Positions 1 to 64,000 of a stretch of 64,000 bases of DNA are shown in pieces. A model generated the notes under the pieces. That model saw only the letters and a program-made list of their open reading frames with translations, did no database searches and was not told the origin of the DNA. The position numbers and the translations under genes are program-made. Every line of letters starts with the position of its first letter. Positions within the stretch are counted from its first letter, which is position 1. Source of the DNA: Methylobacterium organophilum (lineage in GTDB: Bacteria > Pseudomonadota > Alphaproteobacteria > Rhizobiales > Beijerinckiaceae). The DNA is taken from the NCBI RefSeq assembly GCF_022179465.1, contig NZ_BPQV01000002.1, positions 248,001 through 312,000 on the forward strand, read 5' to 3'.

Positions 1-2
1 GC

Positions 3-467
3 ACGGTGGCCTGGTCGGGTGACGCGAACAACGTTCTGGCGAGCTGGGTGCACGCAGCCGCGAAGTTCGATTTCACCCTCAACGTCGCCGCCCCCCGCGA
101 ACTTTCCATGCCGCCCTATCTCGTCGACTGGGCCGCGCGCGAGGGCGCACGCGTCAACGCCACCACGGATGCCTATGCGGCCGTGGAAGGCGCGGACGTG
201 GTGGTGACGGATTGCTGGGTCTCGATGGGCGACGACGACGAGCATTACCGTCACAACCTGCTCTCGCCCTATCGGGTCGATTCCAAGCTGATGAAGGCCG
301 CCGCCAAGGACGCGATCTTCATGCATTGCCTGCCCGCGCATCGCGGCGAGGAGGTCACGGCGGAGGTGATCGACGGGCCCCAGTCGGTGGTGTTCGACGA
401 GGCGGAGAACCGCCTGCATGCCCAGAAGGGCATTCTCGCCTGGTGCCTCGGCGCCGAGGCCGCTTGA
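3..467 (+). CDS. argF: Ornithine carbamoyltransferase, C-terminal half (5' end outside window)
   Basis: This enzyme joins carbamoyl phosphate and ornithine to make citrulline in arginine biosynthesis (cytosol). The window opens inside the gene; the first full codon is at base 3 and 154 residues remain of a family usually near 305-310. The remaining part is the ornithine-binding domain: it opens with WSGDANNV (family form WvGDgNNV), then has a DCWVSMG stretch, and the catalytic-loop signature [11 protein letters not shown] followed by the FDEAENR region, which is diagnostic for ArgF. The stop is followed by a stem-loop with no plus-strand gene after it, so argF is probably the last gene of its transcript. 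The left-hand neighbours (often argD) are not visible. Confidence 0.94.
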
Positions 468-502
468 GGCCGCACCAACCCGCTCGTCTCGAAGCGTTTT
501 CG

Positions 503-542
503 CCAGGGCTGCGCGCTGCTCGATGCAGACTCGCAGCCCTGG
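503..542. terminator. Stem-loop between convergent argF and VOC gene
   Basis: Perfect 10-bp inverted repeat (503-512 CCAGGGCTGC with 533-542 GCAGCCCTGG) around a 20-base loop. It lies between the ends of two convergent genes, so it could end transcription from both sides. There is no U-tract after it on either strand, so it is either a weak terminator or an mRNA-stabilising 3' hairpin. Confidence 0.35.
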
Positions 543-579
543 ATCAGAGCCCGTGACCTCCTGGGGCGTTGTGGCGGCC

Positions 580-1002
580 TCAGGCCTCGCTCAGCGACTG
601 GTTCATCGCCAAGAGGACGCCGAACGGGTCGCGTAGCTGGCCATACAGATCGCCCCAGAACATCTTGGCGACGGGGACGACCGGCTCGGCCCCGGCAGCC
701 ACGGCCCGATCCCACCAGGCGGCGATGTCGTCGACGGGGAGCATCAGGTTGAAGGCCTGGGGCTTCACCAGCGGGAAGCCGTGCTCGGGGTAGGGGTCGC
801 CGAGCATCAACGATGTGCCGTTGAGATGCAGGTGCACATGCATGGTGCGGCCCTGCTCGTCTGGAGGTATCGTCCTGACCACCGTCGCCCCGAAGGCGCG
901 CTCATAGAACGCGGCGGCCTTCATTGCCCCATCGACCTGAAGATAGGCGACGATGCCGCCCTTGGTCTCCGGGGACGTACCCACTTCGCTTTCACGCGAC
1001 AT
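580..1002 (-). CDS. VOC-family (glyoxalase/PhnB-like) protein
   Basis: A 140-residue single-domain protein of the vicinal oxygen chelate superfamily. It shows the two beta-alpha-beta-beta-beta modules of the fold: an N-terminal half with YLQVDGAMKAAAFYERAFGA and a C-terminal half with LPVDDIAAWWDRAVAAGAE and then WGDLYGQLRDPFG, close to the PhnB/YcgJ-type subgroup (WGxxYGxxxDPFGxxW). Members bind a metal or small aromatic or antibiotic ligands. The substrate cannot be told from sequence, and many relatives are bleomycin-resistance-like or orphan enzymes. It is a single gene, convergent with argF. The ATG at 1002 is followed directly by the conserved domain. Sure of family, not of function. 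Confidence 0.82.
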   Translation of the reverse strand: MSRESEVGTSPETKGGIVAYLQVDGAMKAAAFYERAFGATVVRTIPPDEQGRTMHVHLHLNGTSLMLGDPYPEHGFPLVKPQAFNLMLPVDDIAAWWDRAVAAGAEPVVPVAKMFWGDLYGQLRDPFGVLLAMNQSLSEA

Positions 1003-1155
1003 CCACTTCTCTCCTCGCCAGGGGCGCTCTGCCCGTGCCTCCGGAAGGACGAACCCGTGTGGAGCCTGCCGACAGGGCAGTGGACATTTTTTGTGATGCC
1101 GGGGCGATCGATCCTCTCGATCCAGGCTTCACGGGGCCGGCTGGCCGGCAAGTGA

Positions 1156-1350
1156 TCAACGTTTGTCCCGCGTCTCGCCCGGTCCCACCCCGGAACCTTC
1201 CGCTCTACGCTCCCGTTCGGCATCCACTTCAAGCAGCAGCATGTCGAGAAGGACCCGAAGCCTGAAGGATCCGCTCTGTCCAACTTTACCGCGGAGCAGG
1301 CTGCACAATTCAGCCAGCTCCTCAAGGCCGTCATCCGTAGGCTCCAACAT
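1156..1350 (-). CDS. Possible small acidic protein (64 aa), unknown
   Basis: A 64-codon frame with ATG at 1350, preceded by AGAGG about eight bases upstream. The product is acidic at its start (EPTDDGLEELAEL) and has a leucine-rich amphipathic middle (LRVLLDMLLLEVDAERE) suggestive of a helical hairpin. I recognise no family. It lies just upstream of a long AT-rich stretch, which could hold its promoter. Against it: codon third positions are less GC-biased than in neighbouring genes, and nothing in the context supports a role. Treat as a weak prediction. Confidence 0.38.
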   Translation of the reverse strand: MLEPTDDGLEELAELCSLLRGKVGQSGSFRLRVLLDMLLLEVDAERERRAEGSGVGPGETRDKR

Positions 1351-1877
1351 CGATCAGCCTCTGATTGTCGGATCAGGGATTAGACTGAGACTGTCAATCG
1401 AGACAAAGCATTGTCACTCTGGCAAAACTTTTCGGCCCTAACTTGCGGCCGCTAGAAATAGTCCGACTTGTGTCTTATTTTGGATCTAGCGCATTTGCTC
1501 TTGATGATATAAACACATCTGCAAACCAAGCCTCTGGTGGACGTTTTATTGATTATACAAATATAGTTGCAATAAAAAACTAGCGCAAATTAATTTATTA
1601 AGAAATTCTCCGCTATAAATTAAGCAAGATATTTTGTCTGTTTTATGTAAAATTTAAATTTTATTATTCTGATCATTGCGGGATGTCACCTTCTCAGTCA
1701 TCGCTTGCGCAATTATTATATTGTTTGATTAAATCATTTGCAGATTGATTTATAGTAACGGAGCGAATTCATGATGCACGGCCAAGTGGCACGAACGTTG
1801 CGGGCAATCCGAGGGCGAACGCATTCCGGGGACCTCCCGACCACCTGAAGATCAACGCTACCCGCGACCCTCGAGGC
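1351..1877. other. Intergenic AT-rich island
   Basis: No convincing gene. From about 1385 to 1780 the base composition shifts sharply to A+T, with runs such as ATTTAAATTTTATTATT near 1650 and many short A/T tracts, in an otherwise strongly GC-rich window. On each side composition returns to normal. No terminal repeats, integrase or tRNA are seen. It may hold promoters for the DUF6894 gene at 1878 (plus) and the small frame ending at 1156 (minus), or it may be a remnant of acquired DNA. The 153 bases from 1003 to 1155 also show nothing recognisable. Confidence 0.6.
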
Positions 1878-2105
1878 ATGCCGCTCTTCTATTTCAACAT
1901 TCATCGGCCGGAAGTGTCCTTGCAGGACCAAGAAGGAGCCGATTGCCCCGATTGCGGCATGGCTTTTCGCAAGGCCAAGCAGATCATCGGCCGCATTCGT
2001 GACGAGGAGCAGCTTTCTGACGACGTCGTGGCCAAGACGTTTCTTCAGGTCACCTATGTCGACGGCAGCGAGCTTTTCTTTCTACCCTTCAATTTGAGAC
2101 TCTAA
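1878..2105 (+). CDS. DUF6894 family small protein
   Basis: A 75-residue protein opening with MPLFYFNIH, the hallmark of the DUF6894 family (usual form MPRYFFDVHDG...DxEGxECPD). The family motif continues as DQEGADCPD, then a helix with AFRKAKQIIG. It ends with a beta-type segment (VTYVDGSELFFLPFNL), which is normal for the family (about 75-90 residues). These proteins are abundant as multiple paralogs in Methylobacterium and rhizobia; their role is unknown. GAGG sits only about five bases before the ATG, a weak ribosome site. It stands alone after the AT-rich island. Confidence 0.75.
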   Translation: MPLFYFNIHRPEVSLQDQEGADCPDCGMAFRKAKQIIGRIRDEEQLSDDVVAKTFLQVTYVDGSELFFLPFNLRL

Positions 2106-2160
2106 CTTTTCAGATCGCTTCAGATGAGGCGGAGCCGGACTGATTTGATCTGATCGGATC

Positions 2161-2189
2161 AGACTCCTCGGAGGAGGTCTGTTGTTTTT
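2161..2189 (+). terminator. Weak terminator-like hairpin after DUF6894 gene
   Basis: AGACTCCTC and GAGGAGGTCT (2161-2180) form a near-palindromic hairpin with a bulge, followed by GTTGTTTTTC. The short stem and interrupted T-run make this a low-confidence rho-independent terminator for the gene ending at 2105. Confidence 0.3.
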
Positions 2190-2321
2190 CGGCCCGATCT
2201 TCATCCCCTGCAAGATCGTCGCACCGCCCGGAAGACGGAACGATACCGGGGCGGTCGGGTTGGGACGCCAGCCGATCGCGCCGCGGACCGCCCAGGCCCC
2301 GCGATCCTGGAGAGGACGACG

Positions 2322-3128
2322 ATGGATCTTGGAATCAGGGGGCGGATCGCCGTGGTGACAGGCGGCGATTCCGGGATGGGTTTCGTCAGCGCGCAATATC
2401 TTCTGCGCGAAGGCGTGAAGGTTGTCTTGTCCGATGTGAAGGAGGACGAGTTGCGCAGGGCGGCCGCGGAGCTGGCCGAGCTCGGTCCGGTCGAGGCCTG
2501 TCAGGCCGATCTGAGCAGCGAGGCCGGAGCGCTCAAGCTGCGCGACTTTGCCGATGCCGCCTTCGACGCCAAGCCCTCGATCCTGGTCAATGCCGCCGGC
2601 GTCACGGGGGCGACGGGGGATTTCCTGGAGATCGACGACGCGGGTTGGCTCTCGACGATCCAGGCCGACCTGATGGCGGCGGTGCGGGTGGCCCGCGCTT
2701 TCCTCCCCGGCATGCGCGCCCAGAAATGGGGACGGATCGTGTTCTTCACCTCCGAAGACGCCGTTCAGCCCTATGTGGAGGAACTGCCCTACTGCGCGGC
2801 CAAGGCGGGCCTGATGAACCTCGCCAAGGGTCTGTCCAAGGCCTACGGCGCCGATGGCGTGCTCGTGAACTCGGTGGCTCCCGCCTTCGTGGCGACGCCG
2901 ATGACCGACGCGATGATGGAGAAGCGCGCGAAAGAGCTCGGCGTGTCGTTCGACGAGGCCGTCGAAAGTTTCCTCGACGAGAAGCGCCCAGGGATCGTCG
3001 CCAGGAGGCGGGGACGGCCGGAAGAGGTGGCCGCGGCCGTCGCCTTCCTCTGCTCGGAGCAGGCGAGCTTCATCACCGGGGAGAACCTGCGGGTCGACGG
3101 GGGTGCCGTGATGACCATGGCGGCCTGA
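2322..3128 (+). CDS. SDR-family NAD(P)-dependent oxidoreductase
   Basis: Classical short-chain dehydrogenase/reductase of 268 residues. Cofactor motif TGGDSGMG (TGxxxGxG) lies near residues 13-20, NAAGVTG (the NAG region) near 91, the catalytic Tyr/Lys are in YCAAK, and the C-terminal end GENLRVDGGAVMTM is typical of FabG-like SDRs. An acidic residue follows the second strand (LSDVKEDE), which favours NAD over NADP. GGAGAGGA precedes the ATG. Only 34 bases separate it from the flavin disulfide reductase downstream, so the two are probably co-transcribed and may act on the same pathway. Substrate unknown; beta-hydroxyacyl or polyol/sugar alcohols are the usual options. Confidence 0.86.
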   Translation: MDLGIRGRIAVVTGGDSGMGFVSAQYLLREGVKVVLSDVKEDELRRAAAELAELGPVEACQADLSSEAGALKLRDFADAAFDAKPSILVNAAGVTGATGDFLEIDDAGWLSTIQADLMAAVRVARAFLPGMRAQKWGRIVFFTSEDAVQPYVEELPYCAAKAGLMNLAKGLSKAYGADGVLVNSVAPAFVATPMTDAMMEKRAKELGVSFDEAVESFLDEKRPGIVARRRGRPEEVAAAVAFLCSEQASFITGENLRVDGGAVMTMAA

Positions 3129-3162
3129 TCGACGCCGGCAGGAAGGGCGGGAAGGAGGAACG

Positions 3163-4554
3163 ATGCGCGAGGCGGTGTTCGACGTCGCTGTGATCGGAGC
3201 GGGCACGGCCGGCATCGCCGCCCACCGCGCCGCGCTCGCCGCGGGCGTCCGATCGATCCTGATCGAGCGGGGGCCGGGCGGCACCACCTGCGCCCGGGTC
3301 GGTTGCATGCCCTCCAAGCTGCTCATCACCGCCGCCGACACGGCCCGACAGGTGCGCGATGCCGGGCGATTCGGGATCACGGCCGGTCAGGTCGGCATTG
3401 ACGGGGGCGCCGTGCTCCGCCGGGTGCGATCGGAGCGCGACCGCTTCGTCGGCGGCGTCTTCGATGCCCTCGACGCCTTGCCCGACGAGTCCCGGATGGC
3501 CGGCCATGCCGTGTTCGAGGCGTCCGACCTGATCCGGGTCGACGACCACACGCGCATCCGGTTCAAGGCCGCCGTGATCGCCACGGGGTCGAGCCCGAGC
3601 CTACCCCCGCCGCTGCGGGGATTGGAGGATCGCGTGCTCACCACGGACACGCTCTTCGAGATTCCCGATCTGCCCGAGAGCCTCGCGGTGCTCGGCGGCG
3701 GCCCGGTCGGTCTCGAACTGGCGCAGGCCATGGCACGGCTCGGCGTGAGGACGAGCCTGATCGAGGCCGGTGACGCCGTCGGTGGCTTGAGCGCGCCGGA
3801 TCTGGCGGAGGCCGCCCGCGACATCTTCGCCGGTGAACTCGACCTCCATCTCGGGACCCGGCTCGACTCGGCGGGGGCGGCCGATGACGGTCTGGTGCTG
3901 CACTGGACGAAGGGGGACCGCAAAGAATCCGGCCATTTCGCGCGCTGTCTCGTGGCGGCGGGCCGACCGCCGAACCTGAGCGGCCTCGGGCTCGAGAGCA
4001 CGGGCCTGCATCTCGACGACAAGGGCAGCCCGGATTTCGATCCGCGCTCCCTTCTCTGCCGCGGCGTTCCGATCCTGATCGCGGGCGATGCCAACCAGGA
4101 CCGTCCAGTGCTGCACGAGGCGAGCCGGCAGGGGCGCATCGCCGGGCGCAACGCGGCACGCCTCGCGCAAGACGGGCCGGAAGCGATCGAGCGACCCGGG
4201 CGCTGGGTCGATCTCGCGATGGTGTTCAGCGATCCTCAGATCGCGCTGGTCGGGGGCGGTTATCGGGCGGCATCTGAGGATGCGGTCGTCGGTTCCGCGG
4301 ATTTCGGCGACCAGGGCCGCGCCCGCGTTGCTGGGCGCAATCGGGGCGGGTTGCGCCTCTATGCCGATCGGACGGGGCGGTTGACGGGTGCGGAGATGAT
4401 CGGCCCAGGGATGGAGCATCTGGCCCATCTCGTCGCCTATGCCGTTCAGGACGGGCTGACCGCTGCACAGTTGCGCGATCGCCCTTTCTATCATCCGACT
4501 CTGGAGGAGGGCCTCGAGACGGCCCTGTCCGACATCGAGAGCAAGCTAGGCTGA
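3163..4554 (+). CDS. Dihydrolipoyl dehydrogenase-like FAD disulfide reductase
   Basis: A class I pyridine-nucleotide disulfide oxidoreductase (463 residues). FAD motif GAGTAG is near residue 12. The redox-active pair is in TCARVGCMPSK (CysX4Cys). An NAD-binding GGGPVG lies near 178, the second FAD motif in LIAGDAN, and the dimer-interface His-Glu pair in FYHPTLEEGLE near the C-terminus. In true Lpd the family reading is GGTCLNVGCIPSK; here GGTTCARVGCMPSK departs from that and resembles a separate Lpd-like clade also related to mercuric and soluble transhydrogenase-type enzymes. No E1/E2 lipoyl-complex genes are nearby. The ATG follows a strong AAGGAGG. Its partner is probably the SDR just upstream; the electron acceptor is unknown. 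Confidence 0.85.
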   Translation: MREAVFDVAVIGAGTAGIAAHRAALAAGVRSILIERGPGGTTCARVGCMPSKLLITAADTARQVRDAGRFGITAGQVGIDGGAVLRRVRSERDRFVGGVFDALDALPDESRMAGHAVFEASDLIRVDDHTRIRFKAAVIATGSSPSLPPPLRGLEDRVLTTDTLFEIPDLPESLAVLGGGPVGLELAQAMARLGVRTSLIEAGDAVGGLSAPDLAEAARDIFAGELDLHLGTRLDSAGAADDGLVLHWTKGDRKESGHFARCLVAAGRPPNLSGLGLESTGLHLDDKGSPDFDPRSLLCRGVPILIAGDANQDRPVLHEASRQGRIAGRNAARLAQDGPEAIERPGRWVDLAMVFSDPQIALVGGGYRAASEDAVVGSADFGDQGRARVAGRNRGGLRLYADRTGRLTGAEMIGPGMEHLAHLVAYAVQDGLTAAQLRDRPFYHPTLEEGLETALSDIESKLG

Positions 4555-4705
4555 GTTCAGCAGCGTAGCAGTATCACCGATTGTATCAGTTTAGACACTT
4601 TTCCTCAGAAGATTGCGATGAAGGCCGAACGATGCGAGGGCCTATACTCACTTCAGGAAAACCAGGGATTGCGGATCCGGTGATGCGCCTTCATACCGAT
4701 CCTGC

Positions 4706-7324
4706 ATGAGCGATCCGCCTCATATGGAAGTCCGGGAACCGACCCTAGGCCTTGCCAACCTCGACGCTCTGGCCGCGGAAGCGCTCGACCGCCTCGATCA
4801 GGGGGTGATCCAGCTCGACGCGATGGGGATGGTCCACGGATTCAACGTGGCCGCCTCGAAGCTTCTCGAGATGGCCTCCGAAGCTGCGATCGGCCGAAAC
4901 TTCTTCCGCGATCTGTTCCCCAGCACGGCGGTTCCGGCTTTCTATGGGCGCTTCCTGCATGGGGTGCGTGGGAAGGTCGCGAGCGAAACCTTCGAGTTCG
5001 TGTTCGGCCGCATCCCGCGGGCGATGCGGACGCGCGTCCACCTTCAGAGGGCCGCCGACGCCCAGAGTTGGTGGCTCGTGATCCAGCCGATGGAGACGAT
5101 CGGTGCGGGGGCGCCCCGCGACGCGGTCCTGGCGGCGATCGATCAGCGCACCCGCGCCGAGCCGGTCGATCCCAGCCTGTGCGAGCGCGAGCCGATCCAC
5201 ATTCCCGGGTCGATCCAGCCCAATGCCGTGATGATCGCGGCCGACGTGGCGAGCCTCGCCGTGATCGCTTTCAGCGCCAATGTCGCAGAGATCCTGCCGC
5301 CACAGATCCTGCCCCTCGACGGCACGCCGCTGTCGGCCATCCTGCCGTCGGCCTTCCTCGCGGCCTTGCGCGGCGCCCTCGCGGCCGGGACGCTGACCGA
5401 CGGGCGCTCGATGCGCCAGACCCTGCGCTTGCCGGGTCGTGACGAGCAGGCTCTCTACGCCACTGCCCACGCGCATCTCGGCCGGCTCATCCTCGAATTC
5501 GAATTGGCGCCCGAGCGGCCCGAGGATTTCCGCGCGGCGAGCCCCCTTGACACCGAGCTGGCGGCGACCCGCCTGCGTGGAGCGGAGACGCTCACGGAGG
5601 TCGCGCAGATCGCTGCGCTCGAGATCCGTGCCCTGACTGGCTTCGATTCCGTACTCGTCTATCGCTTCGATACCGATTGGAACGGCGAGGCCATCGCCGA
5701 GGACATGACGCCGGACTGGCAGCGCCCGCTGATCGGGCTGCGCTTTCCCGCTTCCGACATCCCGGCCCAGGCTAGGGCCCTCTACACCAAGGCCAAGAGC
5801 CGCTTCGTGATCGACCGGGACTGCGTGCCAGTGCCGCTCGTCTCGAGTCGGGAAGCCGGAAACGGGCCGATCGACCTCACCTTCGCCCAGAACCGCACGC
5901 TCTCGCCGATCCATCTGGAGTATCAGCGCAACCTCGGCGTCGACGGCTCGATGTCGATCTCGATCATGGTCGAGGAACGTCTCTGGGGCCTCATGATCGG
6001 GCATCACCGCCGCCCGCATTACGTGGCGCCGGAGACTCGGGCCGCGGCCACCATCCTGACCGATGCCTTCGCCATGCGGGTGCAGGAGGTCGAGACCCGC
6101 GGACGCTGGGCCGAACAGCAGATGCATCTCGACGTCGAGGGGCGTCTCGTCCGGCGCCTCACTCGCTCCGACGATTTCGTACAGGCGCTGACCTCCGGCG
6201 ACACGACGCTGCTCGACCTGTTCGGCGTGACGGGCGCCGGCATCGTCTCGGGCCAGGGGGTGCATCTGATCGGGACGACGCCCGATGCGCAGCAGGTCCT
6301 CGCCATCGCCGAATGGGTGCGGGGCTTCCTCCCGGCGGATCGGACAAGCTTCGTCACCGACGCGCTCTCCCTCCACCATCCGCCGGCCGCGGCCTATGCG
6401 GACTCGGCCAGCGGCCTGCTCGCGGCCTTCGTCGATCGGCAGCGGCGGCACCTGCTCCTGTGGTTCAAGCCGGAGGTGCCGAGCACGGTGACCTGGGGCG
6501 GCGACCCGCGCAAACCCGTGCTGTCCGGTGGTGGTCCCGTCGCCGTGCTGCCACGCCGCTCCTTCGAACGCTGGGTCGAGGAGCGCAGCGGGTTCTCGAT
6601 GCCCTGGGCCCCCTGGAAGGTCGCACTTGCCGAGCAACTGGCGGATGCCGTCGAGGGCGTCGTGCTGCGCCAGCGCCGCAAGATCGACGAGCTGACCGGG
6701 CTCCTGGCCGACAAGGAACTGCTCCTGGCGCAGAAGGATCTGCTGACCCGGGAGATCGACCACCGGGTCAAGAACTCGCTCCAGATCGTGTCGGCGTTCC
6801 TGCAGATGCAGCGCCGGCAGGTCACAGACCCGGCCGCGCGCCAAGCTTTCGCCGACACCTCGGCCCGCGTCATGAGCGTCGCCCGGGTGCATGACAACCT
6901 GTACCAGGCCGATAGCCCGGAGGAGGTCGATCTCGGCCAGACCATCGAGAAGATCTGCAACGACCTGGTGGGGGTGGCGGGCGGCGAGCACAGCATCGAC
7001 CTGACCGCGGAGCCGGGTCTGATGGTGCCCTACCGCAAGGCCGTCGCCCTGTCGCTGATCGCCACAGAGCTCGTCACGAACGCCTTCAAATACGCCAAGA
7101 GCGACGGCGGAGCGCAGGTCTCGGTGACGGTGGCCGGCGAGCAACGCGGCGGCGTGCGGCTCAAGGTCTGCGACGACGGGGTGGGGCTGCCGGACGGGTG
7201 GGAATCCGCGCGCTCCAAAGGCACGGGGCTCGGCATGAAGCTGATCCGGGCGATGCTGGACCAGATCGAAGCGCATCTCGAGGTCGAGAACGCGCCGGGT
7301 GCCTGCTTCACCGTCCGCGCGTGA
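4706..7324 (+). CDS. PYP-like PAS / bacteriophytochrome sensor histidine kinase (Ppr-like)
   Basis: An 872-residue cytosolic photoreceptor kinase. Residues about 20-130 align with photoactive yellow protein: GVIQLDAMG, then IGRNFFRD and FYGRFLHGV. The PYP pigment-ligating Cys69 is Ser73 here (FPSTAVPAFYG), Tyr42 is Phe46 and Glu46 is Ala50, so this PYP module should not carry p-coumaric acid. A full bacteriophytochrome core follows: Cys159 in LCEREPIHIPGSIQP (biliverdin attachment), the GAF motif PASDIPAQAR, and a PHY tongue with TWGGDPRKP and PRRSFERW. The C-terminus has a HisKA_2 box with phospho-acceptor His686 (DHRVKNSLQ) and an HATPase domain (ELVTNAFKYA, DDGVGLP, GTGLGMKLI). Its stop overlaps the heme oxygenase start, tying pigment supply to the sensor. 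No response regulator is adjacent. Known relative: Ppr of Rhodospirillum centenum. Confidence 0.9.
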   Translation: MSDPPHMEVREPTLGLANLDALAAEALDRLDQGVIQLDAMGMVHGFNVAASKLLEMASEAAIGRNFFRDLFPSTAVPAFYGRFLHGVRGKVASETFEFVFGRIPRAMRTRVHLQRAADAQSWWLVIQPMETIGAGAPRDAVLAAIDQRTRAEPVDPSLCEREPIHIPGSIQPNAVMIAADVASLAVIAFSANVAEILPPQILPLDGTPLSAILPSAFLAALRGALAAGTLTDGRSMRQTLRLPGRDEQALYATAHAHLGRLILEFELAPERPEDFRAASPLDTELAATRLRGAETLTEVAQIAALEIRALTGFDSVLVYRFDTDWNGEAIAEDMTPDWQRPLIGLRFPASDIPAQARALYTKAKSRFVIDRDCVPVPLVSSREAGNGPIDLTFAQNRTLSPIHLEYQRNLGVDGSMSISIMVEERLWGLMIGHHRRPHYVAPETRAAATILTDAFAMRVQEVETRGRWAEQQMHLDVEGRLVRRLTRSDDFVQALTSGDTTLLDLFGVTGAGIVSGQGVHLIGTTPDAQQVLAIAEWVRGFLPADRTSFVTDALSLHHPPAAAYADSASGLLAAFVDRQRRHLLLWFKPEVPSTVTWGGDPRKPVLSGGGPVAVLPRRSFERWVEERSGFSMPWAPWKVALAEQLADAVEGVVLRQRRKIDELTGLLADKELLLAQKDLLTREIDHRVKNSLQIVSAFLQMQRRQVTDPAARQAFADTSARVMSVARVHDNLYQADSPEEVDLGQTIEKICNDLVGVAGGEHSIDLTAEPGLMVPYRKAVALSLIATELVTNAFKYAKSDGGAQVSVTVAGEQRGGVRLKVCDDGVGLPDGWESARSKGTGLGMKLIRAMLDQIEAHLEVENAPGACFTVRA

Positions 7325-7896
7325 GAGGCATCTTGCACGAACGGCTGCGCGCAGCGACAGCCCCGGCTCACGCCGCTCTGGAGCGCGACCTGAACTGGGA
7401 GGCGCAGATCGCCACGCTGCCGGGCTATCGTGGGCTGCTGGAGCGGCTGCGCGGCTTTCATGACACCTACGAGACCGCCATCGGGGCAGCGCTCGCGGAC
7501 GAGGCCTTCTTCGCGCCGCGGCGGCGTCTGGCCCTGCTGGATGCGGATCTTGCCCATCTCGGCCTCGACCCGGGCCGGATCCTCCGGCTGCCCGCGCCCG
7601 CTGCCCCGGCATGGACCGGTTCCGCTGCCGCGATGGGAGCGCTCTATGTTCTCGAAGGCTCGACCCTGGGCGGTCAGGTGATCGGCCGCAGCCTCGCGCA
7701 GAGGCACGGCTTCGCCTCCACTGGCGGAGCCGCCTATTACGGCACCCACGGCCGGGCGATCGGTGCGATGTGGCGCAGCTTCCTCGAACGGCTCGAGTCC
7801 GGGCTACAACGCGAGAGCTGCCGCGACGCTGTGCTCGCCAGCGCGATCGAGACCTTCGAGGCGATGCGAACCTGGCTCGTACCGCCGCGCCGCTGA
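7321..7896 (+). CDS. bphO: Biliverdin-producing heme oxygenase
   Basis: A 191-residue protein of the bacterial heme oxygenase family, opening heme to biliverdin IXalpha, the phytochrome pigment. The N-terminus LRAATAPAHAALERDL carries the proximal heme-ligand His, and the distal-helix motif GALYVLEGSTLGGQVI is characteristic of BphO. The GTG start at 7321 is chosen because it overlaps the kinase stop (GTGA, 4 bases) and places the His motif near residue 14, where it belongs; a longer frame from 7198 would run back through the kinase. Translational coupling with the phytochrome gene is the strongest functional evidence. Electrons would come from a ferredoxin or flavoprotein encoded elsewhere. 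Confidence 0.9.
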   Translation: MRGILHERLRAATAPAHAALERDLNWEAQIATLPGYRGLLERLRGFHDTYETAIGAALADEAFFAPRRRLALLDADLAHLGLDPGRILRLPAPAAPAWTGSAAAMGALYVLEGSTLGGQVIGRSLAQRHGFASTGGAAYYGTHGRAIGAMWRSFLERLESGLQRESCRDAVLASAIETFEAMRTWLVPPRR

Positions 7897-8093
7897 CCTG
7901 CGAGCGGGACCGGCATCAGCCGAAGGCCCGCTCCTTCTTGCCGGCCGAGGCGGCTTCCACGAGGCGCCGTGCGAGCGCCGCGCTCCGGCCGGGTCGACGG
8001 GCTTTGCCAGCGTTGTCCCCAGCGAGATGCGGGAACTTTCCGACCGTCGCGTCCATAGCGTGCAATCGGGTTTTGCGCGCCGACGGGAGGCGC

Positions 8094-9185
8094 TCAGCGA
8101 TCCGGCGGAAGCACCGTGGCGCGCCGCGCTTCCAAGGTCTGCCACGCCACCAGGGACGGGAGACCCAGGGCGACGTCCGGCACACGCTTGATCAGCGACA
8201 GGGCGAGCGCGGTGTCGGCATCGATCCCGAAGAGCGAACCCACCACGACGAAGCCGCCCTCCTGCACCCCGAGGCCGCCCGGCACGGGAAAGGCCGCCGA
8301 CTTGATCGCCTGAGCGAGCGACTCGATGACCAGCGCCTCGAGCGGCCCGATCGCGATGCCGATGCAGGCGAGCGCGAGCCAGATCTCGGCGGCGCCCGCG
8401 ATCCACGCCATGAGGTGGAGCAGGAAGGACTGCGCGATGCGCCCGCGCCGGGCACGTGCCCAAAGCGCGTCGAGACAATCCTGAACGCTCTGCGTTCCGC
8501 CCGGCAGCGTGCCGGAAGCGGTCGGAGCGGCCTCCCGCATGAAGCGACGGCCAAGACCGGCGAGCTTGCGCTCGACGATGCGGGCGGCGCCGAGACGCTG
8601 AACGGCGAAGAAGGCGGCGAGGGCAAGCAGGGCGAGGCCGGCGATGTGGAGCGTCAGGTCCGCCATCGTGGCGGCCCGCTCCCCCTCGACCTGCCGCAGA
8701 AGGCCCACGCCGATGAGGGTGAAGACAAGCTGCGTCGCCACCTGGATCAGCATGTCGACGAGGAGGGAGGCGGCGGCCAGGGCGCCGGATACGCCCCAGA
8801 AGGTCAACAGCCGGCCGCCGACGAACTCGCCCCCGACGGAGGCCACCGGCAGGAGGGTGTTGATGCCCTCCCGCACGAACCGGAGCAGGATGCAGGGAGC
8901 TGCGCCGATCGGGGCGAGGCCTTCGAGGGGGCGTGCCCAGGCCAGGCCGCAGGTGGCGACGAGCATTGCCCGCCAGAGCACGATGGCGAAGAGCCCCGCA
9001 GGCCCGACCTTGGCGAAGGCGGCGCCGACCGCCGCCAGATCGTTCGTCGCGACGAGCCAGATGCCGAGCCCGAGGCCGAGGATGGTCCCGAAAAGGGGAA
9101 GGCGACTCAGCAGCGTGCGTCGGACCTCCCGGCCCGACACGGGCCGGCGCCTCTCGATCTCGCCGTGACCGGGCGTTCCCGCCAC
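8094..9185 (-). CDS. HpnL-like / UPF0104 (LPG synthase TM-domain) membrane protein
   Basis: A 363-residue integral membrane protein with about eight hydrophobic segments. It has the family motif near the C-terminus VPGGLGVQEGG, plus FVREGINTLLPVASVGGEFVG in the first half, as in the HpnL/TIGR03476 and lysylphosphatidylglycerol synthetase flippase-domain superfamily. HpnL-type proteins are found with hopanoid biosynthesis genes; no other hopanoid gene is visible here. The start is GTG at 9185; the ATG alternatives lie within the membrane region. A lipid or lipid-sugar transport role is inferred only from family. The 197 bases downstream (7897-8093) hold no recognisable gene. Confidence 0.75.
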   Translation of the reverse strand: MAGTPGHGEIERRRPVSGREVRRTLLSRLPLFGTILGLGLGIWLVATNDLAAVGAAFAKVGPAGLFAIVLWRAMLVATCGLAWARPLEGLAPIGAAPCILLRFVREGINTLLPVASVGGEFVGGRLLTFWGVSGALAAASLLVDMLIQVATQLVFTLIGVGLLRQVEGERAATMADLTLHIAGLALLALAAFFAVQRLGAARIVERKLAGLGRRFMREAAPTASGTLPGGTQSVQDCLDALWARARRGRIAQSFLLHLMAWIAGAAEIWLALACIGIAIGPLEALVIESLAQAIKSAAFPVPGGLGVQEGGFVVVGSLFGIDADTALALSLIKRVPDVALGLPSLVAWQTLEARRATVLPPDR

Positions 9186-9420
9186 GTTCGCCCCCGCCCG
9201 TTTTTGTTCCGCTCGTGCTGCCGATGCCCTATCGTGAAAGGGGCGATCCGGGCAATCTCCAGTCTCGCTTCGGCCCGTGCCGAGGTGGTCGACGCCTTAA
9301 ATTCGGCCGAAAAACGCGGGACTTCGGACCTCGTGCTGCCCGGGGCGGAGACGGTGCGAGATCGGCGCGGCCTGCGGACGCTCCCAGGTCGCGACGGCCG
9401 GGACTCAGGAAACCGACTGG

Positions 9421-10749
9421 ATGATCGTCGACGAGACCAAGCCGCCTGAGACGAAGACAGGATCGGGCGTGCAGGGCTTGATGAAGCTTGCCCGCCGTTC
9501 CCTGCCCGAGCTGCGGCGCAACGCCGAGACCATCATCCCGCTTCGGGAGGGCGGCGAGCGCTCCTTCCTGGACCGCACGCGGCGCAAGCTTGCCTGGACG
9601 CGCCTGCCCGGATTGGTGCCCGCCGATGCGCTGCCGGACGAGCGGCCCTCCGTGAAGCTGATGCGCAGCTTCGTGACCTTCGTGCTGCTCCCGACCGCGG
9701 TGATCGCGACCTATCTGTTCGTGTTCGCCTCCGACCAATGGGTCGTGGAATCCGAGTTCGCCGTGCGCGGCGCCGTCGAGCCGATGGAGGACATCGTCCT
9801 CGGCCCGACGACCCAGCTCCTGCAGAAGCACAACAGCCAGGACAGCTTCATCGTCCGCGAGTTCATCCGCAGCCGCCCCCTCGTGGAGGCGCTCGAGAAG
9901 GACATCGGCGTCGTGAAGATGTTCTCGCGGCCGGAAGCGGATTTCTGGGCGCGCTTCAATCCCGAGCGGCCGATCGAGTACCTGATGCGCTACTGGCGGC
10001 GGCAGGTCGAGGCACGGATCGACACGCTCTCGGGCGTCATCCACCTGAACGTGCGGACCTTCGCGCCGGAGGATTCGATGACGATCTCGCGGGAGATCAT
10101 CGCCCGCACGGAGATCTTCATCAACGAGCTGTCCCGGCGGGCGCAGGCGGACATGATCGCCCACTCGCAGAAGGACTTCGACGCCTCCTCCGAGCGCCTG
10201 AAGAAGGCCCGGGTCGCGTTGCAGGAGTTCCGCAACCGCTGGGGCATCATCGATCCGCTGGCGACCGCGAAGGCGACCGCGACGACCATCGAGTCGCTCA
10301 AGAAGGACAAGCTCACCGCGGAGAACGATCTGCGCGTCCTGCGCAGCTCGAATCTCGAGGAGAAGTCCCGCAGCATCCAGACCCTGGCCGCGCGGGTCGC
10401 TGCGCTCGACGCCCAGATCAACCAGCTCCAGGGGCGTCTGACCACGGCCGGGCTCAATTCGGACGCGGCCAACAACCTGACCCAGGCCCTGCTCGAATAC
10501 GAGCAGCTGATGATCGAGCAGACCGTCGCCGAGAAGATCAACGCGTCGACGCTGTTCCTGCTCGACCGCGCCCGGGTCATGGCCCGCAAGCAGCAGATCT
10601 TCCTGGCGACCTTCGTACCGCCGGCCCATCCGACCATGTCGCTCTACCCGGAGCGCTTCAACGCGACCTTCATCGCATTCTTCTGCTTCCTCACGATCTG
10701 GAGCTCGGCGAGTCTGATCGCGGCGGGCGTGCGCGACTCGCAGGTCTGA
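9421..10749 (+). CDS. Capsule polysaccharide export inner-membrane protein (KpsE/RkpR/BexC-like, PCP family)
   Basis: 442 residues with one hydrophobic segment near 83-103 after a basic cytosolic N-terminus, a long periplasmic region with coiled-coil character (residues about 240-350, rich in K/E/Q heptads), and a second membrane helix at the C-terminus (TFIAFFCFLTIW). The proline-containing stretch FVPPAHPTMSLYPER just before it is the PCP-family signature. This layout matches the KpsE/CtrB/BexC polysaccharide co-polymerases that bridge ABC capsule exporters to the outer membrane channel. AGGAAA precedes the ATG. KpsM/T/D partners are not in the window, and only a small unknown protein follows. 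Membrane family is sure; the exported polymer is not. Confidence 0.85.
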   Translation: MIVDETKPPETKTGSGVQGLMKLARRSLPELRRNAETIIPLREGGERSFLDRTRRKLAWTRLPGLVPADALPDERPSVKLMRSFVTFVLLPTAVIATYLFVFASDQWVVESEFAVRGAVEPMEDIVLGPTTQLLQKHNSQDSFIVREFIRSRPLVEALEKDIGVVKMFSRPEADFWARFNPERPIEYLMRYWRRQVEARIDTLSGVIHLNVRTFAPEDSMTISREIIARTEIFINELSRRAQADMIAHSQKDFDASSERLKKARVALQEFRNRWGIIDPLATAKATATTIESLKKDKLTAENDLRVLRSSNLEEKSRSIQTLAARVAALDAQINQLQGRLTTAGLNSDAANNLTQALLEYEQLMIEQTVAEKINASTLFLLDRARVMARKQQIFLATFVPPAHPTMSLYPERFNATFIAFFCFLTIWSSASLIAAGVRDSQV

Positions 10750-10762
10750 CGGAGCGGCTCAG

Positions 10763-11047
10763 GTGTCGAACTTCACCGATCTGGTCGCCCGGGCCGTGCA
10801 TCCGGGCATGAACCGGGAGGAGCGGGAAAAGGTCTACGACGTGGTGCGCGCCGCCGTGCTGCGGCTGCAGGAGCGCGAAGGGCTGGACGCCGGCGATCCG
10901 CGGTCGGCGCTTCAGCACCATCTCGTGGAGGAGACCATTCGCGACGTCGAGTTCGACATCGTCCGCGTCACCACCCTTGAGGCGCTCAAGAGGGCGAAAG
11001 CGGCTCAGGACGCGGAGGCCAGCGGCCGCAAGAGCGGCCCGGGCTAG
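10763..11047 (+). CDS. Small conserved-looking protein of unknown function
   Basis: 94 residues, mostly helical, charged, no signal peptide or membrane segment. It starts at GTG 10763, with GGAG a few bases upstream and only 13 bases after the KpsE-like gene, so the two are very probably one transcript. Visible features: an N-terminal FTDLVARAVHPGMNREEREKVYDVVR region and a basic, low-complexity C-terminus. I do not recognise the family. The position suggests a cytosolic partner or regulator of the polysaccharide export protein. Followed by a hairpin at 11088. Confidence 0.65.
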   Translation: MSNFTDLVARAVHPGMNREEREKVYDVVRAAVLRLQEREGLDAGDPRSALQHHLVEETIRDVEFDIVRVTTLEALKRAKAAQDAEASGRKSGPG

Positions 11048-11087
11048 ACCCGGCCCTCTCTCGCAAAGAGCATAACGGATCCGACGA

Positions 11088-11109
11088 GAGCCCGGGCGCT
11101 GCCGGGCTC
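11088..11109. terminator. Hairpin between convergent genes
   Basis: Perfect 8-bp stem GAGCCCGG (11088-11095) / CCGGGCTC (11102-11109) with a 6-base loop, between the convergent ends at 11047 (plus) and 11123 (minus). There is no T-run on either strand; it is probably a bidirectional transcription end or 3' stabiliser. Confidence 0.45.
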
Positions 11110-11122
11110 CAACTCGTCTGCG

Positions 11123-12487
11123 TCAGCCGTAAGCCGCCATCGAGCGCACGCTGCCCGGCTCGGCGACGCTGATGCCGGCATCGACATATTCGTTCAGCTT
11201 GTTGCGCAGCGTCCGGATCGAGATCCCGAGGATGCGCGCCGCATGGGTGCGGTTGCCCAGGCAGTGGTCCAGGGTGTCGAGGATCAGGTCGCGTTCGACA
11301 TCCGCCACGGTGCGTCCGACCAGCCCCCGGGTCGCGGCCTCCGCCGCGATCACCGCGCGCTCGGCAGGCCCGGCGGCCGACGCGATGGCGTCGCCTTCGG
11401 GGGTGAGGACGGCTTCGGGGCCGATCTCGCTGCCGGAGGCGAGGAGCACCGCGCGGTGGAGCGTGTTCTCCAGTTCGCGCACGTTGCCCTTCCAGGGGCT
11501 CTTGGCGACCAGGGACATCGCCTCGCGGGATAGCGGACGCACCGGCAGCCCGTTCACCTCTGCATATTTGCGCGCGAAGAAGCCCGCGAGCTCGAGGATG
11601 TCGGCCGGTCGCTCGCGCAGGGCCGGCAGGCGCAGGTGCACGACGTTGAGCCGGTAGTAGAGGTCCTCCCGGAAGGTGCCCTTCTTCACCTCCTCCGCCA
11701 GATTGCGGTTCGAGGTGGCGAGGATCCGGATGTCGACCTTCACCGGGGCCGAACCGCCGACCCGGTCGATCACCCGCTCCTGAATGGCCCGCAGAAGCTT
11801 GGATTGCAGGCGGACGTCCATCTCCGAGATCTCGTCGAGGAGCAGGGTGCCGCCATTGGCCTCCTCGAACCGGCCGATGCGCCGGGCGACGGCACCGGTG
11901 AAGGCGCCCTTCTCGTGCCCGAACAGCTCGGACTCGAGCAGCGCCTCGGGAATCGCCGCGCAGTTCACGGAGACGAAGGCGCGGTTCGCCCGGTTCGAGC
12001 GGGCATGGACGTGGCGGGCGAGCACTTCCTTGCCGGTGCCGCTCTCGCCGGTGATCAGCACGGAGGCCTCGGAGCGGGCGACCTGTTCGGCGAGCTTGAC
12101 CACGCGCTCCATCGCGGGATCGCGCCAGACGAAGCTGCGGCCATCGGCGGCCACCGCTTCCAGCACCGCGGCGATCATCTCGGGATCGGGGGGGAGGGGG
12201 ATGTATTCCTTCGCGCCGGCCTGGATCGCGGCCACCGCGGCCTGCGTGTCCGGGGAGGTGCCGCAGGCGACGACGGGGGTGCGGATGCGCTCCTCGCCGA
12301 GCGCCCCGACGAGGCCGCGGATATCGAGGCTCACCTCGACCATCACTAGGTCACCGCCCTTGGCGCGCAGGCTCGCCAGACCCTGCTCGACGCTGTCGGC
12401 GTGAGTCACGGCCGCGCCGCGGTTCATGGCGATCTTCGAGGCCGTGACGAGCGCGCCCGAGAGCCGTCCGATGATGAGGAGCCGCAT
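11123..12487 (-). CDS. flbD: Sigma54-dependent flagellar transcription regulator FlbD
   Basis: An NtrC-type activator of late flagellar genes. From the chosen ATG (12487) the protein has 454 residues. A receiver-like N-terminus (1-115) has Glu51 (VMVEVSLD) where the phospho-acceptor Asp is expected. The AAA+ domain has Walker A GESGTGKE (147-154), the sigma54 loop GAFTGA (194-199) and Walker B LLLDEIS, and the Fis-type HTH ends with [19 protein letters not shown]. The in-frame ATG at 12514 is also open, but Caulobacter FlbD begins MRLLVVG, matching the start at 12487, which has GGAA upstream. It is the last gene of the fliF-fliG-fliH-fliN-flbD operon, as in Caulobacter. FliX, its usual trans-acting partner, is not in the window. 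Confidence 0.93.
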
Positions 12488-12519
12488 GGCTTGGGTTCCG
12501 TTCCGCAGGTTCATCGTTC

Positions 12520-12540
12520 AGGCCCGGCGCCGCCGGGCCT
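12520..12540. repeat. Intercistronic palindrome between fliN and flbD
   Basis: AGGCCCGGCG (12520-12529) and CGCCGGGCCT (12531-12540) are perfect arms around one base, forming a strong GC hairpin just after the fliN stop and before flbD. With no T-run it is more likely an RNA-processing or stability element than a terminator. Confidence 0.5.
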
Positions 12541-12546
12541 GGGACG

Positions 12547-12894
12547 TCAGTGGTCGTTCTTGATGATCTCGGTCATGGTGACGCCGAGGCGTTCCTCGAC
12601 CAGCACCACCTCGCCGCGGGCGACGAGCCGGTTGTTGACGAAGATGTCGATCGCCTCGCCGACCTTGCGGTCGAGTTCGAGCACGGCACCCGGCCCGAGC
12701 CGCAGCAGGTCGCCGATCGGCATCCGCGAGGAGCCGAGCACGGCGGAGACCACCACCGGCACGTCGAAGACCTGCTCGAGATCGGCCGCCGTCTTCGGCG
12801 TCGTCGGCACGTCGCGGACCGATTCGGGACCGAGGTCGTCGAAGGAGACGTCGTCTCCGTTGAGCTGCGGCAGATGGAAATCATCGGTCGACAT
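12547..12894 (-). CDS. fliN: Flagellar motor switch protein FliN
   Basis: 115 residues with an acidic, variable N-terminus (to about 35) and a single SpoA/SPOA domain: VFDVPVVVSAVLGSSRMPIGDLLRLGPGAVLELDR, then VNNRLVARGEVVLVEERLGVTMTEI, the standard FliN ending. It forms the base of the C-ring with FliM and FliG and binds the FliH-FliI export complex. Located between fliH and flbD in the operon, 14 bases after fliH. Length is normal for the alphaproteobacterial family. FliM is not in the window. Confidence 0.94.
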   Translation of the reverse strand: MSTDDFHLPQLNGDDVSFDDLGPESVRDVPTTPKTAADLEQVFDVPVVVSAVLGSSRMPIGDLLRLGPGAVLELDRKVGEAIDIFVNNRLVARGEVVLVEERLGVTMTEIIKNDH

Positions 12895-12908
12895 GGCGCG
12901 CTCGCGGC

Positions 12909-13523
12909 TCAGAGGTCGGGAAAGGCGGACAGGCCGAGGGCTTCGAGCACCGCGGCTTCGATACGGTCACGCTCGCGGGTGATGCCGCCGTCCGCCCATT
13001 CGATACGGGCATCGCCGACCGGCATCTCCGGTTCGCCCATCACCACGAGGCGGCCTTCGAACCCACGCTCGCGGGCGAGCCGCTTGATCAGGGCTTCGGT
13101 CTCGTCGACCAGGCTCTCGTGCACCCGCACGACGAGATGCGGCACCCCGCGCAGGTGCTGGAGCGCCGCACGCGCCGCCTCCTCCACCCCGGCAAGGGGC
13201 TTGGCGGCGAGGGCATCGCCCGCGAGCTTGCGGGCGAGCAGAAGGGCGAAGGCGGTCGCCTGCTCCTCGCGCTCCGCATCCCGCGCGTCGGATTGCGACA
13301 ACAGGCCGGCCGTGGCGAGGCCGAGGCGTGTCAGGGCATCGGCGAGACGGGCCTGAACCTGGGCCTGGGCCTCGGCGCGGCCTTCCTGCAAGCCGCGGGC
13401 ATATCCGCGCGCTTCGGCCTCCGAGGCCGCCACGGCCTCCCGGGCGGCAGCCTCCTTCTCGGCCGCCGTCTCGCCCTTCGGGCGGCGGAAATCGTTGTCG
13501 AAGAGGAAGGGACGGGCGCTCAA
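12909..13523 (-). CDS. fliH: Flagellar export regulator FliH (FlbE-like)
   Basis: 204 residues. It has an N-terminal KxAAxREAVAASEAEARGYARGLQEGR helix with the Gly-rich GxxxG-like spacing seen in FliH, and a C-terminal domain resembling the V-ATPase E subunit (VVRVHESLVDETEALIKRLARERG, then DARIEWADGGITRERDRIEAAV with the W..GG turn of FliH). FliH binds and restrains the export ATPase FliI. Its ATG overlaps the fliG stop (ATGA, 13520-13523), and it occupies the flbE position of the Caulobacter operon. Family similarity is weaker than for FliG/FliN, but context makes the call firm. Confidence 0.87.
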   Translation of the reverse strand: MSARPFLFDNDFRRPKGETAAEKEAAAREAVAASEAEARGYARGLQEGRAEAQAQVQARLADALTRLGLATAGLLSQSDARDAEREEQATAFALLLARKLAGDALAAKPLAGVEEAARAALQHLRGVPHLVVRVHESLVDETEALIKRLARERGFEGRLVVMGEPEMPVGDARIEWADGGITRERDRIEAAVLEALGLSAFPDL

Positions 13524-14572
13524 TAGACCAGCTCCTCCTCACCGCCGTTCTTGGCAATCATGATCTCGCCCTTCTCCGCGAGGTCCTTGGCGAGTTCGGT
13601 CATCTTGGCCTGCGCCTCGTCGACCTCCTTCAGGCGGATCGGCCCCATGGAGCCCATCTCGTCCGTGAGGTTCTTGGCGGCGCGGGTCGACATCTGGCCC
13701 ATGAAGAAGCTGCGCACGCGCTCGTCGGCGCCCTTGAGCGCACGGCACAGGGTCTCGTTGTCCACCTTGCGCATCAGGGTCTGCACGGAGCCCGGATCGA
13801 GCTTGAGCAGATCCTCGAAGGTGAACATCAGCTCGCGGATGCGCTTGGCCGAACCGCGGTTGGCCTGATCGAGGGCGGCGAGGAAGCGGGCCTCGGTCTG
13901 GCGGTCGAAGGCGTTGAACACGTCCGCCATCAGCTCGTGGGCGTCGCGGCGCGTGGTCTGCGCGATGGTCGAGACGAACTCGACGCGCAGGGTCTCTTCG
14001 ATGTGACGGAGGGCTTCCTTCTGCACGGTCTCCATCCGCAGCATGCGGGTGAGAACGTCGATCGCGAATTCCTCGGGCAGGATGGTCAGGACCCTGGCCG
14101 CGTAGTCGGAGCGCACCTTCGAGAGAACGACGGCGACGGTCTGGGGGTACTCGTTGCGCAGGAAGGCGGCGAGGATCTCCGGGTCGATCTGGGTCAGGCT
14201 GCCCCAGACGCGCTTGCCGGAGGCGCCCTTGATCTCCGCCATGATCGCGGAGACCTGCTCGGGCGGGAAGATCTTGAGCAGCAGCGATTCCGTGCGCTCG
14301 AAATTCGAGGTGATGCCGCCGCCGGTGGACAGGCGGGAGACGAAGTCGACGATCAGGCGCTCGACGGTCTCGGCCTCCAGCGAGCCGAGCTGCACCATGG
14401 CGTGCGAGACCTTCTTGACCTCGTCCTCGTCCAGCATCTGCCAGATCGGGGCGCCCTCCGAATCGCCGAGCAGAAGAAGGAGGGCAGCCGCACGCTGCGG
14501 CCCGGGCATGGACGCGAAGCCGGACGAAGCGATCGCCTCTTCCGCTGCCTTGAAGTTCACGCCCGCCGACAT
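13520..14572 (-). CDS. fliG: Flagellar motor switch protein FliG
   Basis: 350 residues, the rotor protein that contacts the stator MotA. An N-terminal FliF-binding domain is followed by the FliG middle domain with PQTVAVVLSKV (family form PQTiAlvLS) and FPPEQ, and by the C-terminal torque helix with FTFEDLLKLDPGSVQTLMRKVD and FMGQMSTRAAKNLTDEM, the charged-residue region. Ends with the common acidic/Gly-Gly tail. It starts 54 bases after the fliF stop. Normal length for the family. Confidence 0.96.
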   Translation of the reverse strand: MSAGVNFKAAEEAIASSGFASMPGPQRAAALLLLLGDSEGAPIWQMLDEDEVKKVSHAMVQLGSLEAETVERLIVDFVSRLSTGGGITSNFERTESLLLKIFPPEQVSAIMAEIKGASGKRVWGSLTQIDPEILAAFLRNEYPQTVAVVLSKVRSDYAARVLTILPEEFAIDVLTRMLRMETVQKEALRHIEETLRVEFVSTIAQTTRRDAHELMADVFNAFDRQTEARFLAALDQANRGSAKRIRELMFTFEDLLKLDPGSVQTLMRKVDNETLCRALKGADERVRSFFMGQMSTRAAKNLTDEMGSMGPIRLKEVDEAQAKMTELAKDLAEKGEIMIAKNGGEEELVY

Positions 14573-14626
14573 GTCCGGTTCCTAAATCCTCTCCGATCCC
14601 AACTTTCCCGCGTCTTTCCCTGTGTC

Positions 14627-16246
14627 TCAGCCGTCATGGATCCAGTTGCGCAGCACCTCGACAGTCTCGGTCGGGCTGGAGCGCACCATCTCGACGACGC
14701 GCTCCACGGTCTCCGCCTGGATCTTGCCGGTGAGCTTGGCACGCTCGAGGAAGGCGGCGGCGGGGCTTTCCGGCGGGGCCGGCGCAGCCATTCCCTCCGG
14801 CCCCGCGACGGCGAGGGCCGCGGCGGCCCCGGCGGGCAGCGCCACCAGGGGGGCTTCCGATTCGAGGACCCGGCGCAGCAGGGGACGCACCACCGTCAGC
14901 AGCACGATCACGGTCAGCAGCGCGAGCACGCCGAGCTCGACCAGACGCATCACGTCTTCCTTGGTCGGGCTGAGCAGGGATTGCAGCAGGCCCGGCTCCG
15001 CGAAATCCACCGGCGCGGGCGTCTCGGCGAAGCGGAGGTTCACCACCTCCACCTGATCGCCGCGGGCTTTGTCGAAGCCGACCGCGGTGCGCACCAGCGC
15101 GGTGATGCGCTCGAGCTCGGCCGCCGGCCGCGGCTGGTAGGCGGGCTTTCCGTCGGCGCCCGGCGCGTAGAGGCCATCGACCAGCACCGCGACCGAAAGG
15201 CGCTTCACGCGGCCGCCTTCGAGAACCTCGGTCTTGGTGACGCGCGAAATCTCGTAATTCGTGGTCTCCTCGTTCTTCTGCGAGGAATCCTTCTGGCTCT
15301 GGTTGCCCTGGGGCTGGTTCGCGCCGGGCAGTTCGTTGCCCACCGATACCTGGCCCTCGCTGCCCCCGGTGAGGGCGTTCTCGCTGCGGGTCTGAGAGGA
15401 GCGCACGACACGGCTCTCGGGATCATAGGTCTCAGAACGGCTCTCGACGCGGTTCAGGTCGAGCTCGGCCGAGACCTGCACGCGCGTCCGGCCCGGGCCG
15501 ACGATACCGGCGACGATGTCCTCGATCTGGGAGCGCAGGCGGCGCTCGATTCCGGCCTGCTTCTCCTCGAAGGCGGCGGCACCGTCCGCCTCCTCGCCAC
15601 GGGCGCCGTCCGCCAGGAGCCGGCCGCGCTCGTCGACGATGGAGACCCGCTCGGGTTTGAGGCCCTCTACGGAGGAGGCGGCGAGGTGGCGGATGGCGCG
15701 GACCTGGCCGGCATCGAGCTCGCCCATGAGCTTGAGCACGATCGCCGCGCTCGGGGCTTCGCGGTCGCGCTCGAAGAGGCGCCGTTCCGGAAGCACGAGA
15801 TGGACCCGGGCGGCCTGGACGCGGCCGATGGCGCGGATCGAGCGGGCAAGCTCGCCCTCCAGCGCCCGCAGGTGATTCACGTTCTGGACGAAGTTGGTCG
15901 AGGAGAAGGCGTCGCCCTTGTCGAAGATCTCGTAGCCGATGCCCCCTTGCGAGGGCAGGCCCTTGCCGGCGAGGTCCATGCGCAGGCGCGCGAGGTCGGG
16001 GCGGGGCGCCAGAATCGTCTGCCCGGCATCGCCCCGGGTCTCGTAGACGATGCCGCGGGCGTCGAGGTCGCGGATCACCGCGGCGGAATCCTGCATCGAC
16101 AGGTCCGCGAAGAGCACGCCCATGTCGGGGCGCGAGACCCGGGTGATCACGACCGCGAAGAAGCCGATCAGGATCATCGTCACCGCCGCCATGGCGGCGA
16201 GACGGGCCGGTCCGAGCTTCGTCACCAGATCGAGAACGGCCTTCAC
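14627..16246 (-). CDS. fliF: Flagellar MS-ring protein FliF
   Basis: 539 residues forming the membrane MS-ring. One N-terminal TM helix lies around residues 17-38 (MAAVTMILIGFFAVVITRV), followed by the YscJ/FliF ring-building motifs (LFADLS, GGIGYEIFDKGDAFSSTNFVQNVNHLRALEGELARSI, RVHLVLPERRLFERD). A long periplasmic stretch and a second TM near 435-455 (LALLTVIVLLTVVRPLL) precede a short cytosolic tail ending FLERAKLTGK...NWIHDG, the FliG-binding end. The start is GTG at 16246, placing the TM correctly. It is the first gene of the operon; a CtrA-like site lies about 70 bases upstream. Confidence 0.96.
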   Translation of the reverse strand: MKAVLDLVTKLGPARLAAMAAVTMILIGFFAVVITRVSRPDMGVLFADLSMQDSAAVIRDLDARGIVYETRGDAGQTILAPRPDLARLRMDLAGKGLPSQGGIGYEIFDKGDAFSSTNFVQNVNHLRALEGELARSIRAIGRVQAARVHLVLPERRLFERDREAPSAAIVLKLMGELDAGQVRAIRHLAASSVEGLKPERVSIVDERGRLLADGARGEEADGAAAFEEKQAGIERRLRSQIEDIVAGIVGPGRTRVQVSAELDLNRVESRSETYDPESRVVRSSQTRSENALTGGSEGQVSVGNELPGANQPQGNQSQKDSSQKNEETTNYEISRVTKTEVLEGGRVKRLSVAVLVDGLYAPGADGKPAYQPRPAAELERITALVRTAVGFDKARGDQVEVVNLRFAETPAPVDFAEPGLLQSLLSPTKEDVMRLVELGVLALLTVIVLLTVVRPLLRRVLESEAPLVALPAGAAAALAVAGPEGMAAPAPPESPAAAFLERAKLTGKIQAETVERVVEMVRSSPTETVEVLRNWIHDG

Positions 16247-16313
16247 GATACGCGCCCACGCAAACGAGTGCGGCCCGCCCCGGACCGCTCGGCAAAAATT
16301 GCCCGGTGCGTGG

Positions 16314-16329
16314 TTAGCGGGTCGTTAAC
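16314..16329. promoter_or_regulatory. Near-consensus CtrA site upstream of fliF
   Basis: TTAG-N7-TTAAC at 16314-16329, one base off the CtrA consensus TTAA-N7-TTAA(C). It lies 68-83 bases before the fliF start, where CtrA activates the class II fliF operon in Caulobacter. Motif and position seen; binding inferred. Confidence 0.5.
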
Positions 16330-16367
16330 GCCGGGCCTGTTCGCGTGAACGAATGCGTGAAACAGCG

Positions 16368-16400
16368 AAGGCCGCGCACCGCTTTCGCGGGCGCGGCCTT
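16368..16400 (-). terminator. Hairpin downstream of sciP
   Basis: Perfect 10-bp stem AAGGCCGCGC (16368-16377) / GCGCGGCCTT (16391-16400), 13-base loop, 35 bases after the sciP stop on the minus strand. The bases after it (CGCTGTTTCACG on the minus strand) are only weakly U-rich. Confidence 0.5.
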
Positions 16401-16434
16401 CTGGCCGAAACGAGTCCCCGAGGGGGCGGGAAGC

Positions 16435-16710
16435 TCAGTGTCGGTAGTGCTGGATCCGGGTGGTGCGCAGGCCCGCGAGCCCGTGCTGATCGATCGAGTA
16501 CTGCCAGCTGAGGAATTCCTCGGTCGTCAGCGTGTAGCGCTGGCAGGCTTCCTCCAGGCTGAGGAGGCCGCCGCGAACCGCGGCCACGACTTCCGCCTTG
16601 CGGCGGATCACCCAGCGGCGGGTGGAGACCGGCGGAAGATCCGCGATCGTCAGGGGGCTGCCATCGGGCCCGATCACGTACTTCACTCGCGGGCGAGGTG
16701 TCTCGGTCAT
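16435..16710 (-). CDS. sciP: DUF1153 protein, CtrA inhibitor SciP
   Basis: 91 residues, the compact DUF1153 HTH protein. Motifs: VKYVIGPDGSPLTIADLPP, TRRWVIRRKAEVVAAVRGGLLSLEEACQRY, and TTEEFLSWQ followed by a basic tail (GLRTTRIQHYRH). In Caulobacter this protein (SciP) binds CtrA and blocks activation of flagellar and cell-cycle promoters. Here it sits immediately upstream of fliF and downstream of flgD, inside the flagellar block. Its upstream region has a CtrA-like half-matched motif and a palindrome, consistent with feedback control. The second half resembles the RITTEFL region of transposase-type HTHs, but length and motif are SciP-like. Confidence 0.9.
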   Translation of the reverse strand: MTETPRPRVKYVIGPDGSPLTIADLPPVSTRRWVIRRKAEVVAAVRGGLLSLEEACQRYTLTTEEFLSWQYSIDQHGLAGLRTTRIQHYRH

Positions 16711-16763
16711 GCTACGCTCTACACTCGACTGACCTGTCGAGTTCGGACGCTACTTGCGCCCGC

Positions 16764-16778
16764 TTAAAAGTTCTTGAA
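16764..16778. promoter_or_regulatory. CtrA-like motif upstream of sciP
   Basis: TTAA-N7-TGAA (16764-16778) lies 54 bases upstream of the sciP ATG, one mismatch from TTAA-N7-TTAA. sciP is itself CtrA-activated in Caulobacter, so the position is meaningful, though short motifs of this kind occur by chance. Confidence 0.4.
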
Positions 16779-16786
16779 GCGGGTCG

Positions 16787-16803
16787 TTCGAATGTGATTC
16801 GAA
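16787..16803. promoter_or_regulatory. Operator-like palindrome TTCGAAT-GTG-ATTCGAA
   Basis: A perfect 7-bp inverted repeat with a 3-base centre, 77 bases upstream of the sciP start and 40 bases past the flgD stop. AT-rich symmetry in a GC-rich genome is unusual and suggests a dimeric repressor/activator site. It could also form a small RNA hairpin. Confidence 0.4.
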
Positions 16804-16842
16804 ATTTTCCCGCGGCTGTGGACAACCGCGACCGCAACCGTC

Positions 16843-17508
16843 TCACGACGCGCTCCCCAGCGTCTTCACCTTGCTGACGCCGACCTTCTGATTGCCGATC
16901 ACCAGCACCGGTTCGCTGCCGCTCAGGTCGATTCCGTCGACGGTGCCCGTGACCGAGGTATCGACGGTGACCTTGCTGCCCGTGGCATCCGTCGCATCGA
17001 CCGTGATCGAGTAGGTGCCATCGTCGGCCACCAGGCCCGTCGTCGAGGTGCCGTCCCAGGTGAAGCTGTTCTTGCCGCTCGCCAGCGTCGTCGTCTTGGT
17101 GGCGACGGTGTTGCCGTCCTTGTCGGTGATGGTGACGACCGCCTTGGTCGCGGCACGGTCCGCGGTGAGCGTCCAGGTCGCGGTGCCATCCGAGAGCTGG
17201 GACTGGGTCCCGTCCGCCGTCACGGTCTTGCCGAGGAAGCCCGGGGCCGAGCCGGAGGCGGCGGCCTTGGCACTCGTCAGGATCGAGCCGAGCTGGTCGT
17301 TGGTCTTGAGCTGCTGCTCGACGCCGGCGAACTGGACGAGCTGCTGCGTGAACTGGTTGGTGTCCATCGGGTCGAGGGGGTTCTGGTTCTTCAGCTGCGT
17401 GGTGAGCAGCGTCAGGAACTGCGTGAAGTTGCCCGCGATGGTGGCCGCATCCTTCGAGGCACTCGACGAGGTGGAGGCCGAACTCGAGATGTTGGAGATG
17501 CTGGTCAT
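16843..17508 (-). CDS. flgD: Flagellar hook-capping protein FlgD
   Basis: 221 residues. A Ser-rich N-terminus leads into FTQFLTLLTTQLKNQNPLDPMDTNQFTQQLVQFAGVEQQLK, the FlgD scaffold signature. A FLGD Ig/Tudor-like C-terminal domain (GKTVTADGTQSQLSDGTATWTL..., NSFTWDGTSTTG..DDGTYSI) is rich in Thr/Asp, as is usual for an extracellular cap. FlgD caps the growing hook and is exported by the flagellar type III system. It directly follows fliK (12-base gap), so fliK-flgD form one minus-strand transcript separate from fliF. Confidence 0.95.
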   Translation of the reverse strand: MTSISNISSSASTSSSASKDAATIAGNFTQFLTLLTTQLKNQNPLDPMDTNQFTQQLVQFAGVEQQLKTNDQLGSILTSAKAAASGSAPGFLGKTVTADGTQSQLSDGTATWTLTADRAATKAVVTITDKDGNTVATKTTTLASGKNSFTWDGTSTTGLVADDGTYSITVDATDATGSKVTVDTSVTGTVDGIDLSGSEPVLVIGNQKVGVSKVKTLGSAS

Positions 17509-17520
17509 GGGGGCGCCTGC

Positions 17521-18993
17521 CTAGATTCGGATATCGATGCCCGAGAGGCCGCGCAGGCTGCGCAGCATGGCCTTCTCGACGGGAGCGGATTCGGGCTCGT
17601 TGGATGCGATCGACCCACGGGACGGACGGGATGCGGAGCCGTTGCCGTTGTTGCCGCCTTCGCCCGCGCCGCGGCCGGACGGGTCGCGCAAGGACAGGTC
17701 GAGGGCGGTGCTGCCGGGATCGAAACCGGCCTGGGTCAGGGCCTGCTGGAGACTGTCGGCATCGCGCCGGAGCAGGGCCAGGGTCTCCGGCCGGTCGACG
17801 ACGAGCTTGGCGCTCACCGCGCCGCCGTCCCCGTCGATGTCGAGGGTCACGTCGATGCGGCCGAGATCGAGCGGGTCGAGTCGGATCTCGAATTGGCTGG
17901 AGCCCTTGAGGGAGCGCAGCCCGATCGTCATGGGCACGGCGGCGATGGGGGCCTGGATCACCTGCGCAGTCGGCGCGGGAGCCTGCGGCGGGGCGGCAGC
18001 GGCTGCCGCCGTCTTGTCCGGGGTCGGAGAGCCCGACGGGGGGGCGCCCTGCAGGGTGCCCGCTTCCGGCGCGGGCGCGGCGGGCGTGCCGGCCTCGGCC
18101 AGGGCCACCGCGAAGGAGCCCGTCCCGTCGAGTGAGACGGCGGCCTCCGCAGAGCCGCGATGCGACGGCGCGGCCTCCGAACCGGCGATGGAAGAACTGG
18201 TCCTGGAGGCGGCACCCGCGGCCTCCCCTTCCGAGGCGGCCTCCGTCTTTGCGGATGCCGCCGCGCCGGGCGCCAGGGCAGCGGCCGCCACGGCAACGGG
18301 GAGCACGGGCACGGGAGACGTCGCGACGGTTGCCTCCGGTGAGACGGGCGGCACGGCCACGGCGTCTCCCGAGGCGCTCTCGCCGCCCTGTTTCGTCTCC
18401 TCGACCGAGGCGGCTGCCTCGGTGGCCGCGGCTTCCGCCGGGGGCTCGAGAGCGGACGAGAGCGAAGGATCGGCTGCGGCCGGCGCCTCCGTGTCGCCCT
18501 TCACTGCCTTGGCGTCCGTCCGGGCCTTGGCTCCCCCACGCTCCGGGACGGCCTTTGCGGGCCGAGGCGAGGATTCGGCCCTGGCTGTGCCCGTCGACGA
18601 CGGCGCATCGCTGCCAAGGGCAGACGACCGGTTCGTGGACCGATCCCCAGAGGCGTCCTGGGCTTCTTCGGTCCCCGCGCTCGCGCCGGCGGAGCCGAGT
18701 TTCTCGTTCGCGCGCGTCTTGAGATCGGCCTCCGTTCTCTGCTTCTGCGTGAGCGCATCGTGCCGGGCTGGCAGCGCAGCCTTGCCGGATGCCCGCACCG
18801 AGGTGCCGGTGGCGGAGCCGGCCGACTGGGCGGCCCTGTCGGGAGAAGACCTCTCATCGGAATCGGGCGGAAGGGCGAAAGTGTCCGTGCGCGTCGTCTT
18901 GCGCGTGACGGTCTCGTGAGACGACCGCACGGTCCCGCTATGGGCCGTCGAGCCCGTGCTCCCTGCTCTCACCGTGTATCCCGCATGCGCCAT
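17521..18993 (-). CDS. fliK: Flagellar hook-length control protein FliK
   Basis: 490 residues. About 340 N-terminal residues are Ala/Ser/Pro-rich low-complexity sequence with charged patches, the variable ruler part. The C-terminal Flg_hook domain is clear: LRSLKGSSQFEIRLDPLDLGRIDVTLDIDG, then LVVDRPETLALLRRDADSLQQALTQAGFD and LDLSLRD. This domain measures hook length by switching FlhB export specificity. It is encoded just before flgD, in the usual order. The exact start is uncertain because the N-terminus is unconserved; the ATG at 18993 (MAHAGYTV) is the first good one after the intergenic region. Confidence 0.86.
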   Translation of the reverse strand: MAHAGYTVRAGSTGSTAHSGTVRSSHETVTRKTTRTDTFALPPDSDERSSPDRAAQSAGSATGTSVRASGKAALPARHDALTQKQRTEADLKTRANEKLGSAGASAGTEEAQDASGDRSTNRSSALGSDAPSSTGTARAESSPRPAKAVPERGGAKARTDAKAVKGDTEAPAAADPSLSSALEPPAEAAATEAAASVEETKQGGESASGDAVAVPPVSPEATVATSPVPVLPVAVAAAALAPGAAASAKTEAASEGEAAGAASRTSSSIAGSEAAPSHRGSAEAAVSLDGTGSFAVALAEAGTPAAPAPEAGTLQGAPPSGSPTPDKTAAAAAAPPQAPAPTAQVIQAPIAAVPMTIGLRSLKGSSQFEIRLDPLDLGRIDVTLDIDGDGGAVSAKLVVDRPETLALLRRDADSLQQALTQAGFDPGSTALDLSLRDPSGRGAGEGGNNGNGSASRPSRGSIASNEPESAPVEKAMLRSLRGLSGIDIRI

Positions 18994-19350
18994 GGCGAAG
19001 CTCCTGCCTCAGCCACGGAGCAATGCGCGAGCCAGATCGATGCCCGCGCAAGCCGTTGGAAAGTCTAAGAGATTTCTGGACGCTCAGAGAGGTGGAGGCC
19101 GGCCCCGAGCCGTTCCTGCCGCCCGGACGGCAGAAATTGCCGAGGCGGATCGACCGCGACGCGTGTCATCGCGCAGTCACGCATCCGGCGCAGTCTCCGG
19201 AATGCAGATCGTCGCGTGCAAGTTCACGCACGTACGCACGTGTATTTTGTATGCGAATCTGCTAGAGCTTGGTCAGCCCGTTCCCCGAGACCACGGGCCC
19301 CCTTATCAGCGCGTCCGTTTAGGGCGCGCTTTTTTCTTTCCCGGATGCCG
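18994..19350. other. 357-bp gap with orphan plus-strand transcription end
   Basis: No protein gene is evident between fliK (minus) and cbbY (minus). The right half holds a strong rho-independent terminator reading on the plus strand although neither neighbour is on that strand. A segment with repeated CACGTACGCACGTG-type sequence (19223-19243) leads into TATTTTGTATG, which could be promoter material. This points to a short plus-strand RNA, roughly 19240-19335, but no known RNA family is recognised. The left part should contain the fliK promoter. Confidence 0.4.
19308..19339 (+). terminator. Strong rho-independent terminator without an upstream gene
   Basis: Stem AGCGCGTCC (19308-19316) / GGGCGCGCT (19322-19330), nine pairs including one G-U, 5-base loop, followed by TTTTTTCTTTC. 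Orientation is plus. On the minus strand no T-run follows, so it does not serve cbbY. Confidence 0.7.
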
Positions 19351-20112
19351 TCACGCCGCTCGGCCGAAGCGCGCTTCGTGCCAATCGCGCAGGGCCGGGA
19401 CCGTGACGCGGCCCTCGGGCCATTCGAGGCCGGCGATGTGGCGGTGGGGATGCCCGGGCTCGCCGAGATCCGAGACCGCCGAGAAGGCGCCGTCCAGGCG
19501 GTGGCTCTCGGTATAGAGGCTGCGGGTCGCCACCACGGGCAAACCCGCATCGAGGGCCGAGCGGATGCCGGCGGCGGAATCCTCGAAGGCGATGGCCTCG
19601 GAGGGCGTGATGCCGAGGCGGCGGACGGCGATCTCGAAGATGTCGGGCGCGGGCTTCTTGTGCTCGGCCTCGTCGCCGGCCGCGATCACGTCGAAGGCGC
19701 GTTCGCCCTCCGGAAAGTTGATGCGCAGGAGCAGATCGATATTCGGCCGGCTCGTGGTGGTGGCGACGGCGAGCGCTAGCCCGGCGCCGCGCGCCTCGCG
19801 CACCAGCCGCGCCACCCCCGGACGCAGGCCGAGATGGCCGCTCTCGATCAGTTCGCCGTAGATCCGCGTCTTGAGCCCGTGGATCTCGGGCATGCGCGCG
19901 CGCAGCGCGGGCGCGTCCTCGGCATGGTCGCGGGCGATGTAGTGGAGCAGACGCTCCTTGCCGCCCATCACCTTGAGAAGCTCGGCATAGTCCTGCGGCG
20001 ACCAGTTCCAGGGCAGGCCGAGGGCGCCGAAGGCCCGGTTGAAGGCCTGCCGGTGAAGGTCCTCGGTCTCAGCGAGCGTGCCGTCGACGTCGAAGATCAG
20101 CGCCTTCAGCAT
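19351..20112 (-). CDS. cbbY: HAD-superfamily phosphatase, CbbY-like
   Basis: 253 residues of the HAD subfamily IA. Motif I is [11 protein letters not shown] (nucleophile and acid Asp), motif II Thr lies in [10 protein letters not shown], the motif III Lys in [11 protein letters not shown], and motif IV is [10 protein letters not shown] helical cap (about 15-85) includes [23 protein letters not shown], the CbbY-specific substrate loop. CbbY removes the RuBisCO inhibitor xylulose-1,5-bisphosphate in carbon-fixing bacteria. Here it is encoded 3' of rpe, overlapping it by 7 bases, in an fbp-prk-rpe-cbbY order typical of cbb operons. Since no RuBisCO gene is seen, its true substrate here may be another sugar bisphosphate. 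Confidence 0.87.
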
Positions 20113-20780
20113 CGCAGGCCGGTCTCCGCATCCGCGCGCTCGCGGATCGCCTCGATGTTGCGGGCGTAACGCGCCTCGCCCTGGCCGAACACGGCCGAGC
20201 CCGCCACGAACACGTTGGCTCCGACCTTCGCCGCCGCCGCCACGGTCTCGGGGGTGATGCCGCCATCGACTTCGATGTCGATGCCGCGTCCGGCCGTCAT
20301 CGCCTTCACCCGCGCCACGGTCTCAAGCGTCGAGGGAAGGAAGCTCTGCCCGCCGAAGCCCGGATTGACCGTCATGCACACGACGAGATCGACCATGTCG
20401 AGGAGCGGCTCGACGGCGCTCGCGGGCGTGCCGGGATTGAGTGCGATGCCGGCCCGCTTGCCCAGCGACCGGATCGTCTGCAGCGAGCGATGGATGTGAG
20501 GCCCGGCCTCGACATGCACGCTGATCGTGTCCGCCCCCGCCTCGGCGAAGGCGGCGAGATAGGGATCGGCCGGCGCGATCATGAGATGGACGTCGAAAGG
20601 CTTGTCCGTGTGCGGGCGCAGGGCCTTCACCACGGCGGGGCCGAAGGTGATGTTGGGCACGAAATGCCCGTCCATCACGTCGAGATGGATCCAGTCGGCC
20701 CCGGCCTCGGCCACGAGGCGCACCTCTTCCCCGAGCCGGGAGAAATCGGCCGACAGGATGGAGGGGGCGATGATCGTCAT
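20106..20780 (-). CDS. rpe: Ribulose-phosphate 3-epimerase
   Basis: 224 residues, interconverting ribulose-5-phosphate and xylulose-5-phosphate. The TIM-barrel signatures are intact: APSILSADF with the first metal region, [38 protein letters not shown], and [12 protein letters not shown]. The ATG at 20780 is preceded by GGAAG and begins with the conserved MTIIAPS; longer upstream frames lack family sequence. It is the third gene of the fbp-prk-rpe-cbbY cluster and would supply ribulose-5-phosphate to phosphoribulokinase. Confidence 0.95.
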
Positions 20781-20807
20781 GTCGTCTTCCTTCGGACGGA
20801 CCGGCGA

Positions 20808-20826
20808 GGGCCGGGCCGCCCGGCCC
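20808..20826. repeat. GC hairpin between prk and rpe
   Basis: Perfect 8-bp arms GGGCCGGG (20808-20815) / CCCGGCCC (20819-20826) with a 3-base loop in the 128-base prk-rpe spacer. No T-run; it may lower read-through or protect the prk mRNA end. Confidence 0.4.
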
Positions 20827-20908
20827 ATTACCCGAACGGCGCGTCCGGGGTTAGCGCGTTCTCGCAACGCAATGTAGAGGCCCCATGCCCGGGCGACAGG
20901 GCAGCGCG

Positions 20909-21769
20909 TCAGGCCAGCCGCCGCTTGCGCTCCACCAGCTGCATGATGATCGGCGTCAGGATCAGCTGCATGGCGAGGTCGAGCTTGCCCCCGGGAATCA
21001 CGATGGAATTCGCCCGGGACATGAACGAGCCCTGGATCATCGAGATCAGGTACGAGAAGTCGATGCCGCGGGGATCCTTGAAGCGGATCACCACCATCGA
21101 CTCGTCCGCGGTTGGGATCCAGCGGGCGATGAAGGGGTTCGAGGTGTCGACGGTGGGCACCCGCTGGAAGTTGATGTCCGTCCAGGAGAATTGCGGGCAG
21201 ACCGTCTGCACGTAGTCGGGCATCCGGCGCAGGATCACGTCGGTCACGGCCTCGGTGGAATAGCCGCGGGTCGAGCGGTCGCGGTGCAGCTTCTGGATCC
21301 ACTCCAGATTGATCACCGGCACCACACCGATCTTCAGGTCGGGATAGCGGGCGAGGTCGACGGCGTTGTCGACGACGCAGCCATGCAGGCCCTCGTAGAA
21401 CAGGAGGTCCGAGCCCGGCTGGAACGCCTCCCAGGGGGTGAACTGCCCCACGGGCACGCCGTAGCGGGCGGCATCCGCCTCGTCATGGGCGTAGGCCCGG
21501 GTGCGGCCGGTCCCGGTCTCGCTGTAGCTGCGGAAGACCTGCTCCAGCTCGGGCAGCAGGTTGGCCTTGGGCGAGAAATGGCTGAGCGTCGGCTCCTTGG
21601 CCATCATCGCCCGCATGGTGTCGCGGTCGAAGGCGTGGAAGCCGTCGCCCTCGATATAGACCGCGCTCACATCCTCCCGGCGGAAGATCTGCTCGAAGGT
21701 GTTGCGCACGGAGGTCGTGCCGGCTCCCGAGGAGCCGGTGACCGAGATGATGGGATGACGCGCCGACAT
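20909..21769 (-). CDS. prk: Phosphoribulokinase
   Basis: 286 residues, octameric-type bacterial PRK that phosphorylates ribulose-5-phosphate to ribulose-1,5-bisphosphate with ATP. P-loop GSSGAGTTS sits at residues 12-20. Other conserved stretches: [12 protein letters not shown] with the catalytic acidic residue, [33 protein letters not shown] (Walker B), [28 protein letters not shown]. Length is standard. Located between fbp and rpe. In Methylobacterium extorquens, established work shows Prk is required for methylotrophy because ribulose bisphosphate is a regulatory signal for a LysR-type regulator; that role fits this context without RuBisCO. Confidence 0.95.
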
Positions 21770-21812
21770 CGCTGCTTGACGAACCTGGAACCCTGCGGGC
21801 GCGGCCTGACGC

Positions 21813-22862
21813 TCAGCTGCGCATCAGCCCGCGCTGGCCGAAGAGCGGCGAGCGCCCAGCCGCGGGCTGGCGCCCCTCATAGTACTTGGCGACGCATTCG
21901 ACCTCGTCGACCGAGCCGAAGACCAGCGGCGAGCGCTCGTGGATCTTCGTGGCCACGATGTCGAGGATGCGGGACTGCCCGTCGGTTGCCGCCGCCCCGG
22001 CCTGCTCCATCAGGAAGGCGATCGGCGCGGTCTCGTAGAGCAGGCGCAGGCGGCCCTGGGCGTAGCCCTTCCGGTTGTCGCCCGGATAGAGGAATACGCC
22101 GCCGCGGATCAGCACGCGCTGGGCGTCAGCCACCAGGGCGGCGGTCCAGCGCATGTTGAAGTCGCGGTCGCGGGGGCCTTCGCTGCCGCGCAGGCAATCC
22201 TCGATGAAGGCGCGGATCGGCGTGTCCCAGTGCCGGCCGTTGGAGGAATTGATCGCATATTCGTTGGCGCTCGGCACCACCGTGATGGCGTCGTGGGTGA
22301 GGCGGAACGTCTTGGTCGAGCGGTCGAGGGTGAAGATCCGGGTGCCGTTGCCCAGCGTCAGCACGAAGGTCGTGGCCGGGCCGTAGACCACGAAGCCCGC
22401 GCCGGTCTGGGTGGTGCCGGGCGTCTTGAATGAGGCGTTCGGATCGCTCGGATCCGACACGACGGGGCGGATGCCGAAGATGGTGCCGACCACCATGCCG
22501 ACCGCGATGTTCGACGAGCCGTCGAGGGGGTCGATCGCCACGGCGAGCGGCGCGCCCGGGTTGAGGACCATCACGTCCTCGGCCTCCTCGGAGGCGACCT
22601 CCGCCACAGGCGCCGCCTGCAGGGCCTGCGTGAAGCGCTTGTGGGCGATCACGTCGAGGGCCTTCTGCACGTCGCCGTCGCTGTTCTGCTCGCCCTGGGC
22701 GCCGAGATCGCCGGCGAGATAGCCGCGGCCCACCACCTCGCTCACGTCGATGGCGGCTTCGGCAATCGCCGCGACGGTCGCGGCGGTGTCGGCGAGGCGT
22801 GCATCCCGCGCGACCTCCGCGGACAGGTGGTCGGCGAGAGAGGATCCGATCGGCTGCGTCAT
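21813..22862 (-). CDS. fbp: Class I fructose-1,6-bisphosphatase
   Basis: 349 residues from the chosen ATG (22862). FBPase class I hallmarks: AIDPLDGSSNIAVGMVVGTIFGI (metal site), GFVVYGPATTFVLTL, and a substrate-binding region RWTAALVADAQRVLIRGGVFLYPGDNR. The start could be further upstream (22952), but the added 30 residues (MGGSGGARS...) are low-complexity and the region is better read as the divergent promoter with cbbR. AGGAAAC lies about 12 bases before the ATG. First gene of the minus-strand sugar-phosphate cluster; 43 bases separate it from prk. Confidence 0.93.
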   Translation of the reverse strand: MTQPIGSSLADHLSAEVARDARLADTAATVAAIAEAAIDVSEVVGRGYLAGDLGAQGEQNSDGDVQKALDVIAHKRFTQALQAAPVAEVASEEAEDVMVLNPGAPLAVAIDPLDGSSNIAVGMVVGTIFGIRPVVSDPSDPNASFKTPGTTQTGAGFVVYGPATTFVLTLGNGTRIFTLDRSTKTFRLTHDAITVVPSANEYAINSSNGRHWDTPIRAFIEDCLRGSEGPRDRDFNMRWTAALVADAQRVLIRGGVFLYPGDNRKGYAQGRLRLLYETAPIAFLMEQAGAAATDGQSRILDIVATKIHERSPLVFGSVDEVECVAKYYEGRQPAAGRSPLFGQRGLMRS

Positions 22863-23037
22863 CGTGGTGGCCGTTTCCTTCCCAGGCGCTCGTGAATCGG
22901 TTACGGCCACGCTCCGCGCGCCTCCGCTCCCGCCCATGTTATCCTGCGCCATAACCTGAGCACCAGCCGGCGCAAGCGGGTGGTGGAACGAATTCTAAAA
23001 AACTTGTGGTGCCGTGCAAAAAAACTAAAAGCAGGGC
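22863..23037. promoter_or_regulatory. Divergent fbp/cbbR promoter region
   Basis: 175 bases between divergent starts. The part next to cbbR (22988-23035) is A/T-rich, with TTCTAAAAAACTTG and CAAAAAAACTAAAA, an unusual composition here and where a LysR regulator would be expected to bind (TNA-N7-TNA-like spacings are present but not unique). Control of fbp-prk-rpe by the adjacent regulator is inferred from arrangement. Confidence 0.5.
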
Positions 23038-23976
23038 ATGCGGAACTTGTCCCTGAAGCAGCTCCAGGCGGTCGCGGCCGTCGCCCGGCTCGGCACCATG
23101 ACCCGGGCCGCCCAGGAGCTCAACGTCACCTCGGCCGCCCTCTACGCCCGCATCCGCCAGCTCGAGGAGGAGGCGGGGCTGCTGCTGTTCGACCGGACGC
23201 CCACGGGGCTGAAGCCGACCGATGCGGGCCGGGAGATGCTCTGGGCGATCAACAGCATCAACACGGTGCTCGAGACCTGCACGGACCGGCTGCGCACCCT
23301 CAAGGGTGGCGGCGGCGGCCGCGTGGCCATGGGCGTCGTCTCCACCGCCAAGTACTTCGCCCCGGCGATGATCGCGGGCTTCATGGAGCATCACCCGCAG
23401 GTCGAGGTCAGCCTCACGGTCGGCAACCGCACCGGGACGGTCGACGCCCTGCGCAACTACGAGATCGATTTCGCGATCATGGGGCGCCCCCCGCGGGACT
23501 TCGCCATCGAGGCGGAGATGTTCGGGCCGCATCCCCTCGTGCTGATCGCCTCGCCGGAGCATCCCCTGGCGGGCAAACGCGGCCTCGACCGCGGAGACAT
23601 CGCCAATGAATCCTTCCTCGTGCGCGAGGAGGGCTCGGGCACGCGCTCGGTCTTCGAAGAATTCATGAACGGCGTGATGATCCGGCGGGCCAAGCTCGGG
23701 ATCGACGCCGGCTCCAACGAGACCCTGAAGCAGGCGGTGATGGCCGGGCTCGGCATCGCCCTGCTTTCCGCCCACACCGTCGCCTCCGAGGTCGCCGCCG
23801 GCCGCCTTGTCCTGCTCGACGTGCAGGGCCTGCCTGTCCGGCGCGACTGGTACATCGTGCGCCGCTCCGACAAGGTGCTCGGGCCGGCGGCGGATGCGTT
23901 CTGGGACTACCTCGTGAAGGAGGGCGCCCGCTTCCTGCCCGATCTCGATATGGCGATGGCAGAGGCTGCACGATGA
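23038..23976 (+). CDS. cbbR: LysR-family regulator, CbbR-type
   Basis: 312 residues. The winged HTH (1-60) has LKQLQAVAAVARLGTMTRAAQELNVTSAALYARIRQLEEEAGLLLFDR, then the hinge and a periplasmic-binding-like effector domain (90-300) with GNRTGTVDALRNYEIDFAIMGRPP and VMAGLGIALLSAHTVASEV. The pattern of the effector domain matches CbbR regulators of Calvin-cycle operons. It is divergent from fbp-prk, the classical cbbR position. Its stop overlaps the start of a ferredoxin reductase (ATGA). The name is by position and similarity; effector (for example ribulose bisphosphate or NADPH) not determined. Confidence 0.85.
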   Translation: MRNLSLKQLQAVAAVARLGTMTRAAQELNVTSAALYARIRQLEEEAGLLLFDRTPTGLKPTDAGREMLWAINSINTVLETCTDRLRTLKGGGGGRVAMGVVSTAKYFAPAMIAGFMEHHPQVEVSLTVGNRTGTVDALRNYEIDFAIMGRPPRDFAIEAEMFGPHPLVLIASPEHPLAGKRGLDRGDIANESFLVREEGSGTRSVFEEFMNGVMIRRAKLGIDAGSNETLKQAVMAGLGIALLSAHTVASEVAAGRLVLLDVQGLPVRRDWYIVRRSDKVLGPAADAFWDYLVKEGARFLPDLDMAMAEAAR

Positions 23977-25211
23977 GCACAGTGGGGATCGTCGTCGTCG
24001 GCGCCGGCCAGGCCGGCTTCCAGGCGGCCGCCTCCCTGCGCGAGGCGGGTTTCAAGGATCCGATCACGCTGATCGGCGAGGAGACGGCGCTGCCTTACCA
24101 GCGGCCGCCCCTGTCCAAGGCCTATCTCGCCGGCAAGACGGATGCGCAGGGGCTGCTGCTGCGCCCGGCGACCTTCCTGGCCGAGCACGCGATCGGCCAT
24201 CGCGCCGGCGCGCGCGCGGTGGCGATCGAGCGCGAGGCCCGGCGCCTGCGGCTCGCCGACGGCGAGAGCGTGGCCTACGACCACCTGATCCTGGCCACCG
24301 GCGCCCGCAACCGTCCCTTGCCCGTCCCCGGTGCGGATCTCGCGGGCGTCCACCAGCTCCGCTCCCTCGACGAGGCGGACGCGCTGAAGGCGCCTCTCTC
24401 CGCGGCAAAAGAGGTCGTGGTGATCGGGGCCGGCTTCATCGGGCTCGAATTCGCCGCGGTCTGCGCTGGGCGTGGCCTCGCCGTCACCGTGATTGAGGCG
24501 GCGGAACGGGTGATGGCGCGGGCGGTCTCGCGGGAGACCTCTGAAGCCTTCCGCGCCGCCCACGAGGCGGCGGGCATCGCCTTCCGCTTCGAGGCCGGCG
24601 TCACGGCGATCGAAGGGGAGGGGGGGCGCGTGCGTGCCGTCCTCCTCAAGGACGGCACGCAGCTTCCCGCCGATATCGTCCTCGTCGGCATCGGCGTCCT
24701 GCCAAACCAGGAACTTGCCGCGGAAGCCGGGCTCGCCGTCCGCGACGGCATCGAAGTCGATGCCCTGCTCGCCACCGCCGACCCGGCGATCTCGGCGATC
24801 GGCGATTGCGTCCGCTTTCCCACGCGCTACGCCGCGGGTTTCCCGGAAGGCGACCGCGTGCGGATCGAATCCGTGCAGAACGCCGTCGATCAGGGCCGCT
24901 GCCTCGCCGCGCGGCTGACCGGGCGGCCTGCCGCCTACGACGCGGTGCCGTGGTTCTGGAGCGACCAGGGCCCGCAAAAGCTGCAGATTGTCGGTCTCGG
25001 TCTGCCGGGCGACAGCGCGGTGACGCGGGGCGCCGGTGCGTCCCTCTCCGTGTTCCGCTTCCGCGACGGTGGCCTGAGCGCCGTGGAATCGATCAACCGC
25101 CCCGCCGACCACATGGCCGCACGGCGCATCCTGAGCGCGCGCAAATCCCTGAGCCCGGAGCAGGCGGCCGATCCGGGCTTCGACCTCAAGGCGCTGGCGA
25201 TGGCGCCCTGA
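23973..25211 (+). CDS. Rhodocoxin/putidaredoxin reductase-like NAD(P)H:ferredoxin oxidoreductase
   Basis: 412 residues, FAD-dependent. FAD motif VVGAGQAGFQAA near residue 8, ATGARNR in the conserved ATG loop, NAD motif VVIGAGFIGLEFAA near 148, the second FAD site ISAIGDCVRFP near 270, and a C-terminal reductase domain with WSDQGPQKLQIVGL (the W..Q...K.Q..G of this family). Such enzymes pass electrons to [2Fe-2S] ferredoxins of P450s or ring-hydroxylating oxygenases. It is translationally coupled to the CbbR-type gene (4-base overlap), and no ferredoxin or P450 gene is beside it, so its partner is unknown. Confidence 0.86.
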   Translation: MSTVGIVVVGAGQAGFQAAASLREAGFKDPITLIGEETALPYQRPPLSKAYLAGKTDAQGLLLRPATFLAEHAIGHRAGARAVAIEREARRLRLADGESVAYDHLILATGARNRPLPVPGADLAGVHQLRSLDEADALKAPLSAAKEVVVIGAGFIGLEFAAVCAGRGLAVTVIEAAERVMARAVSRETSEAFRAAHEAAGIAFRFEAGVTAIEGEGGRVRAVLLKDGTQLPADIVLVGIGVLPNQELAAEAGLAVRDGIEVDALLATADPAISAIGDCVRFPTRYAAGFPEGDRVRIESVQNAVDQGRCLAARLTGRPAAYDAVPWFWSDQGPQKLQIVGLGLPGDSAVTRGAGASLSVFRFRDGGLSAVESINRPADHMAARRILSARKSLSPEQAADPGFDLKALAMAP

Positions 25212-25220
25212 ACGGGCGCC

Positions 25221-25544
25221 TCAGCGATCGTTCTCCGTGGTCAGGTCGTCGGCCCTGATGCCCTCGCCCCGACCCTGATCGGACAACCTGACGCCGGGCG
25301 AGCCGCCCTCGTTGGTGAAGACCACGCCCGCATGCATCAGGGCGCTGCGCAGGGCCTCGATCTGTCCGCTCGCGGGATCGCCCGTGCCCGCCTCGAAGCT
25401 CCGCACGAAGGAGGCGTCGAGGCCGAGCTTCTTCGCGAGATCCGCCTCCGACCAGCCGAGCAGCCCGCGCGCCGCCCGCGACTGGGAAGGTGCGATGGTG
25501 TTCGCCACATAACCGCTCGGCCCCGCCTCGTCCGACCCCGTCAC
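25221..25544 (-). CDS. XRE-family helix-turn-helix protein
   Basis: 107 residues with one Cro/C1-type HTH at about 22-80: SQSRAARGLLGWSEADLAKKLGLDASFVRSFEAGTGDPASGQIEALRSAL, then a short C-terminal segment EGGSPGVRLSDQG. This architecture (HTH plus FxNEGG.PGVRL) is common in alphaproteobacterial small XRE regulators that contain GAGVEF-type linkers. GTG start at 25544 with GGGAGAG upstream. Convergent with the ferredoxin reductase (9-base gap). Targets unknown. Confidence 0.8.
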   Translation of the reverse strand: MTGSDEAGPSGYVANTIAPSQSRAARGLLGWSEADLAKKLGLDASFVRSFEAGTGDPASGQIEALRSALMHAGVVFTNEGGSPGVRLSDQGRGEGIRADDLTTENDR

Positions 25545-25678
25545 GCCGTCTCTCCCTGTGATGTGGCTCTGCTCAAGCTAACCGCGCAAGCGGCGGGATC
25601 GTTGCAGGCCCGCAACGCGACGGCGGTGCCCGGATGCTCTTTCCCCGTGGAAGCATTCGCGCGGAGGACGCGCCATGC

Positions 25679-25707
25679 TTGACCACATTAAAGCTTGAAT
25701 CTTATCC
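25679..25707 (+). promoter_or_regulatory. Possible sigma70-type promoter for META-domain gene
   Basis: TTGACC (25679-25684), 17-18 bases, then TTATCC (25702-25707), about 85 bases before the ATG at 25793. The -35 match is good, the -10 poor. Confidence 0.3.
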
Positions 25708-25792
25708 GATCCGCATGCCGTCGGAACCCGGTCCCGGGCTCCGGCGACATCCATTGCGACGCGATCGACGCGCGGAAGAAGGGGGTCTGACG

Positions 25793-26278
25793 ATGAGAAG
25801 GATGCTGCTCGCCGCGCTGGCCGGCGCGTTTGCGATGGGCGCTGCGACGTCCGCGCAGGCGCAGATGAACCCGAGCGGGTTCGGCCAGGGCGGCCGCCAG
25901 GAGAAGAAGCCGCAATACGTGCCGCAGGCCAAGCCTCAGGAGAAGATGTTCCCCCTGGGCTCCACCTGGACGGCGGTGAGCCTCAACGGCAAGCCCTTCA
26001 CCGGCTCGGACCGCCCGAGCTTCATCATCGATTCCCAATACCGCGCCCGCGGCTATGGCGGCTGCAACACCTTCGCGGCTACCGCCTTCCCTCTGCGCGA
26101 GCAGCACCTCGCGGTCGGTCCGCTGGCGATCAGCAAGAAGAGCTGCGACAAGGCGATCAGCGCCGTGGAGCAGGCTTTCTTCGTGGCTCTGCGCACCGCC
26201 GGCGCCTGGGACATGGTGGATTCGCAACTCGTGATCCGCAGCCCCAACGGCGAGCTGCGTTTCGACCGCGCCCTGTAA
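25793..26278 (+). CDS. Exported META-domain (HslJ-like) protein
   Basis: 161 residues with a clear Sec signal peptide (MRRMLLAALAGAFAMGAATSAQAQ, cleavage after AQA). A Gln/Lys-rich linker leads to a META/HslJ domain: LGSTWTAVSLNGKPF, then GYGGCNTFAATAF and the conserved second Cys region KKSCDKAISAVEQAFFVALRTA, so the pair of cysteines can form a disulfide in the periplasm. Proteins of this family are linked to stress or novobiocin tolerance in E. coli (HslJ); function here is unknown. Start chosen because the signal sequence begins exactly there; a longer frame from 25634 has no leader. A terminator follows at 26311. Confidence 0.82.
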   Translation: MRRMLLAALAGAFAMGAATSAQAQMNPSGFGQGGRQEKKPQYVPQAKPQEKMFPLGSTWTAVSLNGKPFTGSDRPSFIIDSQYRARGYGGCNTFAATAFPLREQHLAVGPLAISKKSCDKAISAVEQAFFVALRTAGAWDMVDSQLVIRSPNGELRFDRAL

Positions 26279-26310
26279 GCGTCGCTCCACACGACCGTTC
26301 TCTGCGACAG

Positions 26311-26333
26311 CGCGGCCCTTGTGGCCGCGTTTT
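26311..26333 (+). terminator. Rho-independent terminator after META-domain gene
   Basis: 7-bp perfect stem CGCGGCC (26311-26317) / GGCCGCG (26323-26329), 5-base loop, then TTTT. Confidence 0.6.
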
Positions 26334-26464
26334 GCGTGTTCGGCTTTACCCTTCGTTGACGACGATCCGCGATCGGCGGCGCAGGTTCATTCTTCTTCAT
26401 GCCCCGACCGGCTCTCTAAGCCCCGCGGCCGGCGCGACCGGCCTTCACCGGCGGGAGCATCGGC

Positions 26465-26641
26465 ATGGCGCGGGCGGATTCAGGGTCGGTGGCGCGGCTC
26501 GCCCCCCGGGCCGGTCGATTCGCCGAGAGCGGCTATGTCTACCTGCGCGGGTATGACCAGCGCGCCGCCTGGATCGCTGCGGGCATGCCCCTGCTCGGCA
26601 CGCTGGCCCTGGTTTTCTCCGCCGTCTTCCTTGCGCGATGA
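26465..26641 (+). CDS. Small single-pass membrane protein (58 aa), unknown
   Basis: A 58-residue frame: basic N-terminus (MARADSGSVARLAPRAGR), a Tyr-rich patch (SGYVYLRGYDQR), and one C-terminal hydrophobic helix (WIAAGMPLLGTLALVFSAVFLAR). GGGAG sits 8 bases before the ATG and third codon positions are strongly G/C, which supports coding. No family recognised. It stands alone between the META gene terminator and cysK. Confidence 0.5.
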   Translation: MARADSGSVARLAPRAGRFAESGYVYLRGYDQRAAWIAAGMPLLGTLALVFSAVFLAR

Positions 26642-26930
26642 AAAAACACGCTCGTTTCCAACACGAAGTCTTTGTCGCGCAGATGCACCGAATCATAGAA
26701 GAATATTCCAAGAGGCGCGATAGGCCGAGAACGCTCTGTTCGGGCGATCGTCGGACGCCAGGGCGGCACGGCGACCGGTAAACCTTTGCGATACCGTCCG
26801 GATTTGCTCCGGCCTCGACGGCTATCCGGAAATCCGCTAGGCGTCCCCTGCGACGGCATCCGGCGCGTGCGTGCGGCGCCCTGAAGCGGCCCGCGGAGCC
26901 CGCGCGATGCGGCCCAGGGAGTTCCACGAG

Positions 26931-27914
<984 letters not shown>

Positions 27915-27979
27915 GAGAATATGCCGCCTGCCGGAGCGGACATCCCTCCGGCGGGCCGGCGGCACCGGACAAGATTTTG

Positions 27980-28007
27980 AAAGGGGCGGAGCATCTCCGC
28001 CCCTTTT
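27980..28007 (+). terminator. Rho-independent terminator after cysK
   Basis: Perfect 12-bp stem AAAGGGGCGGAG (27980-27991) / CTCCGCCCCTTT (27995-28006), 3-base loop, then a short T-run. A second GC hairpin (around 27926-27953) precedes it. Confidence 0.8.
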
Positions 28008-28088
28008 CGTTGGCCCGGACGGCCCGTCGCCGCAGTCGGCAACTTGCCCCATGAGGCGGGGTTGTCCCTCCAGACACGGAGGACAACC

Positions 28089-28415
28089 ATGACGGAAGAC
28101 CGCGAACGGCCGAACCTGAAGAGATTCGACGCCTATGCCGACCGCAACGGCCAGGATCTCGGCGGCGAGTCACCTCTGGATGTCGGCATCCCATCCCGGA
28201 CCCAGACGGACCTGGCGAGCGAGCCGGACGGCCCGGCCGAGACCGCGCGCCTCGCTTCGGGCAAGCCGCGCCAGGATGCGACCGACCAGACCGAGGCCGA
28301 GACGCCGAACGATACGGTGCAGCGCCTCTCCGACCCGAGCAGCGGGAAACCGGGCGACGGGGCGACATCCGAGGCAATCGAGCGCGCCACCGCCGCCGTG
28401 GGCAAGGAGGACTGA
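28089..28415 (+). CDS. Small hydrophilic, probably disordered protein
   Basis: 108 residues, no hydrophobic segment, rich in D, E, T, P, A, Q and G (DGPAETARLASGKPRQD...ETPNDTVQRL). The ATG is preceded by CGGAGGAC, a strong ribosome site. The composition is that of an intrinsically disordered, hydrophilin-like protein. It is joined to the next small gene by a 4-base spacing that puts the second ribosome site (AAGGAGG) inside its last codons, so the two should be co-expressed. No family recognised; a stress or desiccation role is a guess from composition only. Confidence 0.65.
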   Translation: MTEDRERPNLKRFDAYADRNGQDLGGESPLDVGIPSRTQTDLASEPDGPAETARLASGKPRQDATDQTEAETPNDTVQRLSDPSSGKPGDGATSEAIERATAAVGKED

Positions 28416-28419
28416 CGCC

Positions 28420-28725
28420 ATGCCGGAGCGCCACGCGCCGACGGAAACCGTCACCCGCAAGCCCGACGACGTGGTCGGCAGCCGGGCCGACCACCGCAAG
28501 GGCGACGCCCAGACCGCGGAGCAGGCGGCGATCACCCAGCAAGGCACGGGCGGCCGCAGCGATTCCGAACGTCGGGGCGAGTGGGAGAAGAGCGCCCACG
28601 CCCCGGGCCGGCCCCCGCCCGCCACCGGTGGCGCCTCGGGCGGCCATGCCGACCAGAAGGCCGCTTCCGGCGGGGACGGCAAGGTCGCCGCCGGCCACTA
28701 CAAGACCGAACGCGCCGAACGCTGA
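28420..28725 (+). CDS. Small hydrophilic, Gly/Lys-rich protein
   Basis: 101 residues, again without hydrophobic segments: PTETVTRKPDDVVGSRADHRKGDAQTAEQ, and a Gly/Ala/Lys-rich tail (GGASGGHADQKAASGGDGKVAAGHYK). AAGGAGG seven bases before the ATG. Resembles hydrophilin or histone-like, low-complexity proteins in composition but I recognise no domain. Second gene of a two-gene unit with the protein ending at 28415. Its stop codon lies inside a 12-bp inverted repeat shared with the convergent hlyD-type gene. Confidence 0.6.
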   Translation: MPERHAPTETVTRKPDDVVGSRADHRKGDAQTAEQAAITQQGTGGRSDSERRGEWEKSAHAPGRPPPATGGASGGHADQKAASGGDGKVAAGHYKTERAER

Positions 28726-28750
28726 GGCAAGCCGGCACGCCTCAGCGTTC
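28717..28750. terminator. Bidirectional terminator-like inverted repeat covering two stop codons
   Basis: Perfect 12-bp repeat GAACGCTGAGGC (28717-28728) / GCCTCAGCGTTC (28739-28750) with a 10-base spacer. Each arm carries the final Glu-Arg-stop of a convergent gene, so both proteins end in ER. No T-run on either strand. Confidence 0.5.
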
Positions 28751-30085
28751 CTTCCAGGCCTTCGCCACCTGATCGGTGAGGGGCTTGGTGAGATAGGAGA
28801 GCACGGAGCGCTCGCCGATGCGCAGATAAGCCTCCACCGGCATGCCGGGCACGAGACGGAGGGCGCCCAGGGTCTCCTGGGCGCCGTCGCTCAGGCGGAT
28901 CCGGGCGGTATAGAAGGGCTGACCCGTCTTCGGATCCTGGCTGACATCGGCGGAGACGCGGGCCACCTCGCCCTCGACCTCCGGTGTCGTGCGCAGGTTG
29001 AAGGCGGAGAAGCGCAGCATCGCCTTCTGGCCGAGGCGCACATTGTCGATATCCTGAGGCTGCACCCGGACCTCGACGAGGAGCTGGTCCGCCTCCGGCA
29101 CGATCAGCATGGCCGGCTCGCTCGGCACCACGAGCCCGCCCACCGTATGCACACTGAGCTGATGGACCACCCCGTCCTGAGGGGCGCGCAGGTCGATGCG
29201 CTTGAGTTGGTCCTCCGCGGCGACCCGCTTCTCGGTGAGCTCCGACCAGCGGCCACGGATCTCGGCGAGGTCCTTGCCCACCTCGGTGCGCATGTCCTGG
29301 TCGATCTGAAGGATCTGCAACTCGGTCTCGGCGATCTTGCCGCGGGCGGAGGCCGTCGCGGCGACGAGCTGGCCGCGCTCGCCTTCGAGTCGGGCGGCGT
29401 CCCGCTCCAGCACGGTGACCCGGGAGAAGGGCACGAGATTCTTTGCGAAGAGCTCGCGCACGCCCTTCAGTTCCTGGCCGATCAGGGTGATCTCGCGATT
29501 CTTGGCCTCGGCCTGCTGGGTCAGGCCGCCGATCTCCTGACGCAATTGCTGGACGCGCTCGCGCAGCTGCGCCTTCTGGCCCTCGCGGGCCGAGACGCGC
29601 GACGCGAACAGCCGCCGCTCGCCATCGACGAGATGGGCGACGGTCGGGTCGCCGTCCGTGCGGGCGAGCAAGGCCACGGGGAACGGGATCGCCGCGGCCC
29701 CGTCGCGCTCGGCCTCGTCCCGGGCGCGACGGGCGGCGAGCTCGTCGAGAGCCTTCAGCAGGATGTCGAGATTGGCCCGGGTCTGGGTCTCGTCGAGGCG
29801 GACCAGCACGTCGCCGGCCTTGACCCGGCTGCCCTCGCGCACCCGGATCTCGCCGACCACGCCCCCGGTCGGATGCTGCACCTTCTTCACGTCGGATTCG
29901 ACCACGAGCTGGCCGGGCGCGATCACCGCTGCCGAGATGTCGGTCAGCGTCGCCCAGCCGCCGATGCCGAGGACGAGCACCAGCCCGAGCCCAAAGGCGA
30001 GAGCGAGATGGCGGCGGATCGCAGGCAGCGCGATCGGCGGCGGCGCGAGGGCCGCCGCCAGGGGCGGTGCGGGGAACCGGCTCAT
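28742..30085 (-). CDS. HlyD-family periplasmic adaptor of a type I secretion system
   Basis: 447 residues. A short cytosolic N-terminus precedes one TM helix (about 25-50, LALAFGLGLVLVLGIGGWATLT), then the lipoyl/biotinyl-like barrel half VVESDVKKVQHPTGGVVGEIRVREGSRVKAGDVLVRLDETQTRAN, a long coiled-coil (about 120-290, containing a QQLRQEIGGLTQQAEAK heptad pattern), and the second barrel half ending with LRLVPGMPVEAYLRIGERS. This is the HlyD/PrtE/PrsE membrane fusion architecture that joins the ABC exporter to TolC. The ATG overlaps the ABC gene stop by one base (TGATG), so they are coupled. No substrate (RTX protein) or TolC gene is adjacent. Confidence 0.9.
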   Translation of the reverse strand: MSRFPAPPLAAALAPPPIALPAIRRHLALAFGLGLVLVLGIGGWATLTDISAAVIAPGQLVVESDVKKVQHPTGGVVGEIRVREGSRVKAGDVLVRLDETQTRANLDILLKALDELAARRARDEAERDGAAAIPFPVALLARTDGDPTVAHLVDGERRLFASRVSAREGQKAQLRERVQQLRQEIGGLTQQAEAKNREITLIGQELKGVRELFAKNLVPFSRVTVLERDAARLEGERGQLVAATASARGKIAETELQILQIDQDMRTEVGKDLAEIRGRWSELTEKRVAAEDQLKRIDLRAPQDGVVHQLSVHTVGGLVVPSEPAMLIVPEADQLLVEVRVQPQDIDNVRLGQKAMLRFSAFNLRTTPEVEGEVARVSADVSQDPKTGQPFYTARIRLSDGAQETLGALRLVPGMPVEAYLRIGERSVLSYLTKPLTDQVAKAWKER

Positions 30086-31905
30086 CACGCGCTCTCCCGC
30101 AGGGCCGCCGCGGCGGTCATCGGGGCCGGCACGGGGGCCGGCGGAGTCCGCAGGACACGCCGCAGCACCTCCTCCTTCGGCCCGAAGGCCTGGATCCGGC
30201 CTTCCGCCATCACCAGCACCGTGTCGACGGCCGCGAGGGCGCTCGGACGGTGGGCGATCACGACACAGATGCCGCGGCGGCGGCGTATGCCGAGGATCGC
30301 CTCCGTCAGCGCGGCCTCGCCCTCGGCGTCGAGGTTGGAATTGGGCTCGTCGAGCACGACGAGGAAGGGATCGCGGTAGAGGGCGCGGGCGAGCCCGATG
30401 CGCTGACGCTGGCCCGCCGACAGGCCGGCGCCGGATTCTCCAATCCTGGTGTCGTAGCCCTCGGGCAGCCGGAGGATCAACTCGTGTACGCCCGCGGCCC
30501 GGGCGGCGGCGATTACGGCCTCCGACGAGGCTTCGGGCTCGAAGCGGGCAATGTTCTCCGCTACGCTTCCGGCGAACAGCTCGACCTCCTGCGGCAGGTA
30601 GCCGAGATGGGCGCCGAGCGCCGTGCTCGACCATTGGTCGAGGGCTGCGTCGTCGAGGCGGATCTTGCCACGGACCGGCGCCCAGACCCCGACGAGCGCC
30701 CGGGCGAGGGAGGACTTGCCCGAGGCGCTCGGCCCGATCACCCCGAGACCCTGGCCGGCGGAGAGGGTGAAGCTCGCCTCCTGCACCACGATGCGCTGCA
30801 CGCCGGGGGGCGCCAGGCTCACCGCCTCGACGCCGAGCGTTCGGACGGGCGCCGGCAGAGCGTGCGGCACCGGCTCCGCGGGGAGCCGCGCGAAGAGATC
30901 GGCCAGGCGGTGCCAGCTCTGCCGGGCGGCGACGAAGCCCTTCCAGTGGGCGATGGCGAGTTCGGCCGGGGCAAGGGCCCGGGAGACCAGGATCGAGCTC
31001 GCGATGATGATGCCGGCGGTGGCCTCGTTGTGGATCACGAGCCAGGCGCCGAGCGCCAGCACGCCGGATTGCAAGCCGGTGCGGAAGACCTTGGAGCCGG
31101 CTCCGAAGCCGCCGGTGACGTCGGCGGCCTGCTGCTGGGCCTGTCCGTAGTCGCGGTTGGCGCGCGCCCAGCGCCCGCCGATCCGGTCGCGCATGCCCAT
31201 GGCCGCGAGCACCTCGGCATTGTGCCGGGCGGCCTCGGCCAGGGCGTTGCGCTGCTGGGCATGGGTGGTGGCGCGCCGGGTGGGCTCCCGCGTCGCCCGG
31301 TCCGTGAGGACGGTGAGCGCCACGAGCACCAGCATGCCGGCCAGCGCGGCCACGCCGATCAGCGGATGGAACAGGAAGCAGATGACGAGATAGACCGGCA
31401 TCCAGGGCAGGTCGAACAGGGCCGAAGGGCCGCCGCTGGCGAGGAAGGCACGCAGCTGGTCGAGATCGCGTAAGGGCAGCAGCCCATCCCCGCCGATCCC
31501 CCCTCTGAGCGGCGCGCGCAGGACCACGTCGAGGACGCGCCCGCTCAGGGCCTCGTCGAGCGCCGCACCGATCCGGGCGAGCACCCGCGTGCGGATCGCC
31601 TCCAGCACGCCCTGGAACGCGTACAGCACGAAGGCCAGCACGCAGAGCCCCACAAGCGTCGGCACCGACCGGCTCGGAATGACCCGGTCGTAGACCTCCA
31701 GCATGAAGAACGAGCCGGTGAGGTAGAGCAGGTTCACCAGTGCGCTCATCAGAGCAACGCCGACGAACGCAAAACGACACCGGTCAAAGGCCGAGGTGAG
31801 CTCGGAGGAACCCGTTCTTGCAGTCACCACAGGAGCGTCCGGCGATGTCAGGAGAACCGGAACGACGACGCGCCGACGCTGCGTGCATCCTCGTTTCCGT
31901 GTCAT
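30085..31905 (-). CDS. Type I secretion ABC exporter (permease-ATPase, PrtD/PrsD-like)
   Basis: 606 residues. N-terminal six-helix permease with SFFMLEVYDRVIPSRSVPTL (the PrtD-type signature) and FDLPWMPVYLVICFLFHPLIG. The ATPase domain has Walker A GPSASGKSS, signature LSAGQRQR, Walker B LVVLDEPNSNLD and switch His in VIAHRPS. No C39 peptidase or CLD domain precedes the permease, so it belongs with the protease/lipase/RTX exporters, not bacteriocin processors. Coupled to the HlyD-family gene downstream. The start is weakly supported (ATG at 31905, no clear ribosome site); the first 30 residues are not conserved. Substrate unknown. Confidence 0.9.
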   Translation of the reverse strand: MTRKRGCTQRRRVVVPVLLTSPDAPVVTARTGSSELTSAFDRCRFAFVGVALMSALVNLLYLTGSFFMLEVYDRVIPSRSVPTLVGLCVLAFVLYAFQGVLEAIRTRVLARIGAALDEALSGRVLDVVLRAPLRGGIGGDGLLPLRDLDQLRAFLASGGPSALFDLPWMPVYLVICFLFHPLIGVAALAGMLVLVALTVLTDRATREPTRRATTHAQQRNALAEAARHNAEVLAAMGMRDRIGGRWARANRDYGQAQQQAADVTGGFGAGSKVFRTGLQSGVLALGAWLVIHNEATAGIIIASSILVSRALAPAELAIAHWKGFVAARQSWHRLADLFARLPAEPVPHALPAPVRTLGVEAVSLAPPGVQRIVVQEASFTLSAGQGLGVIGPSASGKSSLARALVGVWAPVRGKIRLDDAALDQWSSTALGAHLGYLPQEVELFAGSVAENIARFEPEASSEAVIAAARAAGVHELILRLPEGYDTRIGESGAGLSAGQRQRIGLARALYRDPFLVVLDEPNSNLDAEGEAALTEAILGIRRRRGICVVIAHRPSALAAVDTVLVMAEGRIQAFGPKEEVLRRVLRTPPAPVPAPMTAAAALRESA

Positions 31906-31989
31906 CCAGTGTGATTTCGCATCAGCCTGGGCGAAATGTCTTAAGGATCTGCGAGGGAAGACGGCACGATTACTGAAGCCGGCTCTCCT

Positions 31990-34035
31990 TCATCCCGCAG
32001 AGGCTCGTGCGCGATCACGGGCGCGGTTTCCTCCCTGCCGTCCTTCGGCCGGTGACACGACGACCCCATAGAAGACGGCGATCGTCACGAGAAAGACGGC
32101 AGATCCCAGCCAGGCCGCATAAGGCCCGAAATCGGGTCCCACCAGCGCGAGGGACGAACTACGGCCCGTGACGGTGTCGGCCCCCGCCAGGACCACGCCG
32201 ACCACGCTTTCGCCCACCAGAAACCCGGAGGACAGCAGGACGCCGCGCCGGCGCGCCAGCGCGGATCTCTCCTCCGCCTCGTCCGGCCCTGCCTTCATCC
32301 GCTGTAGCCGGTGCTGCGTGAGCCAGCCCAGCACCCCGCCGATCGCGATGGTCACCACCACCTCCAGCGGTAAATACATGCCGATCCCGACCGTCAGTGC
32401 CGGGAAGGAGCGCCCTCCTTTGCGCAGCCGCGCTTCCAGAGCCACCAGGACGATGCCGAGCCCGGCACCGATGAGCACCATTCCCCAGGGCAATTCCCCG
32501 CGCACGATTCCGCCGGCGATCTGCGTCATCAGGGCGGCCTGGGGAGCCGGCAGGGCGTTGCCCGCTTCCATGCCCTCCCGCGGCAGGACATCCCCGAAAC
32601 CGTAGGCATTGAAAAGCAGTTCGAGCAGCGGCGCGATCACCAGGGCGCCCACCGTGACGCCGATGGCGAGCGCCACCTGCTGGCGCCAGGGCGTGGCATC
32701 GACGAGCTGTCCGGTCTTGAGATCTTGCAGATTGTCGTTGGCGATCGAGGCGGTGGTAACGATGACCGCAGCGATCAGCAGGGAGAGGGCGATGACGAAG
32801 CGCTCGCCTTCCGGCCCCGCCGCGCGGCCGATCAGCAGCGGCAGCAAAACGGCGCAGAGAAGCGTCGTCAGGATGCCGATCCCCGAGATCGGGCTGGAGG
32901 AGGAGCCGAGCAGACCGGCGAGATAGCCGCAGGCCGCGGCCATCAGGAAGCCGAACAGCACCGCGAACAGACTTGCGGCGGCGACGAGCACCAGGCGCAG
33001 GCTGCCGAGCTGCGCCTCCGCGCTGAAATCGGAGAAGAGCCAGGCGAGCGGCAGGGCGAGCAGAACGGCGCTGCCCGCGACCCAGGTGATGGGCAGGTCG
33101 CGCTCCTGGCGCGGCAGACTCCGCATCGACCCGCCACCCTTCGCGGCGCGCAGCGCCGAGCGGATGCTGCCGAGGATCTGGCCGCCCAGGGAAACCACGG
33201 TCCAGACCGTGCCCACCGCGATGATGCCGGCGCCCATCAGGCGCACCTTGTCCGACCAGACGGCGCGGGCCACAGCCTCCGGGTCGCCGGTTCCGTTCCC
33301 GTGGCCGAGGGCGGTCAAGACCGGCACGGCGATGCCCCAGGCGATCGCCACGCCTGCGAGCAGGGCGAGGCAGGCGCCGAGCCCGACGAGATAGCCGATG
33401 CCGACCAGCGCCGGAGAGAAGCCGGTGGCAAGCCGCAGCAGGGCGGCACCGAAGCTCAGGGTCGCATGGGCCCCGTCGGCGAGCACGCGCAGACCCGTGG
33501 TGGCGAGCCCGATCGCGCCGCCGGTCCCGGCCGCGCCGAGCAGGAGGCGCAGGCCGCCGCTGTCACCGGCCTCTCCGGCCTTCAGCACCTCCGCCGCGGC
33601 GACGCCCTCCGGGAAGGGAAGGCCCGCCTCGAGGACGAGCGCCCGGCGCAGGGGGATCGAATAGGCGAGCCCGATCAACCCGCCGATCAGGCAGACGGCG
33701 GTCGTCTGCCAGAACGGGAAGCCATGCCAGTGGCCGATCAGCACGAGGCCCGGCAGCACAAGGATCACGTTGCACAGGGTGCCCGCGGCCGAGGCCTGGG
33801 TCTGGACGATGTTGTTCTCGAAGATGTTGGCGTCCCCGAACACCCGCAGCAGGCCCATCGAGAGCAGCGCGGCCGGGATCGAGGTCGAGAAGGTGATGCC
33901 GGTCTTGAGGCCCATATAGAGATTGGCCGTCATGAACAGGACGGTGATGACGGTGCCGAGGGCGAGGCCGCGCAGCGTCAGTTCGGCGGCATGCCCCGTT
34001 GCGGAAGCGGGGCGTGAATCGGGGCGGGCATCCAA
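31990..34035 (-). CDS. OPT-family oligopeptide transporter
   Basis: Multi-pass membrane protein of about 680 residues. N-terminal OPT motifs are LTLRGLALGTVITVLFMTANLYMGLKTGITFSTSIPAALLSMG, then NNIVQTQASAAGTLCNVILVLPGLVLIG and PLRRALVLEAGLPFPEGVAAAEVL, typical of bacterial OPT proteins. The C-terminus is basic. The start is uncertain: an ATG at 34158 would overlap the divergent DUF1989 gene start, and its 41 added residues are unlike the family, so TTG at 34035 with GGAG nine bases upstream is preferred. Imports peptides or metal chelates; substrate unknown. Confidence 0.82.
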   Translation of the reverse strand: MDARPDSRPASATGHAAELTLRGLALGTVITVLFMTANLYMGLKTGITFSTSIPAALLSMGLLRVFGDANIFENNIVQTQASAAGTLCNVILVLPGLVLIGHWHGFPFWQTTAVCLIGGLIGLAYSIPLRRALVLEAGLPFPEGVAAAEVLKAGEAGDSGGLRLLLGAAGTGGAIGLATTGLRVLADGAHATLSFGAALLRLATGFSPALVGIGYLVGLGACLALLAGVAIAWGIAVPVLTALGHGNGTGDPEAVARAVWSDKVRLMGAGIIAVGTVWTVVSLGGQILGSIRSALRAAKGGGSMRSLPRQERDLPITWVAGSAVLLALPLAWLFSDFSAEAQLGSLRLVLVAAASLFAVLFGFLMAAACGYLAGLLGSSSSPISGIGILTTLLCAVLLPLLIGRAAGPEGERFVIALSLLIAAVIVTTASIANDNLQDLKTGQLVDATPWRQQVALAIGVTVGALVIAPLLELLFNAYGFGDVLPREGMEAGNALPAPQAALMTQIAGGIVRGELPWGMVLIGAGLGIVLVALEARLRKGGRSFPALTVGIGMYLPLEVVVTIAIGGVLGWLTQHRLQRMKAGPDEAEERSALARRRGVLLSSGFLVGESVVGVVLAGADTVTGRSSSLALVGPDFGPYAAWLGSAVFLVTIAVFYGVVVSPAEGRQGGNRARDRARASAG

Positions 34036-34156
34036 ATCGGCGGTCTCCGTGTCCGCCCGATTCCGGTGGAATGAGGCCTCGCCCCGGGAACCACGCCGCG
34101 CCTGCCCCAGATCCCTTGTCGCGCTTCCTACGGGCGCGAGCAGGAGAGATGCGTTC

Positions 34157-34753
34157 ATGAGCCAGCCGGTGCGCCACGAGATCCCGCCCCGCTCCGGGGC
34201 GGCTTTTACCCTGGAGCGCGGCCAGCGGCTCACGGTGATCGATCCGATGGGCGAGCAGGTCGCCGACCTCGTCGCCTTCCGCCGCGACGACCTCGACGAG
34301 GTGATCTCCTCGGGCCGCAGCATCGACTACGCCTCGCGCATCTTCCTCACCAAGGGCGACCCGATCTACTCGAACCGCTCCAGCGTGCTCCTGCGCATCG
34401 TCGAGGACACGGTCGGGCGCCACGACTTCCTGCTCACGCCCTGCTCGGCGGACACCTTCCGGATCATCTACGGCGAGGAGCATCCCCATCGGGGCTGCCA
34501 CGGCAACCTCGCCGCCGCCCTCGCGCCCTATGGGATCGGCCCCGATCGCATCCCCGTCGCCTTCAACGTGTTCATGCATGTGACCGTCGACGGGCAGAGC
34601 GGCGAGATCGCCGTGCGGCCGCCCCTGAGCCGGGCGGGCGACCGGGTCACCTTCCTAGCGGAAGCCGACCTGATCGTTGGGCTCACCGCATGTTCAGCGC
34701 CGCAATCGAACAACTTCTCCTTCAAGCCGATCCACTACCTGATCGAGGCGTGA
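34157..34753 (+). CDS. DUF1989 / urea carboxylase-associated family protein
   Basis: 198 residues of one DUF1989 domain: RHEIPPRSGAAFTLERGQRLTVIDPMGEQVADLVAF, then ISSGRSIDYASRIFLTKGDPIYSNRSSVLLRIVEDT, and a Cys-containing HRGCHGNLAAAL motif with FNVFMHVTVDGQSGEIAVRPP. The family includes the carboxyguanidine deiminase subunits (CgdA/CgdB) that act with guanidine carboxylase, and older urea carboxylase-associated annotations. Only one such gene is present here and no carboxylase is seen. Transcribed divergently from the OPT transporter. Enzyme activity is therefore unassigned. Confidence 0.85.
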   Translation: MSQPVRHEIPPRSGAAFTLERGQRLTVIDPMGEQVADLVAFRRDDLDEVISSGRSIDYASRIFLTKGDPIYSNRSSVLLRIVEDTVGRHDFLLTPCSADTFRIIYGEEHPHRGCHGNLAAALAPYGIGPDRIPVAFNVFMHVTVDGQSGEIAVRPPLSRAGDRVTFLAEADLIVGLTACSAPQSNNFSFKPIHYLIEA

Positions 34754-35027
34754 AGAACCTGCGACAATGCAGTGCAGATTTTGCACGTCACCGCGCCTCT
34801 ATGCCGCGCCTCATCAAGAAGATTTTCCAGAGAAAGCGGAAGCGTAACCTGGTGGACAATCCTGCCTCGGCCGGAACAATACCAAAACCACGTGGTTCCC
34901 TGGCAGATCATCTGCGCTGAACGTTGGGTGACGCGCGGTCGACTGTCGCTTCTTCTGAAACCATCTTCATCGGGCCGCGCTGCTGCCGGACCTGCGGTCT
35001 TCGCTTGCCCGCGTCATACGAGGTGTC

Positions 35028-35783
35028 ATGCTGCTGCCTATCGACGACGCCCGTCACCCGCTCGCCGAGCGCTTCCGGCATTTCATCCGGCAACAGCCCT
35101 TCCCCTGCGTCGGCGCCAAATCGGCCCTCTCCCGTGGCCGGTTGAGGGTCATCGTCGCCCGCGATATCCAATCCGGCGGCGATGACAGCCGCATCTACCC
35201 CGCGCTGCTCGCCTTCATCAGCCGCTACCGCGAGCGGCGCGAGCTGTTCCAGAGCTTCGCCGTGGTGTTCGAGACGGCGCAGAAGCTCTCGGAGGAGGCT
35301 TTCGAGGCGGCGCTTTGGGCGCGCATGCAGGCGCTGTCGGATTACGACAGCGGCATCGGCCACCGGCACGACCCGCGGGTCGCCGCCGACCCGGCCGACC
35401 CGCATTTCTCGATGAGCCTGGGCGGGGAGGGGTTTTTCATCGTCGGGCTGCATCCGGGCGCGAGCCGCAAGGCGCGGCGCTTCGAGGCGCCGGCGCTCGT
35501 GTTCAACCTGCACGATCAGTTCGAGCGCCTGCGCGAGGAGGGACGCTACACGCGCATGCGCGAGTCGATCGTCGAGCGCGACATCGCCTGGTCGGGCTCC
35601 CCCAACCCGATGCTGGCGCAGCATGGCGAACGCTCGGCCGCCCGCCAGTTCAGCGGCCGGGCCGTCTCGGACGACTGGGTCTGCCCCTATCGCCGCCGGG
35701 AGGACGGCGCGACCTGGGACGCGCAGCAGGTCGCCGCCGACCTGCGCTCGGGGGCCTTCCTGGCCGACCAGATGGAGAGCTGA
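35028..35783 (+). CDS. YqcI/YcgG (GntA-like heme-dependent N-hydroxylase) family protein
   Basis: 251 residues with the YqcI/YcgG signature FPCVGAK at 25-31, then a Phe/Tyr/Arg-rich helix (ISRYRERRELFQSFAVVFE) and the C-terminal SDDWVCPYRRR motif. GntA in this family hydroxylates guanidino nitrogen in guanitoxin biosynthesis using heme; other members are uncharacterised. The stop is two bases before the following methyltransferase, so expression is coupled. The upstream 274 bases (34754-35027) hold no recognisable gene and probably the promoter. Which amine or guanidine it hydroxylates is unknown. Confidence 0.8.
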   Translation: MLLPIDDARHPLAERFRHFIRQQPFPCVGAKSALSRGRLRVIVARDIQSGGDDSRIYPALLAFISRYRERRELFQSFAVVFETAQKLSEEAFEAALWARMQALSDYDSGIGHRHDPRVAADPADPHFSMSLGGEGFFIVGLHPGASRKARRFEAPALVFNLHDQFERLREEGRYTRMRESIVERDIAWSGSPNPMLAQHGERSAARQFSGRAVSDDWVCPYRRREDGATWDAQQVAADLRSGAFLADQMES

Positions 35784-35785
35784 GG

Positions 35786-36805
35786 ATGCTGCAGACCGAA
35801 GCGAGGATCACCGGCGCCACCACGCTCGAGACCGGCTCCCGCGACGAGGGTCGGCAGGACGCGCTCCTGGACTTCGTCCGCGCGGTGCGCGCGAGCGGCT
35901 ACACCTTCACCACCGTGACGCCCGCCACCCACGCCCGGGTCAATGCCCGGCCCGAGAATGCGACCGCCCGCTCCCTGCGCGACGTCCTCGGCTGGAGCCG
36001 GCCGTTCCGGCCCGAGCTGCTGCCCACGGAATTGACGCGGCTGATGGACCAGGCGGGCGTGCTCCGGCGCGGACAGGGGCCGGACGGCGCCCTGCTGAAG
36101 GCGGCCATTCGCCTGTCGAGCCTCGACGGTGAGCTCTTCCTGCACGCCGCCTATCCGTCGCTCGCCGCGGATTCCGTGTTCTTTGGCCCCGACACGGTGC
36201 GCTACGCGCAGGCCGTGCTCGACCACCTGGAGGTACGGGCGCGCGCGGGTCTGCCGGCGCCGCGGCGGATCGTCGATATCGGCTGCGGCTCCGGCGCCGT
36301 CGGCATTCTGGTCGCCAAGCGCCTGCCCGAGGCAGAGGTGGTCCTCGTCGACATCAACCCGGCGGCCCTGAGCGCCGCCCGCGTCAATGCCCGCCTTGCC
36401 GGGGTCGAGAATGTCCGCCCGGTCCACAGCGACATGCTGCGCGACGTGGAGGGAGCGTTCGATCTCATCGTCTCCAATCCGCCCTTCATGGTCGATGCGG
36501 GCGGGCGTGCCTATCGGAACGGCGGCGGCATCCTGGGGGCGGGCCTGCCCCTGCGCGTGGTCGGGACGGCGACGGAGCGCCTCGCCCCCGGCGGCAGCCT
36601 CGTCCTGTTCACCGGCTCGGCCATCGTCGACGGGCGCGACGGCTTCCGCGAGGCCGCTCGCGGCCTCTGCGAGGAGGCCGGGCTCGACTGGTCCTACCGG
36701 GAGCACGACCCGGATGCCTATGGCGAGGAACTCGACGACCCGGCCTATGCAGAAGCGGAACGCATCGCCCTCGCCGTGCTCACCGTCACCCGGAAGGGGC
36801 CTTGA
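35786..36805 (+). CDS. Class I SAM-dependent methyltransferase, HemK/PrmC-like
   Basis: 339 residues. Motif I DIGCGSGAVG (about 164-173), an acidic motif II (VLVDINPAA), and the NPPF motif (231-234, SNPPFMVDAGG), a signature for methylation of amide or amino nitrogen (PrmC, DNA N-methylases). The N-terminal 130 residues form a separate helical domain unlike PrmC. ATG at 35786 follows the YcgG-family stop by 2 bases, and its own stop is 1 base before the EgtD-like start, so three genes are one translational unit. It probably modifies a small molecule made by its neighbours, but a protein glutamine target is possible. Confidence 0.8.
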   Translation: MLQTEARITGATTLETGSRDEGRQDALLDFVRAVRASGYTFTTVTPATHARVNARPENATARSLRDVLGWSRPFRPELLPTELTRLMDQAGVLRRGQGPDGALLKAAIRLSSLDGELFLHAAYPSLAADSVFFGPDTVRYAQAVLDHLEVRARAGLPAPRRIVDIGCGSGAVGILVAKRLPEAEVVLVDINPAALSAARVNARLAGVENVRPVHSDMLRDVEGAFDLIVSNPPFMVDAGGRAYRNGGGILGAGLPLRVVGTATERLAPGGSLVLFTGSAIVDGRDGFREAARGLCEEAGLDWSYREHDPDAYGEELDDPAYAEAERIALAVLTVTRKGP

Positions 36806-36806
36806 G

Positions 36807-37760
36807 ATGGCGGAGCCTGCGATAGGCGTAGCGGGGGCCTTCCTCCGCGACGCACTCGACGGCCTCACCCGCGATCCGAAGACGCTGCCCGGAAAGTATC
36901 TCTGGGACGATACGGGCTCGGACCTGTTCGACCGGATCTGCGCCCATCCCGACTACTACCCGACGAAGCGCGAGATGACGCTCCTGCCCGGGGTCGCCGC
37001 GGAGGTAGGAGCAATCATCGGCGCGGGAGCCAGCGTGATCGAGTTCGGGGCGGGGGCAAGCCGCAAGATCCGCACCTTGCTCGATGCCCTGGAGGCCCCG
37101 GAAGCCTATGTCGCCCTCGACATCGCAGGCGACTATCTGGAGGCCGCGATCGCGCGCCTTGCGCCGGACTACCCTTCCGTCGCCATGACGCCGGTCCGCG
37201 CGGATTACTCGAAGCCGATCCGGCTGCCGGCAGGACTGGCGGGCCCGAACGTGCTGGGCTTCTTTCCCGGCACCAGCATCGGCAACTTCACTCCGCGGGA
37301 GGCAACGGCCTTCCTCGCCCGGGCCCGGGACACGCTCGCGCGGGAGACGCAAGGGAGAAGCCGCTTCCTCGTCGGCGCCGACCCAACCCGGGATCCCGGC
37401 CGCCTGCGGCGCGCCTATGGCGAGTCCGGCGGCCTGATGGCCGCGCTCCACCTCAACCTGCTCGCCCGCCTGAACCGGGAGCTCGGCGCCGATTTCGATC
37501 GCGACAATTTCCATCACGAGGCGCGGCTCGCCGAGGATCCGTTCCGGGTCGAGGCGCATCTCGTGGCGCGGAAGGCCGCGACCTATCGCCTGGGCGGCCA
37601 GGCCATCGCCTTCGCGGCCGGGGAGAGCATCCGCACCGACACCTCGCACAAATACGCGCCCGAGGCCTTCCAGGCGCTGGCCGGAAGCGTCGGATGGACC
37701 GCCGAGCGGCTGTGGCTCGATCCGGAGGGCGGATTCAGCCTGCATCTGCTGAGCGGCTGA
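36807..37760 (+). CDS. egtD: EgtD-like histidine N-alpha-methyltransferase family protein
   Basis: 317 residues. The EgtD fold is clear: LPGKYLWDDTGSDLFDRIC, DYYPTKREMTLL, SAM loop FGAGASRKIRTLLDAL (81-87), FFPGTSIGNFTPREA with Asn160 (Asn166 of M. smegmatis EgtD), and a C-terminal AGESIRTDTSHKY. In EgtD a Glu (Glu282) and Ser (Ser284) bind the substrate; here these are Asp278 and Ser280. EgtD makes hercynine, the ergothioneine precursor. No egtB, egtC or egtE is seen; instead it is coupled to a PrmC-like methyltransferase and a YcgG-family hydroxylase. So histidine methylation is likely, but the end product may not be ergothioneine. Confidence 0.85.
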   Translation: MAEPAIGVAGAFLRDALDGLTRDPKTLPGKYLWDDTGSDLFDRICAHPDYYPTKREMTLLPGVAAEVGAIIGAGASVIEFGAGASRKIRTLLDALEAPEAYVALDIAGDYLEAAIARLAPDYPSVAMTPVRADYSKPIRLPAGLAGPNVLGFFPGTSIGNFTPREATAFLARARDTLARETQGRSRFLVGADPTRDPGRLRRAYGESGGLMAALHLNLLARLNRELGADFDRDNFHHEARLAEDPFRVEAHLVARKAATYRLGGQAIAFAAGESIRTDTSHKYAPEAFQALAGSVGWTAERLWLDPEGGFSLHLLSG

Positions 37761-37850
37761 CGCTCAAGGTACGGCGCCGAGGCCCAAGGAACTTGTTCGG
37801 CTGCCGATGGATCTCCCGAGACCCGAAACCACGACAACGATTGGCAAGCT

Positions 37851-38357
37851 ATGACGATCGATACGCGTGAGATCTTTGTCACCGCGCTCAAGAACACGCA
37901 TGCGCTCGAGTTGCAGGCGCTGCAGATCATGGAGCGGCAGGTCGAGCGGCTACAGAACTATCCCGAGATGGAGGATGCGCTGCGCCGGCATATCGAGGAG
38001 ACCCACGGGCAGCGCGACCGCCTGGAAGAGGTGCTCCAGAGCCTCGCCGAGAGCCCCTCGCGCCTCAAGGAGGGCGTGCTCGGCTTCGTCGGCAACGTGA
38101 TGGCGCTCGGTCACACCCCGGCTCAGGACGAGATCCTGAAGAACGCCTATGCCAACCACGCCTTCGAGAATTTCGAGATCGCAGCCTACACCTCGCTCCT
38201 GGCCATCGGCGAGGCCGCGGGTCAGCCCACCCTCACCGGCCTCCAGCAATCGCTGAAGGAGGAGGAAGCGATGGCGAAGGTGGTGCGCGACCTCGTGGTC
38301 CCGACCACCCGCCGCTACGTCGAACGCACAACGGCCGGCGAGAAGGCCGACCGCTGA
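37851..38357 (+). CDS. Ferritin-like DUF892 (YciE/YciF) protein
   Basis: 168 residues, nearly all helical, with the DUF892 di-iron-type pattern: LKNTHALELQALQIMERQVERL, EDALRRHIEETHGQRDRLEEVLQ, NHAFENFEIAAYTSLLAIGEAAG and LQQSLKEEEAMAKVV, giving the paired Glu/His residues of four-helix ferritin-like proteins. Members are stress-related and common in alphaproteobacteria. It is 90 bases after the egtD-like gene, likely with its own promoter. Metal binding and role not shown. Confidence 0.87.
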   Translation: MTIDTREIFVTALKNTHALELQALQIMERQVERLQNYPEMEDALRRHIEETHGQRDRLEEVLQSLAESPSRLKEGVLGFVGNVMALGHTPAQDEILKNAYANHAFENFEIAAYTSLLAIGEAAGQPTLTGLQQSLKEEEAMAKVVRDLVVPTTRRYVERTTAGEKADR

Positions 38358-38415
38358 TTCCATCGCGAGCCGCCTCTCCCGCGCGGCACGGGGACCGGAC
38401 GCTTCAGGAGCCAGG

Positions 38416-39516
38416 ATGCCGGAGACGATCGCGGAAGGGAGCCGGGCTCCGGCAGGGCAGGAGGCCACGATCGCGCACATCGCTCGGCCATCGCTCCCGA
38501 ACGGGCAGGGCAGGTTCGCCCTGGTGTTCGGGGGCGGCAACGCCCTCGGCGCCTATCATGCGGGCGCCTATGAGATCCTGGAGCGGCAGGGCTTGCAGCC
38601 GGACTGGGTCGTCGGCGCCTCGATCGGCGCCGTCACCGCCGCCATCATCGCCGGCAACGCCCCCGGAGAGCGCGTCGCCAAGCTGCGGCGATTCTGGCAC
38701 GAGGCTGCCCAGCACACGGCGCCGAACCTGATCGACGCCCTGAAGCCGCGCCAGTTCTACAACGGCCTGCACGCGCTCCTGGCTTTGCTCTACGGCCGGC
38801 CGAGCCTCTATCAGCATCGCTTTCCCGGCCTGTGGTCTGCCCTGCCGTGGCTCCCGAACGATGTCGCGCTCTTCGACAATCGGCCGCTCCTGCGTACCCT
38901 TGCGGAGCTCGTCGACTTCGAGCGGCTGAACAGCGGGAAGATCCGCCTGACCGTCGCCTGCGTCGATATCGAGACCAGCGATGAGGTCACCTTCGACAGC
39001 ACGTGCCAGGAGATCCGGCCGGAGCATATCCTGGCGAGCACCGCGATCCTGCCGGCCTTCCCGCCCGTCGAGATCGAGGGACGCCAGTTCTGCGATGCCG
39101 GCTACGTCAACAACCTGCCGCTCGATCCGGTTTTCGCGAACGAACCCGACGACGATCTCCTTTGCATGGCGCTCGAGCTGTTCAGCCCGCGGGCGCCGCG
39201 TCCCGCCTCCCTGGATGCGGTTCTGGAGCGGGCCAACGACATGATCTTCTCCAGCGCCGGGCGTCGCAGCATGGCTGCGCTCGCGCGGGAATATGCGCTG
39301 CGGCAGAGGCTCCAGCCGGACGGGCCGAAGGTGCGGCTTCTCCACCTCGCCTACCGTGCAACCGCTGACGAACTCGCCGCCAAGAGCTTCGAGTATTCGC
39401 CCTCCTCGATCCGCGACCGCTGGGAGGCCGGCGGGCGCGACATGGACCGCGGCCTCGCCCTGCTCCTGGAGAGCCGCCCGTCGGAGAACCGCTTCGCCTA
39501 CCTGCCGCTGACCTGA
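38416..39516 (+). CDS. Patatin-like phospholipase family protein
   Basis: 366 residues with a patatin acyl-hydrolase domain: oxyanion loop LVFGGGNALGAYHAGAYEIL, nucleophile Ser in GASIGAV, and catalytic Asp in DAGYVNNLP (usually DGG/DGA). The C-terminal half has a DUF3734-like region (DLLCMALELFSPRAPRPASL..., DRWEAGGRDMDRGLAL), a combination common in alphaproteobacterial patatins linked to polyhydroxybutyrate or lipid metabolism. No signal peptide is seen; the initial 34 residues are low-complexity. Convergent with the isochorismatase-like gene (18-base gap). Confidence 0.88.
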   Translation: MPETIAEGSRAPAGQEATIAHIARPSLPNGQGRFALVFGGGNALGAYHAGAYEILERQGLQPDWVVGASIGAVTAAIIAGNAPGERVAKLRRFWHEAAQHTAPNLIDALKPRQFYNGLHALLALLYGRPSLYQHRFPGLWSALPWLPNDVALFDNRPLLRTLAELVDFERLNSGKIRLTVACVDIETSDEVTFDSTCQEIRPEHILASTAILPAFPPVEIEGRQFCDAGYVNNLPLDPVFANEPDDDLLCMALELFSPRAPRPASLDAVLERANDMIFSSAGRRSMAALAREYALRQRLQPDGPKVRLLHLAYRATADELAAKSFEYSPSSIRDRWEAGGRDMDRGLALLLESRPSENRFAYLPLT

Positions 39517-39534
39517 CGCGCCGGAGCCGGGGGA

Positions 39535-40182
39535 TCACCGCCAGCGGTCGAGGATCTCGTCCGTGGTCAGCATCTCGACCTGATGGCCGTAGCGCATCCG
39601 ATAGATGACCATCAGCGCGTCATGGGCCTCGTCGCAGGAACTGCACAGGGCATCGCCCGCGAGCAGGACGCGGTAGCCGAGATCGATGGCCCCGAGCACG
39701 GTGGCCAGGACGCAGACCTCCGTCTCCGCCCCGGTGACGACGAGGGTGTCGACGCCCCGGGCCTGCAGCGCGGCGTCGAGACCGGTGCCGATCCAGGGCG
39801 AGTAGACGCGCTTGTCGAGGACCCTGGCCGGGGGCACGAAGCGGGCGAGATTCGGCACGAGGTCGATCATGCCGGGGTCGAGGTGATCGCGCGTCATCGA
39901 CGCCCAGCGCTCGTAATAGCTCGCCCAGGTGCCCCGTCCCTCACCGGGATGAGCCGCCGGCACGAACCGGGTGAAGACCGTGCGCTCGGGATGGGCCTCC
40001 ACCAGGCGGATCACGCTCGGCAGGATACGCGGAAGCCAGGATGTCTCCCAGTCGGTTTGCTCGGCGAACATGCGCTGCATGTCGATGCAGAGATGCACGC
40101 ATCGCTCCGCGAGGGGGCCGAGGTCCTTCCGCTCGCCGCCCGAGGCGGAAGGGCCGATCAAGGGAATTCGGGTCGCGTTCAT
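39535..40182 (-). CDS. Isochorismatase-like cysteine hydrolase
   Basis: 215 residues. The catalytic triad of the cysteine-hydrolase family is visible: Asp in CIDMQRMF, Lys in VLDKRVYSPW and Cys in TGAETEVCVLATVLGAIDLGYRV, with the following cis-peptide-like Glu/Val pattern. Relatives hydrolyse isochorismate, nicotinamide or carbamoyl compounds; this subgroup is orphan. The 5' region and small ORF upstream are separated by a terminator, so it is a single gene. Sure of family, not of substrate. Confidence 0.87.
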   Translation of the reverse strand: MNATRIPLIGPSASGGERKDLGPLAERCVHLCIDMQRMFAEQTDWETSWLPRILPSVIRLVEAHPERTVFTRFVPAAHPGEGRGTWASYYERWASMTRDHLDPGMIDLVPNLARFVPPARVLDKRVYSPWIGTGLDAALQARGVDTLVVTGAETEVCVLATVLGAIDLGYRVLLAGDALCSSCDEAHDALMVIYRMRYGHQVEMLTTDEILDRWR

Positions 40183-40338
40183 CGCCTCTGCCCGGCGCCG
40201 GAAATCCGCGGCGCCGTCTTTCGACCTGTTCTGGGTGCACCGAGAACCATGGGCGACAGGGCCCCGTTCCGGTCTTCCAGGAGACGGAAAGATCGGTTTC
40301 GGACGGGCCGCGCCTCACGCGCCGCCCCCCAAAACAGA

Positions 40339-40366
40339 GGCGCCCGCCGATCCTTCAGCGGGCGCC
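40339..40366 (-). terminator. Terminator for the 27-residue peptide gene
   Basis: Perfect 9-bp stem GGCGCCCGC (40339-40347) / GCGGGCGCC (40358-40366) with a 10-base loop; on the minus strand it is followed by TCTGTTTTG. It lies about 40 bases past the small-peptide stop. Confidence 0.6.
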
Positions 40367-40406
40367 CGAGATGATCACACCTGTGCGATGCAACAAGATG
40401 AAGTGT

Positions 40407-40490
40407 CTAGTGGAAGACGCCGAAGACCCACAGGAGCAAGATGATCGGCAGCGGAATCCCGATCAGCCACAGCAAGCCACCCTTGAGCAT
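40407..40490 (-). CDS. 27-residue hydrophobic membrane peptide
   Basis: Peptide of 27 residues beginning MLKGGLLWLIGIPLPI and ending WVFGVFH: a single TM helix with a Pro kink and almost no soluble part. AGAGGAAACC just before the ATG is a strong ribosome site, and a terminator follows, so it has the layout of a real transcription unit. Many alphaproteobacteria carry similar tiny hydrophobic proteins; I do not know a named family or role. It may act as a regulator of a larger membrane protein or in stress. Confidence 0.68.
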   Translation of the reverse strand: MLKGGLLWLIGIPLPIILLLWVFGVFH

Positions 40491-40673
40491 GGTTTCCTCT
40501 CTCTCGTTTCGGTCGAGGGCCACGATGCGCCTCTTCGTCAGGAATGACGAACGAGGCCATGAAATCGTTCCCTCGCTCTTGCCCCGCTTCGCACATCATC
40601 ATGTGGATGCTTGAGAGGCCTGACCAAAAATCTTCCTGTCTTATGCTCCGAGCCTACCGTCACACGCATGCGA

Positions 40674-41831
40674 TCAGCTTGCCGCGCCGACCGTATCCGC
40701 CATGCGGGCCTCGCGCTCGCCGAGGGGCCGAGGGTGCCCGACGGTCGTGTCCTTCGCCGTCTGGTGCTCCATCTCCGCGTTCACCTGCGCGCCCAGCAGC
40801 ACGATCGTGGTCGAGATCCAGATCCAGGTCATGAAGCCGATCGCGGCGCCGAGGGACCCGTAGGTCTGATTGTACTTGCCGAAATTGGCGACGTACCACG
40901 AGAACAGCAGGGAACCCGCGAGCCAGAGGAAGGCGGCGAGCATGCCCCCCGGTGTCACCCAGCGCCAGCGCGGCGCGTCCCGGCTCGGGCCGTAGCGGTA
41001 GAGAAGCGCGAGACCGCCCATCACCACCAGGAACAGGACCGGCCAGCGCAGCAGCGCGAGCCACCACGCGTTCTCGCTGAGGCCGATGGTCTGCAGGATG
41101 ATCGGCACCGCGACGATCGAGCCGAGCGCACCGAGGACGAACAGCAGCGCCCCCGCGGTGAAGCCGAGGGAGATCAGATTGAGGATGATGAAGTTCCGCT
41201 TCTCGCGCTCGTTGTAGACGATGTTGAGCGCGTCGAAGACATGCTTCATCCCGCCATTGGCGCTCCAGACCGATAGCCCGACACTGACCAGCAGGGACAG
41301 GCCGAGGGTCGTGTTGCCCTTCTCGTTGAGGCGCTTCACCTGCTCGCCGACGATCTCCAGGGCGCCCGAGGGCAGCACGCCCTGGAGCGAGGCCAGGTTG
41401 TCGTTGATGGTCGAGGCATCGGCGATCAGGCCGTAGAGCGACACCAGCGCCGCGATGGCCGGAAAGATCGCGAGCAGGGCGAAGAAGGTGACCCCGGCCG
41501 AGACCAGCATGAGGCGGTTCTCGCCCACGTCGCGATAGGTGCGCATCGCCACGTCCTTCCAGCCCAGGCGCGGGATCTCCGTGGGGCTCTCGGCGCGGCG
41601 GCCCCGCTCGGGTTCGGACCGTGCCACGTGATGCGCCCGCGCCCCCTCGACGGAGGGAGAGGGCTTGTGTGGGCCCTCGGAGGCGCTTCGGGGCGGTCGG
41701 TGGTCGGCTGGGGCGCGCCGAGGCCGGAACGCGATCCCGATCAGCGCCACGGCGGTCGCCGCGGTCCAGAGCAGGGAACCGGCCCCACTGGGCTCCTGTC
41801 GATCGATGCTGTCCTCTGCCGCGCCGGCCAT
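40674..41831 (-). CDS. YihY/BrkB-family inner membrane protein
   Basis: 385 residues with about six TM segments. Family landmarks: RLMLVSAGVTFFALLAIFPAIAALVSLYGLIAD, LSVWSANGGMKHVFDALNIVYNEREKRNFI, ALLYRYGPSRDAPRWRWVTPGGMLAAFLWLAGSLLFSWYVANFGKYNQTYGSLGAAIGFMTWIWIS, typical YihY/virulence factor BrkB (once mis-called RNase BN). The N-terminal 70 residues and the last 40 are polar. ATG 41831 is chosen over the GTG at 41903 because GAGGAAG sits five bases before it. Transport role presumed, substrate unknown. Confidence 0.88.
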   Translation of the reverse strand: MAGAAEDSIDRQEPSGAGSLLWTAATAVALIGIAFRPRRAPADHRPPRSASEGPHKPSPSVEGARAHHVARSEPERGRRAESPTEIPRLGWKDVAMRTYRDVGENRLMLVSAGVTFFALLAIFPAIAALVSLYGLIADASTINDNLASLQGVLPSGALEIVGEQVKRLNEKGNTTLGLSLLVSVGLSVWSANGGMKHVFDALNIVYNEREKRNFIILNLISLGFTAGALLFVLGALGSIVAVPIILQTIGLSENAWWLALLRWPVLFLVVMGGLALLYRYGPSRDAPRWRWVTPGGMLAAFLWLAGSLLFSWYVANFGKYNQTYGSLGAAIGFMTWIWISTTIVLLGAQVNAEMEHQTAKDTTVGHPRPLGEREARMADTVGAAS

Positions 41832-41934
41832 GGCTTCCTCGGTCACACCTCGTTGCGTCCCATCAACCCGGCTGGCCACGATTTGTTTGCCGCGCGTCGC
41901 CACGCCGATGGCGAGAGCGAGACGCCTGCAAACT

Positions 41935-42118
41935 TGACGATAAAAGGCAGGAACAAAGATCCTCGCCGGGAGCTTTCACCAGCACTTTCTCTGAATTCAA
42001 TTCATTTGATACAGATCAATATCACAGAAATAACATAGGTTTTTATCATAAATCATTTTTATTTTGTCGAGTGTCTTCCCGTGAATTTGTCTGACATCAT
42101 TGGAGACGTCGAGCGCAT
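41935..42118 (+). promoter_or_regulatory. AT-rich leader before the glycoconjugate cluster
   Basis: The bases just before the 12-gene cluster are strikingly A/T-rich (about 41990-42075, with TCATAAATCATTTTTATTTTGTCG), unlike anything in the downstream genes. Ribosome site GGAG is 14 bases before the ATG at 42119. It is the only non-coding stretch before the cluster and the likely promoter or site of nucleoid/regulator binding; no specific motif is identified. Confidence 0.5.
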
Positions 42119-43231
42119 ATGAAAAACCTCGCTCTGATCACAGGAGGGGCCGGCTTCATCGGCCGGCATCTGGCGGGCGCTCTTCTTCGGATAGGGTATC
42201 GGGTCCGCATCCTCGACAGCCTGATCGACCAGGTGCACGGCGATCGGGCCGCGCCCGCCGCCTTCGATCCGGGTGTCGAGTTCGTAGAGGGCGATATCCG
42301 TGACGGAGAAGCCGTGGCCCGCGCGCTCGCCGGGGCGACCCATGTCGTGCACCTCGCCGCCGAGGTCGGCGTCGGCCAGAGCATGTATGCTGTCGAGCGC
42401 TACGTCTCCGTCAACGATTGCGGCACCGCCACCCTGTTCCAGGCGCTGATCGACGCGCCCGTCAAGCGCGTGGTCGTCGCCTCCTCCATGAGCGTCTACG
42501 GCGAGGGGCTCTATCGCACGGACGATGGCGGGATCGTCGAGGACGCGGTCCGCAAGCCGCGCGGACCCGGAGAGCCCTGGGACCCGCCTGACGCGGCCGG
42601 CCGGCCGATGCGGCCCCTGCCGACGCCGGAGAGCAAGCGCCCGGCGCTCGCCTCGGTCTACGCGCTCACCAAGTACATGCAGGAGCGCCTGACCCTGACG
42701 CTCGCCCCCGCCTACGGCATGGAGGGCGTGGCCCTGCGGCTCTGGAACGTCTACGGCCCCGGCCAGGCACTCTCGAATCCCTATACCGGCGTTCTCGCCA
42801 TCTTCGCCGCGCGGCTTCTCAATGGGCAGCCGCCGATGATCTTCGAGGACGGCGCCCAGCGGCGGGACTTCGTCCATGTCGAGGACGTGGCCCGGGCCTT
42901 CGTGCTGGCGCTAGAGCATCCGGCCGCAGCAGGGCAGGTCTACAATGTCGGATCCGGGCAGGACCGGACCGTCGAGGAGGTCGCCCGCCTGCTCGCCCGG
43001 GCGATGGGCCGGGAGGACATCACCCCCCAGATCACGGGCCAGGCGCGGGCCGGCGACATCCGCCACTGCGTCGCGGATATCGGCAAGATCCAGCGTGAGC
43101 TCGGCTACGCGCCGCAGCGCGATTTCGAGCAGGGCCTGACGGAGCTCGCCGCCTGGGTCGCCGAGCAGCAGGCGGTCGACCGCGTGGCCGAGGCCCGCCG
43201 CGAGCTCGAAGCGCGGGGATTGGTGGCGTGA
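42119..43231 (+). CDS. NAD-dependent sugar epimerase, dTDP-rhamnose 4-epimerase-like
   Basis: 370 residues, extended SDR. Cofactor motif TGGAGFIG near residue 8, catalytic SSMSVYGEGLY region, and YALTK (Tyr/Lys pair) near residue 182, with a distinctive insert (EPWDPPDAAGRPMRPLPTPESKRPA) before the active site, seen in WbiB-type dTDP-L-rhamnose 4-epimerases. It ends with the EARRELEARG C-terminal extension common to that group. First gene of the cluster; its stop overlaps the next start (GTGA). It likely makes an unusual 6-deoxy sugar nucleotide, but the substrate cannot be fixed from sequence. Confidence 0.82.
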   Translation: MKNLALITGGAGFIGRHLAGALLRIGYRVRILDSLIDQVHGDRAAPAAFDPGVEFVEGDIRDGEAVARALAGATHVVHLAAEVGVGQSMYAVERYVSVNDCGTATLFQALIDAPVKRVVVASSMSVYGEGLYRTDDGGIVEDAVRKPRGPGEPWDPPDAAGRPMRPLPTPESKRPALASVYALTKYMQERLTLTLAPAYGMEGVALRLWNVYGPGQALSNPYTGVLAIFAARLLNGQPPMIFEDGAQRRDFVHVEDVARAFVLALEHPAAAGQVYNVGSGQDRTVEEVARLLARAMGREDITPQITGQARAGDIRHCVADIGKIQRELGYAPQRDFEQGLTELAAWVAEQQAVDRVAEARRELEARGLVA

Positions 43232-44325
43232 GCGGGGTCCAGACACGTCTCGAGACCCGTCCCGTCCTCGTCACCGGCGGCGCCGGCTTCGTTGGCGCCA
43301 ACCTCGCCGACCGGCTGGCCAGCGAAGGGCGCAGCGTCATCGTCTACGACCTGCTGGCGCGCCCGGGCGTCGAGGCGAACCTCGCTTGGCTCACGGAGCG
43401 ACATGGCAGCCGGATCCAGCCGGTGATCGCGGATATCCGCGACGGCGCCGAGCTCGCCCGGGCGGTGCGCGAAGCCTCCGCCGTGTTCCACTTCGCCGCC
43501 CAGGTCGCGGTCACGACGAGCCTCGTCGCGCCGCGGGAGGACATGGAGGTCAATCTCGGCGGCACCCTGACGCTGCTGGAGGCCCTGCGCGCTCGCGGCG
43601 GCGCGGTGCCGCTCCTCTTCGCCTCGACCAACAAGGTCTATGGCGGCCTGCCCGACGTGGCGCTGGCGCAGGAGGGCGACGCCTATGCCCCCATGGAGCC
43701 CCGCCTGCGGGCGCACGGCATCGGCGAGGACCGGCCCCTGGATTTCCACACGCCCTATGGCTGCTCCAAGGGCGGGGCAGATGCCTATGTCCTCGATTAC
43801 GCCCGCAGCTATGGTTTGCCAACGGTCGTGATGCGGATGAGCTGCATCTACGGCCCGCGCCAGATGGGCAACGAGGATCAGGGCTGGGTCGCCCATTTCC
43901 TGATCCGGGCGCTGCAGGGCAGGCCCGTCACCGTCTACGGCGACGGGCGGCAGGTACGCGACATCCTCCATGTCTCCGATGCGGTGGCCGCCTACCGGGC
44001 CGCGCTGGCGCGGATCGATCAGGTCTCCGGCCATGCCTTCAATCTCGGCGGCGGGCCTGAGAACGCAGTGAGCCTGCGCCGGCTGCTCGCCCATCTCGGC
44101 GCGCTGATCGGCCGGGAGGTCGCGGTCGAGTGGGGCGACTGGCGTCCCGGGGATCAGCGCTACTACGTGTCCGACACCCGCCGCGCCACCGGGGCGCTCG
44201 GGCTCGCGCCGCCGCTCTCCTGGCGGGAGGGCGTGGCGGATCTCGCCGTGTGGCTCTCCGAATGGCTGGGGCAAAGGGAAGAGGCCATACCGGCTCGCGG
44301 GCGTGTGCAGGAGGCGGTGCTATGA
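43228..44325 (+). CDS. NAD-dependent epimerase/dehydratase, CDP-paratose 2-epimerase-like
   Basis: 365 residues, extended SDR. TGGAGFVG near residue 13, FASTNKVYGG (the second catalytic region), YGCSK (Tyr/Lys) near residue 175, and MRMSCIYGPRQMGNEDQGWVAHFLI, the pattern shared with CDP-tyvelose/paratose epimerases. GTG start overlaps the previous stop. With the first gene it gives two sugar-nucleotide enzymes at the head of the cluster. Exact sugar unknown. Confidence 0.8.
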   Translation: MSGVQTRLETRPVLVTGGAGFVGANLADRLASEGRSVIVYDLLARPGVEANLAWLTERHGSRIQPVIADIRDGAELARAVREASAVFHFAAQVAVTTSLVAPREDMEVNLGGTLTLLEALRARGGAVPLLFASTNKVYGGLPDVALAQEGDAYAPMEPRLRAHGIGEDRPLDFHTPYGCSKGGADAYVLDYARSYGLPTVVMRMSCIYGPRQMGNEDQGWVAHFLIRALQGRPVTVYGDGRQVRDILHVSDAVAAYRAALARIDQVSGHAFNLGGGPENAVSLRRLLAHLGALIGREVAVEWGDWRPGDQRYYVSDTRRATGALGLAPPLSWREGVADLAVWLSEWLGQREEAIPARGRVQEAVL

Positions 44326-45614
44326 GGGTCGCCCTCGTCAACCCGCCCTGGGACTACCGCAACAGCATCTATTTCGGCTGCCGCGAACCTCATCTGCCGT
44401 TGGAGCTCGGCTATGCCGCCGCGCTGCTGGAGGCCGCCGGCCACGAGACGCGAATCGTCGATTGCCCTCTCGAAGGCCTGAGCGCCGAGGAGGGCGCGGA
44501 CCGCGTCGCCACCTTCGCCCCCGGCATGACCGTGGTGACGACGGCACCCACCTATCTGTTCTGGCGCTGCGCCCCGCCGGAACTTCGGGTGCCCCGCGCC
44601 TTCCTCGATGGTCTGGGCCTTCGAGGCGGCCGCACGGTTGCGGTCGGCCCGCATGGTTCGGCCACGCCCCGCCCGACCCTCGACAAGCTCGGCTGCGATG
44701 TCGTGGTCCGGGGGGAGTGCGAGGAGATCGTCGCGCAGCTCGCCGATGCCGAAGATCCGCGCGAAGTGCCGGCCCTTGCCTTCCGGGACGGTGAGGCGGT
44801 CGTGGTGACCGGACCGCCCCATGCGGGCCGCTTCACGGACCTGCCGGCGTTGCATTGGCCCGATGCCTGGATCGCCCGGCACCGTCACCACCACCATCGC
44901 TTCGACGCCGCGCCGGACGGCCCCGGCGCGGAGGTCGAGGCCTCGCGCGGGTGCCCCTATACCTGCAGCTTCTGCGCGAAGATCGATTTCCGCGACAAGT
45001 ATCGCCGCCGCGACCTTGGCATCGTCCTCGACGAGATCGAGCATCTGATCGCGCAAGGCGCGACCTATCTCTATTTCGTCGACGAGATCTTCCTGCCGCA
45101 GAAGCCGCTGCTCGAAGCCTTGATCGGGCGGCGCATCCGGTTCGGCATCCAGACCCGGATCGACCTCTGGAAGCCCGACATGCTCGACCTCCTCGGAGCG
45201 TCCGGTTGTGTCTCCATCGAGGCCGGAATCGAGAGCCTGACCGAGGAGGGCAGGGCGGCGCTCGACAAGAAGTGCCGCGCCTCGACCGACGACCTCGCCG
45301 AGCGGCTCATCCATGCCCGCCGCTCGGTGCCCTTCGTGCAGGCGAACCTGATCGCCGTGGCCGGCGACGATCCCGGTCTCGTCGCCGCATGGCGCGATCG
45401 CCTGCGCCGCCAGGGCGTCTGGGCGAACGATCCCGTGCCGCTCTACCCCTATCCGAGCTCGCCCGATTACCGGCGGCTCTGGGGGGAGCCCGACGATACG
45501 GCCTGGGAGCGGGCGCATGCCCATTATCTCGGCCAGTTCGAGCGCTTCAGCGACATCCAGGAGGAACGCCCGCTGCCCCTCCGAGAGCTGGAGGCTGCCT
45601 GCGGATGCCGCTGA
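44322..45614 (+). CDS. B12-binding-type radical SAM protein (TIGR04295-like)
   Basis: 430 residues. The N-terminal 130 residues form a cobalamin-binding-like fold (RVALVNPPW, LELGYAAALLEAAGHETRIVDCPLEGL), but I see no DxHxxG motif. The radical SAM core starts near residue 210 with SRGCPYTCSFCAK (CxxxCxxC), then a Gly-rich SAM patch and GIESLTEEGR. This resembles class B radical SAM methylases and the TIGR04295 family, which I recall from similar glycosyltransferase clusters. It could C-methylate or rearrange a sugar or cyclitol. Start ATG overlaps the preceding stop by 4 bases; the end overlaps the next start by 10. Confidence 0.82.
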   Translation: MRVALVNPPWDYRNSIYFGCREPHLPLELGYAAALLEAAGHETRIVDCPLEGLSAEEGADRVATFAPGMTVVTTAPTYLFWRCAPPELRVPRAFLDGLGLRGGRTVAVGPHGSATPRPTLDKLGCDVVVRGECEEIVAQLADAEDPREVPALAFRDGEAVVVTGPPHAGRFTDLPALHWPDAWIARHRHHHHRFDAAPDGPGAEVEASRGCPYTCSFCAKIDFRDKYRRRDLGIVLDEIEHLIAQGATYLYFVDEIFLPQKPLLEALIGRRIRFGIQTRIDLWKPDMLDLLGASGCVSIEAGIESLTEEGRAALDKKCRASTDDLAERLIHARRSVPFVQANLIAVAGDDPGLVAAWRDRLRRQGVWANDPVPLYPYPSSPDYRRLWGEPDDTAWERAHAHYLGQFERFSDIQEERPLPLRELEAACGCR

Positions 45615-46708
45615 CCTCCCCCTTCATCCTGATGAGCGCCGACGCCCTCGGCGGCGTCTGGCAATACACCCTCGACCTCGCCTCGGGGCTCGGCCGCCGG
45701 GGTGCGCGCGTCGGCATCGCCCTCATGGGGCCGCCGCCCGCGGCGGAGGTGATCGCCCACGCCGAAGCCGAGAGCGGCGCCCGCATCCTCGCCACCGGCC
45801 TGCCCCTCGACTGGACCGCGTCGAGCGCCGCCGAGGTGGAGCGGGCCTCCGCGTCGCTCGCCCGGCTCGCCTGGGCAGGCAGCGCGGATCTCGTCCACCT
45901 GCACAGCCCGGCCCTGGCCCTCGCCTCGTATCCCGCACCGGTCGTGGCGGTCTGCCATTCCTGCGTCGCGACGTGGTGGGCTTCGGTGAATTCGGGGCCG
46001 CTGCCGGCGGATCTGGCCTGGCGGCGGGACCTCGCCGCAGAAGGCTGCCTTCGTGCCGACAGCCTGATCGCGCCGACCCACGCCTTCGCCCGGGCAACGC
46101 AGGCGGCCTATGGCCTGCGCCAGCCGCCCGCGGTGGTGCGCAACGGGCGCCGGGCGCCCGCGATTCCGGGCGACGCGGAGACCGCCGCGCATGTCTTCAC
46201 CGCCGGCCGCCTCTGGGATCCGGCCAAGAATGCTGCAGCGCTGGATCGGATGGCTGCACGCTTGTCCCTTCCTGTCCTCGCCGCCGGTCCTGTCGCGGGG
46301 CCGACCGGCCAGCAGGTCGCGCCGCATACCCTGCGCCTGCTCGGCCGCCTGGACGAGGCGGGCATGGCCCGCGAGCTCGCCCGGCAACCGATCTTCGTGT
46401 CGCTCGCCCGCTACGAGCCCTTCGGCCTCGCCGTTCTCGAGGCGGCGCAGGCGGGCTGCGCTCTGGTGCTCTCCGACATCGAGAGCTTCCGCGAACTCTG
46501 GGACGAAGCGGCTCTGTTCGTGCCGCCGGACGACGACGCGGCCGCGGCCCAGGCCGTGGAGCACCTCGCCGCCGATCCCGCCCGCCGCGCCGCGCTCGGC
46601 CAGGCCGGTCAGACCCGCGCCGCCGCCTACAGCGTCGAGGCGATGGTCGAGGGCGTGACGGCCGTGTTCCGCAGCCTGCGCCCCGCACGCGACGAGGCCG
46701 CGGCATGA
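45605..46708 (+). CDS. GT4-family glycosyltransferase
   Basis: 367 residues, GT-B fold. The N-terminal acceptor domain has LGGVWQYTLDLASGLGRRGARV, typical of GT4; the C-terminal nucleotide-sugar domain has EPFGLAVLEAAQAGCALVLSD, the EX7E motif. The start at 45605 (MPLTSPF) lies inside the end of the radical SAM gene; it is preferred because a longer frame upstream reads through that gene. Overlaps the following CgeB-like gene by 4 bases. Sugar donor unknown. Confidence 0.85.
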   Translation: MPLTSPFILMSADALGGVWQYTLDLASGLGRRGARVGIALMGPPPAAEVIAHAEAESGARILATGLPLDWTASSAAEVERASASLARLAWAGSADLVHLHSPALALASYPAPVVAVCHSCVATWWASVNSGPLPADLAWRRDLAAEGCLRADSLIAPTHAFARATQAAYGLRQPPAVVRNGRRAPAIPGDAETAAHVFTAGRLWDPAKNAAALDRMAARLSLPVLAAGPVAGPTGQQVAPHTLRLLGRLDEAGMARELARQPIFVSLARYEPFGLAVLEAAQAGCALVLSDIESFRELWDEAALFVPPDDDAAAAQAVEHLAADPARRAALGQAGQTRAAAYSVEAMVEGVTAVFRSLRPARDEAAA

Positions 46709-47817
46709 GGATCGTCTATTTCACCCATTCGCTGGCCTCGTGCTGGAACCACGGCAACGCCCATTTCCTACGCGGCGTGCTGCGCGAACTCGGCGCCCTC
46801 GGTCACGGGGTCGAAGCCTGCGAGCCTGAGGAAGCCTGGAGCCGCGAGAACCTTCACCGCGACCACGGTCAGGCCGGGCTCGATGCCTCGCTCGCGGCCT
46901 ATCCGGAGTTGTCGCCGCGCCGCTACCGCACGGTCGAAGCGGCTCTTGAGCGGGCGGAGGGCGCCGATCTCGTCATCGCCCACGAATGGAACGCGCCCGC
47001 CCTGATCGTGGCCCTGGGCAGGGCGCGGGCACGCGGCGCCTTCGGGATCCTGCTGTTCCACGACACCCATCACCGCGCGGTCAGTGCACCCGACGAGATG
47101 CGCCGCTTCGACCTCTCGGCCTATGACGGCGTGCTCGCCTTCGGGCAGGCGCTCGCGGAGGTCTATCGCCGCTGGGGCTGGGGCGGGCGTGCCTTCACCT
47201 GGCACGAGGCCGCGGATACGCGCCTGTTCCGGCCGCCCGACGTGGAGGAGACGCGGGACGGCCTCGTCTGGATCGGCAATTGGGGCGACGGCGAGCGCAC
47301 GCAGGAACTCGAGACATTCCTGTTCCGCCCAGCCTACACCGCCGGCCTCTCCCTGGACATCTACGGCGTGCGCTATCCCGAGGCGGCGCGGGCGACGCTC
47401 GCAACCTACGGCGCGCGCTACCATGGCTGGGCAGCCAACGCAGCCGCGCCCGGCCTGTTCGCGAAGGCCCTCGCCACCGTGCACGTGCCGCGCCGCTTCT
47501 ACGTGGAGGCCCTTCCCGGCATCCCGACGATCCGTGTCTTCGAGGCGCTCGCCTGCGGCTTGCCGCTGGCCAGCGCCCCCTGGACGGATGCGGAGGGGCT
47601 GTTCACGCCGGGCACGGATTACCTCGTCGCCCGGGACGGGGCCGAGATGGAGCGCCACCTGCGCACCCTCCGCGCCGATGCGGAGCTGCGCGCCGCGCTC
47701 GCCGCCCACGGCCTCGCCACGATCCGGGCCCGCCACACCTGCCGGCACCGCGCCGACGAGCTCCTGGCGATCCACGCCGTTCTGAACACGCCCGCCCGCA
47801 TGGAGGCCGCCTCTTGA
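46705..47817 (+). CDS. CgeB-family glycosyltransferase (first of three)
   Basis: 370 residues. It begins RIVYFTHSLASCWNHGNAHFLRGVLRELGALGH, an N-terminal motif repeated with variation in the next two genes, and ends with a GT-B donor domain, GIPTIRVFEALACGLPLASAPWTDAEGLF. CgeB-type proteins act as glycosyltransferases in spore coat or polysaccharide modification. Translationally coupled on both sides (ATGA, TTGA). No signal peptide. Confidence 0.82.
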   Translation: MRIVYFTHSLASCWNHGNAHFLRGVLRELGALGHGVEACEPEEAWSRENLHRDHGQAGLDASLAAYPELSPRRYRTVEAALERAEGADLVIAHEWNAPALIVALGRARARGAFGILLFHDTHHRAVSAPDEMRRFDLSAYDGVLAFGQALAEVYRRWGWGGRAFTWHEAADTRLFRPPDVEETRDGLVWIGNWGDGERTQELETFLFRPAYTAGLSLDIYGVRYPEAARATLATYGARYHGWAANAAAPGLFAKALATVHVPRRFYVEALPGIPTIRVFEALACGLPLASAPWTDAEGLFTPGTDYLVARDGAEMERHLRTLRADAELRAALAAHGLATIRARHTCRHRADELLAIHAVLNTPARMEAAS

Positions 47818-48932
47818 GAATCGCCTTCTACGGCTCCTCGCTGCTCTCCTCCTACTGGAACGGGGCGGCGACCTATTACCGGGGTCTACTCCGCGACCTC
47901 GCCGGGCGGGGCTATCGGATCACCTTCTACGAGCCGGACGCCTTCGAGCGGCAGAGCCACCGCGACATCGATCCACCGGACTGGGCGCAGGTGCGGGTCT
48001 ACGCCGCTACGCCGGAGGCGATGCGGGCCGTCGCCGCCGAGGCGGCGGAGGCGGATGTGGTGGTGAAGGCGAGCGGCGTCGGGGTGTTCGACGACGCGTT
48101 GCTGGAGGGCGTGATCGCCGCCACGCAGCCGCACGCGATCCGCGTCTTCTGGGATGTCGACGCGCCCGCCACCCTGGCCGAGATGCGCGGCGATCCGGGC
48201 CATGCCCTGCACCGGGCCATGCCGGATCTCGACCTCGTCCTGACCTATGGCGGCGGGCCGCCGGTGATCGCCGCCTATGAAGGCTTCGGCGCCCGTGCCT
48301 GCATCCCGGTCTACAACGCCCTCGATCCCGACACCCATCACCCCGTCCCGGCGGATCCGCGCTTTGCCGCCGACCTCGCCTTCCTCGGCAACCGCCTGCC
48401 CGACCGCGAGGCGCGGGTGGAGCAGTTCTTCCTCGTCGCCGCGGCGCGCCTGCCGGAGCGGCGCTTCCTCCTCGGCGGCAGCGGCTGGGAGAGCCGCGGA
48501 TTGCCGCTGAACGTGCGCCATCTCGGCCATGTCTCGACCCGTGACCACAACGCCTTCAACGTCTCCCCGCTCGCGGTGCTCAACATCGCCCGCGAGAGCA
48601 TGGCCGCAATCGGCTATTCGCCCGCCACCCGCGTCTTCGAGGCGGCCGGCGCCGGCGCCTGCCTGATCACCGATGCCTGGGAAGGCCTCGACCTCTTCCT
48701 CAAGGAGGGCGCGGAGGTGCTCGTCGCCCGCGACGGCCGCGATGTCGCCGATCATGTGGCCGCCCTGGATCCGGAGCGCGCCCGCGCCATCGGCGCGGCG
48801 GCCCGCGCCCGCATCGCCGCCGAGCACACCTATGCCCGGCGCGGCGCACAGGTCGACGCGATCCTGAGGGAAGCGGCGGCGCGCAAGCGGGCCGAGCCGG
48901 CGGGCGCCCCGATCCGACGGAGCGTCGCATGA
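47814..48932 (+). CDS. CgeB-family glycosyltransferase (second of three)
   Basis: 372 residues. TTG start at 47814 overlaps the previous stop (TTGA); the first residues RIAFYGSSLLSSYWNGAATYYRGLLRDLAGRGY align with the first CgeB-like protein. The donor domain is GYSPATRVFEAAGAGACLITDAWEGLDLFLKEG. The low-strength TTG start may limit its translation relative to its neighbours. A paralog of the genes at 46705 and 48929, in the same unit. Confidence 0.82.
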   Translation: MRIAFYGSSLLSSYWNGAATYYRGLLRDLAGRGYRITFYEPDAFERQSHRDIDPPDWAQVRVYAATPEAMRAVAAEAAEADVVVKASGVGVFDDALLEGVIAATQPHAIRVFWDVDAPATLAEMRGDPGHALHRAMPDLDLVLTYGGGPPVIAAYEGFGARACIPVYNALDPDTHHPVPADPRFAADLAFLGNRLPDREARVEQFFLVAAARLPERRFLLGGSGWESRGLPLNVRHLGHVSTRDHNAFNVSPLAVLNIARESMAAIGYSPATRVFEAAGAGACLITDAWEGLDLFLKEGAEVLVARDGRDVADHVAALDPERARAIGAAARARIAAEHTYARRGAQVDAILREAAARKRAEPAGAPIRRSVA

Positions 48933-50044
48933 GCGGTTGCTCCCTCCGCCTGGTGGTGCTGGGTCTCAGCCTGTCCTCGTCCTGGGGCAATGGCCACGCC
49001 ACCACCTACCGCGCCCTGCTGAAGGCCTTCGCTGCCCGTGGGCACGAGGTGCTGTTCCTGGAGCGGGACGTGCCCTGGTACGCCGCGCATCGCGATCTTC
49101 CCGAGCCGGATTTCTGCCGGCTCGCCCTCTACGGGGATCTCGACGGCCTCGACGCCCATCGCGACGCCGTCGCGCGGGCCGATGCGGTGATCGTCGGCTC
49201 CTATGTGCCCGAGGGAATCGCCGTCGGGCGGCGCGTGCAGAGTTGGGCGACCGGGGTGCGGGCCTTCTACGACATCGACACGCCGGTGACGCTGGCGGGC
49301 CTCGAGGCCGGCGCCTGCGCCTATCTCGCCCCGGCGCAGATCCGGGACTACGACCTCTATCTCTCCTTCACCGGCGGCCCGACTCTGGAGCGGTTGGAAC
49401 GGCGCTACGGCGCGCCGGCCGCCCGCACCCTCTACTGCTCGGTCGATCCCGAGGCCTATCCCCCCCTGTCCCGCGAGCCCGCCTACGACCTCAGCTATCT
49501 CGGCACCTACAGCCTCGACCGGCAGCCGACCCTGGAGCGGTTGCTGATCGAACCGGCGCGCCGCGCGCCGGACCTGCGCTTCGCGGTGGCCGGGCCGCAA
49601 TACCCGGCGGCGATCGACTGGCCGGCGAACGTCACGCGCATCGAGCACCTGCCTCCGCGGGCGCATCCGGGCTTCTATGCGCAGAGCCGCTACACCCTGA
49701 ACGTGACCCGCGCGGACATGATCGCCGCCGGCTGGAGCCCCAGCGTGCGCCTGTTCGAGGCAGCCGCCTGCGGCACGCCGATCCTCAGCGACCGCTGGGA
49801 CGGCCTGGACGCGATCCTGGCGCCGGGCCGCGAGATCCTTTGCCCGGACACCGCCGAGGCCGTGCTCGCGATCCTGCGGGAGCGACCTGAAGCGGAATGC
49901 CGCCGGCTCGGCGAGGCTGCCCGCCAGGCCGTGCTTGCCCGGCATTCGGCCGCCCAGCGCGCCGCGGAACTCGAAACCCATCTGCGCGAGGCCGCGAACC
50001 GGCGCGCCGCCCCCGAACGCCTCCTTGAAGCGCTCAGCGAGTGA
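48929..50044 (+). CDS. CgeB-family glycosyltransferase (third of three)
   Basis: 371 residues, N-terminus RLVVLGLSLSSSWGNGHATTYRALLKAFAARGH, again the shared SxxW(N/G)GxAxxxR motif; donor domain GWSPSVRLFEAAACGTPILSDRWDGLDAIL. ATG start overlaps the preceding stop by 4 bases. Three tandem paralogs suggest sequential addition of related sugars to one acceptor. Confidence 0.82.
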   Translation: MSGCSLRLVVLGLSLSSSWGNGHATTYRALLKAFAARGHEVLFLERDVPWYAAHRDLPEPDFCRLALYGDLDGLDAHRDAVARADAVIVGSYVPEGIAVGRRVQSWATGVRAFYDIDTPVTLAGLEAGACAYLAPAQIRDYDLYLSFTGGPTLERLERRYGAPAARTLYCSVDPEAYPPLSREPAYDLSYLGTYSLDRQPTLERLLIEPARRAPDLRFAVAGPQYPAAIDWPANVTRIEHLPPRAHPGFYAQSRYTLNVTRADMIAAGWSPSVRLFEAAACGTPILSDRWDGLDAILAPGREILCPDTAEAVLAILRERPEAECRRLGEAARQAVLARHSAAQRAAELETHLREAANRRAAPERLLEALSE

Positions 50045-50055
50045 GGAACCGAGCG

Positions 50056-52183
<2,128 letters not shown>

Positions 52184-52187
<4 letters not shown>

Positions 52188-52783
52188 GGCGCGTCCTGCT
52201 GGTGCGCCACGCGCGCCACGACCGGCTCGGGCGGATCCTGTGCGGGCGCATGCCCGGCGTGTCCCTGAGCGAGGCCGGCCATGCCGAGGCCGAAGCCCTG
52301 GCCGGGGCCCTCGTCGACCGGATCGGCGGCGTCGCGCAGGTTCTGTCGAGCCCGCAGGCCCGCACCCGGGAGACCGCGGCCCCGATCGCGCAGCGGTTCG
52401 CCGTGAGCGTCGAGACGACGGAGGCTCTCGACGAGATCGATTTCGGCGATTGGACGGGCCGGCCGCTTGCCGCGCTCGAGGGCGATCCCGCCTGGACAGA
52501 CTGGAACGCGTCGCGCGCCTCGGCCCGCCCGCCCGGCGGCGAGGGCATGGGTCGGGCCCAGGCCCGGGCAGCGGCGCTCCTCGACCGGCTCGCCGCCCAG
52601 GACGCTCCGCCCGCGATCCTGGTGAGCCATGGCGACGTGATCCGCGCCGTCCTGCTCGGCCTGCTCGGGCTCTCCCTCGACGCCTATGATCGCCTCGTGG
52701 TCGCGCCCGCCTCCTGGAGCGAGCTTGCCCTCTGGCCCGATGGCGGCCGGATCGTGTCCCTCAACGAACGGGTGGCCCCGTGA
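52184..52783 (+). CDS. Histidine phosphatase superfamily protein
   Basis: 199 residues, branch 1 histidine phosphatase. N-terminal LVRHARHD is a variant of the usual LVRHGxT (His10-type nucleophile kept, Gly lost); a second catalytic His in [18 protein letters not shown] and a Glu in [14 protein letters not shown] complete the site. Placed right after the inositol phosphate synthase (4-base overlap), so it is a candidate for removing the inositol phosphate or a sugar phosphate. No inositol monophosphatase-like gene is present in the cluster. Confidence 0.82.
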
Positions 52784-53571
52784 TCGCCACCGACGCGGAT
52801 ATCACCGGTCTCCGCCGGGAGGCCGATGCCCTCGGGCCGTGGTTCCACAACATCGATCTCGGCGAAGGCATCTGGACCGCGCCGGACCATTTCCTCGGCG
52901 ACTATCCCGGGGTGAAATGGCGGCGCTTCGCCCAGGCGCTCCCCGCCGACCTCACCGGGAAGTCCGTGCTCGATATCGGCTGCAACGGGGGCTTCTACGC
53001 GATCGAGATGAAGCGCCGCGGGGCTGCCCGGGTCCTCGGCCTCGATTCCGACGAGCGCTACCTCGCCCAGGGCCGATTCGCAGCGCGCCGCCTCGGCCAT
53101 GACATCGAGTTCCGCAATCTCTCGGTCTACGATGTCGGACGCCTGGGCGAGCGCTTCGACGTGGTGCTGTTCATGGGGGTGCTCTACCATCTGCGCCATC
53201 CGCTGCTCGCCCTCGACCTGATCCACGAACACGTGGCCGGCGATCTCCTCGTCTTCCAGTCGATGCTGCGCGGCTCGCCCGGCATCGAGCCGATCGCGGG
53301 CGACTACGACTTCTGGGACATCGATGCCTTCGAGCGGCCGGGCTACCCGCGCCTGCATTTCGTCGAGCACGCCTATGCCCACGACTGCACCAACTGGTGG
53401 ATCCCGAACCGGGCCGGGATCGAGGCGATGCTGCGCTCCAGCGGATTCGCGATCGAGAGCCGACCGGAGGCGGAAGTCTATCTCTGCCGGCGGGTGGCGG
53501 CCCCCTATGGCGCGGAGGCGGTCTATCCGGCCCGGGCGCGGCAGGGATCCGACGGCGAGGAGGGCCGATGA
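52780..53571 (+). CDS. SAM-dependent methyltransferase (TIGR04290-like)
   Basis: 263 residues, class I fold: motif I LDIGCNGGFYAIEMKRRGA, then LGLDSDERYLAQGRFAARRLGHDIEF, and a C-terminal region with LYHLRHPLLALDLIHEHVAGDLLVFQSMLRG. The pattern FHNIDLGEGIWTAPDHFLGDYP at the start is seen in a family I recall as TIGR04290. GTG start overlaps the phosphatase stop. Likely O-methylates the sugar or cyclitol product; it could equally act on a lipid. Confidence 0.82.
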   Translation: MIATDADITGLRREADALGPWFHNIDLGEGIWTAPDHFLGDYPGVKWRRFAQALPADLTGKSVLDIGCNGGFYAIEMKRRGAARVLGLDSDERYLAQGRFAARRLGHDIEFRNLSVYDVGRLGERFDVVLFMGVLYHLRHPLLALDLIHEHVAGDLLVFQSMLRGSPGIEPIAGDYDFWDIDAFERPGYPRLHFVEHAYAHDCTNWWIPNRAGIEAMLRSSGFAIESRPEAEVYLCRRVAAPYGAEAVYPARARQGSDGEEGR

Positions 53572-54506
53572 TCGAAGCGGTGATGCTCTGGAACGAGCCC
53601 AACAACAAGTCGCACTGGGACCCCGTCATCGACCCCGACTGGTTCCTGTTCGGGGAGATGGTGAAGGAGGCGTCGCGGGCGATCCGAGGGGAGGCGCCGG
53701 ACCTGCCGCAGGTGCTCGGCGGCATCTCGCCGATCGACCCGCACTTCATCCGGCGCATGGAGGCGCAGGGCATCCTCGACGGGCTCGACGCCGTGGCGGT
53801 CCACGGTTTCCCCCTCGACTGGAATCTCTGGCAGATCCACGAATGGCCGGCCAAGATCGCCGAGATCCAGGCCGTCACGCCCCTGCCGGTCTGGGTCTCC
53901 GAGGTCGGCGTGTCGAGCTTCGGTGCCGAGGAGGTGCAGGCCTGGGGCTGCCGGCGCACCGCCGAGTTGCTGGCGGGCGCGGCTCCCCGCATCCACTGGT
54001 ACAGCCTCTACGACCTGCCGCGGGAATGGGAAGCCACCACCCGCCACAAGGAGGCGGAGGGCTCCTCCTATTACCGCCACTTCCACATGGGCCTGCTGCG
54101 CGAGGACGGCACGCCGAAGCTCGCTCTCGAGGAATTCGCCCGCCATACGCCGGATTTCGGCCTGTGCCAGTGGTTCCACTTCGAGGATCACCGGCTCGAC
54201 GAGGCGGTCGCCTGGATGAGGCGCCTCGGGGTCACCCATCTGCGCACCGGGTTGTCCTGGGCCGACAGCTTCCGGCCCGATGCCCTCGACTGGTTCGACC
54301 GCCAGATGGCGGCACTGGCGGATTTCGCGGTCACGGTGACCTTCTGCTTCACGCCCGAGCACCGGGGCATCGCGGCTCATCACACCAGCGCGCCGCTCGT
54401 GCGCGAGGAATTCGCCGCCTTCTGCGCGGAGATGGTGCGGCGCTATGCTGGCCGCTCGGCGATCCGTGCGGCCCCTGTGCCGGTTCCGGAAATGCCGGCC
54501 CTCTGA
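53568..54506 (+). CDS. Glycoside-hydrolase-like (GH39/clan A type) protein, apparently circularly permuted
   Basis: 312 residues. It opens directly with the acid/base strand (MLWNEPNN, Glu10) and has the nucleophile strand at WVSEVGVSSFG (Glu112), then WYSLYDLPREWE and GLLREDGTPKLALEEF, which normally ends a clan-A barrel. Instead of stopping, the protein goes on with LDEAVAWMRRLGVTHLRTGLSWADSF and FAVTVTFCFTPEH, which resemble strands 1-3, and ends at AEMVRRYAG, where strand 4 would normally follow. So the barrel order looks permuted (4-8 then 1-3). It overlaps the methyltransferase by 4 bases and is the last gene. Substrate unknown. Confidence 0.72.
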   Translation: MIEAVMLWNEPNNKSHWDPVIDPDWFLFGEMVKEASRAIRGEAPDLPQVLGGISPIDPHFIRRMEAQGILDGLDAVAVHGFPLDWNLWQIHEWPAKIAEIQAVTPLPVWVSEVGVSSFGAEEVQAWGCRRTAELLAGAAPRIHWYSLYDLPREWEATTRHKEAEGSSYYRHFHMGLLREDGTPKLALEEFARHTPDFGLCQWFHFEDHRLDEAVAWMRRLGVTHLRTGLSWADSFRPDALDWFDRQMAALADFAVTVTFCFTPEHRGIAAHHTSAPLVREEFAAFCAEMVRRYAGRSAIRAAPVPVPEMPAL

Positions 54507-54511
54507 CGAGA

Positions 54512-54547
54512 AGGCCGCCGGGATCATGAAAGCGATCCCGGCGGCCT
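54512..54547. terminator. Strong hairpin ending the cluster
   Basis: Perfect 14-bp stem AGGCCGCCGGGATC (54512-54525) / GATCCCGGCGGCCT (54534-54547) with an 8-base loop, five bases after the last stop. The following CTCTCGTTCGT is only partly T-rich. It also faces the end of truB (minus), so it can act for both directions. Confidence 0.75.
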
Positions 54548-54574
54548 CTCGTTCGTAGCGTGCCGTAACGGCCG

Positions 54575-55615
54575 TCAGTTCCGCTGCGGAGCGGTGCCGC
54601 CGAGATGGAATACGCGGTGCGGCACCAGTTCGCCCCGCTCCACATCGCCCACCGCGACGAGGATGCCCCCGCAGGTAGCGAAGGCCTTGCCCTCGACCGG
54701 GGCGTCACGCCCGCGCAGGATGACCGGCTGGCCGCGCATCAGGCGCAGGGCCATGTCGCGGGAGACCGGCACGGAGGGGACGCCGTCGAGCGCCGTGTCG
54801 ACGGGCTGCAGATGAGGCAGCACGCCCTCCGGGCCCGCCTCTTCCAGGGCGGGGATGTTGCAGGCATTGGCCTCGAGGAAGGGGCCGACGCGGGTGCGGC
54901 GCAAAGCCGAGACGTGGCCGTGGCAGCCCAGCAGGCGGCCGAGATCGCGCGCCAGCGCCCGGACATAGGTGCCCTTGCCGCATTCGGCAGCGATCACCGT
55001 GCACTCCCCGTCATGCTCGACGATGGAGAGGTGGTCGATCTGCACGGGACGGGCGACGAGCTCCACCGTCTCGCCATCGCGGGCGAGATCGTAGGCGCGC
55101 TCGCCCTGGATCTTGATGGCGGAGTAGCGCGGCGGCACCTGCTCGATGGAACCGATGAAGTTCGGCAGCGCCGCCTCGACCTGCTCGCGGGTCGGCCGCG
55201 CGTCGCTGGTCGCGACCGGCCGGCCCTCGGCGTCGTCGGTATCGGTCTCGACGCCCCAGGACACGGTGAAGCGGTAGGCCTTGCGGCCATCCATCACGAA
55301 GGGGACCGTCTTGGTGGCCTCGCCGAGGGCGATGGGCAGGATGCCGGAGGCGAGCGGGTCGAGCGTGCCCGCATGGCCGGCCTTCTTGGCGTTGAACAGG
55401 CGCTTGATCACCGCGACCGCATGGGTCGAGGTCATGCCGACGCCCTTGTCGAGGATGACCCAGCCGCTCACGTCCTTGCGCTTGGGACGGTCCGGGCGCG
55501 GACCCCGCTGCTGCGGACGGCGCGGGCCGCGGCCCTCGTCGGCGCGGCGGGGCTCCGGGGGCCGACCCTGCGGCGCGGGACCGCGCTCGAGGGGGGATTC
55601 TTCCTGCTGCATCAT
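54575..55615 (-). CDS. truB: tRNA pseudouridine(55) synthase
   Basis: 346 residues. The N-terminal 60 residues are basic and rich in Arg/Pro/Gln ([20 protein letters not shown]), unusual but seen in alphaproteobacterial TruB. The catalytic domain has the TruB signature [32 protein letters not shown] with the catalytic Asp in GTLDP, then [19 protein letters not shown] and [33 protein letters not shown], and a PUA-like C-terminus. The ATG at 55615 has AAGGA upstream. End of the nusA-infB operon. Confidence 0.93.
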
Positions 55616-55722
55616 CGGTCCTTGGTCACGGGTTGCGGCAGAGTCCGGCACCGCTCGGGCACCGGTCGTCTTGAAACGCCGCGGCAATGTCGGTCGGGGG
55701 GCTCGCGCAGCCGTGTCCCGGT

Positions 55723-56151
55723 TCAAACGTCGGAGGCGCTCTCCGGTTCGTCACCCGCCTCGGGGTGATCGAGGTCGCGCTGCACCTTGTCGCTCCGCAG
55801 GAGCGCGTCGATGCGGGCGGCCTCGTCGAAGGTCTCGTCCCGGCGGAAACGCAGCTCGGGCGCGTATTTCAGGTTCACGCGCCGGGCCACCTCCTGGCGC
55901 AGGACGCGCTTGTTGCGCTCCAGCGCCTGGATCACCGGCGTCTCGTCCTGGCCGCCGAGGGGCATCACGTAGGCGGTGGCGAGCTTGAGGTCCGGCGACA
56001 TCCGCACCTCGGGGATGGTGATGACGTGCGAGGCGATCACCGGATCCTGGAGGTCGCCCCGCTGAAGCACCTCGGCCAGGGCGTGGCGCACGAGCTCGGC
56101 CACGCGCTGCTGGCGCTGCGAGGGACCGGACGGGGTCTGCTTCTGGGCCAT
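55723..56151 (-). CDS. rbfA: Ribosome-binding factor A
   Basis: 142 residues, KH-like fold: [48 protein letters not shown], and [35 protein letters not shown], the RbfA signature. Matures the 30S ribosomal subunit by 16S rRNA 5' processing. Acidic C-terminal tail ([13 protein letters not shown]) is common in this group. Lies between infB and truB. Confidence 0.95.
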
Positions 56152-56208
56152 GGTCTATCTGAGAATCGGATCGATGTCGGGAGCCTCGCGACTCCAATGC
56201 CAACGGAA

Positions 56209-56236
56209 CGGGGCCGCAGCTTACGCCGCGGCCCCG
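56209..56236. repeat. Hairpin between infB and rbfA
   Basis: 9-bp perfect stem CGGGGCCGC (56209-56217) / GCGGCCCCG (56228-56236), 10-base loop, in the 112-base infB-rbfA spacer. No T-run; may be a processing site or partial attenuator within the operon. Confidence 0.4.
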
Positions 56237-56263
56237 CGCCGAGAAGAAACGGGTGGGCGCCGC

Positions 56264-59197
56264 TCAGAGCGTGCGGCGGATCTCCTCGACCCGATAGCAC
56301 TCGATGAAGTCGCCCGCCCGCATGTCCTGATAATTCTCGAAGGACATGCCACACTCGTAGCCGGCGATGACTTCCTTGGCGTCGTCCTTGAGGCGCTTGA
56401 GCTGGGCCAGCTTGCCCTCGTGGATCACCACGTCGTTGCGCAGCAGGCGGACATGGGCGCCGCGCTGGACCACGCCCTCCATGACGCGGCAACCGGCGAT
56501 CTTGCCCACCTTCGACACGTCGAAGATCTGCAGGATCTGCGCCTCGCCCAAGCGCTCCTCGCGGAGCGTCGGCGGCAGCATGCCCGACAGCGTGGCTTTG
56601 ATATCGTCCACGAGGTCGTAGATGATGCTGTAGTAGCGCAGCTCGGTGCCGTCGCGCTCGGCCGCGTTGCGCGCTTCCTTGTGGGCGCGCACGTTGAAGC
56701 CGATCACCACCGCCTTCGAGGCGTTGGCGAGCGTGATGTCGGACTCGGTGATGCCGCCCACGCCCGAGAGCAGGATGCGGACACCGACCTCGTCGTTGCC
56801 CAGCGCGCCGAGCGCGCCGACGATCGCCTCGACGGAGCCCTGCACGTCGCCCTTGATGACGACCGGCAGCTCCTTGCGGCCGCTGCCCTCGCGGGCCTCG
56901 CGCATCATGTCGACGAGCGAGCGGTTGGCGCCGCCGGTGCGGGCGGTCAGGCGGTCGCGCTTGATGCGGGCGCGGTACTCGGTGACCTCGCGGGCGCGGG
57001 CCTCGTTCGGCACCACGATCACGCGATCGCCGGCATCCGGCGTGCCGTTGAAGCCGAGCACCTCGACGGGAACGGACGGACCCGCATAGGGGACGTGCTC
57101 GCCCTTGTCGTCGATGAGGGCGCGGATGCGGCCCCACTCGGCGCCGGCCACGACAATGTCGCCGGCGAACAGCGTGCCACGCTGGACCAGGACCGTGGCC
57201 ACGGGGCCGCGGCCGCGGTCGAGCTGAGCCTCGATCACCGTGCCTTCGCCGTCGCGCTTCTCGTTGGCGCGCAGGTTCATGATCTCGGCCTGGAGCTGCA
57301 GGCCCTCCAGCAGCTCGGGCAAGCCCTCGCCGGTCTTGGCCGAGACCTCGAATTCGAGGGTCTCGCCGCCCATCGACTCCACCTGGATGTCGTGCTGCAG
57401 GAGCTCCGTGCGCACCCGCTGCGGGTTCGCGTCCGGCTTGTCGATCTTGTTGATGGCGATGATCATCGGCACGCCCGCGGCCTTGGCGTGCTGAATCGCC
57501 TCCACCGTCTGGGGCATGACGCCGTCATCGGCCGCCACCACGATCACGACGATGTCCGTCACCTTGGCGCCGCGGGCGCGCATCGAGGTGAAGGCCGCGT
57601 GGCCAGGGGTGTCGATGAAGGTGATGAGGTCGCCCGAGGGCGCCGCCACCTGGTAGGCGCCGATATGCTGGGTGATGCCGCCGGCCTCGCCCTCGACCAC
57701 GTTCGCCTTGCGGATCGCGTCGAGCAGCGAAGTCTTGCCGTGGTCGACGTGGCCCATGATCGTGACGACCGGCGGACGGGGATCGAGATCCTCCTCCAGA
57801 TCCGGCTCGTCGGAGGTGAGGCCCTCCTCGACGTCGGATTCGGCAACGCGGCGCACCGTGTGGCCGAGCTCCTCGGCGATGAGCTGCGCCGTGTCCGAAT
57901 CGATCACGTCGGTGATCTTGTGGATCTGGCCCTGCTTCATCAGCAGACGGATCACGTCCACCGCCCGCTCCGACATGCGGTTGGCGAGCTCCTGGATGGT
58001 GATCGTCTCGGGAATGGTCACCTCGCGCGAGATCTTCTCCTTCGGCTCCTCGTTGCGGTGTCCGCTCATCCGCTGCTGGCGGCGGCGGAAGGAGGCCACG
58101 GAGCGCGTGCGCTCCTCCTCGCCCGCCGTGGCATTGGCGATGGTGAGACGGCCGCGGTTGCGGTCGCCGCCCGGCGACTTCGGGGTCTTCGGCGGCGTGA
58201 TGATCTTGAGCGGCATGCCGGGACGGCGGATCACCCGCTTGGTCTCGGTCTCGTCATCCGGGAGCGCGGCGGCGCTGCGCGGCCCGGGCCGGGCGCCGGC
58301 CGCATCGGACGGCCGGGCGACCGCCGCGGTCGTGGCGGTCGTGGCCGCGGGCTTCTCCGGCTCGGGGGCCGGACGGGCCATGAAGTTGAGGTCGCGCGGC
58401 TTGCGTGGATCGGCGGTCAGCACGCGGCGCGGCTCGGCCGGCGGGGCCGGGCGCGGCACCGGAGCGGCGGGACGGGCCGGAGCCGCCGCCGGACGAGCCG
58501 ACGCGGCGACAGGCCGCTGGGGCGCGGCGGGAGCGGCCGGGCGGGCCGGGGCCACAGGCGCGGCCGGACGCGGAGCCACGGGAGCCGCCGCAGCGGGAGC
58601 GGGGGCGGCAGGCGCGGGGGCGGCAGGCACGGGGGAGACGGCCGGCGGCGCGGCGGCGGCCGCAGCCTCCTCCTCGGCGCGGCGGCGCGATTCCTCGGCG
58701 GCGCGGCGGCGGTGCTCGTCGTCCTGGCGGCGACGCTCCTCCTCCTCGCGGCGACGGGCCTCGGCGGCCTCCCGCTCGCGGCGGTCGGCTTCCTCACGCT
58801 CGCGGCGGGCGCGGATCTCCGCCTCCGCCTTGGCGCGGGCGTCGGCCTCGCGGCGCTGCGCATCGGCCAGGGCGTTGGCGCGGGCATCCCGCTCCTGATC
58901 GCTCAGGGTGCGCAGCACGACGCCCGAGGCGGTACGGCCCGCCGGCCGTGTCGCCGTCGAGGGCGCAGAGGGCGGGGCAGGGCGATTCGCGGGGGCGGGT
59001 GGGGCCTCGCGCGGCGCGACCGTGCCCGGCGCAGCGCCGATGGTGCGGCGCTTCACCGTTTCGACCACGACGGACTTGGACCGGCCGTGGGAGAAGCTCT
59101 GACGCACAGTACCCTGCTCCACCGGCCGCTTCAGCGTCAGCGGCTTGGCGGGGGCACGATTCTGCGTCTTGTCGCCCGTGTTGTTCGTATCGCTCAT
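56264..59197 (-). CDS. infB: Translation initiation factor IF-2
   Basis: 977 residues. N-terminal third is Ala/Pro/Arg/Glu-rich low-complexity (alternating AP-rich and EER-rich runs to about residue 320), typical of long alphaproteobacterial IF-2. GTPase core: G1 [12 protein letters not shown] (about 481-492), DTPGH (G3), [10 protein letters not shown] (G4), then domain II and C-terminal tRNA-binding regions ([34 protein letters not shown]). It positions initiator tRNA on the 30S. Its ATG directly follows the ylxR stop (TGA-ATG), so these are coupled. Hairpin between it and rbfA. Confidence 0.97.
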
Positions 59198-59989
59198 TCA
59201 GTCCGAACCCTGGGGGTATCCATCGTCCCGTCGACCGGCGTCCCGTCGCGCGCCGGGCCGGTCCATCATCTCGTCGTCGTGCAGATCGGAGGCGGCCGTG
59301 CCGGCGCCGGTCGGCTCCGCCGTCCCGGACGCCGCCGCCGTGCCCTCGAAGGCTCGGAGCCGACGCCAACGCGCGAGACAGCCGGTAGTGCCGGCACCCG
59401 CGACGAGGGCAGCGTGTATCACATGATCCCGGCCCAAGGCCACGTCCAATTCGGCACTGGACAGGTCATCGACAGCCGGAATGCGGAATATGTCATCGCC
59501 ATAGCGCCTGCGCAATGCCGCGGCGAGCTTGCGCCGGCCATCCGCACTGGCATCGGAGGCGTGAATCAGGGCGGCGACACCCTCACGACCGCCGATCTCC
59601 GCCTCGACCTTGCTGAAGCCGGTGACGAGGCAGCCCGCCTTGTTGGCCAGAGCGATTCCCTGGCGCAGGTCGGCCCGCAACGCCTCGGCAATGCGGTCGG
59701 CCAGATCCGGCGCAGCCTTGACCGCGCTGGACTTGAAGGCGCGCTGGAAGGCCTTGCGCTTCACCGCCTGCTCGACGAGGGCGCGACTCGCGCCCACCCA
59801 GGCCCCGCGGCCCGGCAGCTTGGCGCGCAGATCCGGCACCACCTCGCCCTCGGGGCCGAGGACGAAGCGCAGCATCGCGTCCGGCGACTGCACCGTGCGG
59901 GTGACGATGCAGGTGCGCGCAGCATTGGCCCGGCCCCGGCCGAGGCCGGGGTCGAGATCCATCTCCGCATCCTGCGTCACCGGCTGCAT
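59198..59989 (-). CDS. ylxR: YlxR-family RNA-binding protein with C-terminal L7Ae-like domain
   Basis: 263 residues. The N-terminal 90 residues match YlxR/DUF448: RTCIVTRTVQSPDAMLRFVLGPEGEVVPDLRAKLPGRGAWVGASR. The middle (about 100-175) resembles an L7Ae-type helix-sheet region (GIALANKAGCLVTGFSKVEAEIGGREGVAALIHASDASADG) and the last 60 are low-complexity, acidic/Arg-rich. Alphaproteobacterial ylxR proteins often carry this extension. It lies between nusA and infB in the conserved order. Role in RNA binding and infB expression inferred from family. Confidence 0.85.
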   Translation of the reverse strand: MQPVTQDAEMDLDPGLGRGRANAARTCIVTRTVQSPDAMLRFVLGPEGEVVPDLRAKLPGRGAWVGASRALVEQAVKRKAFQRAFKSSAVKAAPDLADRIAEALRADLRQGIALANKAGCLVTGFSKVEAEIGGREGVAALIHASDASADGRRKLAAALRRRYGDDIFRIPAVDDLSSAELDVALGRDHVIHAALVAGAGTTGCLARWRRLRAFEGTAAASGTAEPTGAGTAASDLHDDEMMDRPGARRDAGRRDDGYPQGSD

Positions 59990-60012
59990 GATTCCCGAGC
60001 GTCCTTCCGATC

Positions 60013-61647
60013 TCAGGCGTGCTGCGGCTCGCCTTCGGCCGGGGTCTCGGCCTCGCCCTCGGCGGCCTCTTCACCCTCTTCGGCCTCCGGCTCGGGCAAA
60101 GCCTCGATCCAGCCGGCCTTCAGGCGGGCGGCCATGATCAGGGCCTCGGCCTCGGCGCGGGAAAGATCGAAGCCGTCGAGGAAGCCGGCATGGCGCACGG
60201 CCTCGGGGCCGCGGCCCTCGGTGTAGCCGACGAGGTCGTCGGTGGCGCAGCCCGCGAGATCCTCGACGCTCTTCACGTCGTTCTCGCCGAGCGCCACCAT
60301 CATCGGCGTGGTGATGCCGTCGATCTCGCGCAGGGCGTCCTCGACGCCCAGCGCCTGGCGACGCTCGTCGAATTCCTGCTCGACCCGGGCGAGGTAATCC
60401 TGGGCGCGGGCCTGGATCTCGGCACCGGTCTCCTCGTCGAGGCCCTGGATGTTCGAGAGCTCGTTCGTCTCGACGTAAGCGATCTCCTCGACGGAGCGGA
60501 AGCCTTCCGCGGCGAGCAGCTGGCCGACGGTCTCATCGACGTCGAGGGCCTCCATGAAGGTCTGGCTGCGCTCGGCGAATTCCTTCTGGCGGCGCTCCGA
60601 TTCCTCGGCCTCCGTCAGGATGTCGATGTCCCAGCCGGTAAGCTGGGAGGCCAGACGCACGTTCTGGCCGCGGCGGCCGATGGCCAGCGAGAGCTGGTCG
60701 TCGGGCACCACCACCTCGATGCGGTCGGCCTCCTCGTCGAGAACCACCTTCACGACTTCCGCCGGCTGGAGGGCGTTGACGATGAAGGTCGCCTGATCCT
60801 GCGACCACGGGATGATGTCGATCTTCTCGCCCTGCAGCTCGCCGACCACCGCCTGGACGCGGGAGCCGCGCATACCGACGCAGGCGCCGACCGGGTCGAT
60901 CGAGGAATCGCGCGAGATCACGGCGATCTTGGCGCGGGAGCCAGGATCGCGGGCGACCGCCTTCACCTCGACGATGCCGTCGTAGATCTCCGGCACTTCC
61001 TGGCCGAACAGCTTGGCCATGAACTGGGGATGCGAGCGCGACAGGAAGATCTGCGGACCGCGCACCTCGGAGCGCACGTCGAACAGGTAGGCGCGGATGC
61101 GGTCGCCGGGGCGGAAGGTCTCGCGCGGGATCATCTCGTCGCGGCGCACGATGCCCTCGCCGCGGCCGAGATCGACGATGACGTTGCCGTACTCGACGCG
61201 CTTCACGACGCCGTTGAGGATCTCGCCGATGCGGTCCTTGTACTCGTCGTACTGGCGGGCGCGCTCGGCGTCGCGCACCTTCTGCACGATCACCTGCTTG
61301 GCCGATTGCGCGGCGACGCGGCCGAAATCGAAGGGTGGCAGGGTGTCGGAGATCACGTCCCCGACCTGCGCGGCCGGGTTGTAGCGGCGGGCCTGGTCGA
61401 CGGTGATCTCGCGGGCGTCGTTCTCGACCTCCTCGACCACGAGGAGGTGGCGCGACAGACGCAGGGCGCCGCTCTTCGCGTCGATCTCGGCATGCACGTC
61501 GGTCTCGGCGCCGTAGCGGGAGCGGGCCGCCTTGGCGATCGCCTCTTCCATCGCCTCGATGACGATCTGGCGGTCGATGACCTTCTCGCGGGCGACCGCA
61601 TCGGCGATCTGCAGGAGTTCGAGCCGGTTGGCGCTGACGACGGCCAT
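60013..61647 (-). CDS. nusA: Transcription termination/antitermination factor NusA
   Basis: 544 residues. N-terminal RNA polymerase-binding domain ([46 protein letters not shown]), S1 domain ([33 protein letters not shown]), two KH domains ([51 protein letters not shown]), then two acidic repeats and a Glu-rich tail ([21 protein letters not shown]). All domains are intact; length is standard. Second gene of the rimP-nusA-ylxR-infB operon. Confidence 0.97.
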
Positions 61648-61705
61648 GGTCTTGGTCCTTCTTCGGTCGGTCGTGTGTTCGGCGTGACGGGCTGTCGGGG
61701 CAGTG

Positions 61706-62485
61706 TCAGTGGAGGGTGTCGCGGTTCTTCAGCCGGGCGGCCTTGGTGACGACGCCGCCCTTGGCGGGCTTCGCCCCGGGCTTGGCAGCCGGCTTGGCCC
61801 CGGCCTTGGCCTTCACGGGCTTGCCGCCCTTCTTGGGTCGCTGCGGCTGCGGGATGACGCGGTAGACGGGGGCCTCTTCGGCCTCCTCTTCGGCCTCCTC
61901 TTCATCGTCCCCCTCATCCGGATCCTCGTCCTGGGGCGGGGCGGAGCCGCGGCGGAGGGATTCGCGGATCAGCTCATCGGTGAGGACGAGATGGGCTTCG
62001 CCGAGATCGGCGAGCGGCAGCTCGATCCGACTCGGCAGGCCCTCCTTCACGTCGGGCAGGTCGATCGGCACCGTGGTGCCGTCCGGGCTCGGGACGCCGA
62101 GGATGCCGCGGAAGCGCTTGCGCCCGTCGAGGGGGCGGGCGAGCTCGACCTTGGCCTCGTAGCCGGCCCAGCGCTCGAAATCGGAGACGCGCACCAGCGG
62201 GCGATCGATGCCGGGCGAGGAGATCTCGAGGTAATAGGCCCCGCCGATCGGGTCCTCTAGGTCGAGGATCGGCGAGATGGCGCGGCTCACGGCCTCGCAA
62301 TCGTCGACGCTCATGGTGCCGTCCGGCCGCTCGGCCATGATCTGCACCGTGCAGCCCTGCGTGGTCGAGATCTTCACCCGCACGAGGCGGAAGCCGAGGC
62401 CCTCGATCGGCCCCTCGACCACCTGAGTGACCCGTGCGGCGACGCCGCTCTCCACGACAAGACGCTTCTCGGTGGTCTCCGCCAT
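61706..62485 (-). CDS. rimP: Ribosome maturation factor RimP
   Basis: 259 residues. RimP N-domain ([88 protein letters not shown]) and an SH3-like C-domain. A C-terminal tail of about 90 residues is acidic then Lys-rich ([25 protein letters not shown]). It matures the 30S subunit and starts the operon. The tail is longer than in enteric RimP but usual for this lineage. Confidence 0.94.
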
Positions 62486-62819
62486 GCCTGCGCTCGGCCG
62501 TTCGTCCGTATCAGTAAGTTGAACGCTCTGGAGCCGTGCCCCATCGGGCCCGATCCCAAATCATCGCTTCGCCGCGCGCAGGGACGCCGAAGGGGAATCC
62601 GTTCGGCGAAGCGCGCGCCGGCTACGGCCAAGGCTCGCGGGAAATAAAAAAGAGCGGACCCGGTGGGGCCCACTCCCGCAAGCAGTCTAACGACCGCAAC
62701 CAGAATGTAGCGCTTCAGGTAGCCCCCTTCGCGCTTCGATTCAAGGGCTTTGCGCACGCCGCCCGCATCGAGCGGGCGGAACGCGGCGGTATTGCTTGCC
62801 CGGGGCCGGCCCCTCCGGT
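62486..62819. other. 334-bp gap: rimP promoter region and ompW terminator
   Basis: No gene is evident. It holds a minus-strand terminator for the upstream ompW-like gene near 62646-62675, and the sequence next to rimP (62486-62560) presumably holds the promoter for the whole rimP-nusA-infB operon. No strong consensus promoter is seen. Confidence 0.6.
62646..62675 (-). terminator. Rho-independent terminator after ompW-like gene
   Basis: On the minus strand: GAGTGGGCCC, 4-base loop, GGGTCCGCTC (10 bp with two mismatches, 62652-62675) followed by TTTTTTATTT (62642-62651). Confidence 0.75.
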
Positions 62820-63503
62820 TCAGAACTTGTAGGTGATGCCGCCGCCGAAGATCCACGGATCGATGTCGATCCGGCCGCGCACCACCCCCGCGCTCAGCTT
62901 CACCTTGGTGTCGAGGAAGAGCTTCTTCACGTCGAGGTTCACACCCCAATGTTCGTCGAGCATGTAGTCGAAGCCGGCCTGCAGGGCGGGCGCGAAGCTG
63001 TTGCTCAGGCGCAGGCCCGTGAAGCCGCCCCGCGCCTGTTCGTCGAAGAAGATCGAGTAGTTCACGCCGGCGCCGAGATAGGGCTTGAACGGGCCGAATC
63101 CGTCGAAGTGATACTGCAGGGTCAGCGTCGGCGGCAGGATCCAAGTGGTGCCGATGCGCGTGTCCGCGAGACTTCCAGCCCCCTGGATGCCGTGCCGCGT
63201 GACGCCGAGGATCAGCTCCGCGGCGACGTTCTTCGTGAAGAAGTAGGAGATGTCGAGTTCGGGGATAACCGTGTCGGTGATGTCGACCCCCGCGCCGGCG
63301 AGGGGCACCCCACCCGCCGAAAGACGGGCACCCGCGTCGGGCCTCACGTCGAGGACGCGCAGGCGCACCATCCAGGGCGACCACGGAGCCGGGAGGGTGA
63401 CAGCGACGGGCTCGGCGCGGGACGGCAGATCGGCGGAATGGGCGGCTGGCGCCATGACACAGAGGCCGGCGGCCACGGCAAGGGCGTTGATCCTGGTGGA
63501 CAT
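62820..63503 (-). CDS. ompW: OmpW-family outer membrane protein
   Basis: 227 residues with a Sec signal peptide (MSTRINALAVAAGLCVMAPAAHSA, cleavage near 24). Amphipathic beta-strand pattern of a small 8-stranded barrel: WMVRLRVLDVRPDAG, VIPELDISYFFTKNVAAELILGVTRHGI, TLTLQYHFDGFGPFKPYLGAGVNYSIFFDEQ, and a C-terminal GGITYKF ending in Phe, as OMPs require. The family OmpW/AlkL can pass small hydrophobic molecules. Followed by its own terminator; substrate unknown. Confidence 0.92.
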   Translation of the reverse strand: MSTRINALAVAAGLCVMAPAAHSADLPSRAEPVAVTLPAPWSPWMVRLRVLDVRPDAGARLSAGGVPLAGAGVDITDTVIPELDISYFFTKNVAAELILGVTRHGIQGAGSLADTRIGTTWILPPTLTLQYHFDGFGPFKPYLGAGVNYSIFFDEQARGGFTGLRLSNSFAPALQAGFDYMLDEHWGVNLDVKKLFLDTKVKLSAGVVRGRIDIDPWIFGGGITYKF

Positions 63504-63627
63504 GGGGAGTCGTCGATCCGTACGTCGCGTGAGGAAGGCACCGGCAAGCCGGCCTCCCTCAAGAACGTCGTCCGTCGAGCCCCCTCCTTGATCCGGATCA
63601 AAGGCCGAGCTTACCGCGGCGCGCGCC

Positions 63628-64000
63628 TCAGCCCGGCAGCACCGGCGGGTGATAGGGCAGGGTGAAAGCCAGGGCCCAGAGCAGGAACAGCACCACCGGC
63701 AGGTGGAAGATCAGCTGCAGGAAGCTGAAGCCGACGATATCGCGCGCCTTCAGGCCGAGGATGCCGAGAAGGGGCAGCATGAAGAACGGGTTGATCAGGT
63801 TCGGCAGCGCCTCGGCGGCGTTGTAGACCTGCACGGCCCAGCCGAGATGCACCTTCAGCTCGTTGGCCGCCTGCATCACGTAGGGCGCCTCCAGCAGCCA
63901 CTTGCCGCCGCCCGAGGGGATGAAGAAGCCGAGCACGGCCGAATACACGCCCATCGAGAGCGGGAAGCTGCCCGCCGTGTTCAGCGAGACAAAGGCGTGG
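63628..64000 (-). CDS. Short-chain fatty acid transporter AtoE-like, C-terminal part (5' end outside window)
   Basis: The last 124 codons of a larger membrane protein; the frame stays open to the window edge. Hydrophobic segments with FVSLNTAGSFPLSMGVYSAVLGFFIPSGGGKWLLEAPYV, NLINPFFMLPLLGILGLKARDIVGFSFLQLIFHLPVVLFLLW, the AtoE/short-chain fatty acid carrier motif (IPSGGGKW). AtoE brings in acetoacetate or butyrate. Upstream atoD/atoA genes are not visible. Confidence 0.85.
   Translation of the reverse strand, partial: HAFVSLNTAGSFPLSMGVYSAVLGFFIPSGGGKWLLEAPYVMQAANELKVHLGWAVQVYNAAEALPNLINPFFMLPLLGILGLKARDIVGFSFLQLIFHLPVVLFLLWALAFTLPYHPPVLPG

Follow-up and report, generated by a model that had tools for sequence, protein, structure and literature searches.

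A conserved twelve-gene cluster of Methylobacterium organophilum with a predicted circularly permuted glycosidase and a putative route to an inositol-headed oligosaccharide

In a 64,000-nucleotide stretch of the Methylobacterium organophilum genome (hereafter the window), we find a tightly chained cluster of twelve genes, g1 to g12. By profile and motif comparison, the last of them appears to be a natural circular permutant of a glycosidase domain; lineages without the inositol-3-phosphate synthase Ino1 carry this domain in normal order, joined to g2. We tentatively propose, with confidence just short of even, that the cluster would encode a cytosolic pathway, regulated by stress, whose product is a short inositol-headed oligosaccharide bearing O-methyl groups, with g12 as an active glycosidase. 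The proposal draws on what we observe: gene content, conservation, the permutation at sequence level, the alternation of modules, their co-occurrence and the enrichment of a promoter motif in relatives.

Organization and conservation of the cluster

The open reading frame coordinates place all twelve genes on one strand, as in the initial annotation, whose gene classes were also correct; its 'hydrolase-like' g12 is now read as a permuted GH-A-like glycosidase (Table 1). With g12 starting at the ATG at 53568, all 11 junctions overlap. The overlap measures 10 nt at g3/g4, where g4 starts at the ATG at 45605, and 4 nt at each of the other ten. The ten overlaps described earlier therefore stand, whereas the 11-base spacing given for the eleventh junction corresponds to a start at the ATG at 53583. 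Among 15 collinear relatives, the g11/g12 junction permits a start with a 4-nt overlap in 11, an 8-nt overlap in two and a gap only in two. These counts come from a script that takes the start nearest to the previous stop, which biases it towards overlaps, and many other junctions are left unresolved by it.

Both flanking features seen initially are borne out. The leader has a GC content of 30% over 41980–42089, compared with 71% in the cluster, and only 13 of 6389 scanned segments (110 nt, step 10) lie lower. The terminal hairpin reaches a minimum free energy of -43.4 kcal/mol (z -6.8), equalled by 0 of 200 shuffles, and no T-run stands 3' of it.

Table 1. Features of the cluster, in window coordinates
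Feature	Coordinates	Strand	Evidence
AT-rich leader, GGAAC (-35-like) at about -169	41950..42118	+	motif and GC scan
g1, SDR, GalE-like NDP-sugar epimerase	42119..43231	+	PF01370 186 bits; closest PDB kin epimerases/dehydratases
g2, SDR, nearest solved kin CDP-tyvelose 2-epimerase	43228..44325	+	1orr E 2.6e-74
g3, B12-binding radical SAM protein, TIGR04295	44322..45614	+	718.4 bits, cut-off 400
g4, GT4 glycosyltransferase	45605..46708	+	PF13439/PF00534
g5, CgeB-like glycosyltransferase	46705..47817	+	PF13524 119 bits
g6, CgeB-like glycosyltransferase, TTG start	47814..48932	+	PF13524 131 bits
g7, CgeB-like glycosyltransferase	48929..50044	+	PF13524 131 bits
g8, UDP-glucuronate decarboxylase (UDP-xylose synthase)-like SDR	50041..51105	+	4gll E 5e-109
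g9, inositol-3-phosphate synthase, actinobacterial type	51102..52187	+	1gr0 E 1.5e-140
g10, histidine phosphatase	52184..52783	+	PF00300 144 bits
g11, methyltransferase TIGR04290	52780..53571	+	371.4 bits, cut-off 300
g12, candidate circularly permuted GH-A-like glycosidase	53568..54506	+	profile and motif comparison
Terminal hairpin without T-run	54507..54560	+	folding energy vs shuffles

The cluster is kept across Alphaproteobacteria, and co-located homologues are common to many soil and plant bacteria. In a class-wide sample, we took about 10 kb on each side of the TIGR04290 gene, less at contig ends. All 15 other TIGR04290 genomes carry one or more further cluster genes in this stretch, 12 of 15 carry the GT block, and TIGR04295 is present together with TIGR04290 in 13 of 15. 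The possibility, raised initially, that homologues are not co-located is thus refuted. The initial view of a glycan system that is conserved and inherited together, and that includes both an inositol branch and a methylation step, is supported. The initial annotation also named the two families as occurring together in uncharacterised clusters. Both g3 and g11 pass the respective cut-offs of these uncharacterised NCBIfam families, which name two proteins rather than a cluster, and a search of open-licence PMC full text turned up no account of the cluster or its variants, of the permuted glycosidase or of the regulation. The phrase 'rhizo-twelve', used for such a system, does not appear in the open-licence PMC literature searched either.

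The wider comparison uses 91 loci, a count that is not de-duplicated (judged by length, L061/L124 and L035/L131 are apparently the same contigs). Nine loci (L054, L060, L072, L096, L098, L121, L128, L129 and L134) were dropped before this count because g1/g2 or g5/g6 was missing from their stretch, and L110–L119 were omitted by number, including L111 (S. meliloti Rm41, which has g12, Ino1 and the dehydrogenase pair described below). The tree, built by a quick method with long branches flagged, has 78 rows under 97% identity. The motif GCP[YF]xCxFC is present in 91/91 loci with a g3 match above 500 bits, our own genome included, and GDDxKSQxGAT in 54 of the 59 loci with a g9 match above 200 bits.

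The candidate permuted glycosidase and its association with Ino1

In g12 (312 aa), residues 2–190 would correspond to strands b4–b8 and residues 195–295 to b1–b3, the strand names being our assignment. The best in silico rotation point is residue 195, and once the order is restored the profile aligns in a single uninterrupted match (E 1.1e-44, compared with 6.4e-31 for the native order). The permuted order is found in 39/39 standalone GH sequences, none of which has the canonical strand order. In contrast, the GH domain fused to g2 in some relatives has the normal order in 11/11 relatives with both halves readable. A search of the fused profile against the PDB returned no match at 0.01. That the fused form has the normal order is therefore deduced from the comparison with g12, from PslG via g12 and from the NEP motif in the middle of the domain.

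PslG (PDB 4zn2/5bx9), a GH39 enzyme of clan GH-A, matches g12 weakly (E 2.9e-5) and in two swapped blocks, with PslG 22–130 on g12 198–295 and PslG 132–300 on g12 3–163. Glutamates E10 and E112 of g12 align with the PslG motifs WNEPN and WSTEWG, giving the two Glu of clan GH-A, and are invariant in 30/30 standalone GH sequences. Presumably the catalytic roles of the clan's Glu after b4 (NEP) and after b7 apply to them, which would make E10 and E112 the catalytic pair. We rejected an alignment artefact, since the swapped order emerges from both the fused relatives and PslG. A wrongly placed start concealing an N-terminus was also rejected: the upstream frame overlaps g11, and Met stands at the same place in 28 of 29 aligned homologues, the sole other one (L099) having Thr.

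It is very improbable that g12, instead of being an active permuted enzyme, is the remnant of one or a domain without catalytic function. Such a reading would suit the Pfam result, where no glycosyl hydrolase family exceeds its gathering score (the best, PF11790, gives 13 bits in native and 15 in rotated order, cut-off 21). However, 29 homologues are 65–89% identical to the window's g12 over its full length, both Glu are invariant, the permuted order is universal among the standalone sequences, and the restored order yields a single continuous match. GH70 relative to GH13, along with other permuted glycosidases, likewise shows that barrel glycosidases can be circularly permuted in nature; the titles and abstract openings of that literature name no permuted clan GH-A enzyme. 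GH70 and GH13 are alpha-glucan enzymes of a clan other than GH-A.

The form of the glycosidase goes with the presence of Ino1. The permuted GH is accompanied by Ino1 in 45 of 46 loci, the lone exception (L066) being cut at a contig end, and the fused normal-order GH in 0 of 15. At the genome level, an Ino1 match is found in 0/9 genomes with the fused GH, compared with 4/4 control genomes. Of 5 independent pairs on the tree, an average of 4.7 show ino1 changing along with the GH form, and none shows the opposite. One genome (G709) was seen with both GH forms, and in its fused domain neither Glu motif is left. Within the locus stretch, Ino1 stands without either GH form at seven loci; at E 1e-5, no GH is matched in the genome of Parvularcula (L090). 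The inositol component suggested in the initial annotation is supported as a branch, but it is not universal.

The product of g9 belongs to the inositol-3-phosphate synthases in the broad sense (PF01658, Inos-1-P_synth, 121 bits; 1gr0 residues 15–367 matched), and its 513 bits against the mycothiol-type INO1 family TIGR03450 lie under the cut-off of 638. A second, distant Ino1 homologue is present in the M. organophilum genome, so that inositol could have another use. Supply for inositol catabolism was rejected because this genome has no IolE match.

Proposed pathway and alternative products

Here we infer every enzymatic step, as well as what the product is, whether it is soluble and what it does. 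Ino1 (g9) would form inositol phosphate, from which g10 would take off the phosphate, and the GT4 enzyme g4 and the CgeB-like transferases g5–g7 would attach sugars. NDP-sugars may be supplied by g8 (UDP-xylose) and the epimerases g1 and g2. In this reading, g3 would perform a redox or epimerisation step, done in other lineages by a zinc dehydrogenase (ZDH) with a Gfo/Idh/MocA oxidoreductase, g11 would O-methylate, and g12 would trim or recycle the glycan.

The radical SAM gene g3 alternates with this dehydrogenase pair: 81 loci have the former and 10 the latter, with both in 0/91 and neither in 0/91. The 81:10 ratio depends on the way the loci were collected, the majority having come from a radical SAM query, and L134, among the dropped loci, has neither in its 13.5 kb. 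At least five changes between the two are required on the tree. Alternation with two dehydrogenases suggests a redox or epimerisation step, which leaves the radical SAM modification proposed initially uncertain; any function of g3 is a guess. It is quite conceivable, if short of probable, that g3 is a C-methyltransferase and that the alternation marks two products rather than equivalent steps. Several of its weak NCBIfam matches are B12 radical SAM methyltransferases, and so is its best PDB match (6wte, a B12 methyltransferase, E 2.7e-7). On the other hand, beyond its own family g3 scores highest against the cyclase BchE (85 bits), ahead of the methylase HpnR (53 bits), and the repeated exchange, without overlap in the 91 loci, argues for equivalent steps.

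As to the product, the cluster and the eight neighbouring ORFs scanned contain no export gene, flippase, polymerase or lipid-carrier/initiating enzyme, and no Wzx/Wzy or ABC polysaccharide system was found there. The initial annotation had already noticed that no polymer export gene lies inside the cluster. The glycolipid or polysaccharide that it favoured is not supported; a soluble intracellular oligosaccharide would fit better. We consider it rather unlikely that the cluster makes a surface glycolipid or polysaccharide whose export genes lie at other places in the genome. The SDR and GT content would agree with one, as would pyruvyltransferase genes (associated with surface glycans) and F420-beta-like genes adjoining the cluster in Sinorhizobium, Ensifer and Paracoccus, and msbA and lpxK upstream of it in Xanthomonas sacchari. 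However, the cluster lacks an initiating phosphoglycosyltransferase, flippase, polymerase and acyltransferase, and no export gene recurs in the other annotated neighbourhoods, for which the gene table is incomplete.

Less likely still is a small mycothiol-like inositol-glycoside cofactor or osmolyte, for which GT4 would act on inositol phosphate, g10 would dephosphorylate and the other GTs would decorate. Mycothiol biosynthesis has an inositol-3-phosphate synthase of related type, a GT4 and a phosphatase, as in this cluster. Ino1 is closest among solved structures to 1gr0, the M. tuberculosis enzyme, and g4 is weakly similar to MshA (E 5e-5). But the amidase, cysteine ligase and acetyltransferase are absent from the cluster, which has three extra GTs, SDRs and a GH; its four GTs exceed the need of such a cofactor, and the GT block is retained in lineages without Ino1. 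The mycobacterial methylmannose polysaccharide (MMP) cluster consists of enzymes from other protein families, and its product is a polymer of 3-O-methylmannose, unlike the short oligosaccharide that we favour. It resembles the present cluster in its methyltransferase, glycosyltransferase and dedicated glycosidase, the hydrolase making primers for new chains, and differs in that its abstract names no inositol synthase or radical SAM enzyme (PMC9883506).

Regulatory signals and implications

Upstream of the cluster in the window (41701–42118), no strict EcfG site (GGAAC N15-18 [CG]GTT) was matched; the GGAAC of the leader is common to Methylorubrum relatives, and the strict EcfG -10 element is absent. 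Among relatives, EcfG-type sites (GGAAC N15-17 [CG]GTT) stand upstream of g1 in 19/72 (0.39 expected), of g9 in 6/40 (0.16 expected) and of ZDH in 3/10. At loci from the sampled genomes, they precede g9 in 8/15, five of the eight belonging to one genus, and g1 in 2/15. The motif is enriched upstream in relatives, not universal. NepR matches are present in the M. organophilum genome. The literature passages covered hold nothing usable on how the homologues in S. meliloti or R. etli are expressed.

New here are the permuted g12, its tie to Ino1, the radical SAM/dehydrogenase alternation and the EcfG motif enrichment in relatives. The initial annotation had noticed neither the permuted glycosidase nor the module swaps, nor a link to the stress sigma factor.

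More speculatively, and somewhat unlikely when taken as a whole, Alphaproteobacteria may make two chemotypes of stress-induced cytosolic glycans, inositol-headed and inositol-free, with gain or loss of ino1 tied to the exchange of permuted and normal GH, and with the radical SAM enzyme and the dehydrogenase pair interchangeable for one sugar or cyclitol epimerisation. If true, nature would have run two experiments in one system, one on permutation and one on replacing radical by hydride chemistry. Since a GH-A-type permutant and a normal-order form occur in one and the same pathway, it would be possible to measure what permutation does to a working enzyme, and the repeated exchange of a B12 radical SAM protein for dehydrogenases is a pointer to its possible role. 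Two NCBIfam families without a function gain a testable one. Should the glycan protect against stress, this would shed light on how plant-associated bacteria, including Sinorhizobium and Methylobacterium, survive drying and salt.

Architecture and distribution of the cluster

The twelve genes, named g1 to g12 in order, lie on one strand of the Methylobacterium organophilum window, with boundaries taken from their stops and starts. Their assignments come from NCBIfam, Pfam and PDB comparisons (Table). The same-strand arrangement described in the initial annotation is real and conserved among relatives, and the AT-rich leader before the cluster and the hairpin at its end are likewise real. The overlapping junctions hold, whereas the 11-base spacing reported at g11/g12 depends on the start chosen for g12: with ATG 53568, all eleven junctions overlap, ten by 4 nt and one by 10 nt. 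Among 15 collinear relatives, a start giving the 4-nt g11/g12 overlap is available in 11, an 8-nt overlap in two and only a gap in two; the junction script favours starts near the preceding stop and left many other junctions in relatives unresolved.

Positions and assignments of features (window coordinates unless a locus is named)
Feature	Position	Strand	Assignment or remark
Lowest GC of the window	1501–1650		down to 20% per 110 nt
Upstream genes	37851–41903	minus	DUF892, patatin-like, YihY/BrkB-like
Cluster	42119–54506	plus	g1 to g12
g1			GalE-like SDR
g2			SDR; nearest, CDP-tyvelose 2-epimerase
g3			TIGR04295 B12 radical SAM (718 bits, cut-off 400)
g4			GT4
g5–g7			PF13524 transferases
g8			UDP-glucuronate decarboxylase type
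g9			inositol-3-phosphate synthase (Ino1) close to 1gr0; under TIGR03450 cut-off
g10			histidine phosphatase
g11			TIGR04290 methyltransferase (371 bits, cut-off 300)
g12			no family match in these comparisons
Gene downstream of cluster		minus	truB
1358-aa ORF	56150–60226	plus	no family match
977-aa ORF	56264–59197	minus	
Second, distant Ino1 homologue, own genome	L155 (G000:C10:79000-96000), 8186–9595	minus	27% identity to g9 over 193 aa; near a YcaO gene and a methyltransferase
Fused glycosidase domain, genome G709	L156, 5835–7781		both catalytic Glu motifs lost

Around the cluster, the 1358-aa ORF is probably a shadow of the 977-aa ORF, which, judged by its position after truB, is perhaps infB. 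DUF892 also occurs near the Sphingobium cluster (L103).

Scanning GTDB with g3 yielded 63 loci. Their titles point mostly to Methylobacterium/Methylorubrum, Azospirillum and the Acetobacteraceae or relatives of these; two contigs (L079, L096) bear the title Gemmatimonadaceae, where the cluster genes may reflect either transfer or mis-binning. All twelve genes occur in a single order and strand in 14 of the 63, many others being cut by contig ends, and Azospirillum and several Acetobacteraceae display two divergent blocks, g12-g9 and g1-g7. TIGR04295 is patchy, since it passes the cut-off in 10 of 398 genomes of the phylum sample (own genome counted) and, within that sample, in one of five other genomes of the same genus. 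Among 385 genomes sampled from the class, 16 (own genome counted) have a TIGR04290 match over the cut-off. In stretches taken around this gene in the other 15 genomes, at least one further cluster gene is present in all 15 and the GT block in 12, while the remaining three have g6 elsewhere; TIGR04295 is found somewhere in the genome in 13 of the 15. Among seven genomes with a g1-g5 locus but no g12 close to it, the gene lies elsewhere in six and is found nowhere in the seventh (that of L090).

Bradyrhizobium sp. 195 holds two diverged cluster copies (L036, L037) on two plasmids typed as conjugative, together with extra GT and nucleotidyltransferase genes and a metalloenzyme annotated as phosphopentomutase. 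In Sinorhizobium, Paracoccus and Ensifer (L101, L104, L109), a pyruvyltransferase and an F420-hydrogenase-beta-like gene adjoin the cluster copies.

The permuted putative glycosidase and Ino1

At the level of sequence, g12 is a circular permutant of a putative, GH-A-like glycosidase domain. Its N-terminus is the NEP motif, the segment that usually opens the domain stands at its C-terminus, and a homologous domain in relatives is fused to the N-terminus of g2. All 39 standalone sequences, from 38 loci and the window, give a double profile match in swapped order. The fused type matches in 16 ORFs, with normal order in all 11 that contain both halves; five (L008, L106, L130, L131, L132) show one half only, owing to stretch ends or frame. 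Rotating g12 at residue 195 merges two partial matches into one and raises the single-domain score from 107.6 to 152.7 bits (best of 300 shuffled sequences, 3.0), with profile-profile E-values of 1.1e-44 for rotated versus 6.4e-31 for native g12. The comparison glycosidase PslG points independently to the swapped order: its residues 22–130 match g12 198–295 and 132–300 match 3–163 (whole-sequence E 2.9e-5), the first piece taken alone being weak at 5.4 bits. All 30 standalone sequences aligned keep both putative catalytic residues, E10 and E112.

Alternations were counted over 91 loci with SDR and GT genes. The glycosidase is standalone in 46, fused in 15 and in both forms in none; in the other 30 the stretch holds neither form. 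Ino1 occurs with the standalone form in 45 of 46 loci, the exception (L066) being cut at a contig end, and the fused form in none of 15; seven of the 91 have Ino1 without a glycosidase within the stretch. Across nine genomes with the fused form, neither standalone g12 nor an Ino1 match at 1e-5 was found; the Ino1 search was run twice, and all four control genomes, included in the second run only, were positive. One genome, G709, combines standalone g12, Ino1 and the fused domain, and the loss of both Glu motifs in the latter is as expected if one active enzyme suffices. A quick tree built from 78 loci requires at least five changes in the glycosidase form, and its well-supported branches hold five independent pairs. 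Ino1 tracks the form in 4.7 of these five on average and never in the opposite direction, five pairs setting a sign-test floor of 0.06. The second Ino1 homologue of the own genome possibly belongs to a cyclitol or peptide pathway of its own, and a distant second homologue is present in G709 too.

Radical SAM alternation, promoter motifs and proposed product

Radical SAM g3 is present in 81 of the 91 loci and a dehydrogenase pair, a zinc dehydrogenase plus a Gfo/Idh/MocA oxidoreductase, in the other 10, with no locus having both or neither. This trait changed at least five times on the same tree (four independent pairs on well-supported branches). Because the pair takes the place of g3, the g3 step may be equivalent to an oxidation-reduction at a carbinol carbon. 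Of the TIGR04290 genomes, G131 has the pair beside its cluster; in G518, which is 83% complete, no TIGR04295 match was found, and the pair is absent from the 13.5 kb examined there.

In R. etli the documented EcfG consensus reads GGAAC-N16-CGTT (PMC3892343), and Sphingomonas targets described in PMC6599016 carry EcfG-type motifs. Counting related strains as separate, GGAAC N15-17 [CG]GTT occurs in 19 of 72 upstream stretches of g1 (0.39 expected from doublet shuffles), 6 of 40 of g9 (0.16) and 3 of 10 of the zinc dehydrogenase (0.055), many sites lying 54–90 nt upstream of the expected start. In loci from the sampled genomes, it precedes g1 in 2 of 15 and g9 in 8 of 15, five of these eight coming from one genus and two from another. 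Upstream of the cluster in the window there is no strict EcfG site; the GGAAC that it has at −169 recurs in Methylorubrum relatives. Genes annotated near the cluster in relatives include DUF892, manganese catalase, DUF1003, Ku/LigD, treZ and ECF sigma genes, and the own genome has NepR matches.

Ino1 produces inositol 3-phosphate, UDP-glucuronate decarboxylase makes UDP-xylose, and SDR epimerases and GTs make and use NDP-sugars. We propose that the four GTs would assemble a short glycan on inositol, which g11 may methylate. The g12 enzyme might trim or recycle this glycan, by analogy with the hydrolase described for the mycobacterial MMP system (PMC9883506). The initial annotation had favoured an inositol-containing glycan or glycolipid. 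That product class is only in part supported: a conserved glycan system with an inositol branch and methylation stands, but a glycolipid or polysaccharide is not supported, and none of the twelve genes encodes an initiating transferase, flippase or polymerase. What our analysis adds to this reading is a putative glycosidase in permuted form that is tied to Ino1, the alternation of the radical SAM gene with the dehydrogenase pair, and candidate stress promoters, seen as motifs in relatives.
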